Source: Clostridium sp. DL-VIII (GTDB lineage Bacteria; Bacillota; Clostridia; Clostridiales; Clostridiaceae). From it: a DNA stretch of 64,000 nt. Position 1 is the stretch's first letter, and each line of letters starts with the position of its first letter. The stretch lies in contig NZ_CM001240.1 of the NCBI RefSeq assembly GCF_000230835.1, forward strand, positions 2,704,679 through 2,768,678. The letters are read 5' to 3'. Made by a program: the position numbers and the translations under genes. Below are positions 1-64,000 of the stretch, in pieces. The notes beneath the pieces were generated by a model. That model saw only the letters and a list, made by a program, of their open reading frames with translations, was not told the origin of the DNA and did not search any database.

Positions 1-189
1 TTATATATGCCTCTATTATTTGCAAATTTACTCATAAGTAAAAAAAACTCCAATCTAAAAAATAAAAGGCTAATTATGACATTAAATGCTTGTTCATTTA
101 AAATCATTGCTTTATTCAATATTAAAATTTGATGAGATTTTTTACTTGAATATATTTTAATAGATATAGCTGTGATTAAAATCATGCAT

Positions 190-230
190 AAAAAATGATC
201 AACACTTGTCTTTGTGTGGATCATTTTTTT
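190..230. terminator. bidirectional rho-independent terminator
   Basis: A long hairpin with arms around AAAAAATGATC and GATCATTTTTT plus an inner ACAC/GTGT helix lies just past the stop codon of the leftward DeoR gene. The arms give a T-run in both directions, so it can end transcription from either side. Confidence 0.85.
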
Positions 231-231
231 G

Positions 232-1017
232 TCATTGATATTTTTGCAGTGTGATAACAGTCGTCATGTCATCGAGTTTTTGTTTTGTCTTTAGAGGTAA
301 ATCAGAGTCTGTAATAAAATAATCAATGTCCCGCCACTCTGCATACTGGAGTAGAGCAGAATAAGATGCTTTCCGACTTTCTGAAATAACGATATTAGTT
401 CTTGAATTGCGAACAATGGTTTGCTTTGCCTGCACATCTGAAAAGTCAGTGCCTGACGGACCATTATGCTGCTCGAATCCATTAGTACCTAAAAAGGCTG
501 TATCAACTCTAATCTTGCTAATAAAATCAATTGTTTGTAGTCCATCGATAGCCATAGTGGTTGGATTTAATTGACCACCAGTAATTAAAGTTCGGTTATT
601 GCTTTTTACTAAGGTATTTGCAGCATTTAACGATGCGGTAACAATTGTATAGCCAGACATTTGACTTAAAAGTTCAGCGAGGCAATGAATTGTACTACCC
701 GTATCTAAATAAATGACAGCATTAGGTGGAATATATTCTAATGCTTTTTTGCATAACTGCATTTTTAGATCCATATTTTTATCTATCCGATTTTCTAGCG
801 AGACTGTATCTAATTCTAATTCATAATCGTTAGGAGCTAGGGCACCACCGTGACTTTTTTTTACAAGACCTTTTTCAGATAAATAGGTTAAATCTCGACG
901 AATTGTTTCCTTAGATACTTGAAAAGATTTAGCAAGATCTTGAACCTTCATGCTACCATTGCTATTTAGCAACTCTACAATTTTCTGCTGTCGGTCCACA
1001 GCAAGTAGTTTTTCCAT
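232..1017 (-). CDS. DeoR-family sugar-operon regulator
   Basis: This 261-residue protein has the full DeoR layout. An N-terminal winged helix-turn-helix (about residues 22-50, with SKETIRRDL in the recognition region) is followed by a sugar-phosphate sensor domain with DTGST near residue 100 and FLGTNGF near 175. The start chosen is the ATG at 1017, because an AGAGG-type ribosome site lies just upstream and the homologous N-terminus begins MEKLLAVDRQQ; a longer reading frame exists but adds an unlikely hydrophobic leader. The gene is divergent from the sugar-phosphate operon, and DeoR proteins usually repress the neighbouring operon until a phosphorylated sugar binds. The inducer is not shown by the sequence. 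Confidence 0.92.
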   Translation of the reverse strand: MEKLLAVDRQQKIVELLNSNGSMKVQDLAKSFQVSKETIRRDLTYLSEKGLVKKSHGGALAPNDYELELDTVSLENRIDKNMDLKMQLCKKALEYIPPNAVIYLDTGSTIHCLAELLSQMSGYTIVTASLNAANTLVKSNNRTLITGGQLNPTTMAIDGLQTIDFISKIRVDTAFLGTNGFEQHNGPSGTDFSDVQAKQTIVRNSRTNIVISESRKASYSALLQYAEWRDIDYFITDSDLPLKTKQKLDDMTTVITLQKYQ

Positions 1018-1051
1018 ACTCTGAACCTCTTTCCTATAAATATTTATAATT

Positions 1052-1080
1052 ATTATAACACGATTATCCATTAAAAACAA
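1052..1080 (-). promoter_or_regulatory. probable promoter of the DeoR gene
   Basis: On the minus strand a perfect TATAAT (1052-1057) lies about 35 bases before the start codon. A weak TTGTTT sits 17 bases further upstream. Confidence 0.45.
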
Positions 1081-1103
1081 CAAATACATATTGAATATTG
1101 GGG

Positions 1104-1121
1104 AAAATAACAAAAAAACAC
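1104..1121 (+). promoter_or_regulatory. candidate DeoR operator half, copy 1
   Basis: AAAATAACAAAAAAACAC in the divergent intergenic region nearly repeats a stretch at 1304-1323 just downstream of the operon promoter. AC-rich direct repeats of this type suit DeoR-family binding; this is inference from repetition and position. Confidence 0.35.
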
Positions 1122-1260
1122 ATTGTTAAAGTGAAAGAATTGCATAAGTTTGCATATGAGTTTCTAAATATTTATGAGAGTTTATATGCTTAAATGTGGT
1201 TATCATGTGTATAAATAATAATTTACATGTTGATATAGTTGCTAAAATGACAAAATGGCA

Positions 1261-1289
1261 TTGACAAAACAAAAATAAATATATATAAT
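1261..1289 (+). promoter_or_regulatory. consensus sigma-A promoter of the sugar-phosphate operon
   Basis: TTGACA (1261-1266) and TATAAT (1284-1289) are both perfect matches to the consensus and are separated by exactly 17 bases. It lies about 105 bases upstream of the cupin phosphoglucose isomerase gene. Such a strong promoter implies tight repression, presumably by the divergent DeoR protein. Confidence 0.85.
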
Positions 1290-1303
1290 ACACATATAAC
1301 AAC

Positions 1304-1323
1304 AAAATAACACAAATAAACAC
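1304..1323 (+). promoter_or_regulatory. candidate DeoR operator half, copy 2
   Basis: AAAATAACACAAATAAACAC lies about 15 bases downstream of the -10 box, over the initially transcribed region. It matches 1104-1121 apart from small insertions, as expected for a repressor road-block site. Confidence 0.4.
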
Positions 1324-1394
1324 GACGAGCAAAGTTTGCTCGATTTATTAAAGAACAGATTGTTTATCAAAGAGAATATGTTGATAGGAGTGAT

Positions 1395-2186
1395 ATGATG
1401 AATAAGAAACAGATCAATAATTGTCCACTTCCAGTTATGTTTGAGCAGGATAATTGTGAAATGCATTTTGAAGAAGAAGTAAATTGTATAAGTTCATCTG
1501 GTAAATCTACTAGTCAGATGAAAAACTTATTAAAAAATCCAGATGTTCTAAATGAAGAAGTTTTTTATAACTTTTATGAAGGCGTAATGATGAAACAGGA
1601 TGTTGATTTATTTGCAAAGCATAAACTGAGATATGATTTAATTGTAGTTAGACCAGGTAACATGGGAGATGAATTCAAAAAAACATCTGGACATTATCAT
1701 TGTCAGGTTCCAGATCAAGGAATTTCATATCCTGAAATTTACGAAGTTATGCAAGGAAATGCAGTTTTTGTATTACAGAAATCAAATGAAAATGGAGATA
1801 TTGTTGAAGCTTATGCAGTTAAAGCTAATTCAGGTGACAAATTGCTTATACCACCAGATTATGGTCATGTGACTATTAATGTTGGAAATGAACCGTTGGT
1901 TTTTGCAGATTTAGTTTCTACTGAATGTAGTAATATGTATGGACCTATTGGTGAAAATCATGGAATGAGTTACTATATCACGGAAAATGGAAATTTAGGA
2001 TTTAAAGCAGTTGTGAATCCTAATTATGGGAATGTGGCTGATGTAAAAATCACAAATATATCAGAAAATCCATCATTGGGAATTTCTATGGACAAGCCGA
2101 TTTATGATCAATTCGTAGAAAATCCAAGTTTATATGATTATTTGAATAATCCTATTAATTATATGGATAAGTTCATTAAATTTTAA
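1395..2186 (+). CDS. cupin-type (archaeal-type) glucose-6-phosphate isomerase
   Basis: The 263-residue protein belongs to the metal-dependent cupin phosphoglucose isomerases, which interconvert glucose-6-phosphate and fructose-6-phosphate and are unrelated to the usual Pgi fold. The metal-binding set is visible: His100 and His102 in GHYHC, Glu114 in YPEIYEVMQG and His158 in PPDYGHV. Two adjacent ATGs exist; AGGAG at 1386-1390 gives better spacing to the second, at 1398. It opens an operon with an AlsE-like epimerase, a PTS EIIA and phosphofructokinase, so it may work on the 6-phosphate of the imported sugar rather than on glucose-6-phosphate. Fold and family are clear; the substrate is inferred. 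Confidence 0.85.
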   Translation: MMNKKQINNCPLPVMFEQDNCEMHFEEEVNCISSSGKSTSQMKNLLKNPDVLNEEVFYNFYEGVMMKQDVDLFAKHKLRYDLIVVRPGNMGDEFKKTSGHYHCQVPDQGISYPEIYEVMQGNAVFVLQKSNENGDIVEAYAVKANSGDKLLIPPDYGHVTINVGNEPLVFADLVSTECSNMYGPIGENHGMSYYITENGNLGFKAVVNPNYGNVADVKITNISENPSLGISMDKPIYDQFVENPSLYDYLNNPINYMDKFIKF

Positions 2187-2216
2187 TAAGTTTAGTAGAA
2201 GAAAGGATGATAATTT

Positions 2217-2894
2217 ATGAAACCAATGTTTGCACCATCACTTATGTGCGCTAACTTTTTAGACTTAAAAAACCAAATTGAAATTTTAAATGAGAGGGCA
2301 GATATCTTTCATGTCGATATTATGGATGGACATTATGTGAAAAACTTTTCGTTGTCTCCAGCTATGATGGAACAATTAAAAACAATTACTAAAATTCCAA
2401 TGGATGCTCACTTAATGGTGGAAAATCCTGCAGATTTTTTAGAAGGTATAGCAAAAGCAGGAGCAACTTATATTTCACCACATGCTGAAACAATTAATAA
2501 GGATGCATTCAGAATTATGCGTACTATAAAAGCTTTAGGTTGTAAAACTGGTGTTGTACTTAATCCTGCAACCCCTGTGGAATACATTAAGCATTATCTT
2601 GGTATGTTAGATAAAATTACAATATTAACAGTAGATGCTGGATTTGCTGGTCAGACATTTATTGAAGAAATGCTAGATAAAATTGAAGAAGTTAAAAGAT
2701 TACGTGAAGAGAATGGATATTCTTACCTTATTGAAGTTGATGGTTCATGTAATGAAAAGACTTTCAAAAAATTAGCTGAAGCAGGTACAGAAGTGTTTAT
2801 CGTTGGATCATCAGGATTGTTTAATTTAGATGCAGATTTAAAAGTTTCATGGGATAAAATGATGAATATGTTTAATAAATGTATTAATAATTAA
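2217..2894 (+). CDS. alsE: D-allulose-6-phosphate 3-epimerase (AlsE-like, RPE family)
   Basis: A 225-residue TIM-barrel epimerase of the ribulose-phosphate 3-epimerase family. Metal and catalytic residues are in place: Ser8, His32 and Asp34 (FHVDIMDGH), His65 (DAHLMVENP) and Asp175 (EVDGSCN). The C-terminal signatures EVDGSCN and SSGLFN are typical of AlsE, which converts D-allulose-6-phosphate to fructose-6-phosphate, rather than of housekeeping Rpe. It follows the cupin isomerase by 30 bases with its own AAAGGA site. With the isomerase and phosphofructokinase it would route a rare hexose phosphate into glycolysis. An unusual RPE paralogue is the alternative. Confidence 0.8.
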   Translation: MKPMFAPSLMCANFLDLKNQIEILNERADIFHVDIMDGHYVKNFSLSPAMMEQLKTITKIPMDAHLMVENPADFLEGIAKAGATYISPHAETINKDAFRIMRTIKALGCKTGVVLNPATPVEYIKHYLGMLDKITILTVDAGFAGQTFIEEMLDKIEEVKRLREENGYSYLIEVDGSCNEKTFKKLAEAGTEVFIVGSSGLFNLDADLKVSWDKMMNMFNKCINN

Positions 2895-2937
2895 ACATTA
2901 ATATAGGATGACAACAGTGTTAGAAGGAGGGATTACT

Positions 2938-3378
2938 TTGAAGCGTGCTATACTTTGTGAAGATAATATTATCCTTAATGCAAGATTCGATAACAAATGG
3001 GATGCGATTCGCGCTTGTGGAGATACCTTAGTGAAAAATGGATACGTTTATAAAGAATATGTAGAGCGCATGGTAGATCGGGAAAGAGGAGCAACGGTGT
3101 ATATTGGTAATAATCTAGCTATTCCACATGGAACAGATGGATCAGAGCCGTACATTATTACATCGGGAATATCAGTTTTACAAGTTCCAGATGGTGTACA
3201 ATTTGAAGATGGAATAGCCTATATTCTAATTGGTATCGCTGGTAGAGACGGAGAGCATATAAAAATTCTTGGTTCAATTGCTACCGTGTGTTCAGATATA
3301 GGTAATGTTCAAAAATTGCGTGAAGCAAAAGATAAAAAAGTAATCTGTAATATTTTAGAAGAAATAGAAGTTATCTAA
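2938..3378 (+). CDS. PTS EIIA component, mannitol/fructose type
   Basis: A 146-residue stand-alone EIIA of the mannitol/fructose class, which takes phosphate from HPr and passes it to an EIIB. The phosphorylated histidine is His64 in AIPHG, and the domain fills the protein. The TTG at 2938 is the likely start: AGAAGGAGG ends 7 bases before it, while the upstream ATG at 2908 has no proper site and would add ten non-homologous residues. No matching EIIB or EIIC of this class is in the window, so it may serve a permease elsewhere or act as a regulatory phosphocarrier. Confidence 0.85.
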   Translation: MKRAILCEDNIILNARFDNKWDAIRACGDTLVKNGYVYKEYVERMVDRERGATVYIGNNLAIPHGTDGSEPYIITSGISVLQVPDGVQFEDGIAYILIGIAGRDGEHIKILGSIATVCSDIGNVQKLREAKDKKVICNILEEIEVI

Positions 3379-3486
3379 TAACTTTTGCTATTAAGTAAAT
3401 GAAAAAGTAGTAAACGATTGTGATAAAAAGTATATGAATGAAATACTGAATATAGTAAGCAATAGCATAATAAGCAAGCTAAAATA

Positions 3487-3512
3487 ATGAGCTTGAAGTG
3501 TATCAAGCTCAT
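3487..3512 (+). promoter_or_regulatory. stable hairpin just before the pfkA ribosome site
   Basis: Perfect 10-base arms ATGAGCTTGA and TCAAGCTCAT flank a 6-base loop and end 22 bases before the pfkA start. There is no T-run, so it is not a terminator. An mRNA-stabilising, processing or translation-tuning element is likelier. Confidence 0.5.
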
Positions 3513-3533
3513 CTTAGAAAAGAGGATAAAGGA

Positions 3534-4493
3534 ATGAAGAAAATTGGTGTACTTACCAGCGGTGGAGATGCACCAGGGATGAATGCGGCCATTAGAGCTG
3601 TAGTTCGGACTGCACATCATTATAATCTTAAAGTCGTTGGTATTAAGCGAGGCTATACCGGTCTTTTAAAAGGAGAAATAAAAGAGATGAATGTATCTTC
3701 GGTTGGAGATATTATTCATAAAGGTGGAACCATTTTAAAATCGTCACGGTGTGAAAAAATGAAATCAGATGAAGGAATTCAAGCTGCCAGTACTATATTA
3801 AAAGAGCATGAGATTGAAGGATTAGTAGTAATTGGTGGTGATGGTTCATTTCAAGGAGCCAACAAACTTAGTAGAGAAAATATACAGGTTATAGGTATTC
3901 CTGGAACTATAGATAACGATTTGCCTTATACCGATTATACAATTGGTTTTGACACAGCACTTAATACAGTATTAGATGCGATCAGTAAAATAAGAGACAC
4001 ATCCATGTCTCATGAAAAAGTTACTATTATTGAAGTTATGGGAAGATGCTGTGGGGATATTGCTCTATATGCTGGTCTTGCAGGTGGGGCAGAAAGCATT
4101 CTCATTCCAGAAAAACAATATGAACTTAGCGATATAGCACAGAAATTATTACAAGGAAAAAAGCGTGGTAAGGCTCACAATATTATCGTTTTAGCAGAAG
4201 GAAGAGGTTCAGCAGAAGATTTGAAAAAAGAAATATTACAACAGACTGGTATTGAATCTAGGGTTACGGTATTGGGATTTTTGCAAAGAGGCGGTGCACC
4301 TACTGCTTTTGATAGAATTTTGGCAAGCCAAATGGGGGCAAAAGCAGTTGAGCTTCTGCTAGAAGGGAAGTCAAATTGTGCCATTGGTATTAGAGATAAC
4401 CATTTAATAGCAGACAATATATGTGATGCTATAAAAAAAGAAAAAGTCTTTGCAGATGATTTGTTTAAATTATCACAAATTTTATCTATCTAA
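3534..4493 (+). CDS. pfkA: ATP-dependent 6-phosphofructokinase
   Basis: A 319-residue PfkA, the normal bacterial length. It catalyses ATP-dependent phosphorylation of fructose-6-phosphate to fructose-1,6-bisphosphate. Visible motifs are GGDAPGMNAAIRAVVR at residues 10-25, GGDGS at 101-105 (the Gly that marks ATP rather than pyrophosphate use) and PGTIDNDL with catalytic Asp127. The ATG at 3534 follows AAAAGAGGATAAAGG; an earlier in-frame ATG at 3498 falls inside the upstream hairpin and is rejected. Its place in a regulated catabolic operon suggests a pathway-dedicated copy beside a housekeeping enzyme elsewhere. Action on tagatose- or allulose-phosphates cannot be excluded. Confidence 0.93.
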   Translation: MKKIGVLTSGGDAPGMNAAIRAVVRTAHHYNLKVVGIKRGYTGLLKGEIKEMNVSSVGDIIHKGGTILKSSRCEKMKSDEGIQAASTILKEHEIEGLVVIGGDGSFQGANKLSRENIQVIGIPGTIDNDLPYTDYTIGFDTALNTVLDAISKIRDTSMSHEKVTIIEVMGRCCGDIALYAGLAGGAESILIPEKQYELSDIAQKLLQGKKRGKAHNIIVLAEGRGSAEDLKKEILQQTGIESRVTVLGFLQRGGAPTAFDRILASQMGAKAVELLLEGKSNCAIGIRDNHLIADNICDAIKKEKVFADDLFKLSQILSI

Positions 4494-4669
4494 TATTGGC
4501 AGAACGTATATTGGTATTGAATATTCATTAAAAGCTACGATGAAACCTTTAATAAATAACAAAAGATTTTATTTAAGAACATTCCTTTGATTGGTTTAAT
4601 ATTTGTAATAATTCTATTATTCCAGAAAGGGATGTTTTCGTTTTAAAAAAATATAAGGAGGAATAATTT

Positions 4670-5491
4670 ATGAATATACCTGAATTAAAAAATGTAGCTA
4701 AAAATGTAAGAATAAACATTATAGAAGCTGTAGCAGCTGCAAAGTCAGGACATCCAGGAGGATCTTTATCAGTTACAGATATATTAACAGTATTGTATTT
4801 CGATAAGATGAATATTGATCCTAAAAATCCAAAATGGGAAGATAGAGATAGATTGGTACTATCAAAAGGTCATGTAGCTCCAGCGCTTTATGCTACGTTA
4901 GCTGAAAGAGGATATTTTCCAAAAGAAGAATTAGTTAAATTAAGAAAGATTGGCGCTATGTTACAAGGTCATCCAGATATGAAATCAACACCGGGTATTG
5001 ATATGTCAACTGGTTCACTAGGGCAAGGTTTATCAGCCGCAAATGGAATGGCGCTATCTGCAAAACTTGATAATAAAGATCACAATATATATGTAATTCT
5101 TGGAGATGGAGAAGTTCAAGAAGGTCAAATTTGGGAAGCGGCAATGAGTTCTGCACATTATAAATTAGATAATATAATAGCAATATTAGATTTTAACGGT
5201 CTACAAATAGATGGCCCAAATAAAGAAGTTATGAATATAAATCCGATTGATGAGAAATTTGCAGCATTTGGATGGCATGTAATTAAAATAGATGGACATG
5301 ACTTAGAAGCAATAGGAAGTGCTATAGATGAAGCTAAGGCTATTAAGGGTAAACCTACAGTTATAATTGCAAAAACTGTAAAGGGTAAAGGAGTATCATT
5401 TATGGAAAATCAAGCAGGCTGGCATGGAACAGCTCCAAATGAAGAGCAAAGAAAAGCAGCTATAGAAGAATTAGGAAGGGGAGAAGCATAA
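4670..5491 (+). CDS. transketolase, N-terminal subunit
   Basis: A 273-residue N-terminal half of a split transketolase carrying the thiamine diphosphate pyrophosphate-binding domain. SGHPGG (His28), KGH (His68) and the GDG motif at residues 145-147 with its downstream Asn are all present. Transketolase moves two-carbon ketol units between sugar phosphates in the non-oxidative pentose pathway. AAGGAGGA lies upstream with good spacing. Its TAA overlaps the ATG of the C-terminal half by one base (TAATG), so the two subunits are probably translationally coupled. Split transketolases are common in Firmicutes, sometimes in sugar-specific operons. Confidence 0.93.
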
Positions 5492-6408
5492 TGGGAGCAG
5501 CAACTAGAGAAGCATACGGTAAAACGTTAGTAGAATTAAGTAAAAACGAAAAAGTAGTAGTTTTAGATGCAGATTTAGCGCAGGCTACAAAGACAATAGA
5601 ATTTAAAAAAGTCTGCCCAGAAAGATTTTTTGATATGGGTATAGCGGAACAGGACATGATAGCAACAGCAGCGGGATTTGCAGCAAGTGGTAAGATTCCA
5701 TTTGCAAGTTCTTTTGCTATATTTGCAGCAGGCAGGGCTTTTGAACAAATTAGAAATTCTGTATGTTATCCAAAATTAAATGTGAAAATAGCAGCAACAC
5801 ATGCTGGAGTAACAGTAGGAGAAGACGGAGGTACTCATCAGGCAGTTGAAGATATAGCATTAATGAGAAGTATACCTAATATGGTAGTATTGAATCCAGC
5901 AGATGATATAGAAGCAAAAGCAGCAATATATGCAGCAGCAGAATATTATGGACCAGTATATATAAGGCTAGGCAGAGCTGCTACACCAACAATTCATGAC
6001 GAAAACTATAAGTTTGAAATTGGAAAAGGTGAAATTTTAAAAGAAGGTAAAGATGTTGCAATAATTGCAACTGGAATGATGGTTGCTAAGGTCCTGGAAG
6101 CAGCAGAAAAATTAAAAGACCAAGGTATAAATGCAACAGTTGTAAATATTGCAACTATAAAACCAATAGATAAAGATATTATTGTTAAAGTAGCAAAGGA
6201 AAATGGTAAAGTTGTAACTGTAGAAGAACATAGTGTAATTGGCGGATTAGGCTCAGCTGTTTGTGAAGTATTGTCACAAGAATTACCTACTAAAATTAAA
6301 TTGATTGGTTTAAATGATGTATTTGGTCAGTCAGGAACCCCAAATGCATTATTAGAGCATTACGGTTTAACAACAGATAATATAGTTGAAACTGTAAAGT
6401 TGTTTTAG
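5491..6408 (+). CDS. transketolase, C-terminal subunit
   Basis: A 305-residue partner subunit holding the pyrimidine-binding and C-terminal transketolase domains. The catalytic Glu53 that activates the cofactor is visible in FDMGIAEQDM. GRAF-type substrate-region residues and the C-terminal VEEHSVIGGLGSA motif follow. It overlaps the N-terminal gene by one base and has GGAGAAG within the end of that gene as its ribosome site. Together they form one complete enzyme linking this operon to pentose-phosphate carbon. Confidence 0.93.
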   Translation: MGAATREAYGKTLVELSKNEKVVVLDADLAQATKTIEFKKVCPERFFDMGIAEQDMIATAAGFAASGKIPFASSFAIFAAGRAFEQIRNSVCYPKLNVKIAATHAGVTVGEDGGTHQAVEDIALMRSIPNMVVLNPADDIEAKAAIYAAAEYYGPVYIRLGRAATPTIHDENYKFEIGKGEILKEGKDVAIIATGMMVAKVLEAAEKLKDQGINATVVNIATIKPIDKDIIVKVAKENGKVVTVEEHSVIGGLGSAVCEVLSQELPTKIKLIGLNDVFGQSGTPNALLEHYGLTTDNIVETVKLF

Positions 6409-6522
6409 AAAAGTAGTATGAAAGATCCTATGCTTTTAACAATTATTAATCAGCTATTTTCATGCATAATTGAAATTTATAGTTATACTTTATAAACTAA
6501 ATGCAGTAGGAGGTATCGTAAT

Positions 6523-8034
6523 ATGCTAGTAGATTATGAAAAATTACAAAATGGTTCAGACATAAGAGGAATAGCTATTGGTGGAGCAGGAAAGAAAGTT
6601 AATTTAGTTCCTCAGGTTGCAAAATTCATAGCTTATGGATTTGTAAGAATGCTAGAAAATAAAATAAATGCAAAAGCTGAAAATTTAAAGATTGCCGTTG
6701 GAATTGATTCAAGGCTTTCAGGTCCAGATTTAAAAGCTGCTGTAATTGAAGAATTAACAGATTTAGGATGCAGTGTATATGATTGCTCAATGGCAACAAC
6801 ACCAGCAATGTTTATGACTACAGTTTTAGAGAATTATAAATGTGATGGATCTATTATGATTACAGCAAGTCATCTGCCTTACTACTATAATGGATTAAAG
6901 TTCTTTACAAAAGAAGGTGGATGTGAGAAGGAAGATATACAAAATATTCTTTCAATAGCTTCTAAAGAAGAAAGTTATAATAGTGCAAATTTAGGCGAAG
7001 TTTCAAAAGTGGATCTCATTGATGAATATTCAAAGATATTAGCAGGAATGATTAGGCGTGGTGCTGATGCTAAAGTAAATTATGATAAACCATTAGCAGG
7101 ATTTAAAATTGTTGTTGATGCTGGCAATGGTGCAGGTGGTTTTTTTGCATATAAAGTGTTAAAAACTTTAGGAGCAGATATAACTGGAAGTCAATTTACT
7201 GATCCTGATGGAACCTTTCCAAATCATATTCCAAACCCAGAAAATAAAGAAGCAATGGAATCTATAAGAAATGCAGTATTAGAAAATAGGGCTGATTTAG
7301 GAATAATTTTTGATACAGATGTAGATAGGGCTGCAATCGTAGATTCACATGGAATGGAAATAAATAAAAATGCATTAATAGCATTAATTTCATCGATTGT
7401 TTTAGAGGAGCATCCCAATTCTATAATAGTAACTGATTCTATAACCTCAACTGGATTAGGTGAATTTATTAATAAATCAGGAGGAATCCATCACCGATTT
7501 AAAAGAGGGTATAGAAATGTTATAAATGAAGCAGTAAGGTTAAACAATGAAGGAAAAGAATCTGATTTAGCTATTGAAACATCAGGTCATGCGGCACTAA
7601 AAGAAAACTATTTCTTAGATGATGGGGCATATTTAATTGCTAAGATACTAATTAAAATGGCCAAGCTAAATGCAGAAGGTAAAAGAATCGAAAGTTTGAT
7701 AAAAGACCTAAAAATGCCATGTGAGAGCACAGATTTTAGAATTGAAATTAGGAAAGAGAATTTTAGAGAATATGGATCGAGAATAATAGGTGATCTAGAA
7801 AGTTATGCGAATAGAACTGGCTTTAGTATAGTGCCTAATAATTATGAGGGCATTAGAGTTGCCTGCAATAAGGCTAATGGGGATGGATGGTTTTTATTAA
7901 GATTATCATTACATGAACCTGTTTTAGCCTTAAATATAGAGTCTGATACAAAAGGTGGAACTCAAATAATCATAGATAAATTACTTCCATTTTTAGAGAA
8001 ATATGATCAATTAGAAATAAGCAGTATTAAATAA
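6523..8034 (+). CDS. phosphoglucomutase/phosphomannomutase family protein
   Basis: A 503-residue alpha-D-phosphohexomutase that moves phosphate between C1 and C6 of a hexose through a phosphoserine. Visible are the active serine Ser116 in TASHLP, the metal loop DTDVDR at residues 264-269 (most family members have DGDGDR), a sugar-binding ETSGHAA segment and a C-terminal phosphate-binding domain. AGGAGG lies 8 bases upstream. It is the last intact gene of the sugar-phosphate cluster and probably links hexose-6-phosphate to hexose-1-phosphate and sugar nucleotides. The substrate preference, glucose or mannose, cannot be read. Confidence 0.88.
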   Translation: MLVDYEKLQNGSDIRGIAIGGAGKKVNLVPQVAKFIAYGFVRMLENKINAKAENLKIAVGIDSRLSGPDLKAAVIEELTDLGCSVYDCSMATTPAMFMTTVLENYKCDGSIMITASHLPYYYNGLKFFTKEGGCEKEDIQNILSIASKEESYNSANLGEVSKVDLIDEYSKILAGMIRRGADAKVNYDKPLAGFKIVVDAGNGAGGFFAYKVLKTLGADITGSQFTDPDGTFPNHIPNPENKEAMESIRNAVLENRADLGIIFDTDVDRAAIVDSHGMEINKNALIALISSIVLEEHPNSIIVTDSITSTGLGEFINKSGGIHHRFKRGYRNVINEAVRLNNEGKESDLAIETSGHAALKENYFLDDGAYLIAKILIKMAKLNAEGKRIESLIKDLKMPCESTDFRIEIRKENFREYGSRIIGDLESYANRTGFSIVPNNYEGIRVACNKANGDGWFLLRLSLHEPVLALNIESDTKGGTQIIIDKLLPFLEKYDQLEISSIK

Positions 8035-8242
8035 CTAAGGGGTGAGTAATGTGATAGGAGATTAGTGGAAACTTTGATGGATAAAATTACTATTGATGAG
8101 TTTAATAACGTTAAAGAAAAAATAACAGTTCATTATAAGTTTTATAAATAATTAAGCATAAATACTGAAATTATAAAGAAGTGTTTTATAATGAGCTTAC
8201 TTTCCATTGTAATAATGTTTCAGAACTTTCAGATATAGATAA

Positions 8243-8942
8243 TTGGCAGTAACAAGAAAGGCAATACAAGACGGGAAAACTATTCTAGGGCAAAATATAG
8301 ATTTTTTTACTGAAGCACCAATAGAATTATTAAAAATCCATCATGGTAATTGTCTTCAACAATTCATATTAAGTTTTTCAAAGTCCAGTGAATTCATATT
8401 TTCATCCGCTGGAATCGTAATGTGTGCAAATGCTACTATAGGCAAAAATTACTCATTTAATATTCCGGTAGGTTATTATCTGTCTAAAGTTGTGAGGGAG
8501 GAACGTGCTTATGATGCTATACAATAGTGCTTGGTCTTGGCTATTATCATATAGCGGATATGAACGGTCGTATGTTAGGTATTGAAAGTATTCATAATGA
8601 TTTTGAACTTCTATATCCAGAAAGGGATATGATTTTACACTTAAATCATTATATTACAGAACGTTTTAAGGAAGTGGATACTGCACCATAATTACAGCTA
8701 GACAGCTACCAACGTTTAGATAGAATTTGTAATCTGATGAATCAGCATTACGGACACATGAATATTGGAATTATTAAGAAAATTTTGATGGATCATGATT
8801 AAAATCTATATGCCGTCATATTGATTTAAAAGTTACGATATCGTCAAAACTCTTGCATCATTTATTATAATACCTTAAGAAAAGACTATATATAACGGTC
8901 GGCAATCCATGTGAACATGAATATGTGCGATATAAGTTTTAG
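8243..8942 (+). pseudogene. C45 / acyl-CoA:6-APA acyltransferase-like family remnant
   Basis: The first 94 codons read GQNIDF and CANATIG motifs of the C45 (penicillin acyltransferase-like, Ntn-hydrolase) family. After a frameshift near 8527 the similarity continues as a MNGRMLGIESI-like block, LNHYIT, DSYQRL, a MDHD block and finally YITVGNPCEHEYVRY, interrupted by several stops. The order of motifs matches the family from middle to C-terminus. The N-terminus with the nucleophilic Cys is lost. Family members cleave or transfer amide-linked acyl groups; this copy is dead. Confidence 0.7.
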
Positions 8943-9205
8943 ATAATGATAATTTGTTGAATTTTTTTCGAATAAGTTACAAGCTTATTTATTCTATTAT
9001 CATGGAATTATGCATCAGAGCTGTAGATGATTTTGATAATAAAGGTGCAGCTAATAAAATAAGTTGAATTTTGAGAGATATAGTTTATTAAATTAAATCT
9101 ATGCTCTTTATATTTTTAGGAATTTTGAAAATATAAGAATTACTATGTAATAATGTGATATTATATCTATATGTTAAACAACTCAAATATAAAACTAGAA
9201 AACAA

Positions 9206-9251
9206 AAAATAAAGGTAGATTAGGTAGAAGTACTTAATTTGCCTTTATTTT
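9206..9251. terminator. terminator-like hairpin
   Basis: Arms AAAATAAAGG and CCTTTATTTT pair with an inner ATTA/TAAT helix. It may end transcripts entering from the degraded region upstream. The loop is large, so confidence is limited. Confidence 0.4.
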
Positions 9252-9357
9252 CTTCTAGAATAATAAAACAAAAAAGCTCTTTAACTATTATAGAATGTAA
9301 TATTTCAAAAGATTTTATATTTTTTATATAATATTATATCGTAAGGAGATGATAAAT

Positions 9358-9582
9358 ATGAATAATAATGTAAATACAATATTAGAAAAAATAAAGGTAG
9401 TGCCAATAATACAATCTGGCAAGCGATCGATAGTGGTGTTATCTATCAGCAATGTAAATTTGCAAGTTGAAGACTTTGATGCAGCTGTTCAATATATATG
9501 GGAAAATGATTTAGTAAAAATATTAAAAGTAGAACGTGACCATCAATATATAACAAAGTTATATGCGGATGTTTCTAAATGA
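9358..9582 (+). CDS. small uncharacterised protein, tandem paralogue 1
   Basis: I do not recognise this 74-residue protein. AAGGAG at 9343-9348 suits the ATG at 9358 (spacing 9); an earlier ATG at 9349 touches the ribosome site. It is clearly paralogous to the next gene: both begin with a NNV/SNV...ILEKIK helix, have a KRSIV/KKSIV strand followed by LS, an acidic F-x-A-(V/I)-(Q/E)-YI-x-EN helix and an ILKVE...YI C-terminus. It is acidic/basic mixed, without membrane segments or signal peptide, and looks like a small alpha/beta domain. Function unknown. Confidence 0.7.
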   Translation: MNNNVNTILEKIKVVPIIQSGKRSIVVLSISNVNLQVEDFDAAVQYIWENDLVKILKVERDHQYITKLYADVSK

Positions 9583-9662
9583 TCTGCTGAAGTTTTAGAA
9601 ATATGTTTTTTTAAAAGTATATTGGTGAAATTTATATAATTGAAATATAGGAAGGTGGTAGT

Positions 9663-9875
9663 ATGAGTAGTAATGTATATATAATATTAGAAAAAATAAA
9701 AGAAACACCAACGACACGCTCTAGCAAAAAATCAATAGTATCACTATCTAATGATGATGTGGAAATCAGTGCTGAAGAATTTCATAGGGCTATTGAGTAT
9801 ATAAGAGAAAATGAATTAACTAAAATATTAAAAGTGGAATATCAATATGAATACATAGTGAAGATATATATATAA
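9663..9875 (+). CDS. small uncharacterised protein, tandem paralogue 2
   Basis: A 70-residue protein with a GGAAGG ribosome site, 80 bases after its paralogue and of the same architecture. A helix with ILEKIKETP, a strand KKSIVSLS, an acidic segment with EEFHRAIEYIRENEL and the C-terminal KILKVEYQYEYIVKIYI are visible. Roughly half the residues match the upstream copy, with conservation at hydrophobic core positions, so both seem to be translated proteins. No family is recognised and no functional neighbour is intact. Confidence 0.7.
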   Translation: MSSNVYIILEKIKETPTTRSSKKSIVSLSNDDVEISAEEFHRAIEYIRENELTKILKVEYQYEYIVKIYI

Positions 9876-9907
9876 ATATCACGAAATCGTATTTTAGAGC
9901 TCTCAAA

Positions 9908-10330
9908 TGAACTGCTCCCTGTCAGGTTTTGTAGACATAAAGTTAAGCAATTCTAAAGAATATATTTTTTAGTTATAATAATTTCAATGTGTTTAAAAGT
10001 TTTCTTTTTGAATTTGTTCAGGTGACTCATAATGAGCATTTTGAATGAGTTCTCTCTTTATTGTTCTATAATACGGTATAGGTATTTACTTTTTTACTTT
10101 CATTATGAATAGCAGCATACATTTTTAATAATACTTGGAATCTTAAAGCTGTAAATTGAGATCCCTGGTCCGTATATAAAATTCTTTCGCATGCTCACAT
10201 AAATGCATTCATTACAAGAATATCTTTCATTCTAATGTCCCAAAACTATCCAACAACTTTTCTTGAATATATATAAGTACTGCAAAGTATAAAGTACCTT
10301 TTCTGGTTGGAATATAGGTTTCCTAAAAGT
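9908..10330 (-). mobile_element. IS3-family transposase (orfB) remnant
   Basis: Read on the minus strand, the fragments TYIPTRKGTLYFAVL, YTDQGSQF and IKRELIQNAHYESPEQIQ appear in the order found in the DDE integrase of IS3/IS150-like elements, separated by frameshifts and stops. TGAACTGCTCCCTGTCA at 9908 resembles an IS3-type terminal repeat. No orfA or opposite end was found. The element is inactive. Confidence 0.75.
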
Positions 10331-11243
10331 TCAACTATTAGAATCTCTTGTCCTTCTGAGGGAGCCAAGATTATGGATTTTATATAAGAATAAATTACTA
10401 GAATCAGCTTGCTCTATTAAAAAACTTTATCTATTTTAGTTAGCACCAGTACAGACGCCTTTTTTACTCTAAAATGTTGAAAAGAAAAGTAAGTAATTGG
10501 GGATTATTAGTATAGTTTGCATAGTTAAACACTATAAATAGAGAATTCTCTGATTTTACTTTCATTATCTAGAATATAGTTATACATTAAAAAAGTAAAC
10601 ATTGATTTCACAACGCCAATACCTCCAAGTATTAAGCAATTCATACAATAATGAAAAAATTAATATAAATTATTTCACCCTTTAAGGTGAAATATCTTGG
10701 TCTGTAAAAAGGATATTAGAGTAATTATAATAAAACTAAAGTTGCTACTAAATATATGATTTTAAGGGAGGGGATATGTGTAAGCTAATTGTCATAGTTG
10801 TGAATAAAATATTTTATTCACAAAGCAAAGAGGCGTCATAAAGTAGTTAACTTTGATAATATTCTGAATTCTAAAAGAAAAAATAATACAGATATACTAA
10901 AGAACTTATAGGACTTATCATTGAAGAAACTTTTGGTAAATCAAATCTTTTTTTGCGTCATTGCCTTCTGCCTATTTCTGATAATGGTATACATTAGAAG
11001 ATAATTTTTTATATTACCTATATTGAAAACGATATTATATTAATATGGTCAGCAATCTTTAATAATGTTTCAGAATTAATTGATTAAACATATTCTTTTA
11101 TAAAAAATAAACTATATAATTGTTGGAATTTTTACAATAACTGAAATTGATTGCCTGTGGTAAATAAAATGGTTTTTAAAATTTATGTATTGTTTGGTAC
11201 AAGTATTTTTCTATATAGTGACATAAAACAATAAAGCATAAAG
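10331..11243. other. long non-coding stretch with dyad elements
   Basis: About 0.9 kb without a credible gene. It holds a hairpin at 10671-10694 (TATTTCACC / GGTGAAATA) and a perfect 26-base palindrome at 10798-10823. Short broken reading frames around 10900-11090 look like relics, but I could not assign them. Confidence 0.5.
10798..10823. promoter_or_regulatory. perfect 26-base palindrome
   Basis: TTGTGAATAAAAT is followed immediately by its exact reverse complement, giving gapless two-fold symmetry. This looks like an operator for a dimeric regulator. It lies about 435 bases upstream of the PTS EIIA gene, which has no other obvious operator. Confidence 0.5.
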
Positions 11244-11258
11244 ATGGAGGAGATCAAG

Positions 11259-11582
11259 ATGGAAGAATTAGAAATGGCAATTATGAATATTATAATAAAT
11301 GCAGGAGATTGCAAGAATCATGCTTATATGGCTCTTAATTTAGTAAATGAAGGAAGATATGAAAATGCAGAAGAAGAAATTAAATTAGCAAATGATGCAT
11401 TGTCTAAGGCACATGATGGACAAACGTTTTTTCTTCATAAAGAAGCAAATGGTGAAAAAATAGATATTTCAGTTTTATTTGTGCATGCACAAGATCATTT
11501 AATGACAGCTGTAACAGAAAAAAACTTAATTGAACAAATAATTGAACTAAGAAAAGTTGTAAACACGTTTTTGAACAAATAA
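11259..11582 (+). CDS. PTS EIIA component, lactose/cellobiose family
   Basis: A 107-residue all-helical EIIA of the lactose/N,N'-diacetylchitobiose class. The phosphorylated histidine is His76 in VHAQDHLM, with Asp79 as the structural/metal residue of the trimer. GGAGGAG at 11248-11254 places the start at the ATG of 11259; the earlier ATG at 11244 overlaps the ribosome site. It is followed by EIIB after 63 bases and EIIC further on, a complete Lac-family phosphotransferase. Substrates of the class include lactose, cellobiose and chitobiose; the choice here is unknown because no hydrolase sits beside it. Confidence 0.9.
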   Translation: MEELEMAIMNIIINAGDCKNHAYMALNLVNEGRYENAEEEIKLANDALSKAHDGQTFFLHKEANGEKIDISVLFVHAQDHLMTAVTEKNLIEQIIELRKVVNTFLNK

Positions 11583-11645
11583 GTATCTAGAAAAAATCAA
11601 ATAATAATATATTAAATATAAAAAATGATTTGGGAGGAAAATTAT

Positions 11646-11957
11646 ATGATAAAAATTAGATTATTTTGTTCAGCAGGTATGTCAACAAGTCTTTTAGTTA
11701 GTAAAATGAAAGATGCAGCTAAAGCTAAAGGATTAGAAGTAGACATTGAAGCTTTTCCAGAAGCACAAATGGAGAGAAGTTTAGAAAATGTAAACGTTGT
11801 TCTATTAGGGCCACAAGTTGGATATACGATAGGGAAAGCAAAAAAAATATGTGAACCAAAAGGAATTCCAGTTGATGTAATACCAATGGTTGATTATGGA
11901 ATGATGAATGGAGCAAAAGTATTAGATTTTGCAATAAAGTTAGCAGGAAATAAATGA
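11646..11957 (+). CDS. PTS EIIB component, lactose/cellobiose family
   Basis: A 103-residue EIIB with the active cysteine Cys8 in LFCSAGMSTSLLV, which takes phosphate from EIIA and passes it to the sugar. GGGAGG upstream supports the ATG at 11646 rather than one 21 bases earlier. The protein ends normally. The 3' part of the gene and its downstream flank are repeated in degraded form at 12151-12387, before EIIC. Confidence 0.92.
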   Translation: MIKIRLFCSAGMSTSLLVSKMKDAAKAKGLEVDIEAFPEAQMERSLENVNVVLLGPQVGYTIGKAKKICEPKGIPVDVIPMVDYGMMNGAKVLDFAIKLAGNK

Positions 11958-12130
11958 AGATAAACCTAAGGAGTTAATAATGGTCATAAATTTTCATATG
12001 ATTTGATTAGGATATTATTGGCTAGAGCAATATGGAAATATATAAATTTAAAGGGATAATTATAAATTCTATGGCAATGCAAAATGTACTAGCATAGTAA
12101 GTTTCTAGTTATTACATTAATTTATTTATA
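11787..12130 (+). repeat. tandem partial duplication of EIIB 3' end, copy A
   Basis: This segment covers the last half of the EIIB gene and about 170 bases of flank. It recurs at 12151-12387 with internal deletions. Shared landmarks are AATGTAAACGTT at the left, CGATAGGGAAAGCAAAAAAA inside and TTTCTAGTTATTACA near the right end. Confidence 0.75.
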
Positions 12131-12150
12131 AGATGGATAGGAATATAGTT

Positions 12151-12387
12151 AATGTAAACGTTATTTAATTAGCGTTACAAGTTGGATACACGATAGGGAA
12201 AGCAAAAAAATATGTGAACCAAAAGTAATTTCAGTTGGTGCAATACTAATAGTTGATTATAAAATGATACAGGAAAAAATGAAGATAAATTTAAAGTGAT
12301 AATTATAAATTTTATAGTAGCACAAAAATGTATTATAACATAATGAATTTCTAGTTATTACACTAAATATACATTAATTTATTTACA
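12151..12387 (+). pseudogene. degraded copy B of the EIIB 3' end and flank
   Basis: It aligns with 11787-12130 but has stops, indels and a loss of about 100 bases. It fills the gap between the EIIB and EIIC genes and does not code for protein. EIIC keeps its own AAGGAGGA ribosome site right after the copy, so the operon probably still works. Confidence 0.7.
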
Positions 12388-12400
12388 AGGAGGAATTATT

Positions 12401-13735
12401 ATGTCATTAAGTAACACACTTAACGAGAAAGTATTACCAACGGTTATGAAATTCATTAATCTTAAGGGTATTCAAGCATTAAAAGATGGTATACTGTTTG
12501 CTCTACCATTAAATATTATAGGATCAATATTTCTATTAATAGCTTGTTTTCCATCAGTAACAGTAACTAATTTCTTTACTTCCACATTTGGAGCAGGTTG
12601 GACTGATCCATTATTTAAAGTTCAAAATGCAACAATGAATATTATGGCTATAGTTTCAGTTATTGGTATAGCTTATACCTATGCAAAAAATGAAGGACAT
12701 GAACCTTTGGCAGCAGGTATAGTGGCATTAGTTGTTTTTATAATCACTACTCCAAACTGGGTTATATATACTGCAAAAGGTGCAGAACCAGTTCAAGTTG
12801 GAAGCGTACTTCCAATAGATTGGGCTGGCGGTAAAGGTATGGTTGCGGCTATCATAATCGGTATATCAGTAGGAGCTATTTATTCATGGTTTATAGCTAA
12901 AAATATTACAATTAAAATGCCAGAAGGAGTTCCTACCGGAGTAGTTAACGCCTTTTCAGCAATTATTCCAGCAGCAGTAATATTTGTAGGAGCCGATATT
13001 ATTTATACAATATTTAGATTTGGATTAAACACAACAATGATTGAATGGATATATAAAATTATCCAAACACCATTACAAGGTTTATCAGATTCACCACTTG
13101 GAGTTATAGGAATTGCATTCTTTGTACCTTTCTTCTGGTTCTTTGGTGTAAATGGTGGTAATGTTGTAAGTGGTATTATGACTGGTATATTGACAGCTAA
13201 TACTATGGATAATGCAGCTTTACAAGCAGCAGGGAAACTTTCACTTGCAAATGGAGCTCATATAGTAACTCAACAATTTCTGGATAACTTTATTAATATG
13301 ACAGGTTCAGGTGAAACTATCGGAGTAGTTATTTGTATGTTGTTTATTACAAAGTCTGCACAGTTTAAACAATTAGGTAAATTATCATTGGTACCAGGAA
13401 TCTTTAATATTAATGAACCAATATTGTTTGGTACTCCAATAGTAATGAATCCACTTATGGCTATACCATTTATGATTATACCAGCAATAAATGGAATGAT
13501 ATTCTATGGATTAATTGCTTCAGGTATACTTTCTCCAATGGGTGGACTTATGCCACCTTGGACAACACCAGCTATACTTTCAGGATTCTTAATCGGTGGT
13601 CCATCGTTAGCAATAACACAAGTAATTATGTTAGCAATAGGAACAGTTATCTACCTTCCTTTCGTCAAAAAGGTAGATTCTATGGCTTATGCTAGCGAAC
13701 AAGCAGCTCAACTTAGAGATGGTACAGAAGCATAA
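12401..13735 (+). CDS. PTS EIIC permease, lactose/cellobiose family
   Basis: A 444-residue polytopic membrane permease of the Lac/Cel EIIC class, with about ten hydrophobic segments. The conserved sugar-site motif NINEPILFGTPIVMNP lies near residue 340. It imports a disaccharide or beta-glucoside while EIIB phosphorylates it. AAGGAGGAATTATT precedes the ATG, and a strong terminator follows 73 bases after the stop. The EIIA, EIIB and EIIC genes form one operon despite the duplication scar between EIIB and EIIC. Confidence 0.93.
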   Translation: MSLSNTLNEKVLPTVMKFINLKGIQALKDGILFALPLNIIGSIFLLIACFPSVTVTNFFTSTFGAGWTDPLFKVQNATMNIMAIVSVIGIAYTYAKNEGHEPLAAGIVALVVFIITTPNWVIYTAKGAEPVQVGSVLPIDWAGGKGMVAAIIIGISVGAIYSWFIAKNITIKMPEGVPTGVVNAFSAIIPAAVIFVGADIIYTIFRFGLNTTMIEWIYKIIQTPLQGLSDSPLGVIGIAFFVPFFWFFGVNGGNVVSGIMTGILTANTMDNAALQAAGKLSLANGAHIVTQQFLDNFINMTGSGETIGVVICMLFITKSAQFKQLGKLSLVPGIFNINEPILFGTPIVMNPLMAIPFMIIPAINGMIFYGLIASGILSPMGGLMPPWTTPAILSGFLIGGPSLAITQVIMLAIGTVIYLPFVKKVDSMAYASEQAAQLRDGTEA

Positions 13736-13807
13736 AAATTAATTAGTCCTTTTGTTAACAATTTAAAAATATATTTAGAGTAAAGATTTTAATTAATTAA
13801 GATTAAG

Positions 13808-13839
13808 ACTCAGTATTTATATAAATGCTGAGTTTTTTT
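13808..13839 (+). terminator. rho-independent terminator of the lac-type PTS operon
   Basis: Stem ACTCAG-x-ATTT / AAAT-x-CTGAGT is followed by seven T residues, 73 bases after the EIIC stop codon. Confidence 0.88.
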
Positions 13840-13975
13840 GTATTTAGAATATCACAGGTTAGAACGGTGGTTCTGGAAAGCTTTTATTAGCTATGAGTAG
13901 AAAAACAATATCTCCAATGTAAGATAGTAGTAAGTTTGCCGACCATAACTAAAATGCATAGGAGGTGTGTCCGAA

Positions 13976-14258
13976 ATGGGCAATACTAGTTTAGCACATG
14001 CTAAATGGAATTGTAAATATCATATACGTATGCTTGTAAGTGTACCACCAAAATTAAGTGTTTCAGCATTTGTGGGATAAGAATTCACTCATGATTTTTG
14101 ATAGACATACAAATTTGAAGTACAAGTATAGCAATAGACAATTTTGGGGCAAAGAATATGTAGATACTGTAGGAAGAAATAAGAAGATAACAGAAGAGTA
14201 TATAAAAAATCAGATACCAAGAAGATATAGCATATGAACAAATGAGTTTAAAGAGTAG
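13976..14258 (+). mobile_element. IS200/IS605-family tnpA remnant
   Basis: GGAGGTGTGT precedes an ATG whose frame reads MGNTSLAHAKWNCKYHI, the start of IS200 Y1 transposases. It then jumps to MLVSVPPKLSVSAFVG (C-terminal of the HUH region), and after frameshifts to LMIFDR, LKYKYSNRQFWG and YVDTVGRNKK. The central block with the HUH motif is deleted and stops are present, so it cannot move by itself. It borders the truncated DeoR gene and probably caused that truncation. Confidence 0.75.
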
Positions 14259-14268
14259 TATATCGGCC

Positions 14269-14714
14269 TGTTTACAGGTGATATTACAGTGATATCAAAC
14301 GATTTGGAGATTGTTCGTCTTCTGAGAAACAGCAATGTGGAATTGATAACTTGTGGTGGAACTGTGCAAAAAAGTACAGGAAGTATCTATGGTTATTATG
14401 CAATACATATGTTGGAACATATGAAGTTTGACATTGGATTTTTTGGAACATCTGCTATTGATGAAAAACTTAACATGATGACGCCTACATCTGACAAAGC
14501 ATTCCTAAAGAAGCAGATTGTTGGTCAATGTCAGCAGTCATTTCTTGTGGCAGATAAATCTAAATTTAACAGAAGAGCTTTGACCTACGTGAATTCAGTT
14601 ACAGATTATACTTATGTAGTTACGGATTATAAATTTAATGAGGAAGAAAAAGCCATTCTGAAAAATGGTGAAACTAAAATTTTATCTTTAATTAATATAG
14701 AAAAAATGAAATAA
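14269..14714 (+). pseudogene. 5'-truncated DeoR-family regulator
   Basis: The reading frame covers only the sugar-sensor half of a DeoR protein: FTGDITVISNDLEI, ELITCGGTVQ, IGFFGTSAID, FLKKQIVGQ and a VADKSKF segment. The N-terminal DNA-binding domain is missing and the upstream sequence is IS200 debris, so the protein cannot bind DNA. A 141-residue frame from an internal start could be made, but no ribosome site supports it. It was probably the regulator of a PTS or sugar operon. Confidence 0.75.
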
Positions 14715-14743
14715 TGATATTAACGTATCATTATTTTATTTTT
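14710..14743 (+). terminator. terminator of the DeoR remnant
   Basis: Arms AATAATGATA and TATCATTATT flank a 6-base loop and are followed by a T-rich tail. The tail runs straight into the 5' end of a group II intron fragment. Confidence 0.75.
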
Positions 14744-15020
14744 GTGTGTACGGCAGGGTAACAATAACTTGGCAGTGAAAATTCTCCGTGGATTGATAGT
14801 GGAAGCAGCTAGTCAATAGCAAGAGTGCTCATCGTTAGGTGGAATCTAAATCTAAAGTAAGTCGGAGACAAAGTCTTAGCATGAGGGACACGAACTACAT
14901 ATACTGCTTATTGGGAATGGACGAGTTTGTAAAACAAAGTTCAATATTATCTAAATTCTTAAGAGTAGATGTAGCAGATACATGAGATGAAGGTTGTTGC
15001 TCTTATCGTATGAGGTATGA
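14744..15020 (+). ncRNA. group IIC intron 5' fragment (domain I), no ORF
   Basis: Starting with GTGTG right after a terminator T-tract, the sequence shows landmarks of bacterial group IIC introns such as B.h.I1. These are GGCAGTGAAAA, GGAAGCAGC, GGTGGAATCTAAA, GTCGGAGACAAAGTC, GGGACACGAACTACATAT and GGACGAGTTTGTAAAACAAA, in the right order. The reverse transcriptase ORF and domains V/VI are not recognisable, so this is a 5' relic. Insertion immediately 3' of a terminator hairpin is the known target preference of class C introns. The identification is from recalled intron sequence, not an alignment. Confidence 0.65.
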
Positions 15021-15495
15021 TAGATATATCATTCATAAAGACGAATTTATAGTTCCTCTATTGAAGTATTTAGGGATTTAGCAAATTTTGAGGTGGTTAG
15101 AAACAAAAAAATTATTTATTAAATACTTATCTAATGTTATTTTAATCAGTTTGGAATCCAATAAAAGGAGAAATATCAACTTTTTGAGATTAATTGGTAT
15201 TTGGATTATTTCGCTTAAATCCTTACAAATAAAGGACTTATAGCTAATTTATTGCCTATTTCTTGTTGATTTGTATTTGTATCCATATGCGGGGGAATGT
15301 AATATGCTAGTATGGCTATTGTCTATTTATTATTAAAATTTGATTTAAGAAAAAGTCTTTATTAATTAGCTTGTTTTAATGTAAATCTTGATTTTTTTCA
15401 ATTAAAGTTGTATATTTTAGCTCTTTTTTTCATCATTATATTCAAAATTTAGTTTTAAATCAGCTGGATATCTATATCTCTAAAAAGCTTATTAC
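15021..15495. other. non-coding stretch, no feature recognised
   Basis: About 475 bases of AT-rich sequence between the intron fragment and the anti-sigma remnant. I saw no convincing gene or structure, although part may be intron debris. Confidence 0.5.
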
Positions 15496-15601
15496 ATTAT
15501 ATACAATTCTGTAAATGTTCTTCAACAAGAATTGTACTTTTTTTGCTACATGTAGTATCAATATACAAAGGTAATAAGTCTCTAATTATTTCACATTTCA
15601 T
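15496..15601 (-). pseudogene. zinc-finger anti-sigma factor N-terminal remnant
   Basis: On the minus strand AGGAGATAAAAAC precedes an ATG starting MKCEIIRDLLPLYID, continuing KSTILVEEHLQNC before a stop. This is the zf-HC2-like Cys/His motif at the N-terminus of anti-sigma factors that partner ECF sigma factors. The rest of the protein is broken. It directly follows the ECF sigma remnant, the usual gene order. Confidence 0.65.
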
Positions 15602-15609
15602 GTTTTTAT

Positions 15610-16015
15610 CTCCTCTATATTTTTTTGTAACATATGGTTTTGCATGGTGAAACGTGACTCTTGCCCAAGTTTCACTTTTAGTGTAAATTTTTGCTATTTC
15701 TTTATTTATAATTTAATTCGAAATATATTTTATAAAAAATTACAGTTCTATATGGCTCATGCATTTGAATAACTAGTTTTGAAATGTAGTGTAGTTCATT
15801 TTTTTTACAATGTTATCTTCTGGAAAAATTTTTGAATTTACTTTTTGTATGTTTTCTACATTAATTATGTTGGAGAATGCTGTAAAATAGTCAAAGTACA
15901 AATTTTTATCAATTTGACATAGCCAAGCAAGTAAGTTGTTTTTTCTTTTTAAACTAATAAGTTTTAGTATTGCAATTTGATTAAAATTCGTTTGGCATGA
16001 AGGTTTGAATGACAT
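15610..16015 (-). pseudogene. ECF-type sigma factor remnant
   Basis: On the minus strand an 80-codon frame contains LISLKRKNNLLAWLCQI and KNLYFDYF, resembling sigma region 2. After stops, HEPYRTVIFY and EIAKIYTKSETWARVTF match sigma region 4, the DNA-reading helix-turn-helix. The intact family member would be about 160-180 residues. Frameshifts between the regions inactivate it. With the anti-sigma fragment next to it this was once a sigma/anti-sigma operon. Confidence 0.65.
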
Positions 16016-16020
16016 TTTAT

Positions 16021-16527
16021 TCCAACAAAAATATACTCACTTCATACTGACAGTTTTATTATTTTAACTGTCTAATATAAAGGAAGCATATGAATTCTAG
16101 ATTTTTGTGGATTATTCGGTAAATATTTGAAGAAAGTCTTGCTTTATATAAATTCAAATAGCTATTTTTAATTAGAAGAAATGTATTAGATAGTTGATAC
16201 TTGTAAACCAAACGTTTTGCGTGTGAACATCGAAGAGGCTTATGCGATGGAGATAAAAAAAGTCATCTTTGGAAGTCACGCAGTCAAGTAGAAAAATTGC
16301 TCAAAGAGTGTCATTTAGATATATCTGCACCATTATGGCAATCTGATTTATTTATAGGAAGCCATGATGGAATAATTGTGTGGTATTAAGGAATGTCAAA
16401 TATGGAGCAGCTACTTAATAATACACGTTAAATGTAATATTTTATAAGTTTAAACGATCAGAAAGATAAATTGTAAAAAAGGCTGCAGAGGTTATTAATG
16501 GTAGTATAGGAGCATTGCATATGCACC
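16021..16527. other. non-coding stretch with unassigned relics
   Basis: About 500 bases without an intact gene. A frame around 16240-16390 reads a short plausible peptide (SRSQVEKLLKECHL) before stops and is probably a relic; the family is not recognised. Confidence 0.4.
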
Positions 16528-16806
16528 GTGTGTCAATGTTGTATGGACGATTGTAACCTTAAAATATCAACACCAAAATACTTTTCTCTGTATAATAGAA
16601 TAACCAAAAGCAGTTTGGTATTGGAATTTCCCAAATGGCCTTACTATATGAATTTAGTACAAGATTTTGGAAAAATTTCTGAATGTATATACGGCAAGCA
16701 ATGTGAACAGCATATTCATATTGTAAAACATCTGAAGGAAATGATTAGAGTCTTTGATATGTTAAAATATGATAGACATAATATTAATATATTAAAAGAT
16801 CTTTAG
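16528..16806 (+). CDS. uncharacterised short ORF, possibly a gene fragment
   Basis: A 92-codon frame starting MCQCCMDDCN and ending just before a small inverted repeat. The C-terminal part has a helical look (HIHIVKHLKEMIRVFDML). There is no good ribosome site, the surroundings are degraded, and no family is recognised. It may be the 3' remnant of a longer gene. Its end lies in the repeat that flanks the MITE-like element. Confidence 0.25.
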   Translation: MCQCCMDDCNLKISTPKYFSLYNRITKSSLVLEFPKWPYYMNLVQDFGKISECIYGKQCEQHIHIVKHLKEMIRVFDMLKYDRHNINILKDL

Positions 16807-16821
16807 GAAGATCTTTTATAA

Positions 16822-17187
16822 CGTTAAGTGAAAAGTTAAATTCGTGATTTATATAAGTCGTTGAAAATGCAAGACTAAATTCCGCCTACCTTATTATTTG
16901 CAATACTAAATTCTTGAACTTAGTATTTTGCTATAAGATATGATATAAATAACACAACGGTAATAGAATGTCAATGGTAAAGTTAACAGCAGAACTGTAT
17001 AGACAGCTCTTTAAGATAGTTTTAGTTAGATAATCAAAAAATAGTTAAACTATCACCTGGATCAATTATCTCAAATACATGATAAAAATAGTTGAACTAC
17101 TTTTTTGTGCAAGACTAACTTCGTGTAAGATAAAATTACTCTTGCAATCACGAAATTAGTTTTTCATTTTAGGAAGATCTTTTATAA
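16822..17187. mobile_element. MITE-like element with terminal inverted repeats
   Basis: A roughly 350-base non-coding element has imperfect terminal inverted repeats of 24 bases: 16826-16849, beginning AAGTGAAAAG, and 17146-17169, ending TTTTTCATTT (20 of 24 pair). It is flanked by an exact 20-base direct repeat, TTTAGGAAGATCTTTTATAA, at 16802-16821 and 17168-17187. An internal dyad around ATACTAAATTC / GAACTTAGTAT adds structure. The left part recurs at 30791-30930, so this is a repeat family. The long direct repeat is unusual for a MITE. Confidence 0.6.
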
Positions 17188-17193
17188 AAAGCC

Positions 17194-17224
17194 TTGACTT
17201 GGACTGAACTCCAAGTGCTAGACT
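17194..17224 (+). promoter_or_regulatory. MerR-type promoter of the DUF362 gene
   Basis: TTGACT (17194-17199) and TAGACT (17219-17224) are 19 bases apart. The spacer region holds an inverted repeat, ACTTGGA / TCCAAGT. An over-long spacer with a dyad is the hallmark of promoters twisted into shape by MerR activators. Confidence 0.7.
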
Positions 17225-17353
17225 TGAAATGTACAATAAAGAAAGGAAATTATATATAAAGTTAGTGAATGGCAAATAGTTAAAATTGAAAGTTCATTTG
17301 AAATGAACTCGGATTATGAATATAAGAAATATTTAATTATTAGGAGGAAAAAT

Positions 17354-18250
17354 ATGAAATTATTATTAAGCAAGAAGAATAGCAATAGCAAGAGTAAATC
17401 TGTTGTTTACATGACAGAAGATATTAGTGCAGAAGGATTAATGGCAATTTATACGGTATTAAATTGTAAGGCAATAGGAAAAGTTGCAGTGAAAATTTCT
17501 AGTGGTGAACCTGGAGGGCATCATTTTCTATCTGCGAAATTAATAGCTCCGTTAGTTCAAATAGTAAATGGGACTATTGTTGAGTGCAATACTGCATATG
17601 GTGGAAGACGTGCAGATACAGAATCTCATCATAAAGTTTTGGAAGAACATGGGTTTACTGCCATAGCGCCAGTTGATATTATGGATGCAGAAGGTTCAAT
17701 AAGAATTCCTATTATAGGAGGAAAGCATTTGAAAGAGGATATAGTTGGTGCAAGTTTTGCAAACTATGATTTTGTAGTGAACCTCGCACACTTCAAAGGC
17801 CATGCTATGGGAGGTTTGGGAGGTGTAATTAAGAATATGTCTATTGGTATTGCATCTTCAATAGGAAAAAGCTTGATTCACAGTGCAGGTAAAGAAACTA
17901 CTGGTTTTTCTCCAAATACACCACAAGATGATTTCTTAGAATCTATGGCGGAAGCCGCAAAAGGAGTGGCAGATTATGTTGGAAAAAATATTATCTATAT
18001 TAATGTTATGAATAATTTGTCAGTAGACTGTGATTGTGATTCTCATCCTGCAAGACCGGAAATGAACGATATCGGAATTCTCTCATCACTAGATCCTGTT
18101 GCGTTAGATCAGGCATGTGTAGATCTTGTATATGCAGCAGGTGGAAAAGCTTTGATTGAGAGAATGGAATCAAGACATGGAATTCATACGTTGGAGCATG
18201 CAGAGAAAATTGGCTTAGGAACTCGTAATTATGATTTATATGAAATCTAA
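17354..18250 (+). CDS. DUF362 domain protein
   Basis: A 298-residue cytoplasmic protein of the DUF362 family, often linked to iron-sulfur proteins and of unknown biochemical role. VKISSGEPGG near residue 50, VVNLAHFKGHAMGGLGG near 145 and the Cys-containing VDCDCDSHPARP followed by LDPVALDQACVDLV near 235-265 are family signatures. AGGAGG at 17341-17346 fixes the start at 17354 rather than an upstream in-frame ATG. No separate ferredoxin domain is attached. It is alone under a MerR-type promoter, suggesting induction by an electrophile or redox signal. Confidence 0.85.
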   Translation: MKLLLSKKNSNSKSKSVVYMTEDISAEGLMAIYTVLNCKAIGKVAVKISSGEPGGHHFLSAKLIAPLVQIVNGTIVECNTAYGGRRADTESHHKVLEEHGFTAIAPVDIMDAEGSIRIPIIGGKHLKEDIVGASFANYDFVVNLAHFKGHAMGGLGGVIKNMSIGIASSIGKSLIHSAGKETTGFSPNTPQDDFLESMAEAAKGVADYVGKNIIYINVMNNLSVDCDCDSHPARPEMNDIGILSSLDPVALDQACVDLVYAAGGKALIERMESRHGIHTLEHAEKIGLGTRNYDLYEI

Positions 18251-18306
18251 TTGTGTTCCTATTTATAAAGTATCATATAATTAAAGACCATTAATAAAAA
18301 GAATTG

Positions 18307-18337
18307 ATGCAAAGAATCTTGGATTGATTCTTTGCAT
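18307..18337 (+). terminator. hairpin after the DUF362 gene
   Basis: Twelve-base arms ATGCAAAGAATC / GATTCTTTGCAT with a 7-base loop lie 57 bases past the stop codon. The T-run is poor, so it may stabilise the 3' end more than terminate strongly. Confidence 0.6.
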
Positions 18338-18805
18338 TGTATATAATGAAATAGCTAGGTATTTGAAAATGCACTCTTTCTGTATTATTCATATTCACTT
18401 ATCCAATGATATAAATAATTATTAATGAATAGATAATTCTCCGCTGTGGCAGTAACATAAGTATGATGCAGATTCAGTTCAATTACACCGAATTCATACA
18501 TTCCAGTTTTGCTTCATTCAGTTTAGTCATGCACTTATCCGTAAACCATATTTTTTATAGCACTTTCTCTGTAGGTTAAGAGTAGCCCCGTTACCAAACG
18601 GTTTTAGTTTATTTCCCAGGCTTTTATTTAAGCTTATTCTCTCAAAAATGAACTTTTGTTGATGTAAAATAAATAAAATCAGTACTTATTATTTTATCTA
18701 CTTTTCTTTGTTTCTAATCTTTCTTATTGTTATTATGGTATCATTCATGCCAGTAAAATCTGTGATGCTACTGTATTATAATTTATATTCATTCGTACGT
18801 AATTT
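18338..18805. other. non-coding stretch, nothing recognised
   Basis: About 470 bases between the hairpin and the leftward MerR gene. Broken minus-strand frames around 18430-18600 hint at an old gene, but none matched a family I know. Confidence 0.4.
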
Positions 18806-19183
18806 TTAAATTTTTAACGTATTTTCCCTTGGAACAACTACTTGCTCGTATCTTTCAATTTCGTAATTCAAGCGTTCTAAGATTTGACACATGTCTTCCA
18901 TTATTGCTACTAACTTTTTAAGATGCTCGATCAAAAGCTTTTTCCTAACATCAACAGTCACATCGTCCTGTTGAAAGAGTAAAACATAGTCAATTAATGT
19001 TGCAATCGAAAAAACTGCTGATCGCATACATTTAGTAAAATAAATCCATTCACAATCTTGTTTCGTATAATTACTGATTTCATTCGTGGTACAGTTCATA
19101 TAAGGGATTACTCCAACATGTTCATAATAGTGAAGTGTGTTAATTGTAGTATTACGTTTTTCATTTATTTCTGCGATGGCCAT
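18806..19183 (-). CDS. MerR-family regulator, divergent and possibly decaying
   Basis: A 125-residue MerR protein of the short AdhR-like type. NTLHYYEHVGVIPYMN is the winged-helix region, FTKCMRSAVFSIATLIDYV the second helical part, and the C-terminal coiled coil LERLNYEIERYEQ is intact. It resembles the MerR encoded at 31326 but has several changes at usually invariant positions, for example N-terminal MAIAEINEKRNTTI where family members read MTIKEVS-like sequence. There is no good ribosome site and no MerR-type promoter in front. It may still bind DNA, or it may be an early pseudogene. Confidence 0.65.
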   Translation of the reverse strand: MAIAEINEKRNTTINTLHYYEHVGVIPYMNCTTNEISNYTKQDCEWIYFTKCMRSAVFSIATLIDYVLLFQQDDVTVDVRKKLLIEHLKKLVAIMEDMCQILERLNYEIERYEQVVVPRENTLKI

Positions 19184-19660
19184 AAGTTTTATGATAACCT
19201 AAGATAAAAGAAAAAATTTAGTAGATGACCATATTAGCTAAATAATATTGAAGCTGAAGCATTAAGTATTATTTTGAAATATACAATATTATGAAAACTT
19301 TGTCCTTTGCAATAATTGTAAGAACATTTCGATTTTATATCTAAGAGAGCACATCAAAGCTATGAGAGATGCAGTTAATATTAAATATTGGTGGAAATGT
19401 TGTGCTTAGCTGCTATCGTGAAATCCACTAATTAAATAAAATGTAAGTTAATAAATATTTACATTTTAACCGTGGAAAATGAATAAGTTATATTTTATAA
19501 AAAACATATTGAATTTATCCCAAACTTAATTTTTTTACACTAATTAATAATATAATAATATTTGTTATGAATGATCCTGATCATGTAAGAGTTTATAACT
19601 AGCTAAATGGACTTACAGTATTAGTATCATAATTTCTTTTATCATGGATATAAAGAAAAT
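19184..19660. other. non-coding stretch upstream of licT
   Basis: About 475 bases with no credible gene. A weak hairpin (AAAATGTAA / TTACATTTT, about 19439-19470) is the only clear structure. Confidence 0.4.
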
Positions 19661-19662
19661 AA

Positions 19663-19691
19663 TTGACATGTTGAAAATTATATGATATCCT
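19663..19691 (+). promoter_or_regulatory. promoter of the beta-glucoside operon
   Basis: TTGACA (19663-19668) and TATCCT (19686-19691) are separated by 17 bases. They lie immediately upstream of the first antiterminator site. A small dyad, TATGATA / TATCATA, overlaps the -10 region. Confidence 0.6.
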
Positions 19692-19708
19692 TATCATATA
19701 ATGAAAAA

Positions 19709-19790
19709 GGAATGTTACTGGTTGTGCAGGCTTTACCGTTCTATAGATGATATTTTGTTAATATTATTTTTGAAGGTACAGTCTTTTTTT
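19709..19790 (+). promoter_or_regulatory. LicT/BglG antiterminator (RAT) overlapping a terminator, site 1
   Basis: The RNA target at 19709-19737 (GGAATGTTACTGGTTGTGCA then GGCTTTACC) matches the ribonucleic antiterminator consensus. Its right part also pairs with GAAGGTACAGTC at 19772-19783, followed by seven T residues, forming a competing terminator. Binding of the antiterminator encoded next would prevent termination, so licT controls its own expression. Confidence 0.8.
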
Positions 19791-19930
19791 GTGTACCTAA
19801 TAAGATAAAATAGTATTTAATTTAAGTTTAGAATCTTAATTTTATATGTAATATGTGGAGTACTTGAAGTTGTAGTTTATTTTTAGTTAGTGTATCTGTT
19901 AAATTAATTCACTCAAAAAGGGGAACACTT

Positions 19931-20770
19931 ATGAAGATAGAGAAGATAATTAATAATAATCTAGTACAATCTTTTGATAATAACAATAAAGAAGTTCTTG
20001 TTATGGGATGTGGACTTGGATTCAAGAAAAAAAATGGTGAAATTATTGATAAAGATAAAGTTGAAAAGATTTATTCTCTAGAAGATAAAAATTATTCAAA
20101 TAAATTAATAGAATTATTATCTGATATCCCTTTAGAAGTAATTCAAACAACTAATGAAATAGTATCCTATGCAAGATATTCTCTCGGAAAAAAGCTAAAT
20201 GATAACATTTATATTTTACTAACAGATCACATAAATTTTGCAATGGAAAGAGTTAAAGAAGGGGTGCAGTTTAAAAATCCGTTATTATGGGAAATAAAAA
20301 GATTTTATAATCATGAGTTTTTAATTGGTAAAGAGGCGCTCCAAATAATTCAAAAAAGGTTAAAAGTTGATTTACCAGAAGATGAAGCTGCAAACATTGC
20401 GTTACATATTGTTAATGCTCAACTTAACTCTAGCAATATAGATGACACTATGAGTATGACTAATATGATTCAAAATATTTTAAATATAGTAAAGTTTCAT
20501 TATAAGTTAGAATTAGATGAATATTCACTTCACTATGAAAGATTTATTACTCATTTAAAATTCTTTTCTCAAAGAATTTTTAGAGGAAGTGAAATTGAAG
20601 ATGAGGATAAAAGTCTTTCTGAAATGATGAGAGAAAAATATAAGGAAGCATATAAATGTACAGAAAAAATTAAAAAATATATTAAAAGTGAATTTAATTC
20701 AGAACTTACCGATGAAGAAATGATGTATTTAGCAGTTCATATAAATAGGGTCACAAAACAAACTGAATAG
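19931..20770 (+). CDS. licT: BglG/LicT-family transcription antiterminator
   Basis: A 279-residue RNA-binding antiterminator with an N-terminal CAT domain (residues 1-55) and two PTS regulation domains. The phosphorylatable histidines are all present: His100 and His159 in PRD1, His208 and His270 in PRD2. Unphosphorylated PRD1 and HPr-phosphorylated PRD2 favour the active dimer, linking the operon to substrate flux and carbon catabolite state. RAT/terminator pairs stand both before and after the gene, followed by EIIBCA and a GH1 enzyme, so its target is this operon. Confidence 0.93.
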   Translation: MKIEKIINNNLVQSFDNNNKEVLVMGCGLGFKKKNGEIIDKDKVEKIYSLEDKNYSNKLIELLSDIPLEVIQTTNEIVSYARYSLGKKLNDNIYILLTDHINFAMERVKEGVQFKNPLLWEIKRFYNHEFLIGKEALQIIQKRLKVDLPEDEAANIALHIVNAQLNSSNIDDTMSMTNMIQNILNIVKFHYKLELDEYSLHYERFITHLKFFSQRIFRGSEIEDEDKSLSEMMREKYKEAYKCTEKIKKYIKSEFNSELTDEEMMYLAVHINRVTKQTE

Positions 20771-20775
20771 GAGGA

Positions 20776-20852
20776 GGATTGTTACTGGTAATGCAGGCTA
20801 TACCTAAGAAACGTTAAATAAGAGCTCTTTTACGTTTCTTGGGTATTTTTTG
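20776..20852 (+). promoter_or_regulatory. LicT/BglG antiterminator (RAT) overlapping a terminator, site 2
   Basis: Six bases after the licT stop lies a second RAT (20776-20804, GGATTGTTACTGGTAATGCA then GGCTATACC). It overlaps a strong terminator whose arms centre on AAGAAACGT / ACGTTTCTT and end in a T-run. This makes expression of the permease and glucosidase depend on active LicT, as in bgl operons. Confidence 0.88.
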
Positions 20853-20985
20853 TAAAGAAGAGCTTAGCTAGGCATTAGATAAAAGTATAAATATAGATAA
20901 ATTAGTATGAAAGGTAGTTACTGTAAGCAGAAAACTGTATTATGGGCTTTACTTCATTAAAATTGATTCTAAAAATTTATTTTAA

Positions 20986-22899
<1,914 letters not shown>

Positions 22900-23027
22900 A
22901 TTTAAGTGATTATGCTAGCGAAGATATATTAAATAGATTTGCTAGTATAATTAATGAATAATAATTAAATCAAATTTTAAGAATTTAGTATTTAACAACA
23001 ATTTTAATAAATAGTAAAATAATATGA

Positions 23028-24476
<1,449 letters not shown>

Positions 24477-24552
24477 TTATAAAGAGTAAAAGGGTATGAG
24501 GAAATATAATCAAGGATTGAATCTGAAAAGAAAGTAAAAATTAAAAAACTAC

Positions 24553-24583
24553 TTGACCTGGTGTTAACTCAAAGTGATAAACT
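24553..24583 (+). promoter_or_regulatory. MerR-type promoter of the histidine phosphatase gene
   Basis: TTGACC (24553-24558) and TAAACT (24578-24583) are 19 bases apart. The spacer is centred on GTTAAC with partial dyad symmetry, the same design as 17194-17224 and 31241-31271. Confidence 0.6.
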
Positions 24584-24681
24584 ATATACAGAATAAAGAA
24601 ACATAAGTGAAATTAGAAACTACATGAATATTTGCAATAAATTATTTCGGAAAATATTTGAGTTTAAGGTGGAGAAAACAT

Positions 24682-25266
24682 ATGAAGAAAGTATTATATC
24701 TAATGAGACATGGACAGACTTTATTTAATATTAGAAGAAAAATTCAAGGATGGTGTGATTCGCCATTAACTGAATTAGGTATTGCTCAAGCAAAAGTTGT
24801 AGGGCAATATTTTAGAGATAATAATATTATATTTGATCATGCTTATTCATCTACTTTAGAAAGGGCTTGTGATACTTTAGAACAAGTTACAGATATGTCT
24901 TATACAAGAGTAAAGGGGTTAAAAGAGTGGAATTTTGGAAAGCTCGAAGGGGAGAGTGAAAATTTAAATCCAAAGATTCCTTATGGTGATTTTTTCATTC
25001 AGTTCGGTGGCGAAGGTGAAATGGAAATGAGAGATAGAATTTCCAATATACTATTAGAAATCATGAATAAGGAAGATAATCAAGTTGTATTAGTAGTTTC
25101 CCATGGTGCTTCATGTAGAGGTTTTATGAGAAAATGGGCACATACTAGTGATGTTACTCAAAAAGAAAGAATTGGAAACTGTTGCATATTGAAATTTGAA
25201 TATGAAAATAATGAATTCAGACTCATAGAAGTTATTAATCATAATTTTGAAAATCTCAACCAATAA
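24682..25266 (+). CDS. histidine phosphatase family protein
   Basis: A 194-residue protein of the phosphoglycerate mutase-like histidine phosphatase superfamily. The phosphohistidine motif is LMRHGQT with His10 near the N-terminus, and the second catalytic histidine is in VVSHGAS. Ser/Arg residues in SSTLERACDT complete the pocket. AAGGTGGAG supports the start at 24682, 24 bases inside the longest frame. The substrate is unknown; relatives act on sugar phosphates or other small phosphates. It is driven by a MerR-type promoter and was once followed by a flavodoxin-like gene. Confidence 0.85.
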   Translation: MKKVLYLMRHGQTLFNIRRKIQGWCDSPLTELGIAQAKVVGQYFRDNNIIFDHAYSSTLERACDTLEQVTDMSYTRVKGLKEWNFGKLEGESENLNPKIPYGDFFIQFGGEGEMEMRDRISNILLEIMNKEDNQVVLVVSHGASCRGFMRKWAHTSDVTQKERIGNCCILKFEYENNEFRLIEVINHNFENLNQ

Positions 25267-25277
25267 AAATATGTCAA

Positions 25278-25472
25278 ATGCCAATTGCTTCATCAAATTA
25301 TTGGGATCAAATCCATGTTTTCACACCTAAAGATGTTATGAAAGACGAGGAAGGTGTAAGAATTTTTAAAGTACTAGCTAATAATATAACATGCTTATTA
25401 AGTGCAAAAAAAAATAATATTGAGATGTTTGAAGCTTTAACTGGTTCAATGACAAATTTTATTCGTGATTAA
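25278..25472 (+). pseudogene. C-terminal remnant of a flavodoxin-family NAD(P)H oxidoreductase
   Basis: A 64-codon frame reads MPIASSNYWDQIHVFTPKDV and ends in MTNFIRD. The same block (MPIVSSQYWNMVHG to FTNFIR) occurs in the broken gene at 56487-56789, showing it is the C-terminus of a larger FMN-dependent oxidoreductase. The N-terminal flavin-binding part is absent and there is no ribosome site. It was joined to the phosphatase gene by deletion. Confidence 0.65.
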
Positions 25473-25549
25473 GTAACCAATAGTATTAAAGGATATGACA
25501 ATAATTAGAAGTTCTTTCTTAAGTTTATATATCAGGTTTCTTAAAACTA

Positions 25550-25592
25550 AAATGGCTCTTATTCTTGATTATATAGAATAGAGCTATTTTTT
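25550..25592 (+). terminator. rho-independent terminator
   Basis: Arms AAATGGCTCTTATTC / GAATAGAGCTATTT are followed by a T-run, about 80 bases after the flavodoxin remnant. Confidence 0.85.
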
Positions 25593-25665
25593 GATGCTTT
25601 GCATGGGAATAAAGTGTTTTCTTGTTTATCTGTTATTTGTGATGGGGTTTTCGCAAAAAAATCTA

Positions 25666-25710
25666 TAAAATATATAATTTTATCTGTAATATATGTATTT
25701 ATTAAATTAA
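25666..25710 (+). repeat. AT-rich candidate operator repeat C, copy 1
   Basis: TAAAATATATAATTTTATCT and its extension through TTAAATTAA recur at 32241, 34560 and 35648, each upstream of a FIST, AraC or esterase gene. This copy now abuts the inserted IS982 element, which split it from the FIST gene it served. Confidence 0.55.
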
Positions 25711-26878
25711 CTCGTTGTGCTATATAAGATCAATTCCTTTATGTGCTTATATTTACTTGTTATACCAATAGATTAATGTATAATGCGCCCATAAAAATAA
25801 TATTTAACTTTATGGATATATTATCCAAACAATAACTGTTTTATTTTTAAAATATCCATACTTTTTCTTAAAAACTTATTTATAAAGCAGCATATATTAT
25901 GAGCTAATATTTTTGTTTCAAGTCTTGCTAATAATCCTAATCTTGATTTAGCAAGTACCTTAGGTACATTTAATTGCTCTGATAATTGAGAGTTAACTGT
26001 TTCGATTAGTCTTCGTTTTTTGAATATTTGCTGCCTTAATTTTTTTGGTAGCTGTATTTTACTATTGTTTCTTTTTAAAGATACAAGGTTTATGCTACGC
26101 TCTGAGTATAATTCAGTATGAATACTGTTACCAATATATCCTTTATCACCAAGTATAGTTAGATATTTTGCATTATCAGTTAATTCCCATAGTGCTTCTC
26201 TATCATCAATACTTGCAGATGTTAATATGAAGTCTGTTATATAACCATCAAATGTGATTAAAGAGTGTAGCTTAAATCCATAAAAAGTTTCCTTTTTGGA
26301 AGCACACTTACCGTAGGCGGCGTAGCCCGTGAATGTTTTGTGAAATCTTGCTCTGCCAAATTTACAAGCATAAACTGGCATACTATCTACAATTCTAAAA
26401 CAATCATATTGCAAACTAATAAATTTTGTAAGACTATGCCTTATTAATTCTATTGTTCTATATAATGCCCTTCGGGTTCGATTAAATCTAGTTCGACTAC
26501 AAAAACTTGGGAATAGTTCTTTTAAATTTCTTTTACAATATCCAAGCCAAACTTTTTCTGAATCAATAGACATAAGTTCACCCGAAAGCGAGAGTGTTAT
26601 TATTTCACTATCATTCATTATTGAATTTTTACTGTTTTTACGGTTTTTAATGTATGCTGGAGTTACTTCTTGGTAGATGTCATCAACAATAACAAATATG
26701 ACAGTTATAAAATCTTTTAAATCTTCTATAGTTGTGATAGAATCTGTCTTGTAAAGCTCTAGCATATATGTATTTCCCCCTTCATTGATTTGGTGGTACT
26801 TTTCAATGATAGGGTAACATACTATGCTAGAGTTTTTCTATCTGTAAATCTTTCTAAAATTTCAACTAGCACAACGAG
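25711..26878 (-). mobile_element. complete IS982-family insertion sequence
   Basis: The 1,168-base element is bounded by perfect inverted ends, CTCGTTGTGCTA at 25711-25722 and TAGCACAACGAG at 26867-26878. It is flanked by an exact 9-base target duplication, TTAAATTAA (25702-25710 and 26879-26887). It carries one intact transposase gene on the minus strand. The sequence either side is continuous with the uninterrupted homologous site at about 32241-32300, which confirms the insertion point. Confidence 0.92.
25821..26765 (-). CDS. IS982-family transposase
   Basis: A 314-residue DDE transposase. The catalytic triad is visible as Asp in RIVDSMPVYAC, Asp in TILGDKGYIGN and Glu in RRLIETVNSQL, with the FYGFKLHSLITFDG block typical of IS982. 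The frame is complete and the element ends are perfect, so it may still be active. The start at 26765 lies about 110 bases inside the right end, normal for the family. Confidence 0.93.
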   Translation of the reverse strand: MLELYKTDSITTIEDLKDFITVIFVIVDDIYQEVTPAYIKNRKNSKNSIMNDSEIITLSLSGELMSIDSEKVWLGYCKRNLKELFPSFCSRTRFNRTRRALYRTIELIRHSLTKFISLQYDCFRIVDSMPVYACKFGRARFHKTFTGYAAYGKCASKKETFYGFKLHSLITFDGYITDFILTSASIDDREALWELTDNAKYLTILGDKGYIGNSIHTELYSERSINLVSLKRNNSKIQLPKKLRQQIFKKRRLIETVNSQLSEQLNVPKVLAKSRLGLLARLETKILAHNICCFINKFLRKSMDILKIKQLLFG

Positions 26879-27119
26879 TTAAATTAACTTCCAAATGTTA
26901 TCCTTACGTAAAAGAATCAAAATGAGAAGTTGGAATAGAGTTATAGTTGTTATTTACTAACAAACAGCTTCATCAGCACAATGTACAATATATTTTGTGC
27001 TGATCTGTTCTTATATTTATTAGTCAAGTTTATTTGACTTCTTAGATTTTACTCGCAAATAGGATAAGTAAAAGATAGGTATGATAATAATCAATATAAA
27101 TTTGAAAGGAGATTTATTT

Positions 27120-27866
27120 ATGGAACAAAAAATTGGAACAAGCCATAGTGGTAATTTAACTGAAGCAGTAAAAGGATTTGTTAATCCTTCTTTAATTATA
27201 CTATTATCAAAGAAAAACAAATTTGAAGAACATGTAGAAGAATTAGAACAATTGTATCCAGGTGTTCCAAGTATCGGATGTACTTGTACTAGTTATACAA
27301 AGTATTCCACGATTGAAAATGGGGTAACAGCAATTGCATTTTATGATTGTATTAGTGTAGCGGCTAATGTTATATTAGAACTTTCTTCTATGCCAGTTAA
27401 GTATATTAGTCGAATGGAAGAGGATATTAAAAAGGTAAAAGCAGAGTCACAAAATACAATTTGTATTGATTTTGCTACAGGAAATCACAGCCGGCTAATG
27501 ACAACGTTAGGAAGTATCTTAGAAAATAAGAATATTTCTTTAATAGGAGCTGGTGTTGATTGCAATAAGGTTTCTTGTAATGGTGTTATATATGAAGATG
27601 CTTATGCATATGCGTTTATTAAGAATAATGGAAGGATAAAAGCTTTTAAGGAAACTATTTATAAACCAACTGATTTAAAAATGGTGGTAACTAAAGCGGA
27701 TTCAAAAAAATATATCCTTTATGAATTAAATGGCAAACCAGTAGAATCTGTTTATTGCGATTATCTTAATATTTCACCAAATAAAATAAACACACAATAC
27801 TTTCAAAACCCATTAGGAAAATGGGTTGGTGATGAGTTTTACATAATGGGTATTGGTCAATTATAG
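27120..27866 (+). pseudogene. FIST-domain sensor, truncated by deletion (copy 1)
   Basis: The frame encodes residues 1-248 of a FIST-domain protein nearly identical to the intact 350-residue copy at 32426, then stops right after MGIGQL. The stop comes from a base change, and 45 bases later the sequence jumps into the AraC gene. The intact family senses small ligands, probably amino acids, next to signalling proteins. AAAGGAGA supports the start. The FIST_C part is missing, so it is unlikely to work. Confidence 0.8.
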
Positions 27867-28275
27867 GATGGAGCATTACAATGCTATAAAGGAAAAAGAA
27901 ATTATAACCAATATCGTCAAGACAATCAAAAATGAGTTTAGTCAGAATCTTGATGAGTATAGTCAGGAGCTCATAGTTTCAAATATTGAAGCATTGCTTA
28001 ATTACTCTAAGCGTTTTTATAGCAGGCAATTCATCACCAGAAGTACTGTAAATAGAGATGCAATTACACGTTTTAATATACTGATTGGAGATTATTTTAA
28101 CTCAAAAGACTTAGAGGAGAAAGGAATACCTAATGTTAAATATTTAGCAAGTGAAATGGGATATTTAACAAATTATTTAAGTGATTTACTAAGGAAGGAA
28201 ACTGGTAAGAAGACGCAAGAACATATTCGACTGCATTTAATTGAAAAAGCAAAAACTTTACTCCTCTTTGAATAA
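27853..28275 (+). pseudogene. AraC-family regulator fragment fused after the FIST remnant
   Basis: From about 27890 the sequence matches the central part of the AraC gene at 34653: EKEIITNIVKTI, SKRFYSRQFITRS, NVKYLASEMGYL and LLRKETGKKTQEHI. It then ends with LLLFE where the intact copy continues into the second helix-turn-helix. Both the N-terminal sensor and the last helix-turn-helix are gone. The chemoreceptor gene that should lie between FIST and AraC was removed by the same deletion, whose junction falls near 27885 in an A/G-rich tract. Confidence 0.8.
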
Positions 28276-28940
28276 GTTATTTTCCTTTCAGCAAATGGTG
28301 CCCAAGTTTAAATTTGAACGCCATATTTATATTTTTTCAGTATTTTTTGAACTTTTATTTGTTGATTAAACACATGTGTTTCAACTTGATTTACTGCTGT
28401 AACAACTTCATTGAACTGAGCAATGTCAATTAACAATAATTAACTTTTGGCATCGATGATACAAGACGATACAGGTGGAGATTTATTCCTAAGTTTAATT
28501 GAGTTACAACTTTTGGGTTTATACTGAAGAACTTATTGAAACTTCTGTTAATTTGAATAGCCCTATATAATTTAAGTATAAGGATTGAGGTTATTTATTC
28601 AGCGAATAATAAAAATTTGGGAAGATTTAAGTTATAGTTGGATATTTCGAATAGAGAGAATATTGAATAAATAAATGTAAACAAATAATATTGATCTTAA
28701 CTGGAATTGAAAATGCCAATTAAGTGTCTAATATACGTAAAAGTTTTAATCGAAGAATATACAACTTCGTTTAAAATAAATAATATTTAATAGAAAAGGA
28801 GGAATTGAAAAGAATTACCTATAAGCTTTACTTTAAGTAACAGTGTTGTGTACAAGCTTCGCAGCTCAAGCAGCAGTGTCTGATCCAATGAAGGCTTAGA
28901 AATTCTGAGAGATTATTTTGAAGAATGGAGGAAACAATCT
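28276..28940. other. intergenic relics before carboxylesterase 1
   Basis: About 660 bases without an intact gene. It contains spacer repeat R copy 1 (28502-28553). At about 28845-28905 a short frame reading TSFAAQAAVSDPMKA looks like the leftover signal-peptide end of a lost exported protein. No promoter stands out. Confidence 0.5.
28502..28553 (+). repeat. spacer repeat R, copy 1
   Basis: AGTTACAACTTTTGGGTTTA followed by the CTGAAGAACTTATTGAAACT core is shared with 37789, 45514 and 53837. This copy is the shortest, lacking the A/T-rich right half. Confidence 0.7.
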
Positions 28941-30674
28941 ATGAGAAATAACAAACAAATTATTTTGACCGCATTGGCTAGTGTAATGACATTTTCTCTT
29001 TTAACTACTTTCGGCATAACAGAAAAGAACTCTGTTGCAAAGGCTTCGACGACATCGGTAGAAAGTGAAACAGAAAAATCTGCGGTAATTTCTGCAGGGC
29101 CTAATATCGCTGTTGTTCAGACAGAGGCTGGAAAAGTTCAGGGATACAGTAGGAATGGCATTTATACCTATCATGGAGTTCCCTATGCTGAGGCAAAAGA
29201 AAGATTCGTTCCAGCAGAGAAAGTAGAGCACTGGGATGGAGTCAAACTTGCTTTTAACTATGGTCCGATATCACCACAACAACAGAGTGCAGGCGGATCT
29301 GATAGCAGTTGGGAAAACCCGTCCAGACAGTTTGCAATGGACAATAACAGTCAGAATCTGAACATCTGGACACCTGGTATTAATGACAATGCAAAGAGAC
29401 CGGTGATGGTATGGCTGCATGGAGGTGGATTTTCAACAGGATCATCTGCACAAACAGCTGCTTATGATGGCGCAAATCTTAGCCAAAAGGGAGATGTTGT
29501 AGTTGTCTCAGTAAATCATCGACTTAATGTTCTTGGACATCTTGATCTTTCTCAATATGGTGAAAAATATAAATATTCTGAAAATATTGGAATTACAGAT
29601 ATCGTAGCTTCTCTTAAATGGATCCGTGACAATATTACACAGTTTGGTGGTGATCCTAATAACATTACGGTATTTGGAGAGTCAGGTGGAGGAGCCAAGG
29701 TACTTGCACTTATGACAAGTCCATACGCAAAGGGACTTTTCCAGAAAGGAATTGTTGAGAGCGGTGCGACAGAAACAATGGGAGTTAATTTTACTTCAAA
29801 GGAAGCCAGTAAAAGGGTGACAGAACTTACACTTCAAAACCTTGGAATTACTGCGGATCAGATAGAAAAATTGCAGACTATTCCATATGAAGAACTGTCA
29901 CAAGCATCTGACAAAGCACTTCAGCAGACAGCAGAAGAACTTCATATTCCAGCAGCGCTTGGGGCAGGATATGGATTGTCATGGGAACCGGTAGTAGATG
30001 GAGACTATATGCCTACAAGTCCGGTCACAGAAAAAGGATTTGCAGAAGCTGGTAAGGATGTACCGCTCTTGATTGGCTCAAACCTCACAGAGTGGACAGA
30101 TTTTTCACCAATAATGAATATGGCGAAAGCACAATCAGATAATAAAAATACATGGACCGAAGAAGAAATTGACAAGCATCTGAAAGAAACTTATGGAGAT
30201 AAGGCAGATGAAATTGTAAATGCATTTCTTAAAGCATATCCTGATAAAAAGAAAGCAGATGCATTATATATTGATTCAACTACAATTAGATTGCCACTTT
30301 TAAAGATTATGTCCCACAAGGCAGATCAACAGGGAGCACCTGTTTATTCCTATGTTTTCAGCTGGGAATCTCCGGTTATGAATGGTGTTTTCACATCATA
30401 CCACACATCCGAAATACCATTTGTATTTAACAATATAGATAAAGCGGATACAACGATCGGTGGAGGTGAAGATGCCAAAATTCTAGAAGAACGCATGAGC
30501 CAGGCATGGATAAGTTTCGCAAGGAACGGTAAACCAAGTGCCGACAATTTACCAGAGTGGGAAGCCTATGACCGTCAAGGTGGTGCGACAATGATTTTTG
30601 ATAACAAGGTGAAGCTTGTGCATAACCATGATAAAGAACTTATGAAGCTTCTGGCACCAAATTATCAATATTAA
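28941..30674 (+). CDS. secreted type B carboxylesterase (1)
   Basis: A 577-residue carboxylesterase/para-nitrobenzyl esterase-type alpha/beta hydrolase with an N-terminal signal peptide (about residues 1-36, AKAS near the cleavage site). The oxyanion motif HGGG is at 160-163 and the nucleophile is Ser248 in FGESGGGAKV, with Gly where GESAGG is common. The acid lies in NLTEWTDF and the histidine in YHTSEIPFVF. It probably hydrolyses esters outside the cell. GGAGGAAACAATCT precedes the start. It is the partner of the duplicated copy at 35877, with most residues identical. Confidence 0.88.
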   Translation: MRNNKQIILTALASVMTFSLLTTFGITEKNSVAKASTTSVESETEKSAVISAGPNIAVVQTEAGKVQGYSRNGIYTYHGVPYAEAKERFVPAEKVEHWDGVKLAFNYGPISPQQQSAGGSDSSWENPSRQFAMDNNSQNLNIWTPGINDNAKRPVMVWLHGGGFSTGSSAQTAAYDGANLSQKGDVVVVSVNHRLNVLGHLDLSQYGEKYKYSENIGITDIVASLKWIRDNITQFGGDPNNITVFGESGGGAKVLALMTSPYAKGLFQKGIVESGATETMGVNFTSKEASKRVTELTLQNLGITADQIEKLQTIPYEELSQASDKALQQTAEELHIPAALGAGYGLSWEPVVDGDYMPTSPVTEKGFAEAGKDVPLLIGSNLTEWTDFSPIMNMAKAQSDNKNTWTEEEIDKHLKETYGDKADEIVNAFLKAYPDKKKADALYIDSTTIRLPLLKIMSHKADQQGAPVYSYVFSWESPVMNGVFTSYHTSEIPFVFNNIDKADTTIGGGEDAKILEERMSQAWISFARNGKPSADNLPEWEAYDRQGGATMIFDNKVKLVHNHDKELMKLLAPNYQY

Positions 30675-30790
30675 CATTTTGCCAAAGATGTTTCTAAAGC
30701 CTTGCTATCGTAAATAACATAACAGGATTTTAGAGATATTGGAAAAATGTAGAGATAGGCTGTCAACATTTTTTCATACACTTTTTATCC

Positions 30791-30930
30791 ATTAAGTAAA
30801 AAGTTAAATTTATGATTTATATAAATCATTGAAAATGCAAGATTTAAGTCGCTTTATTTGTACTCTATGTGCAAAAATAAATTCCACATGTTGCTATTTT
30901 GCAAGATTAAGTTCGTGGCAACGAATTACA
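30791..30930 (+). repeat. partial second copy of the MITE-like element
   Basis: The left end and body (ATTAAGTAAAAAGTTAAATT, then TGATTTATATAA and GAAAATGCAAGA) closely match 16825-16882. The internal TGCAAGATTAAGTTCGTG motif also recurs. The right terminal repeat is not clear, so this copy is shortened or diverged. Confidence 0.6.
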
Positions 30931-31019
30931 CTATGTAGCTAAGTGTTATTTAAGTGCGGTCTTATCTGGAGAAATTTCTACCAATTTAAGGAGTTTGTGC
31001 AACTTGTTATTTAAGCATT

Positions 31020-31060
31020 AGGGACAGCTTAAACGGGAGGCAGCCGTTTAGACTGTCCCT
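31020..31060 (+). terminator. GC-rich hairpin, terminator-like
   Basis: Outer arms AGGGACAG / CTGTCCCT and inner TAAACGG / CCGTTTA form a long, nearly perfect stem in an AT-rich setting. The T-run is weak. It may serve esterase 1 or be a mobile hairpin. Confidence 0.55.
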
Positions 31061-31240
31061 TGCTGTGTTCTGTTAATATGATTTGTTAAAAGAGTTATCA
31101 TCTTACTGTGTATATTAATCTAGGCTGTATCCCTTAGGAATTACATATCGTATGTGTTCATGATTTTTTGCTAAGAACTGTTTGGGTTGAAGTAATAATT
31201 TTTTGTACAAATCATAAAAATAACGTAAAAGTAAAAAATA

Positions 31241-31271
31241 TTGACATTGAGTTAACTCCAAAAAGTAGAAT
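31241..31271 (+). promoter_or_regulatory. MerR-type promoter of the merR operon
   Basis: TTGACA (31241-31246) and TAGAAT (31266-31271) are 19 bases apart, with GAGTTAACTC as a perfect dyad in the spacer. It lies 55 bases before the MerR gene, so autoregulation is expected. Confidence 0.75.
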
Positions 31272-31325
31272 TTGGTTAAGTTTAAAATTCAATAAAAATA
31301 ACTAAAAGATAGAGGGTGAAATCGT

Positions 31326-31688
31326 ATGACGATTAAGGAGGTAAGTAAAAAATTTGATCTTTCACAGGAGACACTTCGTTATTATGAACGTATAGGACTA
31401 ATTTCTAATGTTAACCGTAATAGGGGTGGAATTAGGAACTACACTGAAGAAAATTGCAAGCGGGTTGAATTTATCAAATGTATGAGAAGTGCTGGCCTTC
31501 CTATAGAAGTCTTAATTAAGTATGTTATGCTGTTTCAACAAGGAGATGAAACTATTGAAGAAAGAAAAGAGCTGTTAAAAGAGCAACGTGCACAGTTAGC
31601 TAAAAAAATGGAAAACATGAAAAAAACCTTAGATCGTTTAGATTATAAAATAGAAAGATGTGAACAAGGAATAGTTACAAAATCATGA
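31326..31688 (+). CDS. MerR-family regulator, AdhR-like
   Basis: A 120-residue MerR protein with the helix-turn-helix plus wing at the N-terminus (TIKEVSKKFDLSQETLRYYE, then RIGLI), KCMRSAGLPIEVLIKYV, and a C-terminal dimerisation coiled coil with LDRLDYKIERCEQ. A single Cys in the coiled coil could act as a thiol sensor, as in AdhR/NmlR regulators that answer aldehydes and other electrophiles. AGAGGGTG precedes the ATG. The promoter has the 19-base dyad spacer this family acts on. Downstream lie the remnants of its likely targets, an aldo/keto reductase and a CMD gene. Confidence 0.88.
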   Translation: MTIKEVSKKFDLSQETLRYYERIGLISNVNRNRGGIRNYTEENCKRVEFIKCMRSAGLPIEVLIKYVMLFQQGDETIEERKELLKEQRAQLAKKMENMKKTLDRLDYKIERCEQGIVTKS

Positions 31689-31809
31689 TGACTTATTAAA
31701 ACATCATGTTAGTGAATGCATAGAATGTGGCGCATGTATGAAAAACTGCTCATTTAATATAGATATAATAAATAAAATGGAACAAGCAAATCAGTTATTT
31801 GGTAATTAA
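31687..31809 (+). pseudogene. 3' end of a 4Fe-4S aldo/keto reductase
   Basis: Directly after merR the frame reads SECIECGACMKNC and FNIDIINKMEQANQLFG then stop. This is the Cys-rich C-terminal cluster domain of the ferredoxin-like aldo/keto reductases. The catalytic barrel is gone, so an internal deletion joined merR to the last 40 codons. It shows that a MerR-AKR-CMD operon once stood here. Confidence 0.65.
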
Positions 31810-31923
31810 CCATGGAACAAGTAAATTGGAAAAGAGAGACATTCTTAGTCTTCAGATAATGCATGAAGACCAAGAAATGAGAAAAAGTGTTTAATAGAAA
31901 AGAAAATAAAGGAGAGATTAAAA

Positions 31924-32280
31924 ATGGCAATTACAGATTTTTCAAAAGAGTATCATGAGAGTATGTTTCCAGGATATGAATCAAAGTTCTTAGAAACAGA
32001 CCCAGAATTTATTGAGTTTTTTTACAACTTTGCATTTGATGAAGTTGTAAAACAGGATAATTTAGATGATCATACTAGAATGATAGCAATTATTGCAACC
32101 TTGATTGGATGTCGAGGGATTGATGAATTTAAGGCAATAGTACCAGCTGCACTTAATTTTGGAGTAACACCAGTAGAAGTGAAAGAAATTGTGTATCAAT
32201 CCGTAGTTTATCTTGGAATCGGAAGAGTATTTCCATTCCTTAAAATATATAATTTTATCTGTAATATATGCATTTGTTAA
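31924..32280 (+). pseudogene. carboxymuconolactone decarboxylase family protein, 3'-truncated
   Basis: The first 105 codons encode a CMD/AhpD-like protein (FAFDEVVKQDNLDDHTRMI, IGCRGIDEFKAIVPAALNFG, VTPVEVKEIVYQSVVYLGIG). The homology stops at VFPFLKI and the frame runs into the AT-rich repeat C at 32241, where it ends. The truncation point is therefore the left border of the second FIST-MCP-AraC-esterase unit. GGAGAG supports the start. A shortened product may be made, but half of the usual two-domain length is lacking. Confidence 0.7.
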
Positions 32281-32286
32281 ATTAAA
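32241..32286 (+). repeat. AT-rich candidate operator repeat C, copy 2
   Basis: Near-identical to 25666-25710 and lying 140 bases before the intact FIST gene. It also marks the junction where the CMD gene is cut. Confidence 0.55.
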
Positions 32287-32425
32287 TTCTAATGTTATTC
32301 TTGCGTTAAAAGAATGAAAATGAGAACTCGGGATAGAGTTATAGTTGTTTTTTACTACCAACCAAATAGGACAAGTGAAGGATAGGTATGATAAGAGTAG
32401 ATATAATCTGAAAGGAGATTTATTT

Positions 32426-33478
32426 ATGAAACAAAAAATTGGAATAAGTCGAAGTGGTAATTTAGCTGAAGCAGTAAAAGGAGTTGTTAATCCTTCTTTA
32501 ATAATACTATTATCAAATAAAAACAAATTTGAAGACCATGTAGAAGAATTAGAACAATTGTATCCAGGTGTTCCAAGTATCGGATGTACTTGTACTAGTT
32601 ATACAAAGTATTCCACAATTGAAAATGGAGTAACAGTAATTGCATTTTCTGATTGTGTTAGTGCAGCTGCTAATGTTATATTAGAACTTTCTTCTATGCC
32701 AGTTAAGTATATTAGTCGAATGGAAGAGGATATAAAAAAGGTAAAAGCAGAGTCACAAAATACAATTTGTATTGATTTAGCCACAGGAAATCATAGCTGT
32801 CTAATGACAACTTTAGGAAGTATTTTGGAAAATAAGCATATTCCTTTAATAGGAGCTGGTGTTTATTTCAATAAGGTTTCTTGCAATGGCGTTATATATG
32901 AAGATGCTTGTGCATATGCGTTTATTAAGAATGATGGAAGGATAAAAGTTTATAAGGAAACTATTTACAAGCCAACTGATTTAAAAATGGTAGTAACTAA
33001 AGCAGATTCAAAAAGATATATCCTTTATGAATTAAATGGCAAGCCAGCAGAATCTGTTTATTGTGATTATCTTAATATTTCTCCAAATAAAATAAACACA
33101 CAATACTTTCAAAACCCATTAGGAAAATGGGTTGGTGATGAGTTTTACATAATGGGGATTGGTCAGTTACAGGATGGAGCATTGCAATGCTATAAAAGAA
33201 TAAACAATATGGATATCATTTCAATTTTAGAGTTAGATGATTATAAACAGGTTATTAATAATACAGTAACTTCAATTAAAAAGGACATGAATCATATATC
33301 AGGGATTTTTTCTATGAATTGCGGAGGTCGATATACATTTTTTAGAAATGAAAATTATTGGGACGACTATTTAAAAACAATGAATTTTACTGATAATCAC
33401 GTTGGAATTGTAGCAATGGGAGAGCATTTTAATTCACAACACGTAAATTTAACAATGGTATGTTTTGCATTTGAATAA
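32426..33478 (+). CDS. FIST-domain sensory protein
   Basis: A 350-residue protein with FIST_N (roughly residues 20-215) and FIST_C (about 220-340) domains. FIST is an input module found with chemoreceptors, GGDEF proteins and kinases and is proposed to bind amino acids or related small ligands. No membrane segment is visible, so it is cytoplasmic. AAAGGAGATTTATTT supports the ATG at 32426. It is followed 20 bases later by a soluble chemoreceptor, implying that the two form one sensing complex. A truncated twin is at 27120. Confidence 0.88.
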
Positions 33479-33498
33479 AGTTTGAAAGGAGAACTTTT

Positions 33499-34458
33499 AT
33501 GAATTTATTTCAATCTAGAAATAAAGATAAAGCTCACGATATAATTGAAATTAATAATGTCAAGGCCCCAAAAGATATTTCACCTATTGTATATGCTATT
33601 GATTATCTTAAGAAATGCACCGAAAATTTAACTACAGAAGAATTAAATACATCAGAACAGATTCGTAAAATTGAATTATCATTTAAAAAAGTTTTAAATG
33701 ACAATTCCAAACTAAATGAAGAAATTGATAATAATTTTAATAATATCCTTTCCAAGATAGACATTGCTTCAGGAGGATTTGAAGAAGTTAAAAATGATAT
33801 TATCAAATCTATTAATAGAGCAGAAACACAGGGAAATGTTTTAAAAGAAAATGCTAACAGGGTATATGCTAGCTTTAATGAAATGGATAGTGTCTTTAAA
33901 ATGTTACAAAATTCGGTTGACGAAATTAAAAAATGCACAAATGAAATTGTAGGTATCGCAAATCAAGCGAATATGCTATCACTTAATGCATCTATTGAGG
34001 CAGCAAGAGCTGGAGAAAATGGAAAAGGATTTTCTGTGGTTGCAGAAGAAGTAAGGAAATTATCAAGTGAAATAAAAAATTTAGTTTCATTTGTGAAAAA
34101 TAGTGTTGATGATGTAGAAAATGGTACAGAAGAATTAAGCAAAGCATTTAAAACTTCACAAAAAGTTTTAGAAAATGGTGGGCAAAGTGTAGATGATACA
34201 AATGAAATTTTTAATGAGATAAAAAATACGGCAATAAAGCTCGATGATGTGCATGCTGAAATTTTGAATGCTATTAATGAGTCTTCGAGTGGAATGCAAA
34301 AAATTGATGATTATATATCAGCATCACAAAAATCTTATCATAATATGACAGAGCATATAGATATGATTAATAAATTTGATACTAGAAAAAGTGTCCTTTT
34401 TGAAAATATAGATAATATGACTGAACAATTGGAACCATTGTTAAAAGAAGATTTATAA
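33499..34458 (+). CDS. soluble methyl-accepting chemotaxis protein-like signal transducer
   Basis: A 319-residue coiled-coil protein with the conserved chemoreceptor hairpin ([18 protein letters not shown] then [11 protein letters not shown]) near residues 155-195. There is no transmembrane or periplasmic domain, and the short N-terminus has no sensor fold of its own. It probably takes its input from the FIST protein encoded just upstream and could pass it to CheA/CheW. AAAGGAGAAC lies 5 bases before the ATG. The matching gene in the first duplicate unit has been deleted. Confidence 0.9.
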
Positions 34459-34479
34459 ATAACCTATGAATCAATCTAA

Positions 34480-34535
34480 TATATCCAGACTGGTGGGGAA
34501 CGATTTCTATGCCTGTATGTACATTTATAGGTTGG
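34480..34535 (+). pseudogene. tiny flavodoxin fragment
   Basis: The frame reading YPDWWGTISMPVCTFI matches the FMN-loop region seen in the flavodoxins of this window (for example FPNWWSTMPMGVFTFL at 57569-58045). It is about 18 codons long, sits between the chemoreceptor and AraC genes and has no start. It is a relic of a lost flavodoxin gene. Confidence 0.5.
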
Positions 34536-34559
34536 TAAGTAAGTTGTTGGAATAATATG

Positions 34560-34600
34560 TAAAATAGATAAATTTATCTGATATATATATTTAATGAACT
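34560..34600 (+). repeat. AT-rich candidate operator repeat C, copy 3
   Basis: A diverged copy with an internal perfect palindrome, AGATAAATTTATCT, located 53 bases before the AraC gene. Confidence 0.5.
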
Positions 34601-34652
34601 CACTTCAAAGAGTATGATATTCACTACTAGGAAAAGGAGTAAAGGAGTACTT

Positions 34653-35549
34653 ATGAATAATATATTTAGAATCGATTTAATATCTGAGTTGCATGAGGTT
34701 GTGGGATATGATAAACCTAAACATCCATTGATTACAATATTGAACTTGAATAAAATCTCTGGTGTAAATGTACCTAAAAATGCACAAACAGTAAGTGGAT
34801 TGTATACTATAGCCTTAAAACTCAATTGCCCTTTCAAATATGGGCGGCAAAATTATGATTTTAGAGAAGGGAGTTTGATGTCTGCGGCACCTGAACAGGT
34901 TGTAATAATAGATGATGAAGATTATAAATTAAAACAGGAGGGCTGGATGCTTTGTTTTCATCCGGATTTAATTAGAAAAAGTGAGCTGGGGCGTAAAATG
35001 AATGAGTTTACTTTCTTTTCATATGAAGTCAGTGAGGCGCTACATTTATCTGAAAAAGAAAAAGAAATTATAACCAATATCGTTAAGACAATTGAAAATG
35101 AATTGAATCAGAATATTGATGAGTATAGTCAGGATCTAATAGTTTCAAATATTGAAGTACTGCTTAATTATTCCAAGCGTTTTTATGGCAGGCAATTCAT
35201 TACCAGAAGTATTGCAAATAACGATGTAATTAGACGTTTTAATATACTGATTGGAGATTATTTTAACTCAAAAGACTTAGAGGAGAAAGGAATACCAAAT
35301 GTTAAATATTTAGCGAATAAAATGGGTTATTCAACAAATTATTTAAGTGATTTACTAAGGAAGGAAACTGGTAAGAATACGCAGGAACATATTCAACTGC
35401 ATTTAATTGAAAAAGCAAAAACTTTACTCCTCGGATCATCAGAACCAGTAAACAGGATTGCTTATATGCTTGGATTTGAATATCCAGCGCATTTTTCAAA
35501 ATTTTTCAAGTTGAAGACAGGAATATCGCCTATGGAATTCAGAAAATAA
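34653..35549 (+). CDS. AraC-family transcriptional regulator
   Basis: A 298-residue regulator with an N-terminal cupin-like sensor half (residues 1-160) and two C-terminal helix-turn-helices, around NVKYLANKMGYSTNYLSDLL and VNRIAYMLGFEYPAHFSKFF. AAAGGAG precedes the ATG at 34653; a longer frame begins 39 bases earlier without a site. It stands between the FIST/chemoreceptor pair and carboxylesterase 2 and probably activates the esterase. Repeat C, found before FIST, AraC and esterase 2, is a candidate binding site. The inducer is unknown. Confidence 0.9.
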   Translation: MNNIFRIDLISELHEVVGYDKPKHPLITILNLNKISGVNVPKNAQTVSGLYTIALKLNCPFKYGRQNYDFREGSLMSAAPEQVVIIDDEDYKLKQEGWMLCFHPDLIRKSELGRKMNEFTFFSYEVSEALHLSEKEKEIITNIVKTIENELNQNIDEYSQDLIVSNIEVLLNYSKRFYGRQFITRSIANNDVIRRFNILIGDYFNSKDLEEKGIPNVKYLANKMGYSTNYLSDLLRKETGKNTQEHIQLHLIEKAKTLLLGSSEPVNRIAYMLGFEYPAHFSKFFKLKTGISPMEFRK

Positions 35550-35876
35550 ATACTCTTCTGTACTTGTTATTTTTTTGATTGGGCCTAATTCTTTGATTTT
35601 TTGTAGTAAAGAATAATTATTTAGGAAATATAAGTTAAAATAATCGGTAAAATATATAACTTTATCTGTAATATGTATATTTAGTGAAATTAATTTCTCG
35701 ACTATAATTATTCTATGCTAAGTTCTAGTATTCAAGATTACATAACATAAAGGCTATAGCTTTAGAGTTTTGAAGAAATATTAATATTAGGGGGGATTAA
35801 CTTTTATAGTAGGATAGTTGGTTTTTCAGATGTTATGTAATGAATAATTCAATTTGAAAAATGGAGGAAACAATAT
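35550..35876. other. intergenic region before esterase 2
   Basis: About 330 bases with repeat C copy 4 (35648-35694). No gene and no clear terminator. Confidence 0.5.
35648..35694 (+). repeat. AT-rich candidate operator repeat C, copy 4
   Basis: TAAAATATATAACTTTATCT and flank match copies 1 and 2, about 180 bases before carboxylesterase 2. Confidence 0.55.
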
Positions 35877-37607
35877 ATGATAAAGAACAAACAAATTATT
35901 TTGCGTGCATTAGTTGGTGTGATGACATTTTCGCTTGTAACTGCATTTAGAATAACAGACAATAACTCTGTTGCAAAAGCTTCAACAAAAAGCGCAACAG
36001 AACAATCTGGGACAATCAGTGCAGGGCCTGGTATCGCTGTTGTTGATACAGAGGCAGGAAAAGTTCAAGGATACATTCGCAATGGAATTTATACATATCA
36101 TGGAGTTCCATATGCTGAGGCGAAAGAAAGATTCGTTCCAGCACAGAAAGCACAGCACTGGGATGGAGTAAAACTTGCTTTTAACTATGGACCAATATCG
36201 CCACAGGAACAGACATCAGGTGCATTTGCATTTTTTGAGTCCAACTGGGAAAATTCATCAAGACAATTTACAATGGATAATAATAGTCAGAATCTGAACA
36301 TCTGGACACCTGGTATTAATAATAATGCAAAGAGACCGGTAATGGTATGGCTGCATGGAGGTGGATTTCAATCAGGGTCATCTGCAGCGATAGCTCCCTA
36401 TGATGGTGAAAATCTTAGCAAAAAGGGAGACGTTGTAGTAGTCTCAGTAAATCATCGTCTTAATGCTCTTGGATATCTTGATCTTTCTCAATATGGTGAA
36501 AAATATAAATACTCTGAAAATGTAGGAATTACAGATATTGTAGCTTCACTTCAATGGATTCGTGATAATATTGAACAGTTTGGCGGTGATCCTAATAACG
36601 TTACGGTATTTGGAGAGTCAGGTGGAGGAGCAAAGGTACTTGCACTTATGACAACTCCATACGCAAAGGGGCTTTTCCAGAAAGGAATTGTTGAGAGCGG
36701 TGCCACAGAGCCAATGGGAGTTAATTTTACTTCAAAGGAAGCAAGTAAAAGGGTGACAGAACTTACACTTCAAAACCTTGGAATTACTGGGGATCAGATA
36801 GAAAAATTACAGACAGTTCCATATGAACAACTGTCACAAGCATCTGACAAAGCACTTAAGCAGACAGCTGACGAACTTCATATTCCGGTAGCCCTTGGAG
36901 GAGGATATTCATTATCATGGGAACCGGTAGTAGATGGAGACTATATGCCTACAAGTCCGGTTACAGATAAAGGATTTGCGGAAGCTGGTAAGGATGTGCC
37001 ACTCCTAATTGGTTCAAATCTAACAGAGTGGACAGCTATGTCGCAAGTATTTAATATGGATAAAGCACAGTCAGATAATCCAAATACATGGACAGAAGAA
37101 GAAGTGGACAAGCATCTAAAGGATACTTATGGAGATAAGGCGGATGAAGTTGTACAAGCATTTCTTCAAGCATACCCTGATAAAAAGAAGGCAGATGCAG
37201 TATATATTGATTCAATGATTAGACTGCCACTTTTAAAGATTATGTCTCGCAAGGCAGATCAACAGGGAGCACCTGTTTATTCATATCTTTTCAGCTGGGA
37301 ATCGCCGGTTATGAATGGTGTGTTCACTGCATACCACACATCCGAGATACCATTTGTATTTGATAATATAGATAAAGCGGATACAACGATTGGCGGAGGT
37401 CAAGAGGCAAAGATTCTAGAAGACCGCATGAGTCAGGCATGGATCAATTTTGCAAAGACTGGCAACCCAAGTATCGACAATTTACCTAAGTGGGAAGCTT
37501 ATGACCGTAAAGCTGGTGCGACAATGATTTTTGATAATAAGGTGAAGCTTGTATATAACCATGATAAGAAGCTGCTCTCACTACTTGCACCAAATTATAA
37601 ATATTAA
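35877..37607 (+). CDS. secreted type B carboxylesterase (2)
   Basis: A 576-residue paralogue of the esterase at 28941 with the same layout. It has a signal peptide, HGGG at residues 160-163, nucleophile Ser248 in FGESGGG, the acid in NLTEWTAM and the histidine in YHTSEIPFVF. Most differences lie in the signal peptide and around residues 110-125, which could alter substrate access. GGAGGAAACAATAT precedes the ATG. It ends the second FIST-MCP-AraC-esterase unit and is probably under AraC control. Confidence 0.88.
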   Translation: MIKNKQIILRALVGVMTFSLVTAFRITDNNSVAKASTKSATEQSGTISAGPGIAVVDTEAGKVQGYIRNGIYTYHGVPYAEAKERFVPAQKAQHWDGVKLAFNYGPISPQEQTSGAFAFFESNWENSSRQFTMDNNSQNLNIWTPGINNNAKRPVMVWLHGGGFQSGSSAAIAPYDGENLSKKGDVVVVSVNHRLNALGYLDLSQYGEKYKYSENVGITDIVASLQWIRDNIEQFGGDPNNVTVFGESGGGAKVLALMTTPYAKGLFQKGIVESGATEPMGVNFTSKEASKRVTELTLQNLGITGDQIEKLQTVPYEQLSQASDKALKQTADELHIPVALGGGYSLSWEPVVDGDYMPTSPVTDKGFAEAGKDVPLLIGSNLTEWTAMSQVFNMDKAQSDNPNTWTEEEVDKHLKDTYGDKADEVVQAFLQAYPDKKKADAVYIDSMIRLPLLKIMSRKADQQGAPVYSYLFSWESPVMNGVFTAYHTSEIPFVFDNIDKADTTIGGGQEAKILEDRMSQAWINFAKTGNPSIDNLPKWEAYDRKAGATMIFDNKVKLVYNHDKKLLSLLAPNYKY

Positions 37608-37749
37608 CATCTTGCCAAAGACGTTTCTAAAACCTTGCTATCATAAATCATATGGCAGTGTTTTAGAGATGCTGGTAAAAGTTTAATTTGTACTTTTTCT
37701 TGACATAGTACCACATATTAGAAGCATAAGAAATAAATTATGTTAAAAG

Positions 37750-37780
37750 TCCACGATGCTGATAGCTTCGTGGATTTTTT
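37750..37780 (+). terminator. rho-independent terminator
   Basis: Arms TCCACGA / TCGTGGA are followed by six T residues. A near-copy recurs at 53794-53824, also just before repeat R. Confidence 0.8.
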
Positions 37781-37788
37781 CAAAATCT

Positions 37789-37905
37789 AGTTGCAACCTT
37801 TGGGTTTATACTGAAGAACTTATTGAAACTTCTGTTAATTCTTAAATTTACTTATAATAAAAATATAAAGAGAGAACTAATGAAGATACAGTAAAATAGT
37901 TAATG
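37789..37905 (+). repeat. spacer repeat R, copy 2
   Basis: Full-length copy containing AACCTTTGGGTTTATACTGA, GAACTTATTGAAACTTCTGT and an A/T-rich right part with TATAAT, ending near GTAAAATAGTTAA. It lies before the ltrA-like gene. Confidence 0.7.
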
Positions 37906-38015
37906 TTACCAGTGTGAGAAACATGATTTTAAATAATGATGTTGAGATGCTAATACTAGGTTTTCAAGTTTACAGAATTACTGATATTTACTATTTAACT
38001 GAAGGAGATTGAACT

Positions 38016-39155
38016 ATGCAGGATAATGTAAAAACATCTTCAGAAAAGTATGAGGTTTCACCTCTTGAGCTGATTTTCGACTTGGTATTTGCGTTCGCAG
38101 TGTCTCAGCTGTCATCACATCTACTGGATAATCTCAGCTGGCGTGGAATGGTGGAAATGATAGTAATGCTGGTTGCGGTATACAATGTCTGGTTGTATGC
38201 GAGCAGTCAGGCTACGTTCGTACATGTTGGAAAGATTCAAACTCAATGGATGATGATGACAGTGATGCTTTTAGGGCTGTTCATGAATGCCTCTATTAAT
38301 CATGCATTTGGAGAAGCAGCGTGGACATTTATAACTCCGTTTATGTTAAGCCAGATAGGCATTGGAGTATTTGCGAATTTTACCGCTACTAGAAAACTAT
38401 TCAAAATTCATTTCTTGAGAATGCTCGGATGGATCTTTGCTTCTGCGCCATTTTGGATAGCAGGTTTGTTTGTTGATAGCGGGCCAAGGCTTATCTGGTG
38501 GGGGATTGCAGCGGGTATTGATATCATAGGAACTTGGCTTGCACATCCTGTTCCGGGCTGTGTTCTCGGATTCGATAATGTTGAATTTGATGCAGACCAT
38601 ATGATTGAAAGATGTAGACTTTTTCTAATTATTGCTCTCGGAGAGGCAATTTTTAATGCTGCTGCAGCTTTGTCAGCAGTTTCAATTAATTTGATGACAT
38701 TGCTTGCAGGAATGAGTTCTTTAATATCAATAGTTGCTTTAGGAGCCCTTTACTTTGGAGGTTCAGATCATATGGTAGTTCGACATGCTGAGGAAACTAC
38801 AAATCCTATTATGGCTGCAGGGCTTGCAGCAAAGAGTGAAATAGTGACGGTAACGGGAATAATTCTATTTTCGGTAGGAATTGAACTGGCGATTTCATAC
38901 CTTTATGCGGGAATATCAGCTTTAGGGAGCACTCTTCTATTTGGTGGCCCTATTCTATATCTTATATCGCAAGGATGGTATCTATGGCAGATAACCAAGA
39001 AAATTCCATATTATAGAATAGTGGGAGGAATGAGTCTAATGGTAGCAGGATTCATTTTATATTTAATGAATTCATATTTCTCTTTGTTTTTTGTAACAAT
39101 TTTGCTAGCTAGTCTTTCAGGAGTTATAATTTGCTCTGTAAAAAAGGAAAATTAA
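38016..39155 (+). CDS. LtrA-family (low temperature requirement) membrane protein
   Basis: A 379-residue polytopic membrane protein of the LtrA family with about ten hydrophobic segments. The family N-terminal signature VSPLELIFDLVFAFAVSQLS is at residues 14-33, and GEAIFNAAAALSA lies centrally. LtrA was named from a Listeria low-temperature growth mutant, and its molecular role is not settled. GGAGATTGAACT precedes the ATG. Repeat R stands upstream and a flavodoxin gene follows after 140 bases. Confidence 0.88.
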   Translation: MQDNVKTSSEKYEVSPLELIFDLVFAFAVSQLSSHLLDNLSWRGMVEMIVMLVAVYNVWLYASSQATFVHVGKIQTQWMMMTVMLLGLFMNASINHAFGEAAWTFITPFMLSQIGIGVFANFTATRKLFKIHFLRMLGWIFASAPFWIAGLFVDSGPRLIWWGIAAGIDIIGTWLAHPVPGCVLGFDNVEFDADHMIERCRLFLIIALGEAIFNAAAALSAVSINLMTLLAGMSSLISIVALGALYFGGSDHMVVRHAEETTNPIMAAGLAAKSEIVTVTGIILFSVGIELAISYLYAGISALGSTLLFGGPILYLISQGWYLWQITKKIPYYRIVGGMSLMVAGFILYLMNSYFSLFFVTILLASLSGVIICSVKKEN

Positions 39156-39293
39156 AATCAAAAACTGATAAAGAAAGTTGGAAAATAGAATAAAGGACAA
39201 ATTAAATATTCAGAAACAAGGAACAAGAATGTTTCAAAAAAACAGCATTAATAACACAAATAAATAAGTTTAATTAAGAAAGGAAAAAGATTT

Positions 39294-39764
39294 ATGAAAA
39301 CTTTAGTTACATACTTTTCCTGGAGCGGAAATACAACAAAAATTGCACAGGATATCGCAAAAAGAACAAATGGAGATCTTTATAGAATTGAAAGAATAAC
39401 ACCATACAGCAAAGACTATAACACTTGTGCTTATGTAGAAGCAAAGGACGAATATGATAATCACAAACGCCCTGCAATTAAAACACCACTTCCCAATATT
39501 AATGAATATGATGCAGTGATTGTTGCTTTTCCAATCTGGTGGTACACTTCACCAATGACAGTATCTACTTTCTTTGAGTCTTTTCAAGATTGGAAAGGTA
39601 AGAAAGTATATATCTTTGCAAATTCATACAGTGACATCCCAAGTCAGTTTACTAACTCTTTGAATGATGCTAAGAGAAGTGCAAACAATGCAAATATTAT
39701 CCCTGGACTTTACAACAAAGACATTAAAAATCTCCAATCTTGGTTAAAAAAGAACGAATTCTAA
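39294..39764 (+). CDS. flavodoxin
   Basis: A 156-residue flavodoxin-like protein. The phosphate loop is YFSWSGNTTKIA at residues 7-18, and the aromatic FMN-stacking loop is FPIWWYTSPM near 82-91. It carries one or two electrons through bound FMN and is cytoplasmic, with no signal peptide. AGGAAAAAG lies upstream. It precedes two hydrolase genes. At least five flavodoxin-fold genes or relics of this subtype occur in the window. Confidence 0.9.
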   Translation: MKTLVTYFSWSGNTTKIAQDIAKRTNGDLYRIERITPYSKDYNTCAYVEAKDEYDNHKRPAIKTPLPNINEYDAVIVAFPIWWYTSPMTVSTFFESFQDWKGKKVYIFANSYSDIPSQFTNSLNDAKRSANNANIIPGLYNKDIKNLQSWLKKNEF

Positions 39765-39833
39765 TACTATTTTTTGGATAAAAAGAAAGAGTAGATAAAT
39801 GACATGAAAGTTATAAAAATTTGATGAAAGAGG

Positions 39834-40736
39834 GTGAAAATCATAAAGATATATGAAAAATCAAAACTTGTAGATATAATAAATGCACCGGAATTTGAAG
39901 AATTTGGACAATTTCTCTTCCCGACAGGATACCGGAATCCATATTCGGGGCAGACATTAGATGAAATTGGGCATCTTCTTCCGTGGCACAGTTATATCAA
40001 TACAGAAAATTCTATAGAAATCCTTGATTATATGCAGGAAAAGGTTAATGAGGGAAAACAGATTTTTTATGATATTTATACTGAAGAAGAAAAGCAAAAG
40101 AATTCGAGTAAAAGAGATACCGGTCTGTTTTTCTTCAGAGGAAAAAAGGATGCACCTTTTGCTGTGGTCAATGCAGGTGGTGGATTTGTATATGTAGGAT
40201 CCATCCATGAAAGCTTTCCGCATGCCATGTATCTAAGCAAGAAAGGATATAACGCATTTGCACTGCAGTACCGGACAACTGGGGCACAGGCTGCATGTGA
40301 GGATTTGGCAGCTGCTATATCTTTTATTTTTCGTAATAAGGAAATGCTTGGTGTCAGCACAGAATGCTATTCACTTTGGGGAGGATCTGCAGGTGCCAGA
40401 ATGGCAGCATATTTAGGAACTTATGGACCGGCTGGATTCGGTGGGGATAGAATTCTTGGACCGAAAACTATAGTGATGCAGTATACAGGACATAGTGAAT
40501 ATTCCAGAAATGATCCGCCAACTTATGTATGTGTTGGAACCAACGATTACATTGCAAGCTGGCAAGTGATGCAGAGAAGACTAAAGGATATGTCTGACTG
40601 TGGAATTGATACAGAGTTTCACAAATATAAGGGAATGCCTCATGGATTTGGGTTAGGCATTGGAACTGTGGCAGAAGGATGGATTGATGATGCTATTTCT
40701 TTTTGGGAGAGGCAGATGAAAGATACTAAGAGGTGA
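39834..40736 (+). CDS. alpha/beta hydrolase (BD-FAE/acetyl-esterase like)
   Basis: A 300-residue alpha/beta hydrolase. The oxyanion-type NAGGGF motif is near residue 112 and the nucleophile elbow is WGGSAGARMA near 182-191. The histidine is in GMPHGFG near 270. It resembles esterases that remove acyl groups from carbohydrates. The frame starts at a GTG right after AAAGAGG, with tight spacing, so the true start is uncertain. It sits four bases before the next hydrolase gene, so they are probably co-translated. No signal peptide. Confidence 0.75.
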   Translation: MKIIKIYEKSKLVDIINAPEFEEFGQFLFPTGYRNPYSGQTLDEIGHLLPWHSYINTENSIEILDYMQEKVNEGKQIFYDIYTEEEKQKNSSKRDTGLFFFRGKKDAPFAVVNAGGGFVYVGSIHESFPHAMYLSKKGYNAFALQYRTTGAQAACEDLAAAISFIFRNKEMLGVSTECYSLWGGSAGARMAAYLGTYGPAGFGGDRILGPKTIVMQYTGHSEYSRNDPPTYVCVGTNDYIASWQVMQRRLKDMSDCGIDTEFHKYKGMPHGFGLGIGTVAEGWIDDAISFWERQMKDTKR

Positions 40737-40740
40737 TCGT

Positions 40741-41643
40741 ATGAGTTTAAGAGAAAGATTAGAAAGAAAACAACAGAGTATGACAACACCGATTCCCTAC
40801 AGCTATTATCAGCATGCAAAGCACCAAGGGAAAATTGTAAAGTTAGAATATGATACGTATGACTATTCAAGAAGAAAACAGTCAATCCGCAAATATGCTT
40901 ACGTCTATCTGCCATATGGATATGATATAGATAACAGCGATAAGAAATATGACATTTTTTATATTATGCATGGATGGACCATGACTGCAGAGGATTTCTT
41001 TAGTTTTGGAAATCCACGTATGAAAAACCTGCTTGATCATATGATCGAGGATGAAATGATCAAGCCGACTATCGTGGTAACACCTACTTTTGACCCGTAT
41101 AATCAGCCCAATGATTTTTCTAAATCTGTAAGAGAATTGAAAGTCTTTCACAAGGAACTGGTGAATGAACTGATTCCTGCAGTAGAAAGTACTGTACGTA
41201 CATTTGCCCGAACAACAGATGAATCTGGACTGAAAAAATCAAGGGAACATAGAGCCTTTGGCGGCTTTTCTCTTGGAGCTGTAACCACTTGGTTTACATT
41301 TGTTCATAATTTGGATTATTTTAAATATTACCTACCAATGAGTGGTGATTGCTGGATTTTACAGGTCTATGGAGGTATGTATCAGCCGAAGGAAACTGCA
41401 CAGTATTTAAGAAACTTAGTGCATAATTCCGAATACAACGATAAGGATTTCTATATTTATGGCGCAATTGGAACTCGCGATGTTATCTTAAGGCAGATGG
41501 ATCCACAAATGCATGAGATGATGAAGCTGACAGATACCTTTAATGAAGGCAACGTATGCTACCAGTTAAAGTCTGGTGGAGTACATAATCTTGAAGCCGT
41601 TATGGAGTATGTATATAATGGCTTGCCGCATTTCTTCTGTTAA
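40741..41643 (+). CDS. esterase, alpha/beta hydrolase (esterase D / feruloyl-esterase like)
   Basis: A 300-residue hydrolase related to the esterase domains of xylanases (CE1-like). MHGWTM near residue 78, the nucleophile elbow GGFSLGAVTTW near 178 and a late histidine in GGVHNLEAV near 283 give the triad region. It has no signal peptide. AAGAGGTGATC, which includes the upstream stop codon, is the ribosome site. Paired with the preceding esterase it may deacylate imported oligosaccharides; substrate not known. Confidence 0.82.
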   Translation: MSLRERLERKQQSMTTPIPYSYYQHAKHQGKIVKLEYDTYDYSRRKQSIRKYAYVYLPYGYDIDNSDKKYDIFYIMHGWTMTAEDFFSFGNPRMKNLLDHMIEDEMIKPTIVVTPTFDPYNQPNDFSKSVRELKVFHKELVNELIPAVESTVRTFARTTDESGLKKSREHRAFGGFSLGAVTTWFTFVHNLDYFKYYLPMSGDCWILQVYGGMYQPKETAQYLRNLVHNSEYNDKDFYIYGAIGTRDVILRQMDPQMHEMMKLTDTFNEGNVCYQLKSGGVHNLEAVMEYVYNGLPHFFC

Positions 41644-41872
41644 ATGGAATGGAGTTATATGTAGATTAAATAGTATTATGAGTGGATTATATTGAGATGA
41701 AGAATCAGATATCCTAACTAGGATCATTATCGATTAGTCTGGGAGTAATAACTGTAAAAGAAAACGAAAGCAAAGAAACGATATTTAAGCCTGTAGACAA
41801 TGTGTTGTTATACAGCAAAAAATAATGGAAGAAACAGCATGTTAATGGAATAATTTGAAATTAATAACCAAT
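41644..41872. other. short relic between convergent genes
   Basis: No intact gene. A broken frame near 41720-41825 ends FKPVDNVLLYSKK and looks like a 3' relic that I cannot assign. Confidence 0.35.
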
Positions 41873-41923
41873 AATATTAAAAGGCAGTGAGGATTCAAAT
41901 ATTCTTCACTACCTTTTAATATT
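41873..41923. terminator. bidirectional terminator between convergent genes
   Basis: Arms AATATTAAAAGG / CCTTTTAATATT, plus an inner AGTGA/TCACT helix, overlap the stop codon of the leftward TetR gene and close the hydrolase operon from the other side. Confidence 0.85.
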
Positions 41924-42572
41924 AGTGATTATGTCTATAGTGACTCAAGCACATAAGCATAAAATTACGAAAATTTTGAGAGAAGTCATTTTTAAATTCT
42001 GGTAAACCAGCAAGTTTCATTGCTTCTTCAACAAGTGGACTGACATCACAACCGTTATTTAATCCACATGCGTGAAATAGTAAAGTCCAATAAAGAGTAG
42101 TAGCTCTATCACTTGATATACAATGACAATGCTTAGTTAAAATTTGTATGATAGGATTAAAACCAGAGAGAACAGTTTTCTTAAATTCAGCTAATCGATC
42201 TATAGTAACATTGGTTTCAATAATGGTAGCAAGGATTCCGTAATATCGTAAATAGTCATGATGTTTATCCAGAATACTGGTCCATAAATTGGTAAACTCT
42301 TCATCAGTTAAATCATATTTGTCTGAGAAAGCAGATTCTATGTCGGAAAAATAGTTATTCTGCTTTTCTAGATATAATTCCAAGAATATTTCTTCCTTTG
42401 TTGTTACATATTTATATAAATTACCGCGAGACCACCCTAATGCTTCTGCTATGGTGGTTAATGTAATATCGTGATAAGTATGATCATGAAAAAGTCGATT
42501 AGTCGTTTTTATGATTTCGCTCATGCGCCGTTGTTTTTGCTCTATGCTGCGGGCTCTAATAAATTCAGTCAT
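41922..42572 (-). CDS. TetR-family repressor
   Basis: A 216-residue TetR regulator. The helix-turn-helix is around residues 27-55 (ITLTTIAEALGWSRGNLYKY), followed by a larger all-helical ligand domain containing a CHC motif near 150. GGAGGAG at the right distance fixes the start at 42572. The gene is divergent from an aldo/keto reductase whose promoter overlaps a pair of direct repeats, which makes the reductase gene its likely target. The ligand is unknown, possibly an aldehyde or aromatic. Confidence 0.88.
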   Translation of the reverse strand: MTEFIRARSIEQKQRRMSEIIKTTNRLFHDHTYHDITLTTIAEALGWSRGNLYKYVTTKEEIFLELYLEKQNNYFSDIESAFSDKYDLTDEEFTNLWTSILDKHHDYLRYYGILATIIETNVTIDRLAEFKKTVLSGFNPIIQILTKHCHCISSDRATTLYWTLLFHACGLNNGCDVSPLVEEAMKLAGLPEFKNDFSQNFRNFMLMCLSHYRHNH

Positions 42573-42599
42573 ATATTTCTCCTCCAAATTGAATTTGAT

Positions 42600-42645
42600 T
42601 TTAGTGTGACATAAAAAATATATATTTTAGTGTAACATAAAAAAA
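42600..42645 (-). repeat. paired AGTGT-ACATAAAAAA direct repeats
   Basis: TTTTAGTGTGACATAAAAAA and TTTTAGTGTAACATAAAAAA lie 26 bases apart in front of the TetR gene. They may be autoregulatory operator sites different from the AKR-side pair. Confidence 0.45.
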
Positions 42646-42650
42646 TATAG

Positions 42651-42679
42651 TTGACAAGAAACGAAACGTCACTTATAAT
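42651..42679 (+). promoter_or_regulatory. consensus promoter of the aldo/keto reductase
   Basis: TTGACA (42651-42656) and TATAAT (42674-42679) have 17-base spacing. The spacer is filled by the first operator repeat, so a bound repressor would block polymerase directly. Confidence 0.85.
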
Positions 42680-42708
42680 AAAAAAGTAAGAAACGAAACG
42701 TCACTTAT
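42656..42708 (+). promoter_or_regulatory. duplicated TetR operator
   Basis: AAGAAACGAAACGTCACTTA occurs at 42656-42675 and again at 42688-42707, exactly 32 bases (three helical turns) apart. The first copy lies between -35 and -10, the second just downstream of the start site. TetR binding here is inference from position. Confidence 0.7.
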
Positions 42709-42729
42709 TAAAATTTGGAGGTAGAAAAA

Positions 42730-43581
42730 ATGGAATTTATAACATTAAACAATGGAATTATGATGCCAATGGAAGGATTTGGAGTATTTCAGGTGCCGGA
42801 TCCAGCACAATGTGAACAGGCAGTGGTTGATGCAATTCAAGCAGGATATAGATTGATTGATACAGCATCTGCATATTTTAATGAAGAAGCAGTAGGAGCA
42901 GCAATAAAGAGATGTGGTGTTCCAAGAGAAGAACTTTTTATCACTACAAAATTATGGGTACAAGATGCAGGGTATGAAGAAGCAAAGAAAGCATTTCAGA
43001 CTTCACTTGATAAGCTAGGTCTCGATTATCTTGATTTATATATGATACATCAGCCATTAGGTGATTATTATGGAGCATGGCGTGCAATAGAAGAATTATA
43101 CAAAGAAGGAAAAATAAAAGCAATTGGGGTATGTAATTTTTATCCAGAAAGATTGACGGATCTTTGTTTAACTGCTCAGGTATTACCAGCAGTTAATCAG
43201 GTTGAGCTTCATCCATTTTTCCAACAGGAGAATGCTTTGGCAACTATGAAAGAATTCGGTGTTCAACCGCAGGCGTGGGGACCACTTGCAGAAGGGAAAC
43301 ATGGTATATTTACAAATTCAATGCTTACTGAGATAGCTGAGAAGTATGGAAAATCAGTTGCGCAGGTGGTTTTACGTTGGAATACACAAAGAGGAGTTGT
43401 AATTATTCCTAAGTCTGTACATCAAAATCGTATCGTAGAAAATCTTAATATATGGGATTTTGAATTATCACAGGAAGATATGAATAAAATTGCAGCGATG
43501 GATTTAGGACATAGTGAAATTGTTGATCATAGCAGTCCTGAATTTGTAAAATATCTGCATGGTGCTAAAGTTCACGAATAA
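42730..43581 (+). CDS. aldo/keto reductase
   Basis: A 283-residue NAD(P)H-dependent aldo/keto reductase of the AKR5-like group. The catalytic tetrad is Asp44, Tyr49 (DTASAYFNEEA), Lys74 (TTKLW) and His107 (MIHQPL). The C-terminal nicotinamide-phosphate motif IIPKSVHQNRI is also present. It reduces aldehydes such as methylglyoxal or phenolic aldehydes. GGAGG at 42717-42721 places the start at 42730. It is expressed from a consensus promoter under TetR control and is followed by a lipoprotein hydrolase. Confidence 0.93.
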   Translation: MEFITLNNGIMMPMEGFGVFQVPDPAQCEQAVVDAIQAGYRLIDTASAYFNEEAVGAAIKRCGVPREELFITTKLWVQDAGYEEAKKAFQTSLDKLGLDYLDLYMIHQPLGDYYGAWRAIEELYKEGKIKAIGVCNFYPERLTDLCLTAQVLPAVNQVELHPFFQQENALATMKEFGVQPQAWGPLAEGKHGIFTNSMLTEIAEKYGKSVAQVVLRWNTQRGVVIIPKSVHQNRIVENLNIWDFELSQEDMNKIAAMDLGHSEIVDHSSPEFVKYLHGAKVHE

Positions 43582-43617
43582 GAAAAAGTAGAAATTAATG
43601 AAAAAGGGGGGGCATTA

Positions 43618-44706
43618 ATGAAAAAGAGAAAAATAACAACATTACTGTTAACAGGTGTAATAAGCTTGGTATTATTAGCTGGATGTGGAAATATAGCAGC
43701 TAAAGATGATACTAATTCAAAAGTTCTGTCTATTGCAGAGCAGGGAGTCTTCTCAGCAGGAGGAACCACAGTGACTTCTAATGGTACATTTAATCCAGAG
43801 AACCAGTGGGAGGAAAGTGGAGCAGGACAGACTTCTCATGTAGATCACGCGAATGTACTCTACCAAATTCCGAAAAATAATACAGAACTCCCAATGGTGT
43901 TTCTACATGGCTATGGACAGTCGCGTATGGGCTGGATGACAACGCCAGATGGCAGGGAAGGCTGGTCTGATATGTTTTTGAGAAAAGGACACGGTGTATT
44001 CCTAGTGGATGAACCGAGACGTGGAGAGGCTGGTATGACTTCTGTAAGTGGTGATATCAGCACAAAGACATTAGATCAGCGCTGGTATACCCAGTTTAGA
44101 ATCGGACGCTGGGAGGGTGGAAAATCTGTTGTCAATGAAGGATCTCAGTTCCCGAATGATGATGCATCCGTAGATCAGTTCTTTAGACAGATGACACCGG
44201 ATACAGGTATGAAATCAGATATGGGAGCAGACTTTGATAATAAGACAGTGGCAAAGGCGTTAGCTGCAACAATTGATGAAGTATATAAAAGAACAGGAAA
44301 AAATTCTATTCTAGTAACACATTCTCAAGGAGGTGGTCCAGGATGGACAGCAGCTGGATACACAGATCACATTGCAGCAATCATTGCAATCGAGCCAGGC
44401 GGAGCACCAGCTGCTGGCTCAGAGGATTTTAAGGCAGTTACAGAGAAGAATATACCAGTGACATTTTATTTTGGTGATTATATCGATAATGGGGATCCGT
44501 CCATTCAGGCAACAAAGATGTGGCAGGCAATGCGTCAGACTTGCTATGATTTTGCGGATACTTATACCGCTCAAGGTGGAAATTGTACGGTAGTAGATCT
44601 TCCTAAGGAAGGTATTACAGGAAATGATCATTTTATGTTCGAGGATTTAAATAATGGTGTGATAGCTGATCATATTGAAAAGTGGATTCAGAAGAATGTT
44701 AAATAA
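43618..44706 (+). CDS. lipoprotein alpha/beta hydrolase
   Basis: A 362-residue lipoprotein with a type II signal ending LLAGC (Cys23), so it is anchored outside the cell membrane. FLHGYGQSRMGW is near residue 95 and the nucleophile elbow is THSQGGGPGW with Ser236. A late NDHFMFED may supply the histidine. It probably hydrolyses an ester or lactone. AAAGGGGG precedes the ATG and the AKR gene ends 36 bases upstream, so they are likely one operon. A broken relative is at 51500-51999. Confidence 0.85.
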   Translation: MKKRKITTLLLTGVISLVLLAGCGNIAAKDDTNSKVLSIAEQGVFSAGGTTVTSNGTFNPENQWEESGAGQTSHVDHANVLYQIPKNNTELPMVFLHGYGQSRMGWMTTPDGREGWSDMFLRKGHGVFLVDEPRRGEAGMTSVSGDISTKTLDQRWYTQFRIGRWEGGKSVVNEGSQFPNDDASVDQFFRQMTPDTGMKSDMGADFDNKTVAKALAATIDEVYKRTGKNSILVTHSQGGGPGWTAAGYTDHIAAIIAIEPGGAPAAGSEDFKAVTEKNIPVTFYFGDYIDNGDPSIQATKMWQAMRQTCYDFADTYTAQGGNCTVVDLPKEGITGNDHFMFEDLNNGVIADHIEKWIQKNVK

Positions 44707-44717
44707 ATTTTGAAAAT

Positions 44718-44772
44718 AAATGGGGCTTTTGCAAAATAGATGATTTAACTATGAAGCAAAGGCTCCATTTTT
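44718..44772 (+). terminator. rho-independent terminator of the AKR-hydrolase operon
   Basis: Arms AAATGGGGCTTTTGC / GCAAAGGCTCCATTT followed by further T residues, 12 bases after the hydrolase stop. Confidence 0.85.
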
Positions 44773-44884
44773 ATACCTTAAAATGAAAATGCGGATTCAG
44801 AAGAATCTGCAAAAATGGCATAGTTATGCGAAAAACAAAATTATCCACAAAGAATTATACCGAATTTCAGTCATTTTATTAAAT

Positions 44885-45192
44885 TTTTGGACACACTGTT
44901 ATAGTGTAATAAGGACAAAGTTCTTTACAGTCCGCTTCGCGCGATGGAACGTAGCAAATTTTGCAGAGTTTAGCGCAATTCTTTTTATTACATAGGAAAC
45001 GAATCTGGCAGTTTTTTCTCAAAGAACATGGAAGCTTAGTTCTAGATACTTCTCTTTTAGGAAAATAGCGATATTTTTAAATTTCTTTTGCAACAGTGCT
45101 AGGGTGTTTTTTAATCTTTCTAGCTATAGAGGCAAAGGATTCACCACCTAATAAACCTTTCTCAATCATAATGTGTTGAGTTGTTATTAAGT
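44885..45192 (-). mobile_element. IS30-family transposase N-terminal remnant
   Basis: On the minus strand the frame reads LITTQHIMIEKGLLGGESFA, SIARKIKKHPSTVAKEI (the N-terminal helix-turn-helix). After a frameshift come the Cys-rich KNCQIRFLCNKKNCAKLC and CKELCPYYTITVCPKI blocks typical of clostridial IS30 transposases. The DDE domain is absent. A plus-strand reading frame over the same bases is a shadow. Confidence 0.7.
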
Positions 45193-45202
45193 GAAAATAT
45201 AC

Positions 45203-45233
45203 TTGACTTCAGGTCATTCGAATGTGATACGGT
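45203..45233 (+). promoter_or_regulatory. MerR-type promoter, orphaned
   Basis: TTGACT (45203-45208) and TACGGT (45228-45233) are separated by 19 bases with a weak dyad. No intact gene follows within 700 bases, so its target has been lost. Confidence 0.4.
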
Positions 45234-45650
45234 AATCTTTAAAAGATTTCATGTTTTATGATGTGGGAGTGTTTAATCAGTGTGAAAATGCAATGATGTA
45301 TTAATGGCATTTGATCTTTGAGAGAATATACACCCATTGTTAAAAATTCTTTCTGTAGAATGGAACTATGAAATACTACATTAACCAACTCCATCTGAGC
45401 ATGTACGTTCATTTTTAAAAGCTGTTTCGCAGGTTTTTGAATTATAGGAATAAAAAATAAATTAGGTTAAAAGTCCACGTTGCAGTTGCATCATGGGCTT
45501 TTAACTTGATTGTGTTACAACCTTTAGGTTTTTACTGAAGAACTTATTGAAACTTCTGGTAAGTCTCAAATTTATTTATAATAAAAATATAAAAAACCTA
45601 GTGAGAGAATAGAATGGTTAACTTTTTCGGAAATGTTTAAATGAAAAAAT
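45234..45650. other. non-coding stretch with repeat R
   Basis: Relic frames near 45270-45450 could not be assigned. An imperfect hairpin near 45470-45502 (AAAAGTCCACG / ATGGGCTTTT) and repeat R copy 3 follow. Confidence 0.45.
45514..45622 (+). repeat. spacer repeat R, copy 3
   Basis: GTTACAACCTTTAGGTTTTT, GAACTTATTGAAACTTCTG and the A/T-rich right half up to GGTTAAC match the other copies. It lies 30 bases before a MerR-type promoter. Confidence 0.7.
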
Positions 45651-45652
45651 TC

Positions 45653-45683
45653 TTGACTTAGAGTTAATTATCAAGCATAAGAT
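45653..45683 (+). promoter_or_regulatory. MerR-type promoter before an alcohol dehydrogenase remnant
   Basis: TTGACT (45653-45658) and TAAGAT (45678-45683) are 19 bases apart. The spacer contains GAGTTAATTATC, close to the GAGTTAACTC dyad of the merR promoter at 31241. Confidence 0.6.
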
Positions 45684-45741
45684 AATTGTATCGCATATAA
45701 GAGTATATGGTAAATATTTATGATAAATTAAGGAGGAAAAT

Positions 45742-45906
45742 TGTGAACTTCAGTATGTATATTCAGAACAGGAATTCAAGAAGGCAGGGGTGGAATTAGT
45801 TATATTTGATAAGGTTCAGCTTAATCCGCTTAAAGAAAAAGTAATGGAAAGTGCTGTTTTTGTAAAAGAATGGCATAAATTTCTAATACATAAAATCAAT
45901 TCATAG
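45742..45906 (+). pseudogene. iron-containing alcohol dehydrogenase fragment
   Basis: A 54-codon frame reads QYVYSEQEFKKAGVELVIFD then KVQLNPLKEKVMESAVFVKE and stops. It resembles the N-terminal nucleotide-binding part of iron-containing alcohol dehydrogenases, where VFDKV-PNP is a hallmark. The first 40 or so codons and the whole metal domain are missing. AGGAGG is still present upstream. Alcohol dehydrogenase under a MerR promoter is the classical AdhR arrangement. Confidence 0.5.
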
Positions 45907-46169
45907 GAGGTGCTTATCAAAACAAAGATTATATAACCTTGCACACACAATCGACATTAATTTAATACAAACCCGCTTGCGTAAGCATTTCCAATTTGGT
46001 AGGAAAAGTAATGGGTCATGAGATGGTGGAAGCTAAAAAGCTTAAAACATGTCAGATTTCTGCATGCCAGCTTAATTTCAAAAGCATGAAAGCACAGATG
46101 GGACAGCCGATATTAAACAATACCTCGCCTCGCAATAGAAAAGCACTATTTAGAAAGGAAGTTTTATAT

Positions 46170-47444
46170 TTGAAAAAGCAATCTTACTTAGAGCCTTTAT
46201 GGACAAAAAATTTTATTTTACTTTTGGTTGCCGCTGTTTTTATGTACATTGCAACATTTATGTTTACTCCGACTTTGCCATTGTTCGCACGTAGCATAGG
46301 AGTTATTGATCCTTCAGTGGGGGGGATTATCATCTTAGTCTATACTATAGGTTCTCTTGTTCCGCGAGTAATATGGGGGAATCTTGCTGATAGTTGGGAA
46401 CGTAAAGCAGTATATCTTATTGGTGTCATAATAATGGCTGCAGCCGCACCTTTTTTTGGTTTGTTCGTGTCTTTGCCTGGAATTTTTATCATACGTTTGA
46501 TTCAAGGCGTTGGTTTTAGCGCGTCTTCTACTGCTGGTAGCACTATGGCTGCAGATTTGGTGCCTGCTTCCAGACGAGCAGAAGGCATTGGATTTTATAC
46601 TCTGGCAAATACCATCGGCATGGCGCTTGGACCTGAATTGGGACTGCATATGCTACAGCAACATGGTGCATGGTGGCTATTTGGAGCTGGCGCGTTAGCA
46701 GGAATAATCAGTTTAGGAGTTTGCATGTTATTGAATTACGAGAGAAAGCGAAGTTCTGTTCAGTCAGGTTTTATTTCAACACATGAGGCTATCCATGATA
46801 TTACTGCTACACCGGCAAAATCGCTATCCTCTAAATGTAGTATATTATTCGAAAAGAGTGTGTTAACTACTTGTTTGGTGGTTTTATTCACAATTATGCC
46901 ATATGGCGCTATCATGGCATATATTGCTAGTTATGGTATTGATCGTGGCATCAGTAATATAGGTCTGTATTTTTCTGTGTTTGCTTTAGCACTGTTTGTA
47001 GTCCGCTTAATGGTCGGACGATTATCAGATAGTCATGGTGTAACTGCGGTTATGATTCCTGGAATTGTGCTGATGTTTAGTGGATTGGTTGTACTTAATT
47101 GGGCTGAAAGCTTTGCTATTTTCATGGTGTCGGCAGTTTTGTTTGGCTTTGGGTTTGGCGTGGCTTTTCCTCTGTTGCAGACCACGGCGTATATGCTTTG
47201 TCCAGAAAACCGACGTGGCATTGCCAGCGCTACGCTTTTTTCCACTGCGGACTTGGCATATGGGTTTGGAGCTGTAGTCTTGGGAGTGGGAATTAAATAC
47301 TTGGGATATGAAACAGCATTTGCTGGATTAACTATCTTTGTGGTAATTGCATTAATTTCTTATGTGATCTTTCTCTATCCTCGGCTTAAGTCTTACTATA
47401 ATAAGGAAACTGGCGTTGGTACAAAAAAATGTTGTAAAAATTAA
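46170..47444 (+). CDS. MFS transporter
   Basis: A 424-residue, 12-segment major facilitator protein. The loop 2-3 signature GNLADSWERKAV and the symmetrical GRLSDSHGV in the second half are visible. I chose the TTG at 46170, preceded by GAAAGGAAG, because it gives the normal family length. The ATG at 45996 would add 58 polar residues unlike any transporter N-terminus. It probably exports a toxic small molecule or drug. Its GC content and codon use look higher than the neighbours, which suggests transfer together with the SDR gene that follows. Confidence 0.8.
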   Translation: MKKQSYLEPLWTKNFILLLVAAVFMYIATFMFTPTLPLFARSIGVIDPSVGGIIILVYTIGSLVPRVIWGNLADSWERKAVYLIGVIIMAAAAPFFGLFVSLPGIFIIRLIQGVGFSASSTAGSTMAADLVPASRRAEGIGFYTLANTIGMALGPELGLHMLQQHGAWWLFGAGALAGIISLGVCMLLNYERKRSSVQSGFISTHEAIHDITATPAKSLSSKCSILFEKSVLTTCLVVLFTIMPYGAIMAYIASYGIDRGISNIGLYFSVFALALFVVRLMVGRLSDSHGVTAVMIPGIVLMFSGLVVLNWAESFAIFMVSAVLFGFGFGVAFPLLQTTAYMLCPENRRGIASATLFSTADLAYGFGAVVLGVGIKYLGYETAFAGLTIFVVIALISYVIFLYPRLKSYYNKETGVGTKKCCKN

Positions 47445-47515
47445 TAACAGGAGGTTTTGAAAATGAAAAAGCACATATTAAGCAAATCTATTTTAAAAGA
47501 AAGAGAGGTGATAAT

Positions 47516-48338
47516 ATGCCTACGTGGTTAATTACTGGTTGTTCAAGCGGTTTCGGCCGTAATCTTGTTCAAGCTGTACTGAAACATGGGGATAATGCAG
47601 TCATTACTGCAAGGAGGCTTTCAACTTGTAGATTCCTATCCTGATACAGCATTAGCTATCCAATTAGATGTGACTAACCTCAAGCAGATTACTACTCAGG
47701 CGGTGCAACAAGCAGAGGCTCGATTTGGTGGAATGGATGTTCTAGTTAATAATGCAGGACATGGTTATCGTGCTGCTGTAGAAGAAGCAGATGAAGCAGA
47801 AGTAGATGAACTTTTCGCCACAAACTTCTTTGGACCTGTAGCACTGATTAAGGCTGTATTACCTGGAATGAGGACTAGAAGACATGGTACAATCGTGAAT
47901 ATATCTTTGATTGCCGCTCGTACTACTGCACCTGGATCTGGCTACTATTCGGCAACGAAATGTGCACTTGAGGGACTGTCAAGAGGTCTTCAGAAAGAAG
48001 TCAGTCCTCTTGGTTTATCGGTGATAATTGTTGAACCGGGTGCATTCAGGACTGATTTTGCCGGCCGCTCATTGCAGCAATCTCAAATCGCTATGACTGA
48101 TTATGCAAAAACTGCGGGACTCCGTCGAATAGAGAATGATACTACAGATGGTCATCAGATTGGTGATCCAGCAAAGGGAGCACAGCTTATTATTAAGGCT
48201 GTCGAAGCTCAGAATCCACCTTCTTTACTGTTATTGGGAAGCGATGCAGTTCAAGTAGTTAGCGATGCACTTGATGCAGATCGTGCTGAACTGGAAGCTT
48301 GGAAAAAGGATAGTATTACCACAGATTTCCTGAATTAA
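47516..48338 (+). pseudogene. short-chain dehydrogenase/reductase, frameshifted
   Basis: The first frame from the ATG at 47516 (site AGAGAGGTG) reads MPTWLITGCSSGFGRNLVQ and AVITARRL, the Rossmann nucleotide motif, then stops. The remainder continues in the +1 frame from about 47610 with LVDSYPDTALAIQLDVTN, VLVNNAGHGYRAA, the YxxxK pair in GYYSATKCALEG and EPGAFRTDF. One extra base near 47610-47620 breaks an otherwise complete SDR of about 270 residues. A sequencing error or phase variation is possible. It follows the MFS gene in the same orientation. Confidence 0.8.
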
Positions 48339-48691
48339 GTGAATTCTCATAGATATTTGGTAACGAATACTGAAATAAATTAATTTAATAGAAATTATAT
48401 AACATTAATTAAATTCTTAATTGCATTTAATTGAAAAGTGCAGAGGGGTTTTATCATATATTTTGATAAGAGAAGATATTTTATCAATTGGAGTAAATTC
48501 TAAGTGATAAAATGTTTTTTAAAAGAACGATTAATAGTTTAAATAAAATATGGTGTAAGTTATGCTTACATGGCATTTTAAAGTGTAGAAGGGAGGAAGA
48601 AAATATCGAGGTCTGCATATCTCGATGTTTTTCTATGTAATAGTTAAGAATAATAATGATTATATTACTTAACATAATAGGGGATGAAAGA
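48339..48691. other. intergenic region with two hairpins
   Basis: No gene. A hairpin at about 48549-48579 (TGTAAG / CTTACA) and a terminator-like one at 48605-48632 (ATCGAG / CTCGAT then GTTTTTC) separate the SDR gene from the DUF4405 gene. Confidence 0.5.
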
Positions 48692-49390
48692 ATGACAGCA
48701 AAGCTGAAATTTAAAATTACAATTGATATTTTATTAACTGTGCTACTACCAGTTCTTATGGCCTATGCGCTAACAGGCCAGAAAGTACATGAATGGATTG
48801 GAGCGGTGATGTTTGCAGCGTTTATCATCCATAATGTCCTAAATGCCAATTGGTATCTAAATTTATTCCGAGGAAAATACACACCGCAGCGAATCTTGCA
48901 GACTGCTATCAATCTGATGGTGTTTGTATCTATGATTGGATTAATGATTAGTGGCATTATTATGTCACGCTATGTGTTTTCTTTTCTGCCCATAAATGGA
49001 AGCGCATCCTTTGCACGGGAACTGCATATGATGTCAGCGTATTGGGGATTTGTTTTAATGTCTTTGCATCTTGGTATGCATGGAAACATGATTAAAGGTA
49101 TAGTCAGTAAGTCATCTGGAATTCAGTCGGGTTCTCGTCCATATAAAGCAGTACTTTCATTGATGGAAATTACGATTTCCTATTATGGTTTATATGCCTT
49201 TATTAAAAATGATATAACCTCTTACATGTTTTTGAAAAACATATTTGTATTCTTTGATCCTAATCAGCCAGTAATACTATTCTTTGCTGAATATATAGCT
49301 ATGATGATGTTATTTGCATGTGTTGCATATTATTTTTCAATGCTTTTACAGATATATACCCGCAAAAAACATCAGAAGAGATATAAATAG
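48692..49390 (+). CDS. DUF4405 membrane protein (cytochrome b-like)
   Basis: A 232-residue integral membrane protein with about six hydrophobic segments of the DUF4405 family. Histidines suited to haem ligation are regularly placed: KVHEWIG, FIIHNVLN, ELHMMSAYWGF and SLHLGMHG. Such proteins are regarded as membrane cytochrome-like electron carriers and often occur beside exported flavoproteins. AATAGGGGATGAAAG precedes the ATG at 48692. It lies upstream of a flavin reductase and two lipoprotein flavodoxins, so it could pass electrons across the membrane; that role is inference. Confidence 0.75.
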   Translation: MTAKLKFKITIDILLTVLLPVLMAYALTGQKVHEWIGAVMFAAFIIHNVLNANWYLNLFRGKYTPQRILQTAINLMVFVSMIGLMISGIIMSRYVFSFLPINGSASFARELHMMSAYWGFVLMSLHLGMHGNMIKGIVSKSSGIQSGSRPYKAVLSLMEITISYYGLYAFIKNDITSYMFLKNIFVFFDPNQPVILFFAEYIAMMMLFACVAYYFSMLLQIYTRKKHQKRYK

Positions 49391-49402
49391 CATTTGGATG
49401 AG

Positions 49403-49525
49403 CCAAGGTACTTGCACTTATAACAACTCCATACGCAAAAGGGCTTTTCCAGGAAGGAATTGTTCAGATCAGTGCAGAAACAATGGAAGTTAATTTTACT
49501 TTATAGGAAGCTAGTGAAATGTCTT
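49403..49525 (+). pseudogene. carboxylesterase fragment
   Basis: KVLALITTPYAKGLFQEGIV followed by a VNFT segment matches residues just after the nucleophile elbow of the two carboxylesterases at 28941 and 35877. Only about 40 codons remain, with a stop and no elbow or start. It is a relic of a third esterase copy. Confidence 0.7.
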
Positions 49526-49689
49526 TGCGTACGGAATTATTACGAACGCAATAATGGGGATTTTCGAATTAGATATCTAGTATCCTATTAAACAACTATT
49601 ATATAGTCATAACAATATAACTACCTGTTACTGTTAATGCAGCATAAAACTATATATTAAAAATTATAAAAGAAAGAAGGATAAAAGAA

Positions 49690-50250
49690 ATGAAGAAAGA
49701 TTTTGGAATAAAAACAATCGTAACACCATTACCAGTATTAATCGTAGCTACTTATGATGAGAATGGTATACCAGATGCAATGAATGTTGCATGGGGAGGA
49801 CAGTGTGGAGGAAAACACGTCGCATTGAATCTTTCTAAACATAAGACAACGGATAATCTGCAGCTGAAAAAAGCATTTACCGTAAGCTTTGCAGATAAAA
49901 ATAATCTGGTTATTGCAGATTATTTTGGTCTTGAATCGGGAAAGGATACAGACAAGATTACAAAAGCTGGGGTTCATGTAACAAAGAGCATCCATGTAGA
50001 CGCTCCAATCATTGATGAATTCCCATTGACTTTGGAATGCAAGGTTGTCAGCATGAACGAAGAACTTGGAGAATTAAGAGTAGTTGGTGAAGTAGTAAAC
50101 ATGAGTGCAGAAGAATCAATCATTGATGAAAATGGCAATATTGATTTTGATAAATTACAGCCACTTTCATTTGATTCTGCAACGGGTTCCTACCGTATAC
50201 TTGGAGAAAAAGTTGGAAATGCATTTAAGGATGGAGTAGTATTGAAATAA
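49690..50250 (+). CDS. flavin reductase family protein
   Basis: A 186-residue flavin reductase-like, FMN-binding split-barrel protein. The N-terminal VTPLPVLIVATYDENGIPDA and MNVAWGGQCGGKHVALNL are family signatures, with HKTTDNL next. It reduces free flavin with NAD(P)H or holds FMN for electron transfer. The protein is cytoplasmic and complete. AGAAGGATAAAAG precedes the ATG. It may supply reduced flavin to the flavodoxins nearby. Confidence 0.88.
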   Translation: MKKDFGIKTIVTPLPVLIVATYDENGIPDAMNVAWGGQCGGKHVALNLSKHKTTDNLQLKKAFTVSFADKNNLVIADYFGLESGKDTDKITKAGVHVTKSIHVDAPIIDEFPLTLECKVVSMNEELGELRVVGEVVNMSAEESIIDENGNIDFDKLQPLSFDSATGSYRILGEKVGNAFKDGVVLK

Positions 50251-50318
50251 AGACAGGTAATCCTGGCACTGATGAGAACAAAATATTGTTCTTCTGGCAC
50301 ACTGATTCAGAAGTAATA

Positions 50319-50524
50319 GAGCGTATGGCGGTGATGGGAAATTATCAGTTTAAGTAAGAGAGGAGAAAACTATTCAGCAGATGGAATTTACCGTTGTTCT
50401 ATTGAAGAAAATAAAGATGACTTCCATTGTAGATGGAAACGAAGTGGAAAATCTATTTGTTGTAACAGAGGTTTATACAATAAGTGAGGATAGCATTCTG
50501 GCATCTATGTCTTATACAAAGTGA
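50319..50524 (+). repeat. duplicated spacer segment S, copy 1
   Basis: Starting AGAGCGTATGGCGGTGATGG and ending near CATCTATGTCTTATAC, this stretch is repeated at 52027-52257. One frame reads KIKMTSIVDGNEVENLFVVT then EVYTISEDS in both copies, so it is probably the 3' end of an unidentified gene that was duplicated along with a flavodoxin. Confidence 0.6.
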
Positions 50525-50628
50525 AAAAACTAATCCACAACGTCTTATGTTAAGTATAGTAAAAAATATTTAAGAAAGGAAAAGTATAATGAATTTTTAC
50601 TATATGTTCATTATACAAGGTGAGTAAC

Positions 50629-51402
50629 ATGAAAAATCGTATTTTTGTTCTATTAGGTTGTTTCCTGCTCCTGTTTATGTTTTTTGGATGTACCTCAAAC
50701 GGCAGTGGGGAAACAGCAGTCAACGCTTCAAAAAACAGTGGTACGGAATTATCGGTATCTGGAAGCAGCTCCACAGCCGAAAATAGTTCGTCCGATATGG
50801 TAAGTGGGAGGGAGGAACAAACCTCGTCTTCGGCTACTAAAAAAATCATTGTGGTATATTTTTCAAGAGTCGGCAATACAAACTTTAGCGATAATGTTGA
50901 TGTAATATCATCGGCGAGCTTGAATGTTGGAAATGATGGCTTGATTGGTAGTACGGAAATTGTTGCAAAGCAAATTCATGATCTTGTTGGCGGGGATCTT
51001 GTAAATATTCAAACGGTTCAACCTTATCCAGCTGACTATCATGAAACTGTACAACGAAATGTTGATGAGTTTAACGCTGGATTTAAACCGGAACTAAAAA
51101 CTAAGATAGAAAATATGGATTCATATGACACCGTATATATTGGTTATCCCACATGGGCAATGAACATTCCAAGACCTATAGCTTCATTTTTATCAGAATA
51201 TGATTTCAAGGGAAAAACGATCATACCTTTCAATACAAATGGAGGATATGGATTGGGGGAAACTGTTAATTCTATCAAGGCGCTTTGCCAAGATTCCACC
51301 ATACTTGATGCTTTTCAAATGCCAGGTGCAAATGTAAGAGATGCACAAGAGGTACAAAGAGCTGTATCTGAATGGCTGAATAAAATTGGAGTCATGAAAT
51401 AA
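50629..51402 (+). CDS. flavodoxin-domain lipoprotein (1)
   Basis: A 257-residue protein with a lipoprotein signal (Cys21 after FMFFG), a 45-residue Ser/Thr/Gly-rich linker and a C-terminal flavodoxin domain. The phosphate loop reads YFSRVGNTNFS and the aromatic loop GYPTWAMNIPRPI. The domain carries an insert (about residues 88-108) before the first helix. Flavodoxins are normally cytoplasmic, so a membrane-anchored outside form is unusual and implies extracellular electron transfer or flavin storage. AAGGTGAG supports the ATG at 50629. Confidence 0.85.
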   Translation: MKNRIFVLLGCFLLLFMFFGCTSNGSGETAVNASKNSGTELSVSGSSSTAENSSSDMVSGREEQTSSSATKKIIVVYFSRVGNTNFSDNVDVISSASLNVGNDGLIGSTEIVAKQIHDLVGGDLVNIQTVQPYPADYHETVQRNVDEFNAGFKPELKTKIENMDSYDTVYIGYPTWAMNIPRPIASFLSEYDFKGKTIIPFNTNGGYGLGETVNSIKALCQDSTILDAFQMPGANVRDAQEVQRAVSEWLNKIGVMK

Positions 51403-51499
51403 AAAATTAGAGGTATGAGAACTAGTGGCTCAAGACGTAATTAAGCCAATATTTATTTTTAATATAAATACAATTCTTTTATATTAAAAATATATATTT

Positions 51500-51999
51500 T
51501 ATGTGGGCACGGAATTAAGTCTTGAGACACTGGTATTCTTTGTACACATTCTCAAAGTGATGGATATGGATGGGATATTGCAATTAAAAGCGATAATGTT
51601 CGTGCAATTGTGGCTCTTGAGCCGGCAACCTATGAGTTTTCAAGATGAGAAGCACCAGAGGAAATTCCTAATCTTTACACTGGTATTATGGGCGGAAAAT
51701 TTGAAACAGTCATTATATCTGATTGGAGCTTTGAAAAACTTACCGAGATTGTAATTATTATTTATTTTGGTCATGATCTTCCAGAAGAAGTATCTATTTC
51801 TATTCCCCAGGATTTCTAGAGAGCTTTTAGAGAGATGGCATATGAGTGGCATATGTTGCTAATAAATATGGCGGAGATGTAGCGGTTGTTGATTTTCCGG
51901 CTGAAAGAATTAAAGGAAATACTCACTTTATTATGCTGATTTAAATATTTTACAAGTTGCAGATGATATTTCCGCAGGGCTAAAAAAGAGGGCATTGAT
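51500..51999 (+). pseudogene. alpha/beta hydrolase remnant
   Basis: The frames read THSQSDGYGWDIAIKSDNVR and AIVALEPATYEFS, then NLYTGI, IIYFGHDLPEE and VVDFPAERIKGNTHF. This order matches the C-terminal half of the lipoprotein hydrolase at 43618 (THSQGGGPGW, IEPGG, YFGDYID, VVDLPKEGI, NDHF). Multiple stops and frameshifts separate the blocks. The N-terminal half is missing. Confidence 0.75.
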
Positions 52000-52026
52000 A
52001 AAAAGAAGTAGGCATTTAGAAACATT

Positions 52027-52257
52027 AGAGCGTATGGCAGTGATAGGGAAAATTATTAGTTTAAATAAGAGAGGATAAAACAAAATGAAAGAAGTAGGAG
52101 AAAATAATTCAGCAGATGGATCTACTGTTGTTCTATTGAACAAAATAAAAATGACTTCCATTGTATATGGAAACAAAATGGAAAATCCATTTGTTGTAAC
52201 AGAGGTCTATACAATAAGTGAGGATAGCGTTAAGCTAGCATCTATGTCTTATACTAG
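52027..52257 (+). repeat. duplicated spacer segment S, copy 2
   Basis: Second copy of the segment at 50319-50524. It lies directly before a flavodoxin gene, as the first copy does. A 61-codon frame (52085-52270, ending SMSYTRILY) can be read, but it is more likely a 3' relic than a gene. Confidence 0.6.
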
Positions 52258-52286
52258 GATCTTATATTAAGGAAGGGAAAACATAT

Positions 52287-52791
52287 ATGAGTTGTAAAAA
52301 AATATTAGTCACATATCTTTCGATATTTTCATCGAAGGATAAATTTACAGAAAGGTTCGCGAAAATTATAGATGAAAAGACAGGTGCAGATCTGGTAGAA
52401 ATTGAGTCTGTAAAAGCATACCCCGGATTGCATTCTGAGTATCCACAGATAGAGGCTATTGCCAAACATGAAAAAGATGCAGATGAACGACCAGAAATAA
52501 AAAATCAAATTCCTTTTGCAGATTATGATGTGATTTTTGTTGGATATCCAATATGGTGGTACACACTTCCACAGACTATGTTTACATTTTTTTGACAAAT
52601 ATGATTTTAGAGGTAAGACTATTATTCCTTTTAATACCCATGAGGGAAGCGGTGGCTGTGGAACGTATGAGACAATTAAAGAGCTTAAGCCTGATGCAAC
52701 TGTGCTCAAAGGATTGCCAATTCGTGGCTTTGATATGGCAAAGGATCAAACCAAAGTAATTACAGATTGGATTCAGGGACTTGATTTATGA
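52287..52791 (+). pseudogene. flavodoxin with a poly-T frameshift
   Basis: The first frame (102 codons) gives a flavodoxin N-terminus through VGYPIWWYTLPQTMFTFF and then hits TGA in a run of seven T (52587-52593). With six T the frame would continue FFDKYDFRGKTIIPFN to the end at 52791 (WIQGLDL), a complete protein of about 167 residues. The phosphate loop reads YLSIFSSKDK instead of the usual SGNT-type loop, so FMN binding may already be altered. A single-base slip in a homopolymer could be decay, phase variation or sequencing error. Confidence 0.8.
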
Positions 52792-52881
52792 AAGGAGGTA
52801 ACATACAGGCATAGTATCCATTAGTGCATGGAAATAAGGAGTTGCGTAATAATTTAGTAGTTATAGAGATTGGAAAGAAAT

Positions 52882-53784
52882 ATGGAAAATAGAAAAGTTA
52901 TTTTGATTGTAATATTACTTCTTTTGGGCTTCATAGGCGTGGGATACTTGTTTTTATTTCATGATTCACGAAATAAAACTAATGAGAATGTAAGTAGTGA
53001 AAATAGAAAGGAATACAATAAAGAACCTGTGAGTGAAGAAAAAAATCCCGTAGAGGAAGTTAATACGGAAGGAATAAAAAAGTACAAAAATTTTTTACTA
53101 GACAATGTACTTCATTCGCAAACAAACGGTGATATTCATTATAACGTGTATATTCCTGAAAGCTATGATGGAAGCGAGTCATATGCATTATATTTTACAC
53201 TTCCAGGTTATGAAGGATTATATTTTCAAGGTGTTGGCGTAAATCTGGGTGCGGAGAAATTTGGATTCGAGGCACAAAAATATAATTCGAATATGATTAT
53301 TGTTGCACCCCAGCTTGAAGACTGGGGTGAGAAATCAGCTGACCAGACAATTGCATTAGTAGAATATTTTCTTAATAATTACAATATTGATCAAACAAAA
53401 GTATATGTCAACGGTTATTCAGGAGGTGGAGAAACCATGTCTATCGTGTTAGGAAAAAGACCGGATTTATTTACAGCATATCTGCATTGCAGTTCAAGAT
53501 GGGATGGAGCTTATGAACCAGTCGTTAATAAACGTATTCCGGTATATTTTGCAGTAGGTGAGAATGATGATTATTATGGTTCAGGGCCAACAAAAGAGGC
53601 ATATCATAAACTGCATGAATTATATGAAGCACAGGGAATGACAGAAGAAGAAATCAATCGGTTATTAGTACTTGATGTGAAAAATCATGATTATTTTGTA
53701 CAAAGGGGAGCTGCTGATGAACATGGTGGCGGTGCACTGTTTGCTTATGACAAAGATATCATGGAATGGCTGTTAAAAAAATAG
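52882..53784 (+). CDS. membrane-anchored alpha/beta hydrolase (esterase/PHB depolymerase-like)
   Basis: A 300-residue protein with an N-terminal membrane anchor (about residues 6-27), a charged linker and an alpha/beta hydrolase domain outside the cell. The nucleophile elbow is NGYSGGGETMS near residue 180. VGENDDYYG may provide the acid and KNHDYF the histidine. The fold resembles esterases of the PHB-depolymerase/prolyl-oligopeptidase type. The ATG at 52882 follows GGAAAG. Substrate unknown. It is flanked by flavodoxin genes. Confidence 0.8.
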   Translation: MENRKVILIVILLLLGFIGVGYLFLFHDSRNKTNENVSSENRKEYNKEPVSEEKNPVEEVNTEGIKKYKNFLLDNVLHSQTNGDIHYNVYIPESYDGSESYALYFTLPGYEGLYFQGVGVNLGAEKFGFEAQKYNSNMIIVAPQLEDWGEKSADQTIALVEYFLNNYNIDQTKVYVNGYSGGGETMSIVLGKRPDLFTAYLHCSSRWDGAYEPVVNKRIPVYFAVGENDDYYGSGPTKEAYHKLHELYEAQGMTEEEINRLLVLDVKNHDYFVQRGAADEHGGGALFAYDKDIMEWLLKK

Positions 53785-53793
53785 ATTTTTAAA

Positions 53794-53824
53794 ATTCACG
53801 ATGTAATTGCTTCGTGGATTTTTT
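53794..53824 (+). terminator. rho-independent terminator
   Basis: Arms ATTCACGA / TCGTGGAT (one mismatch) followed by a T-run, 10 bases past the esterase stop. Its sequence resembles the terminator at 37750-37780. Confidence 0.78.
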
Positions 53825-53836
53825 GTTCATAAAACT

Positions 53837-53951
53837 AGTTACAACCTTTGGGTTTAAGCTGAAGAACTTATTAAAACTTCTGTTAATTCTCAAATTTATC
53901 TATAATAAAAATGTAAATATATAACTAGTGACGAGATAGTAAAATAGTTAA
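53837..53951 (+). repeat. spacer repeat R, copy 4
   Basis: AGTTACAACCTTTGGGTTTA, then GAAGAACTTATTAAAACTTC and the A/T-rich half ending AAAATAGTTAAC. As at 37789 it follows a TTCGTGGATTTTTT terminator. Confidence 0.7.
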
Positions 53952-54133
53952 CAATATTATTAAGTACGATTTGCGCAATACTGAAATTAGGGATAAATAT
54001 TTTAAAAGAATAACCGTTTAAAAAATAAATCAAATAAAAAGTCCACGTTGTATTTTGCTTCCTAGATTTTTTTAGGGAGGCTTAAGGATGAAAGAACGAT
54101 TTATTAGATATTAAGAGGAGTGTGTTAAATTAT

Positions 54134-54895
54134 ATGAAAAAATTATTTGCTTTTGTGATGACCTGTGTTCTTTTATTAAGTTTTGTTGGGTGCAGCAAAA
54201 CAGGTGCATCCTCTGCTGACAATTCAAAGCTTGATTCATCTGATACCGCAAAGAACGATACAGATGGTGCGTCCAGCCAAAGTGAAGCATCTAAGGAATC
54301 TACTTCATCTAGCAAAACTACTGCCCCTACTGAGAAAGACTCAAAAACACTTGTTGTTTATTTTTCTATGCCAGAAACCACAGATCCGAGCAATATGACC
54401 AAGGAGGAAGACAACAGTACTGTGGTCATTGATGGAAAAGTTTTGGGAAATACACAGTATATGGCTTACGTGATTCAGGAGAATACAGGTGCAGATATTT
54501 TCCGCATTGAGCCTGAAACACCTTATCCTACTAATCACGCCACTCTTGTAGATTTAGCAGCAGAAGAACAGGATAAAAATGCGCGTCCTGTAATCAAATC
54601 TCATATTGACAATATAGAACAATATGACACTATTTTCTTAGGTTATCCCAATTGGTGGGGAGATATGCCGATGATTGTATACTCTTTTCTTGACGAATAT
54701 GACTTGTCTGGTAAAACTATTATCCCATTTAACAGCCATGGAGGCAGTGGATTCTCAAATACCATCAGTACTATTGAGAAGCTTGAACCTAATGCAACAG
54801 TAAATGAGAAAGGATATACGGTATCAAGAAACAAAGTTGAGGAGGATGCACCGAATATTATTTCCTGGTTAAATGATTTAGGATATGCAAAATAA
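54134..54895 (+). CDS. flavodoxin-domain lipoprotein (2)
   Basis: A 253-residue lipoprotein with Cys20 after LLSFVG, a linker of about 50 Ser/Thr/Asp/Lys-rich residues and a flavodoxin domain. Here the first loop is YFSMPETTDPSN and a 20-residue insert follows, a variant lacking the usual GNT phosphate loop. The aromatic loop is GYPNWWGDMPMIVYSFL, and IPFNSHGGSGF closes the domain. It may hold FMN differently or use another flavin. AGGAGTGTG precedes the ATG. Like the lipoprotein at 50629 it would sit outside the membrane. Confidence 0.87.
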   Translation: MKKLFAFVMTCVLLLSFVGCSKTGASSADNSKLDSSDTAKNDTDGASSQSEASKESTSSSKTTAPTEKDSKTLVVYFSMPETTDPSNMTKEEDNSTVVIDGKVLGNTQYMAYVIQENTGADIFRIEPETPYPTNHATLVDLAAEEQDKNARPVIKSHIDNIEQYDTIFLGYPNWWGDMPMIVYSFLDEYDLSGKTIIPFNSHGGSGFSNTISTIEKLEPNATVNEKGYTVSRNKVEEDAPNIISWLNDLGYAK

Positions 54896-54998
54896 CTAGC
54901 ATAAAGGGAGAAGAATTCTTGTTTAAAGTAATAAATATAAAAGAGAGAGGAAGATAAGAATTTTTGGTTTAATTTTTTATTGAGAAAGGGAGAAGAAA

Positions 54999-55766
54999 AT
55001 GAAAAAATTAATAGTAATGATTTTATCGATTTCACTGCTCGTTTCGGTGAGTGGATTTTCAGGCAAAGCGACAGAAGCGGAAGTAAACAATAGGTTTAAA
55101 ACACAAGCAACAAATAACCAAAGCTTGAGTATCAAGCAACAGAGTATAGTTACAATCGCAGCGTTTACTGCTAATGGTGATTTAGAAAAACTGAAAATAG
55201 CTTTGAACGAAGGGTTGGATGCAGGTTTAACTGTAAATGAAATTAAGGAAATTTTGGTGCAGATGTATGCATATGCAGGATTTCCACGTAGTCTGAATGG
55301 TATTAATACTTTTAGAATTGTCATGGAAGAACGGGAGCAAAAAGGAATAAAGGACGAGGTTGGTAAGGTAGCAAGTCCATTGCCTTCCAATAAAAGCAGC
55401 ATAGAACTTGGAACAGAAATTGAGGCTAGCCTGACAGGAATGCCAGCCGGTAGCGGAAATACTTTTGTTCCCGTTATTGATGATTTTTTGAAAGGACATC
55501 TTTTCGGGGACATATTCGGAAGAGATGTACTAGATTTCCAAAGCAGAGAGATAGCAACCATTTCGGCGTTATCAAGTATTGATGGTGTCAATCCACAGTT
55601 ACAGGGGCATTTTAACGTTGGGTTTAATGTAGGACTGACTGAGGCACAGATGAGAAACATAATATCTGTACTTGAAACAAAAGTTGGCAAGAAACAATCT
55701 GATAATGCAAGCGGGGTTCTGGATAAGGTTTTAATTAGCAGAGCAGCTAATGCTACAAATAAATAA
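54999..55766 (+). CDS. exported carboxymuconolactone decarboxylase family protein
   Basis: A 255-residue protein with a signal peptide (about residues 1-24) and two CMD domains, each with the helical AhpD-like core (SIVTIAAFTANGDLEKL and EIATISALSSIDG). The catalytic Cys-x-x-Cys of AhpD is absent, so peroxidase activity is unlikely. CMD proteins decarboxylate lactones or act in unclear redox reactions. An exported form is unusual. GAAAGGGAGAAG precedes the ATG. It lies between a lipoprotein flavodoxin and a lipoprotein cupin, suggesting a joint extracellular task. Confidence 0.85.
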   Translation: MKKLIVMILSISLLVSVSGFSGKATEAEVNNRFKTQATNNQSLSIKQQSIVTIAAFTANGDLEKLKIALNEGLDAGLTVNEIKEILVQMYAYAGFPRSLNGINTFRIVMEEREQKGIKDEVGKVASPLPSNKSSIELGTEIEASLTGMPAGSGNTFVPVIDDFLKGHLFGDIFGRDVLDFQSREIATISALSSIDGVNPQLQGHFNVGFNVGLTEAQMRNIISVLETKVGKKQSDNASGVLDKVLISRAANATNK

Positions 55767-55872
55767 TCTAATTCGTGTCTAGTAATACCAAATCTAAAAA
55801 AGCTTGGAAAATTAATGTTTGCGGATTTCATGTGAAAACAAATAAAATCTTTATAAGAATGGAAGAAAAATT

Positions 55873-56481
55873 ATGAAGAAAATAAAAGATTTATTAGTAT
55901 TAGTAATTACTATGATAATTGCTGTTAGCTTAGTATCTTGTAATAATAGCCAAAGAAGTGCAAGTAGTCAGGAAAGCTTCACACAAAAGGAAATTAAAAC
56001 TACCGATACTAATGATAATGCTGATAAAGGAACAAAAGAAGCTAGTTCAACTGCCAATGAGGAAAATGTGAAAGATTTAAGTGAAGGTGTAATTTTCCCA
56101 AAAGGTGAAAAAAGTACTGATACGGAACATTTTGTTGGGGAAGAATGGGTTGAAATGTTGATATCTAATGATGAGAATTTTAATTGCCCTACATTTAATG
56201 TGACTTTTAAACCAGGCGGAAGAAATAGTTGGCATAAACATCCAGGGGGTCAAATTCTGCTTGTTACTGGAGGAGAAGGATATTATCAGGAAGAAGGAAA
56301 GCCAGTACAGATTCTTCATGCAGGAGATGTAGTAAAGATACCTCCGAATGTTAAACATTGGCATGGTGCAACACCTAATAGCTGGTTTACACATATTGCG
56401 ATGTTGCCTAATATTGAAAAGGGGGGAGTTGAATGGCTAGAACCTGTAACTGATGAAGAATATAATAATTTAACAAAATAG
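55873..56481 (+). CDS. cupin-domain lipoprotein
   Basis: A 202-residue lipoprotein (Cys23 after SLVS) with a polar linker and one cupin domain. The metal ligands are visible in NSWHKHPGGQ and, in the second motif, IPPNVKHWHGA; GEGYYQEEGKPV joins them. Cupins of this kind accompany CMD and aldo/keto reductase genes and may isomerise or oxidise small organics. It follows the exported CMD gene by 106 bases in the same orientation. GGAAGAAAAATT precedes the ATG. Confidence 0.85.
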   Translation: MKKIKDLLVLVITMIIAVSLVSCNNSQRSASSQESFTQKEIKTTDTNDNADKGTKEASSTANEENVKDLSEGVIFPKGEKSTDTEHFVGEEWVEMLISNDENFNCPTFNVTFKPGGRNSWHKHPGGQILLVTGGEGYYQEEGKPVQILHAGDVVKIPPNVKHWHGATPNSWFTHIAMLPNIEKGGVEWLEPVTDEEYNNLTK

Positions 56482-56486
56482 AAAAA

Positions 56487-56789
56487 TATTAAATTTAAAA
56501 CCTGCAGCGTATGTTATATCGGCAAGAAGAGCAGGAACAACTGCAACTTATAATCAATTAAATAAATATTTTGTTTTAATGCAGATGCCAATTGTTTCGT
56601 CACAGTATTGGAATATGGTTCACGGTGTTACTTCCTGAGCAAGTAAAACAGGATATAGAAGGACTTCAGACTATGAGAACTTTAGGAAGAAATATGACAT
56701 TTTTCTTAAAATGTAAGGAAACTGGTCTAAAGATCGGTGCAAAGATGCCAGAGCGTGAAATAGGGATATTCACTAATTTTATAAGATAA
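56487..56789 (+). pseudogene. flavodoxin-family FMN oxidoreductase, 3' remnant
   Basis: Frames read LKPAAYVISARRAGTTATYN, LMQMPIVSSQYWNMVHG and, after a frameshift near 56630, EQVKQDIEGLQTMRTLGRNM and FTNFIR. This is the C-terminal half of an NAD(P)H-dependent flavodoxin-fold oxidoreductase; the N-terminus is absent. The same C-terminus survives alone at 25278-25472. The related gene that follows (56911) covers a comparable protein, so this is one of several copies. Confidence 0.7.
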
Positions 56790-56910
56790 ACATACGATGT
56801 CATAATATATTGTGAGAATTTACCAAATAAAGTGAAATCATCGAACAAGTATGTAAAATAGATACCTGATGCAGATGATAAATATATAGATAGAAAGAGG
56901 AGTGACAGTC

Positions 56911-57467
56911 ATGAAAAAATATTATTTATTACTACTACACCTACAGTCGGAGGTAACGGTGATACATTGATCGAAGCCGCTATGGAAGCGGCGAAGGAAA
57001 AAGGATCAAAAGTTCAAAGAGTAGATGTGAGGGATAAGAATATCTGTTCGTGCAAAGCTTGTTATAAATGTAAAGATAGTGGTAAATGTGTACAAGAAGA
57101 TGATTTTTCTCAATTACTAAATTTAATACACGAAAGTGATGGAATTATTGCTGAAGCACCAATCTATTATAACTGCATGGCTGCACAGGCTATTACAGTA
57201 ATTGATCGTTTTTGCTGTACATTTAGCTGTCCTTCCTATCAACTTGGTTTAAAGAAAAAGGTGGGGATTTTGTTGACCTGTACAGGGTCTTCAACTGAAG
57301 AAATGAAACGTCATGTTAATAATATATTAACGCTTCCAAGCCTTCAAAGATCCATTGAAGAATTTAAAACAGAAGTGTTTACAAATTGTGGTTCTGCAGA
57401 TTCTTGTTTACACAATAAAGAATATTTGCAACACGCTCGTATGATTGGAGAATGGGTTACAGAATAA
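56911..57467 (+). pseudogene. flavodoxin-family oxidoreductase with a start-region frameshift
   Basis: AGAGGAGTGACAGTC and an ATG at 56911 are in place, but only six A follow. With seven A the frame would read MKKILFITTTPTVGGNGDTL and run straight into IEAAMEAAKEKGSKVQRVDV and the rest to 57467. The body has CSCKACYKCKDSGKC, a Cys cluster common in this FMN-reductase subgroup, and YYNCMAAQAITVIDRFC. A truncated product from a TTG at 56967 would lack the flavin phosphate loop. One missing A in a homopolymer could also be a sequencing slip or a phase switch. Confidence 0.75.
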
Positions 57468-57568
57468 AATATACAGCTGCAGATATTGTGTGTTGGAATT
57501 TCAACAATACTAAATGTATAAAATACATCTATATTAAAAACAAAGAAAAAGAATAGGAGAGGATAGAG

Positions 57569-58045
57569 ATGGTAAAAAGTTTAATTGCATACTTTTCAGA
57601 CTCCGGAAATACAGAAGTAATAGCAAATATAATAAATGATAAGGTAAAAGGTGATTTGTTTAAAATTGATACAGTAGAAGTGTATCCAACTAATTATCAT
57701 GAAGTAGTTGAAGTGGCTAAGAAAGAAAAAGAAATTAACAGTAGACCGAAACTATCAACTAAAGTAGAGAATATGAGTTCTTATAATGTAATATATATTG
57801 GCTTTCCAAATTGGTGGAGCACAATGCCGATGGGTGTATTTACATTCTTAGAATCATATGATTTCTCTGATAAGATTATTATTCCATTTTGTACCCATGG
57901 AGGAGGTGGAATGGGTAACAGTCAAGTGGACATAAAGAAACTTTGTTCAAAATCAAATGTTTTAAGAGGATTTTCAATTAGTGGAGGTAGCGTGAGTATG
58001 TCAGAAGAAGTATCAAGGTGTCTCCAGAAATTAGGAATGATTTAA
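57569..58045 (+). CDS. flavodoxin
   Basis: A 158-residue complete flavodoxin with the phosphate loop YFSDSGNTEVIA (residues 8-19) and the aromatic loop GFPNWWSTMPMGVFTFLES near 88-106. It ends CLQKLGMI. AGGAGAGG precedes the ATG. It is cytoplasmic, and 34 bases later an aldo/keto reductase starts, so the two are probably one transcription unit. Flavodoxin may supply electrons for a partner enzyme not identified here. Confidence 0.92.
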   Translation: MVKSLIAYFSDSGNTEVIANIINDKVKGDLFKIDTVEVYPTNYHEVVEVAKKEKEINSRPKLSTKVENMSSYNVIYIGFPNWWSTMPMGVFTFLESYDFSDKIIIPFCTHGGGGMGNSQVDIKKLCSKSNVLRGFSISGGSVSMSEEVSRCLQKLGMI

Positions 58046-58079
58046 TAAATAAAAGATAGTGAAAGGTCGGGATTAAAAA

Positions 58080-59045
58080 ATGAAAAAACGTAAATTAGGA
58101 AATAGTAATCTTGAGGTCTCTGGAATTGGTCTAGGATGTATGGGGATGGATCATGCTTATGGACAAGCAGCAGACCGTGAAGAGATGATTCGATTGATTC
58201 GCAGGGCAGTTGAATTAGGATGTAACTTTTTTGATACAGCTGTTGTTTACGGTAAATCCAATGAAGAGTTATTAGGTGAAGCATTAGCGCCATTGAGAAA
58301 TCAAGTTGTTATTGCTACAAAATTTGGTATTACTGGCCAAGAAATTGTTGATGGAAAACCTCAAAATATCTTAGATAGTAGACCTGAATCTATTAGAGAA
58401 CAAGTAAAAGGGTCTTTAAAAAGATTAAAGGTTGATTGTATTGATTTATATTATCAACATAGAGTTGATCCTAAAGTAGAACCTGAAGTTGTTGCTGGAG
58501 TAATAAAAGAATTAATCGCTGAAGGAAAAATCAAAGCATGGGGATTATCAAATGCACCAATCGGTTATATGAGACGTGCTCATGCAGTATGTCCATTAGT
58601 GGCTATTGAAAATCAATATTCAATGGTGTGGAGAGAGCCAGAAAAAGAATTGTTTGATTTATGTGAAGAATTAGGTATTTCATTTGTTGCTTATAGTCCT
58701 TTAGGTAATGGATTCTTAAGTGGTAAGTATACAAAGAATACAAAATATCAAGAAGGTGACTTCAGAAGTTTCATGGGAAGATTCAAGCCTGAAGTTATGG
58801 ACCATAATCAATCATTATTGGATTTAATCTCAAAAGTAGCTAAAAGTAAAAATGTAACATCAGCACAAATCGTATTAGCTTGGGAATTGGCTCAAAAACC
58901 TTATATTATTCCGATTCCTGGTACAACCAAAATGCATAGGTTAGAAGAAAATCTGGGAGCTGATAATATAACATTAACGGAGGAAGAATTAGCTAGTATT
59001 AATGAAGCTTTATCTAAAATTGATATAGATGAAACACATTTTTAA
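58080..59045 (+). CDS. aldo/keto reductase (YajO/IolS-like)
   Basis: A 321-residue NADPH-dependent aldo/keto reductase. The catalytic Asp52, Tyr57 (DTAVVYGKSNEE), Lys81 (ATKFG) and a His in YYQHRVD make the tetrad; IPGTTKMHRLEEN is the cofactor-phosphate site. GAAAGGTCGGG lies before the ATG. It differs from the reductase at 42730 in length and family, so the island holds two AKR subtypes. Likely substrates are aldehydes or ketones; no specific one can be named. Confidence 0.92.
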   Translation: MKKRKLGNSNLEVSGIGLGCMGMDHAYGQAADREEMIRLIRRAVELGCNFFDTAVVYGKSNEELLGEALAPLRNQVVIATKFGITGQEIVDGKPQNILDSRPESIREQVKGSLKRLKVDCIDLYYQHRVDPKVEPEVVAGVIKELIAEGKIKAWGLSNAPIGYMRRAHAVCPLVAIENQYSMVWREPEKELFDLCEELGISFVAYSPLGNGFLSGKYTKNTKYQEGDFRSFMGRFKPEVMDHNQSLLDLISKVAKSKNVTSAQIVLAWELAQKPYIIPIPGTTKMHRLEENLGADNITLTEEELASINEALSKIDIDETHF

Positions 59046-59242
59046 TAAATTAAAGAAATTTTTGCATTAGCAATTTAAATTAATATTTGTAACACAGGTC
59101 GAAAAAATTATAAAAGCAGTCTACTTCGAGTTACTCAAATGTATTATAGTGATAATATAACAACAAATTCAGTTGTGCAAAGATAGTTCTGCTTAAGTTA
59201 AATAACGAAAAGCAGAAAAAATTAGAATAAAGGAGAAATTAG

Positions 59243-60040
<798 letters not shown>

Positions 60041-60639
60041 AATTAATGCGTATATAGTAAGAACTATCTGATACAATCGGGTAGTTCTTACTGCATAATA
60101 TATATATAATGGAACTTAAAGACAAAGTAGAAGCTCATAGTAGTTCTTCTATATCCAGAAAAGGAAGAAGTAATGTCAATTAATCTTGTTTGGACTAAGG
60201 AATAAGTAAAAACTCCCAAATACCAAAAGATAATATCTTTAAGAGCTAAAAGTTATTATTAGGCTGAAATTACATTTATACAATATCTAAATTAATTTAT
60301 CTTACAGTGAGTGGCTTTTCTATATGTTAAAACGGCTGTTTTTTTATTAAGGACAAGCATTATACTATCCCAATAGCGACGACTGTCAGACAGCCTTGAA
60401 ATAAAGAGCTTGTAGTTGTGAGTTTAAAATACAAAACTTACCATCATAAACAAAGTAACTTTATAAAAAATATTTTTATTCTGAAATAGCTCTGATATAA
60501 CTTGTGAAAAATTATGTAAGATAACAAAAAATATATCCATTCAAAAGCCTACATGGATGATTATATCTGTGTAGGCCTTTTTCAGTTCTTAAAAATTTTT
60601 TTACGGATAATATGTATTTCCTGCAACTACGCATTAAGA
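60041..60639. other. intergenic region with two hairpins
   Basis: No gene recognised. A hairpin at 60056-60092 (AGTAAGAACTA / TAGTTCTTACT) follows the AKR pseudogene, and a clear terminator lies at 60543-60582. Confidence 0.55.
60543..60582 (+). terminator. rho-independent terminator
   Basis: Arms AAGCCTACA / TGTAGGCCTT enclose a 16-base loop and are followed by a T-run. Confidence 0.8.
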
Positions 60640-60644
60640 ACGTA

Positions 60645-60786
60645 TGGATGGAAATTTCAATGTGTTTGATTTTGTGCTGGGATGGTGAGATGAAAGCGAT
60701 TGTTGCACTGGATGAAGGGAAAAGTTTGTTTTTGGCTCACTATGATCCGGGGATAGTTGAAAGGCTGATCAGCCTGCGAAGATAAG
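60645..60786 (+). pseudogene. aldo/keto reductase C-terminal remnant
   Basis: NFNVFDFVLGW and, one frame over, MKAIVALDEGKSLFLAHYDP then RLISLRR match the C-terminal 45 residues of the AKR at 59244-60040 ([33 protein letters not shown]). A frameshift and the loss of everything upstream make it dead. It records another duplication. Confidence 0.7.
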
Positions 60787-60789
60787 TAA

Positions 60790-61231
60790 GTGTATTAATG
60801 AATGTTCTAACGTTTTGGTTGGAACCGCCGTAGCTTTTTTCTCGTTCCAAATCAAGACTTTTTGTATTAAAATAATTGTATCAAGGCAGTTGCTTTTGTA
60901 ATGAAAAGTCGCTGATTGAGTGAGTACTATTCAAAGAGTGGAAGAAATTGAGAAGATTTTTAAATTAGAAAGTTTAATGGTAAGTAGCAAGTTGCAGCAG
61001 TTGGTGGAGAAAATATCCATTAAACATATCGAAGCATCAAATTAAATCAGCTCCTAATAAGAGATGGGGAATTTAAGCAAACATATCCGGGACTGATAAA
61101 GTAGTATGTAGGATAAGAAAACGTTATATTCATAAGGTGAAATTCAAATTATAAGGAATGCGGCGCGTAGCTTTTTTTAGTTTGGATTTTCTTTATATAA
61201 TAATAAAATCATGAACAATGGAGGAATTTAC
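60790..61231. other. leader region of the second EIIBCA
   Basis: No recognised gene. A hairpin near 60818-60848 (TTGGAAC / GTTCCAA) and a T-run at about 61171-61177, both next to GTAGCTTTTTT, could be transcription attenuators. No LicT-type RAT is visible. A 41-codon frame at 60920-61046 (ending ISIKHIEASN) is an unassigned relic. Confidence 0.4.
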
Positions 61232-63124
61232 ATGGATTATTCAGTAATTGCAAAAAAAATCCTGGACAAAGTGGGTGGCGAGAAAAACATCATAAGTGTT
61301 ACACATTGTATGACCAGGCTTCGTTTTGTATTAAAGAACGAAGAAATGGTAAGTGATGATCAGATAAAAGCTATTAAAGGGGTAGCTGGAGTGATGAAAA
61401 AAGCCGGTCAATACCAGATTATCATAGGGAATGATGTGGCAAAATGTTACCAGGAACTCTTAAAACTTGGGAACTTCAAGGACTCTTCAAATGGAAATCC
61501 GTTGAATAAGCCGAAACAGAACCCAGTGATGGCGATTCTTGATGTAATATCGGGTTGCATGGCACCTATCATACCAGCAATCATTGGAGCAGGTATGATT
61601 AAAGTTTTAATTATTATTATGGGATTCTTTGTGCCTGATACTAATCAGACCATGCAGCTTTTAACGGTTATGGGTGATTGTGCTTTCTATTTTATGCCTG
61701 TGCTTATTGCATATTCTGCAGGGAAGAAGTTTAACACGAATCCATATATGGTGGCAGCAGTGGCAGGTGTGCTTTTACATCCGAATTTCATTGCACTCCT
61801 TAACAATGCAACAGGAGGTGTGTATTTTCTTGGAATTCCTGTAACGTCGGCCAGCTATTCGTCTACCATCATTCCGATTATCTTAACAGCATGGGGGATG
61901 TCCTATATTGAAAAGCTGGTGGAGAAGATTACTCCATCTGTAACTAAGAATTTTTTAAAGCCTGCATTGATTTTACTTATTTCTGCACCAGTAGCATTTA
62001 TTATTTTAGGACCTCTTGGTTCTCTTATTGGAAATGGTCTTGCAGTAGTAGTACTTGGTATTCAGAACCATGCAAGTGTTGTGGCCATGATTATAATGGC
62101 ATCAGCTATGCCGTTTATTGTTATGACAGGCATGCATTGGGCATTTATACCAGTGACAATGGCAGCATTAGCAACACCAGTTGGGGAGTCTCTTATGCTT
62201 CCGGCTATGTTGATAAGCAATTTGGCACAAGGATCTGCCTGTATGGCAGTAGCATTGAAATCTAAAAACAGTAATATGAAACAGATTGCATCTGCATCAG
62301 GATTTTCTGCGTTGCTGGCAGGAGTGACAGAGCCTGGCTTGTATGGAGTGAGTATTCCGCTTAAGAGGCCTATGGCAGCAATCTGTATAGCTAGCGGTAT
62401 TACCGGTGCCTTTGCTGGATTTGTAAGGCTCGCAGCACATGCGTTTGCAACACCTTCTATAGTGTCGCTTCCGCAGTTCCTCAGTCCTGAAAAATCCAAT
62501 AATATTGTGATGGCATTTGTGACAGCTGGAATTGCTATTGTACTTTCTTTCGTGCTTACATGGTTTATGGGATTTGAGGATCCGGTAGAAGTAGAGGAAA
62601 ATGATAAAACAGAAGATTTGAGAGAACAGACAGATGCAAAAAAAAAGAAATTGGATACAGAAAATTTAATTGAAGGAAACACTATATATTCTCCTGTTTC
62701 TGGAAAAACAATTCCCTTGAGTCAGGTGAACGATGCTACCTTTTCTACAGAGATGATTGGAAAAGGATTCGCCATTATTCCCAGTGAAGGAAAGGTGTAT
62801 GCTCCATTTGATGGGGAAGTGGCAGCAATTTTTGCAACCAAACATGCCTTGGGTCTTAAATCAGACAACGGCATAGAACTGTTGATTCATGTAGGATTAG
62901 AGACTGTAAGTTTAAATGGTAAGCATTTTACTGCTCATGTAAAAAATGAACAGAAAATCAAAAGGGGCGATTTGATGCTGGAGTTTGATCTAGAAGCAAT
63001 AACAGAGGATGGATATGAAACGGTTACACCAGTCATTGTTAGTAATACGGCAGATTATTCAGAAATTATATCCCTGACCGACAAGGATGTCAAGGCTCTG
63101 GAGCCAGTAATGAAGGTAATGTAA
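61232..63124 (+). CDS. PTS beta-glucoside permease EIIBCA (2)
   Basis: A 630-residue paralogue of the permease at 21004 with the same EIIB-EIIC-EIIA order. Cys26 in HCMTRLRF and His553 in LIHVGLETV are the phosphorylation sites, and the EIIC motifs TGMHWAF and GVTEPGLYG are intact. TGGAGGAATTTAC supports the ATG at 61232. Its codon use is more GC-rich than copy 1, hinting at a separate origin. The hydrolase gene that should follow is dead, so its phosphorylated product must be cleaved by another enzyme, perhaps the GH1 at 23061. Confidence 0.92.
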   Translation: MDYSVIAKKILDKVGGEKNIISVTHCMTRLRFVLKNEEMVSDDQIKAIKGVAGVMKKAGQYQIIIGNDVAKCYQELLKLGNFKDSSNGNPLNKPKQNPVMAILDVISGCMAPIIPAIIGAGMIKVLIIIMGFFVPDTNQTMQLLTVMGDCAFYFMPVLIAYSAGKKFNTNPYMVAAVAGVLLHPNFIALLNNATGGVYFLGIPVTSASYSSTIIPIILTAWGMSYIEKLVEKITPSVTKNFLKPALILLISAPVAFIILGPLGSLIGNGLAVVVLGIQNHASVVAMIIMASAMPFIVMTGMHWAFIPVTMAALATPVGESLMLPAMLISNLAQGSACMAVALKSKNSNMKQIASASGFSALLAGVTEPGLYGVSIPLKRPMAAICIASGITGAFAGFVRLAAHAFATPSIVSLPQFLSPEKSNNIVMAFVTAGIAIVLSFVLTWFMGFEDPVEVEENDKTEDLREQTDAKKKKLDTENLIEGNTIYSPVSGKTIPLSQVNDATFSTEMIGKGFAIIPSEGKVYAPFDGEVAAIFATKHALGLKSDNGIELLIHVGLETVSLNGKHFTAHVKNEQKIKRGDLMLEFDLEAITEDGYETVTPVIVSNTADYSEIISLTDKDVKALEPVMKVM

Positions 63125-63134
63125 GAGAGGAAAT

Positions 63135-63400
63135 GAAGATTAATATAAGATTTTGGAAAAGACTTTTATGGGGAGACATAATATCGGCAAATCAGTGTGA
63201 AGGCGATGGAAATTGATTTTTATCAACAATATAATGGAGATATTTATTAGTTACTAAAATAGATTCCAAAGTGTTTTGTACGTTCGTTGCCTAGAATCGC
63301 ATTTCTCCCAATGGTGATAATGAAATACCACCTAAAGCTTTATAAAAAGGTGATAGACTAAAACATGGAGTGTTTGATTAGATAGGATAATGGGCATACT
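63135..63400 (+). pseudogene. GH1 6-phospho-beta-glucosidase remnant
   Basis: LLWGDIISANQCEGDGN, IDFYQQYNGDIY and PNGDNEIPPKAL match N-terminal blocks of GH1 enzymes (compare [35 protein letters not shown] at 23061). Deletions, stops and frameshifts separate them. Both catalytic glutamates are gone. Confidence 0.75.
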
Positions 63401-63486
63401 TCATGAATCGTGCTAACCTTTAAAAATGTCTGTTGAAAAATAATTTGGAATTATTTATATGTTAGAAGAAGGGATGGATACAGTAT

Positions 63487-64000
63487 ATGAAAAGAAAAGG
63501 TTTGATAAAAGCATGTATCTTAGGAATATCATTTATATTGCTAACCGGATGTGCGAATAATACACAAACGAAGGCAGAAAGCCAGAGCGAGGCATCAGCG
63601 GATGAAGTAAAAGCCGTATCACAGGCATTTGTAGATGTATCTGCAGGCACATTGATGGGATATAAGGAAGGAAATGTCTATAATTTTAAGGGGATTCCAT
63701 ATGCTACAGCGGAACGATTTAAAAATCCTACCCCGATTACTTCCTATGAGAATAATTTTCATTCAGCACTTACTTATGGGGAAGTTTTCACCACAGGACA
63801 GAACGCTTGCAAGCACTGGGCATGTTAACCCATATGAATTTTTTACACCTTCAAATGGAACGGCGGACATGGTCGGCAATGAAAACTGCCAGTATTTGAA
63901 TGTATGGACGAATAATTTAAAAGAAGACAAGCCAGTTATAGTCTTTTTTCATGGCGGAGGACTGAATAATGGTGCTTCCAGTGAGCTATCCTTCTATACG
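63487..64000 (+). pseudogene. lipoprotein type B carboxylesterase, frameshifted, runs off the window
   Basis: The frame starts with a lipoprotein signal (Cys22 after FILLTG), then VDVSAGTLMGYKEGNVYNFK and GIPYATAERFKNP, a type B carboxylesterase N-terminus. It stops at 63828. Similarity continues in another frame with GHVNPYEFFTPSNG, NENCQYLNVWTNN and VIVFFHGGGLNNG to the window edge, so a frameshift lies near 63800-63815. The nucleophile region is beyond the window. It is distinct from the esterases at 28941 and 35877 in being a lipoprotein. Confidence 0.75.

Follow-up and report, generated by a model that had tools for sequence, protein, structure and literature searches.

The window, by which we mean the whole 64,000-nt stretch of Clostridium sp. 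DL-VIII DNA that was analyzed, carries on its forward strand a cluster in which a DUF4405 membrane protein is accompanied by two predicted lipoprotein flavodoxins, FLV1 and FLV2. Every gene named in an earlier sequence-only reading (the two lipoprotein-type flavodoxins, a CMD protein, a cupin, an anchored esterase, the DUF4405 protein and a flavin reductase) was recovered by Pfam. Gene content was computed, as were the association, motif, phylogeny and duplication considered below, and export signals were called by inspection and with a hydropathy/lipobox script. The features, in window positions, are:

43618..44706, +, EST2, predicted lipoprotein alpha/beta hydrolase, outside the enriched core (PDB 4q34, 1.4e-52; 1qlw esterase, 9.4e-37)
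45764..64000, no strand, duplicated segment of ~18 kb, second copy at genome 1039496-1057458
48692..49390, +, membrane protein with DUF4405 domain, presumed to be a haem-b cytochrome (PF14358, E 2.6e-16; longest ORF from 48656)
49690..50250, +, cytosolic flavoredoxin-like FMN protein, presumed electron donor (Flavin_Reduct PF01613, 3.4e-16; closest solved structure the flavoredoxin 2d5m, 6.8e-29)
50620..51402, likely start 50629, +, FLV1, predicted lipoprotein flavodoxin with flavinylation-type loop (Flavodoxin_4 PF12682, 1.7e-23)
52287..52791, +, cytosolic flavodoxin, frameshifted here into 102- and 84-aa pieces (intact 190-aa copy at genome 1045667)
52870..53784, likely start 52882, +, EST, TM-anchored alpha/beta hydrolase (PF00326, 9.2e-10; weak PDB relatives LC-Est1C and feruloyl esterases)
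54122..54895, likely start 54134, +, FLV2, predicted lipoprotein flavodoxin with rewritten loop (Flavodoxin_4 PF12682, 5.8e-27)
54999..55766, +, CMD-family protein, predicted exported, Cys-free (PF02627, 6.9e-17; PDB 4g9q, 2af7)
55873..56481, +, cupin, predicted lipoprotein (Cupin_2 PF07883, 1e-12; 2f4p, 2e-41; 4bif, 3.4e-27)
56967..57467, +, N-terminally truncated FMN_red gene (PF03358 match begins at profile position 20; the 188-aa second copy lies at genome 1050356)
57569..58045, +, cytosolic flavodoxin, intact, without insertion (PF12682, 1.5e-30)
58080..59045, +, aldo-keto reductase (named from sequence and relatives, no Pfam scan)

The duplicate consists of three blocks of 95.4, 93.3 and 95.4% identity, and purifying selection is acting on the duplicated genes (dN/dS 0.14-0.43 between copies, eight genes). 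This second copy of the cluster, the frameshifted flavodoxin, the truncated FMN_red gene, the intact flavodoxin at 57569-58045 and the SSAS motif of FLV1 had been missed earlier. The CMD protein has one CMD domain by Pfam, while its PDB relatives match across two stretches; it lacks the AhpD-type CxxC and has no cysteine anywhere in its length. EST2 gave a Pfam Abhydrolase_6 match below the cut-off. The start of the DUF4405 protein at 48692 agrees with its relatives: these start at the residue that is Met13 in the longest ORF. Of the 51 proteins in the alignment, 48-51 share each of His45, 59, 124, 138 and 142 (longest-ORF numbering). DUF4405 was placed in the cytochrome b family, with predicted haem binding, in 2015 (PMC5898192), and haem b was shown in a DUF4405 protein by Huang et al. 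2024 (PMC11334425; preprint PMC10979944); by analogy, the window protein is presumed to bind haem b.

Both predicted lipoprotein flavodoxins of the cluster have a hydrophobic leader, Cys24 and a polar linker. They are among nine predicted exported proteins in the 19 Flavodoxin_4 matches (18 genes) of this genome. Choline-binding wall repeats were seen on one further exported flavodoxin, and a stretch of P0125 looked dockerin-like by eye with no Pfam match at 1e-3. In FLV1 the loop NVDVISSASL carries SSAS at residues 97-100, aligned with the SSAS of P0018, a protein that we presume may be the tested SHO45324.1, and a tree places FLV1 with P0018 in an all-motif group (support 100/96). Lying between strand 1 and helix 1, the FLV1 insertion fits the [S/T]GA[S/T]-like motif as defined in PMC11334425, and from its sequence Ser100 (codon 50917-50919) is presumed to be the FMN acceptor. 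Where the loop would sit relative to FMN follows by homology from the published model. The loop of FLV2, MTKEEDNST, differs: the motif, which its insertion does not contain, is replaced in the alignment by EEDNS, and only the acceptor serine is retained, Ser99 (codon 54416-54418) aligning under the flavinylated Ser. That serine is present in 102 of 102 matched FLV2-type loops among the best 120 of 7746 homologues, the pattern being unmatched in the other 18 and the tally index shifted in 14 of the 102, with the Ser inside every listed quartet. By alignment and tree, FLV2 appears to descend from motif-bearing ancestors. FLV2-type flavodoxins are found either as lone lipoproteins or paired with a second flavodoxin in tandem proteins.

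No apbE gene was found in the window; elsewhere in the genome clear ones lie at 1305276, 2998089 and 3593793, each with an FMN_bind gene nearby, and a weak one at 1147763. With position-checked ORFs taken solely from L019 and L020 as ApbE queries, a survey found an ApbE neighbor at four loci, all among the nine of 34 loci with the canonical motif (p = 0.003). An 'ApbE' match at L025:6378 was discarded as a LysR-like ORF.

Conserved co-occurrence in distant genomes, to which the sequence-only reading had looked for support, was found. An exported flavodoxin is encoded at 33 of 51 loci of the DUF4405 clade, picked regardless of their neighbors, versus 0 of 26 other-DUF4405 loci and 0 of 20 random loci; p values are rough because the loci are related to each other. 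Counting a Vibrio protein (L097) called exported by eye brings the 33 script-defined loci to 34, with 49 proteins. The 26 loci, which form set B, remain from 31 DUF4405 loci of the order after omission of L025, L027 and L042 as rows of A1 and of L034 and L035 (the latter on one contig with L105) as split DUF4405 genes. The HMMs were built from sets A and B plus the window, with the random set kept out of training; our own DUF4405 HMM detects just 17 of the 26. The flavodoxin is on the same strand and within 2.5 kb at 31 of 54 loci (the 51, the window, its copy and L025). In an independent sample of 293 genomes of the class, counted by hand, a flavodoxin match was present in at least 22 of the 25 that carry the clade versus at least 111 of the 268 that do not, and lay within 3 kb in at least 16 of the 25 among the matches listed. 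The pairing spans Clostridiaceae, Lachnospiraceae, Oscillospiraceae/Ruminococcaceae, Erysipelotrichaceae, Paenibacillus, Synergistaceae, Treponema and Vibrio. At 14 of 51 clade loci the fetched stretch, ending at a contig end in some cases, held no flavodoxin; the flavodoxin-less loci include all nine from Brachyspira and Thomasclavelia. These results support the conclusion that the exported flavodoxins and the DUF4405 clade belong together.

Aldo-keto reductases, FMN reductases, the cupin and the flavoredoxin are enriched near the clade: aldo-keto reductase relatives occur at 24 of 51 clade loci versus 0 of 46 controls, FMN_red at 16 of 51 versus 2 of 46, and the flavoredoxin at only 8 of 51 clade loci. 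CMD is borderline (5/51 versus 0/46, p = 0.058); genes for CMD, cupin and FMN_red are present at the two omitted split-gene loci, L034 and L035, whose inclusion would give set B 2 of 28 for CMD and for cupin.

These observations suggest a model, to which we assign a probability of about 0.7, where the module performs DUF4405/Flavodoxin_4 transmembrane electron transfer toward a small organic acceptor outside the cell, FLV1 probably holding its FMN covalently and FLV2 by other means. Electrons from NAD(P)H or ferredoxin would enter a cytosolic flavoprotein (the flavoredoxin at 49690, a cytosolic flavodoxin or FMN_red), pass to the membrane haem-b DUF4405 protein and reach the two lipid-anchored flavodoxins at the outer face. 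In FLV1 the FMN would most likely sit on Ser100, attached by the product of an apbE gene from another part of the genome, while in FLV2 it may be bound non-covalently or through the rewritten motif. The acceptor is perhaps a carbonyl or quinone-type compound, because aldo-keto and FMN reductases accompany the module. It is the donor, direction and acceptor, together with the roles of the cupin and CMD protein, that we infer. Against the model stand the absence of an ApbE from the module, the 14 clade loci without a flavodoxin in the fetched stretch and the presence of the flavoredoxin at few clade loci. The earlier proposal that electrons run via DUF4405 to surface flavodoxins thus draws support from gene association, although its core idea was already published (PMC11334425).

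The same reductase counts are compatible with a redox-stress or detoxification island, protective rather than catabolic, in which the surface flavodoxins reduce quinones or electrophiles and the aldo-keto reductases, an SDR and FMN reductases play the same part within the cell. LysR-, MerR- and TetR-like regulators, seen by eye at several loci, favor this possibility, as do ECF41-linked CMD/oxidoreductase clusters, discussed as oxidative-stress systems in PMC3426412; however, the CMD protein here is without the Cys present in the stress-type CMDs described there, and the presence of a membrane cytochrome dedicated to the module hints at a function beyond scavenging. We regard this explanation as the less probable one. 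Release of plant aglycones by esterases and glycosidases, followed by their reduction by the surface flavodoxins, would suit the several esterases of the window and its GH1 and beta-glucoside PTS genes, named from sequence. At Paenibacillus phytohabitans L089, the only one of the 51 loci with four of the window's esterase types, relatives of four window esterases (43, 39, 56 and 82% identity, the last to EST2) stand beside the module, and at Hungatella L067 PTS and GH1 relatives adjoin it. The esterase link drawn in the sequence-only reading nevertheless proves weak, since EST-type esterases are not enriched (3/51 clade loci versus 1/46 controls, p = 0.62). GH1 occurs at 2/51 versus 1/46 loci and PTS at 1/51 versus 2/46, and the scenario is doubtful.

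The exported flavodoxins might instead be flavin-free binding or structural proteins with no redox role outside. In 30 of the 49 exported flavodoxins at DUF4405-clade loci the known covalent site is absent (matches to DESTAAT in L075 and L095, located in the linker, were not counted), and the flavin loop of FLV1 reads WA in place of the WW seen in others. Yet WA is also found in P0018, the core flavodoxin residues, whose loss would have spoken against the earlier reading, are invariant or nearly so across 46 sequences, and kinship to the FMN-type proteins 3klb, 4ici and 4j8p, like the cytochrome linkage, makes a flavin-free role highly improbable. A further proposal, tentative and rather unlikely, is that FLV2-type loops, approximately TxEE(D/A/E)(N/Q)S, are a new flavinylation signature in former ApbE substrates, an ApbE of divergent specificity loading tandem two-flavin surface wires. 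We did not find a description of FLV2-type motif rewriting or of motif-free exported flavodoxins in DUF4405 loci. Under the electron-transfer model, the 30 motif-free proteins imply either that FMN is held outside without a covalent bond or that a second attachment signal has gone unrecognized, a question that can be put to a direct test with FLV1 and FLV2 of one cluster. That aldo-keto reductase, FMN reductase and cupin recur beside the module narrows the search for the acceptor.

In the MsrPQ system with Fre, a cytosolic flavin reductase supplies a haem-b membrane protein that serves a redox protein outside; the window module, in contrast, is without MsrP, and its flavoredoxin falls outside the Fre family. 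Among known extracytosolic flavin-protein carriers the flavin is fixed likewise, whereas the flavin-protein fold and the membrane components differ. The DUF4405 of PMC5898192 appears, in the part consulted, in an archaeal context without a flavodoxin, and the 'extracellular flavodoxin-like domain' mentioned there is part of an unrelated archaeal secretion protein. The sequence-only reading knew of no described system, but one combining DUF4405, Flavodoxin_4 and ApbE has been published (PMC11334425), in which Flavodoxin_4 proteins are flavinylated by ApbE within an inserted loop and flavinylation is taken as a safeguard against flavin loss outside the cell. The window shares with it the clustering of DUF4405 and Flavodoxin_4, a presumed acceptor Ser in an insertion after strand 1 and a predicted extracytosolic site. 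Unlike that system, the window cluster contains no ApbE, is duplicated, carries a pair of predicted lipoprotein flavodoxins, one of them with its motif rewritten, and has as partners a flavoredoxin, a cupin, a CMD protein, an aldo-keto reductase and an esterase.

DUF4405 proteins of the window's type were sought by scanning named genomes with the DUF4405 alignment A1, neighbours being disregarded, which gave 51 clade loci. Neighbours were then counted with iterated HMMs whose training sequences came from the window, set A and set B, with the random set excluded. A flavodoxin of any kind was found at 37 of the 51 loci and an exported one at 33. Further neighbours were aldo-keto reductases (AKR, 24 loci), FMN_red (16), cupin (13), flavoredoxin (8), DUF362 (6), CMD (5) and ApbE (4); esterase and sugar genes were represented by EST, the membrane-anchored alpha/beta hydrolase (3), GH1 (2) and a beta-glucoside PTS (1). 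With the same HMMs, flavodoxin, AKR, cupin, flavoredoxin and CMD each scored 0/26 at loci of other DUF4405 proteins, where FMN_red, EST and PTS occurred once each and ApbE three times, and 20 random loci (genomes G000 and G021) gave one FMN_red, one GH1, one PTS and none of the other named families.

The exported flavodoxin lies on the same strand within 2.5 kb at 31 of 54 loci (the window, its copy and the related locus L025 added to the 51). In a second sample of 293 genomes of the class, a match to FLV2 (lipoprotein flavodoxin 2 of the window), meaning any flavodoxin of this kind, was present in 22 of the 25 genomes with the DUF4405 clade versus 111 of 268 others (p = 8e-6; association counts and p values here ignore kinship among loci), and by hand count a listed match lay within 3 kb of DUF4405 in at least 16 of the 25. 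Loci with exported flavodoxins belong to Bacillota, Synergistota, Spirochaetota (Treponema) and Pseudomonadota. The DUF4405 clade and exported flavodoxins thus function together; all mechanism beyond that is inferred. At the Brachyspira and Thomasclavelia clade loci (L084-L086, L092-L094, L096, L100, L101) no flavodoxin was found within the fetched stretch. In Treponema (L099:65-1471), a flavodoxin domain terminates a 468-aa exported protein adjoining a split DUF4405.

The genes named in the sequence-only reading, which proposed a surface flavodoxin redox module, were all found as open frames in the window, whose host chromosome measures 6.48 Mb. The window also contains:

52287-52791, cytosolic flavodoxin, broken
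56967, FMN_red gene without a start
57569, cytosolic flavodoxin, intact
58080, aldo-keto reductase

From 45764 to its end the window has a second copy at genome 1039496-1057458; the two align in three blocks that are 93-95% identical. Both copies have full-length frames for DUF4405, flavoredoxin, FLV1 (lipoprotein flavodoxin 1), the esterase, FLV2 and CMD; the second has a shorter cupin frame (137 aa versus 202) and a split MFS gene. Values of dN/dS of 0.14-0.43 between the copies (eight genes) and 0.11-0.27 against L025 (six genes) show that these genes are under purifying selection. Each copy has different accessory genes broken (window: cytosolic flavodoxin, FMN_red, SDR; second copy: cupin leader, MFS), the core being whole in both. 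A small SnoaL-like gene, the family being named by eye, has left two remnants (window 50381-50524 and 52085-52270; a 112-nt direct repeat, 91%); its relatives in L025 and Paenibacillus L089 are more complete. Elsewhere in the window, two FIST-domain-type ORFs (27081-27866, seemingly shortened and called FIST by Pfam, and 32345-33478) adjoin a methyl-accepting protein (33499-34458).

Histidines 45, 59, 124, 138 and 142 of DUF4405 are kept in 48, 48, 50, 51 and 51 of 51 aligned proteins, respectively, the exceptions being gaps save for one Asn at 59. The family has been placed in cytochrome b since 2015 (PMC5898192), and the DUF4405 of another organism is reported to bind haem b (PMC11334425).

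A loop of ~25 residues, containing NVDVISSASL, follows strand 1 of FLV1 and delays the start of its Pfam match to profile position 11. At this site P0018, an Anaerocolumna xylanovorans flavodoxin that we take to be, probably, SHO45324.1, reads NVDAESSASI, and YPTWAM and NGGYG are common to both proteins. The two fall in a seven-row, all-motif group with support 100/96 (IQ-TREE, 86 domains). In PMC11334425, SHO45324.1 of A. xylanovorans is among the flavodoxins tested, the ApbE motif is [S/T]GA[S/T]-like and flavinylated flavodoxins have an insertion at the same place as the FLV1 loop. Exported flavodoxins were recognised at 33 loci by script and at one more, Vibrio L097, by eye; the canonical motif occurs at 9 of these 34, and every locus with ApbE as a neighbour (4 in all) belongs to the 9 (p = 0.003). 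On FLV1, ApbE would act in trans: three clear ApbE genes, all of them close to an FMN_bind gene, and one weak match are present in the genome.

FLV2 reads MTKEEDNS where relatives have TDASSSAS or VDAEAGAS, its Ser aligning to the column of the flavinylated Ser, and GYPNWW and HGGSG are whole. Among the best 120 homologues listed, the FLV2-type loop is present in 102, each of which has the Ser, followed by a variable residue (V, T, A); constancy among such close homologues is less telling than over distant sequences. The more distant L137 has the loop DNSYVEANGEQLGNT, with the Ser kept. The FLV2 group is nested in a motif-bearing group (24 rows, 99/97) of the midpoint-rooted tree, so its ancestors probably had the motif and it was later rewritten, an order that another rooting could alter. 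Tandem two-flavodoxin proteins occur several times among the FLV2 homologues, and some carry a motif in both halves; of these tandem proteins, P0125, P0127, P0141, P0144 and P0154 have motif-like sites at two places. By eye, P0125 also has a dockerin-like stretch, which Pfam does not call.

Exported flavodoxins commonly carry no motif: among 49 at the 51 loci, with classes assigned by eye on the loops, 30 lack one, 15 have the canonical form and 4 a variant in which P or V replaces A. The motif was absent from the exported flavodoxins in the fetched stretches of Ruminococcus flavefaciens, R. albus, a Synergistaceae bacterium and C. polyendosporum. PMC11334425 remarks that signs of flavinylation are seen in extracytosolic flavodoxins and not in cytosolic ones; given the 30 of 49, this does not seem to be a general rule. 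The genome itself yields 19 Flavodoxin_4 matches from 18 genes, one of which is in two pieces; 16 of the genes lie in two islands at 1.02-1.08 and 2.67-2.80 Mb; 9 of the 18 are exported, judged by the N-terminus, and 3 of these 9 have the motif. Choline-binding cell-wall repeats on one exported flavodoxin (genome 1065321-1066109 = L011:15322-16110; Pfam) support a surface location.

The partner set extends to distant phyla, as indicated by Vibrio albus, where three frames are consecutive (by eye), namely a CMD whose start is cupin-like, an exported flavodoxin with DAVSGAS, and DUF4405, and by a Synergistaceae locus with an exported CMD near an exported flavodoxin and DUF4405. DUF362, present in the window at 17303-18250, also occurs near the module in L061, L067, L069, L072, L088 and L105 (6/51 versus 0/46 controls). 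The module of Hungatella effluvii has PTS and GH1 genes upstream of it. The proposal that esterases release aglycones for the module has one striking distant case, Paenibacillus phytohabitans, which combines ApbE, DUF4405 and two AKRs with three flavodoxins that carry the motif and with relatives of four window esterases; there is no general enrichment, EST standing at 3/51 clade loci. The cupin has as relatives TM1010 (2f4p) and 4bif/4uxa, the latter a hydroxynitrile lyase.

Electrons would pass from a cytosolic flavoprotein to haem b, then to surface FMN and on to an acceptor that the partner enzymes hint, as a weak guess, may be a small organic compound. The window CMD protein differs from AhpD-type enzymes in that Cys is absent from the whole protein. 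The core of the sequence-only reading, electrons passing via DUF4405 to outside flavodoxins, stands, but its claim to novelty does not, that core being already published in PMC11334425; what is new is FLV2's altered motif, the large number of exported flavodoxins lacking a motif, the recurring partner set and the duplication.
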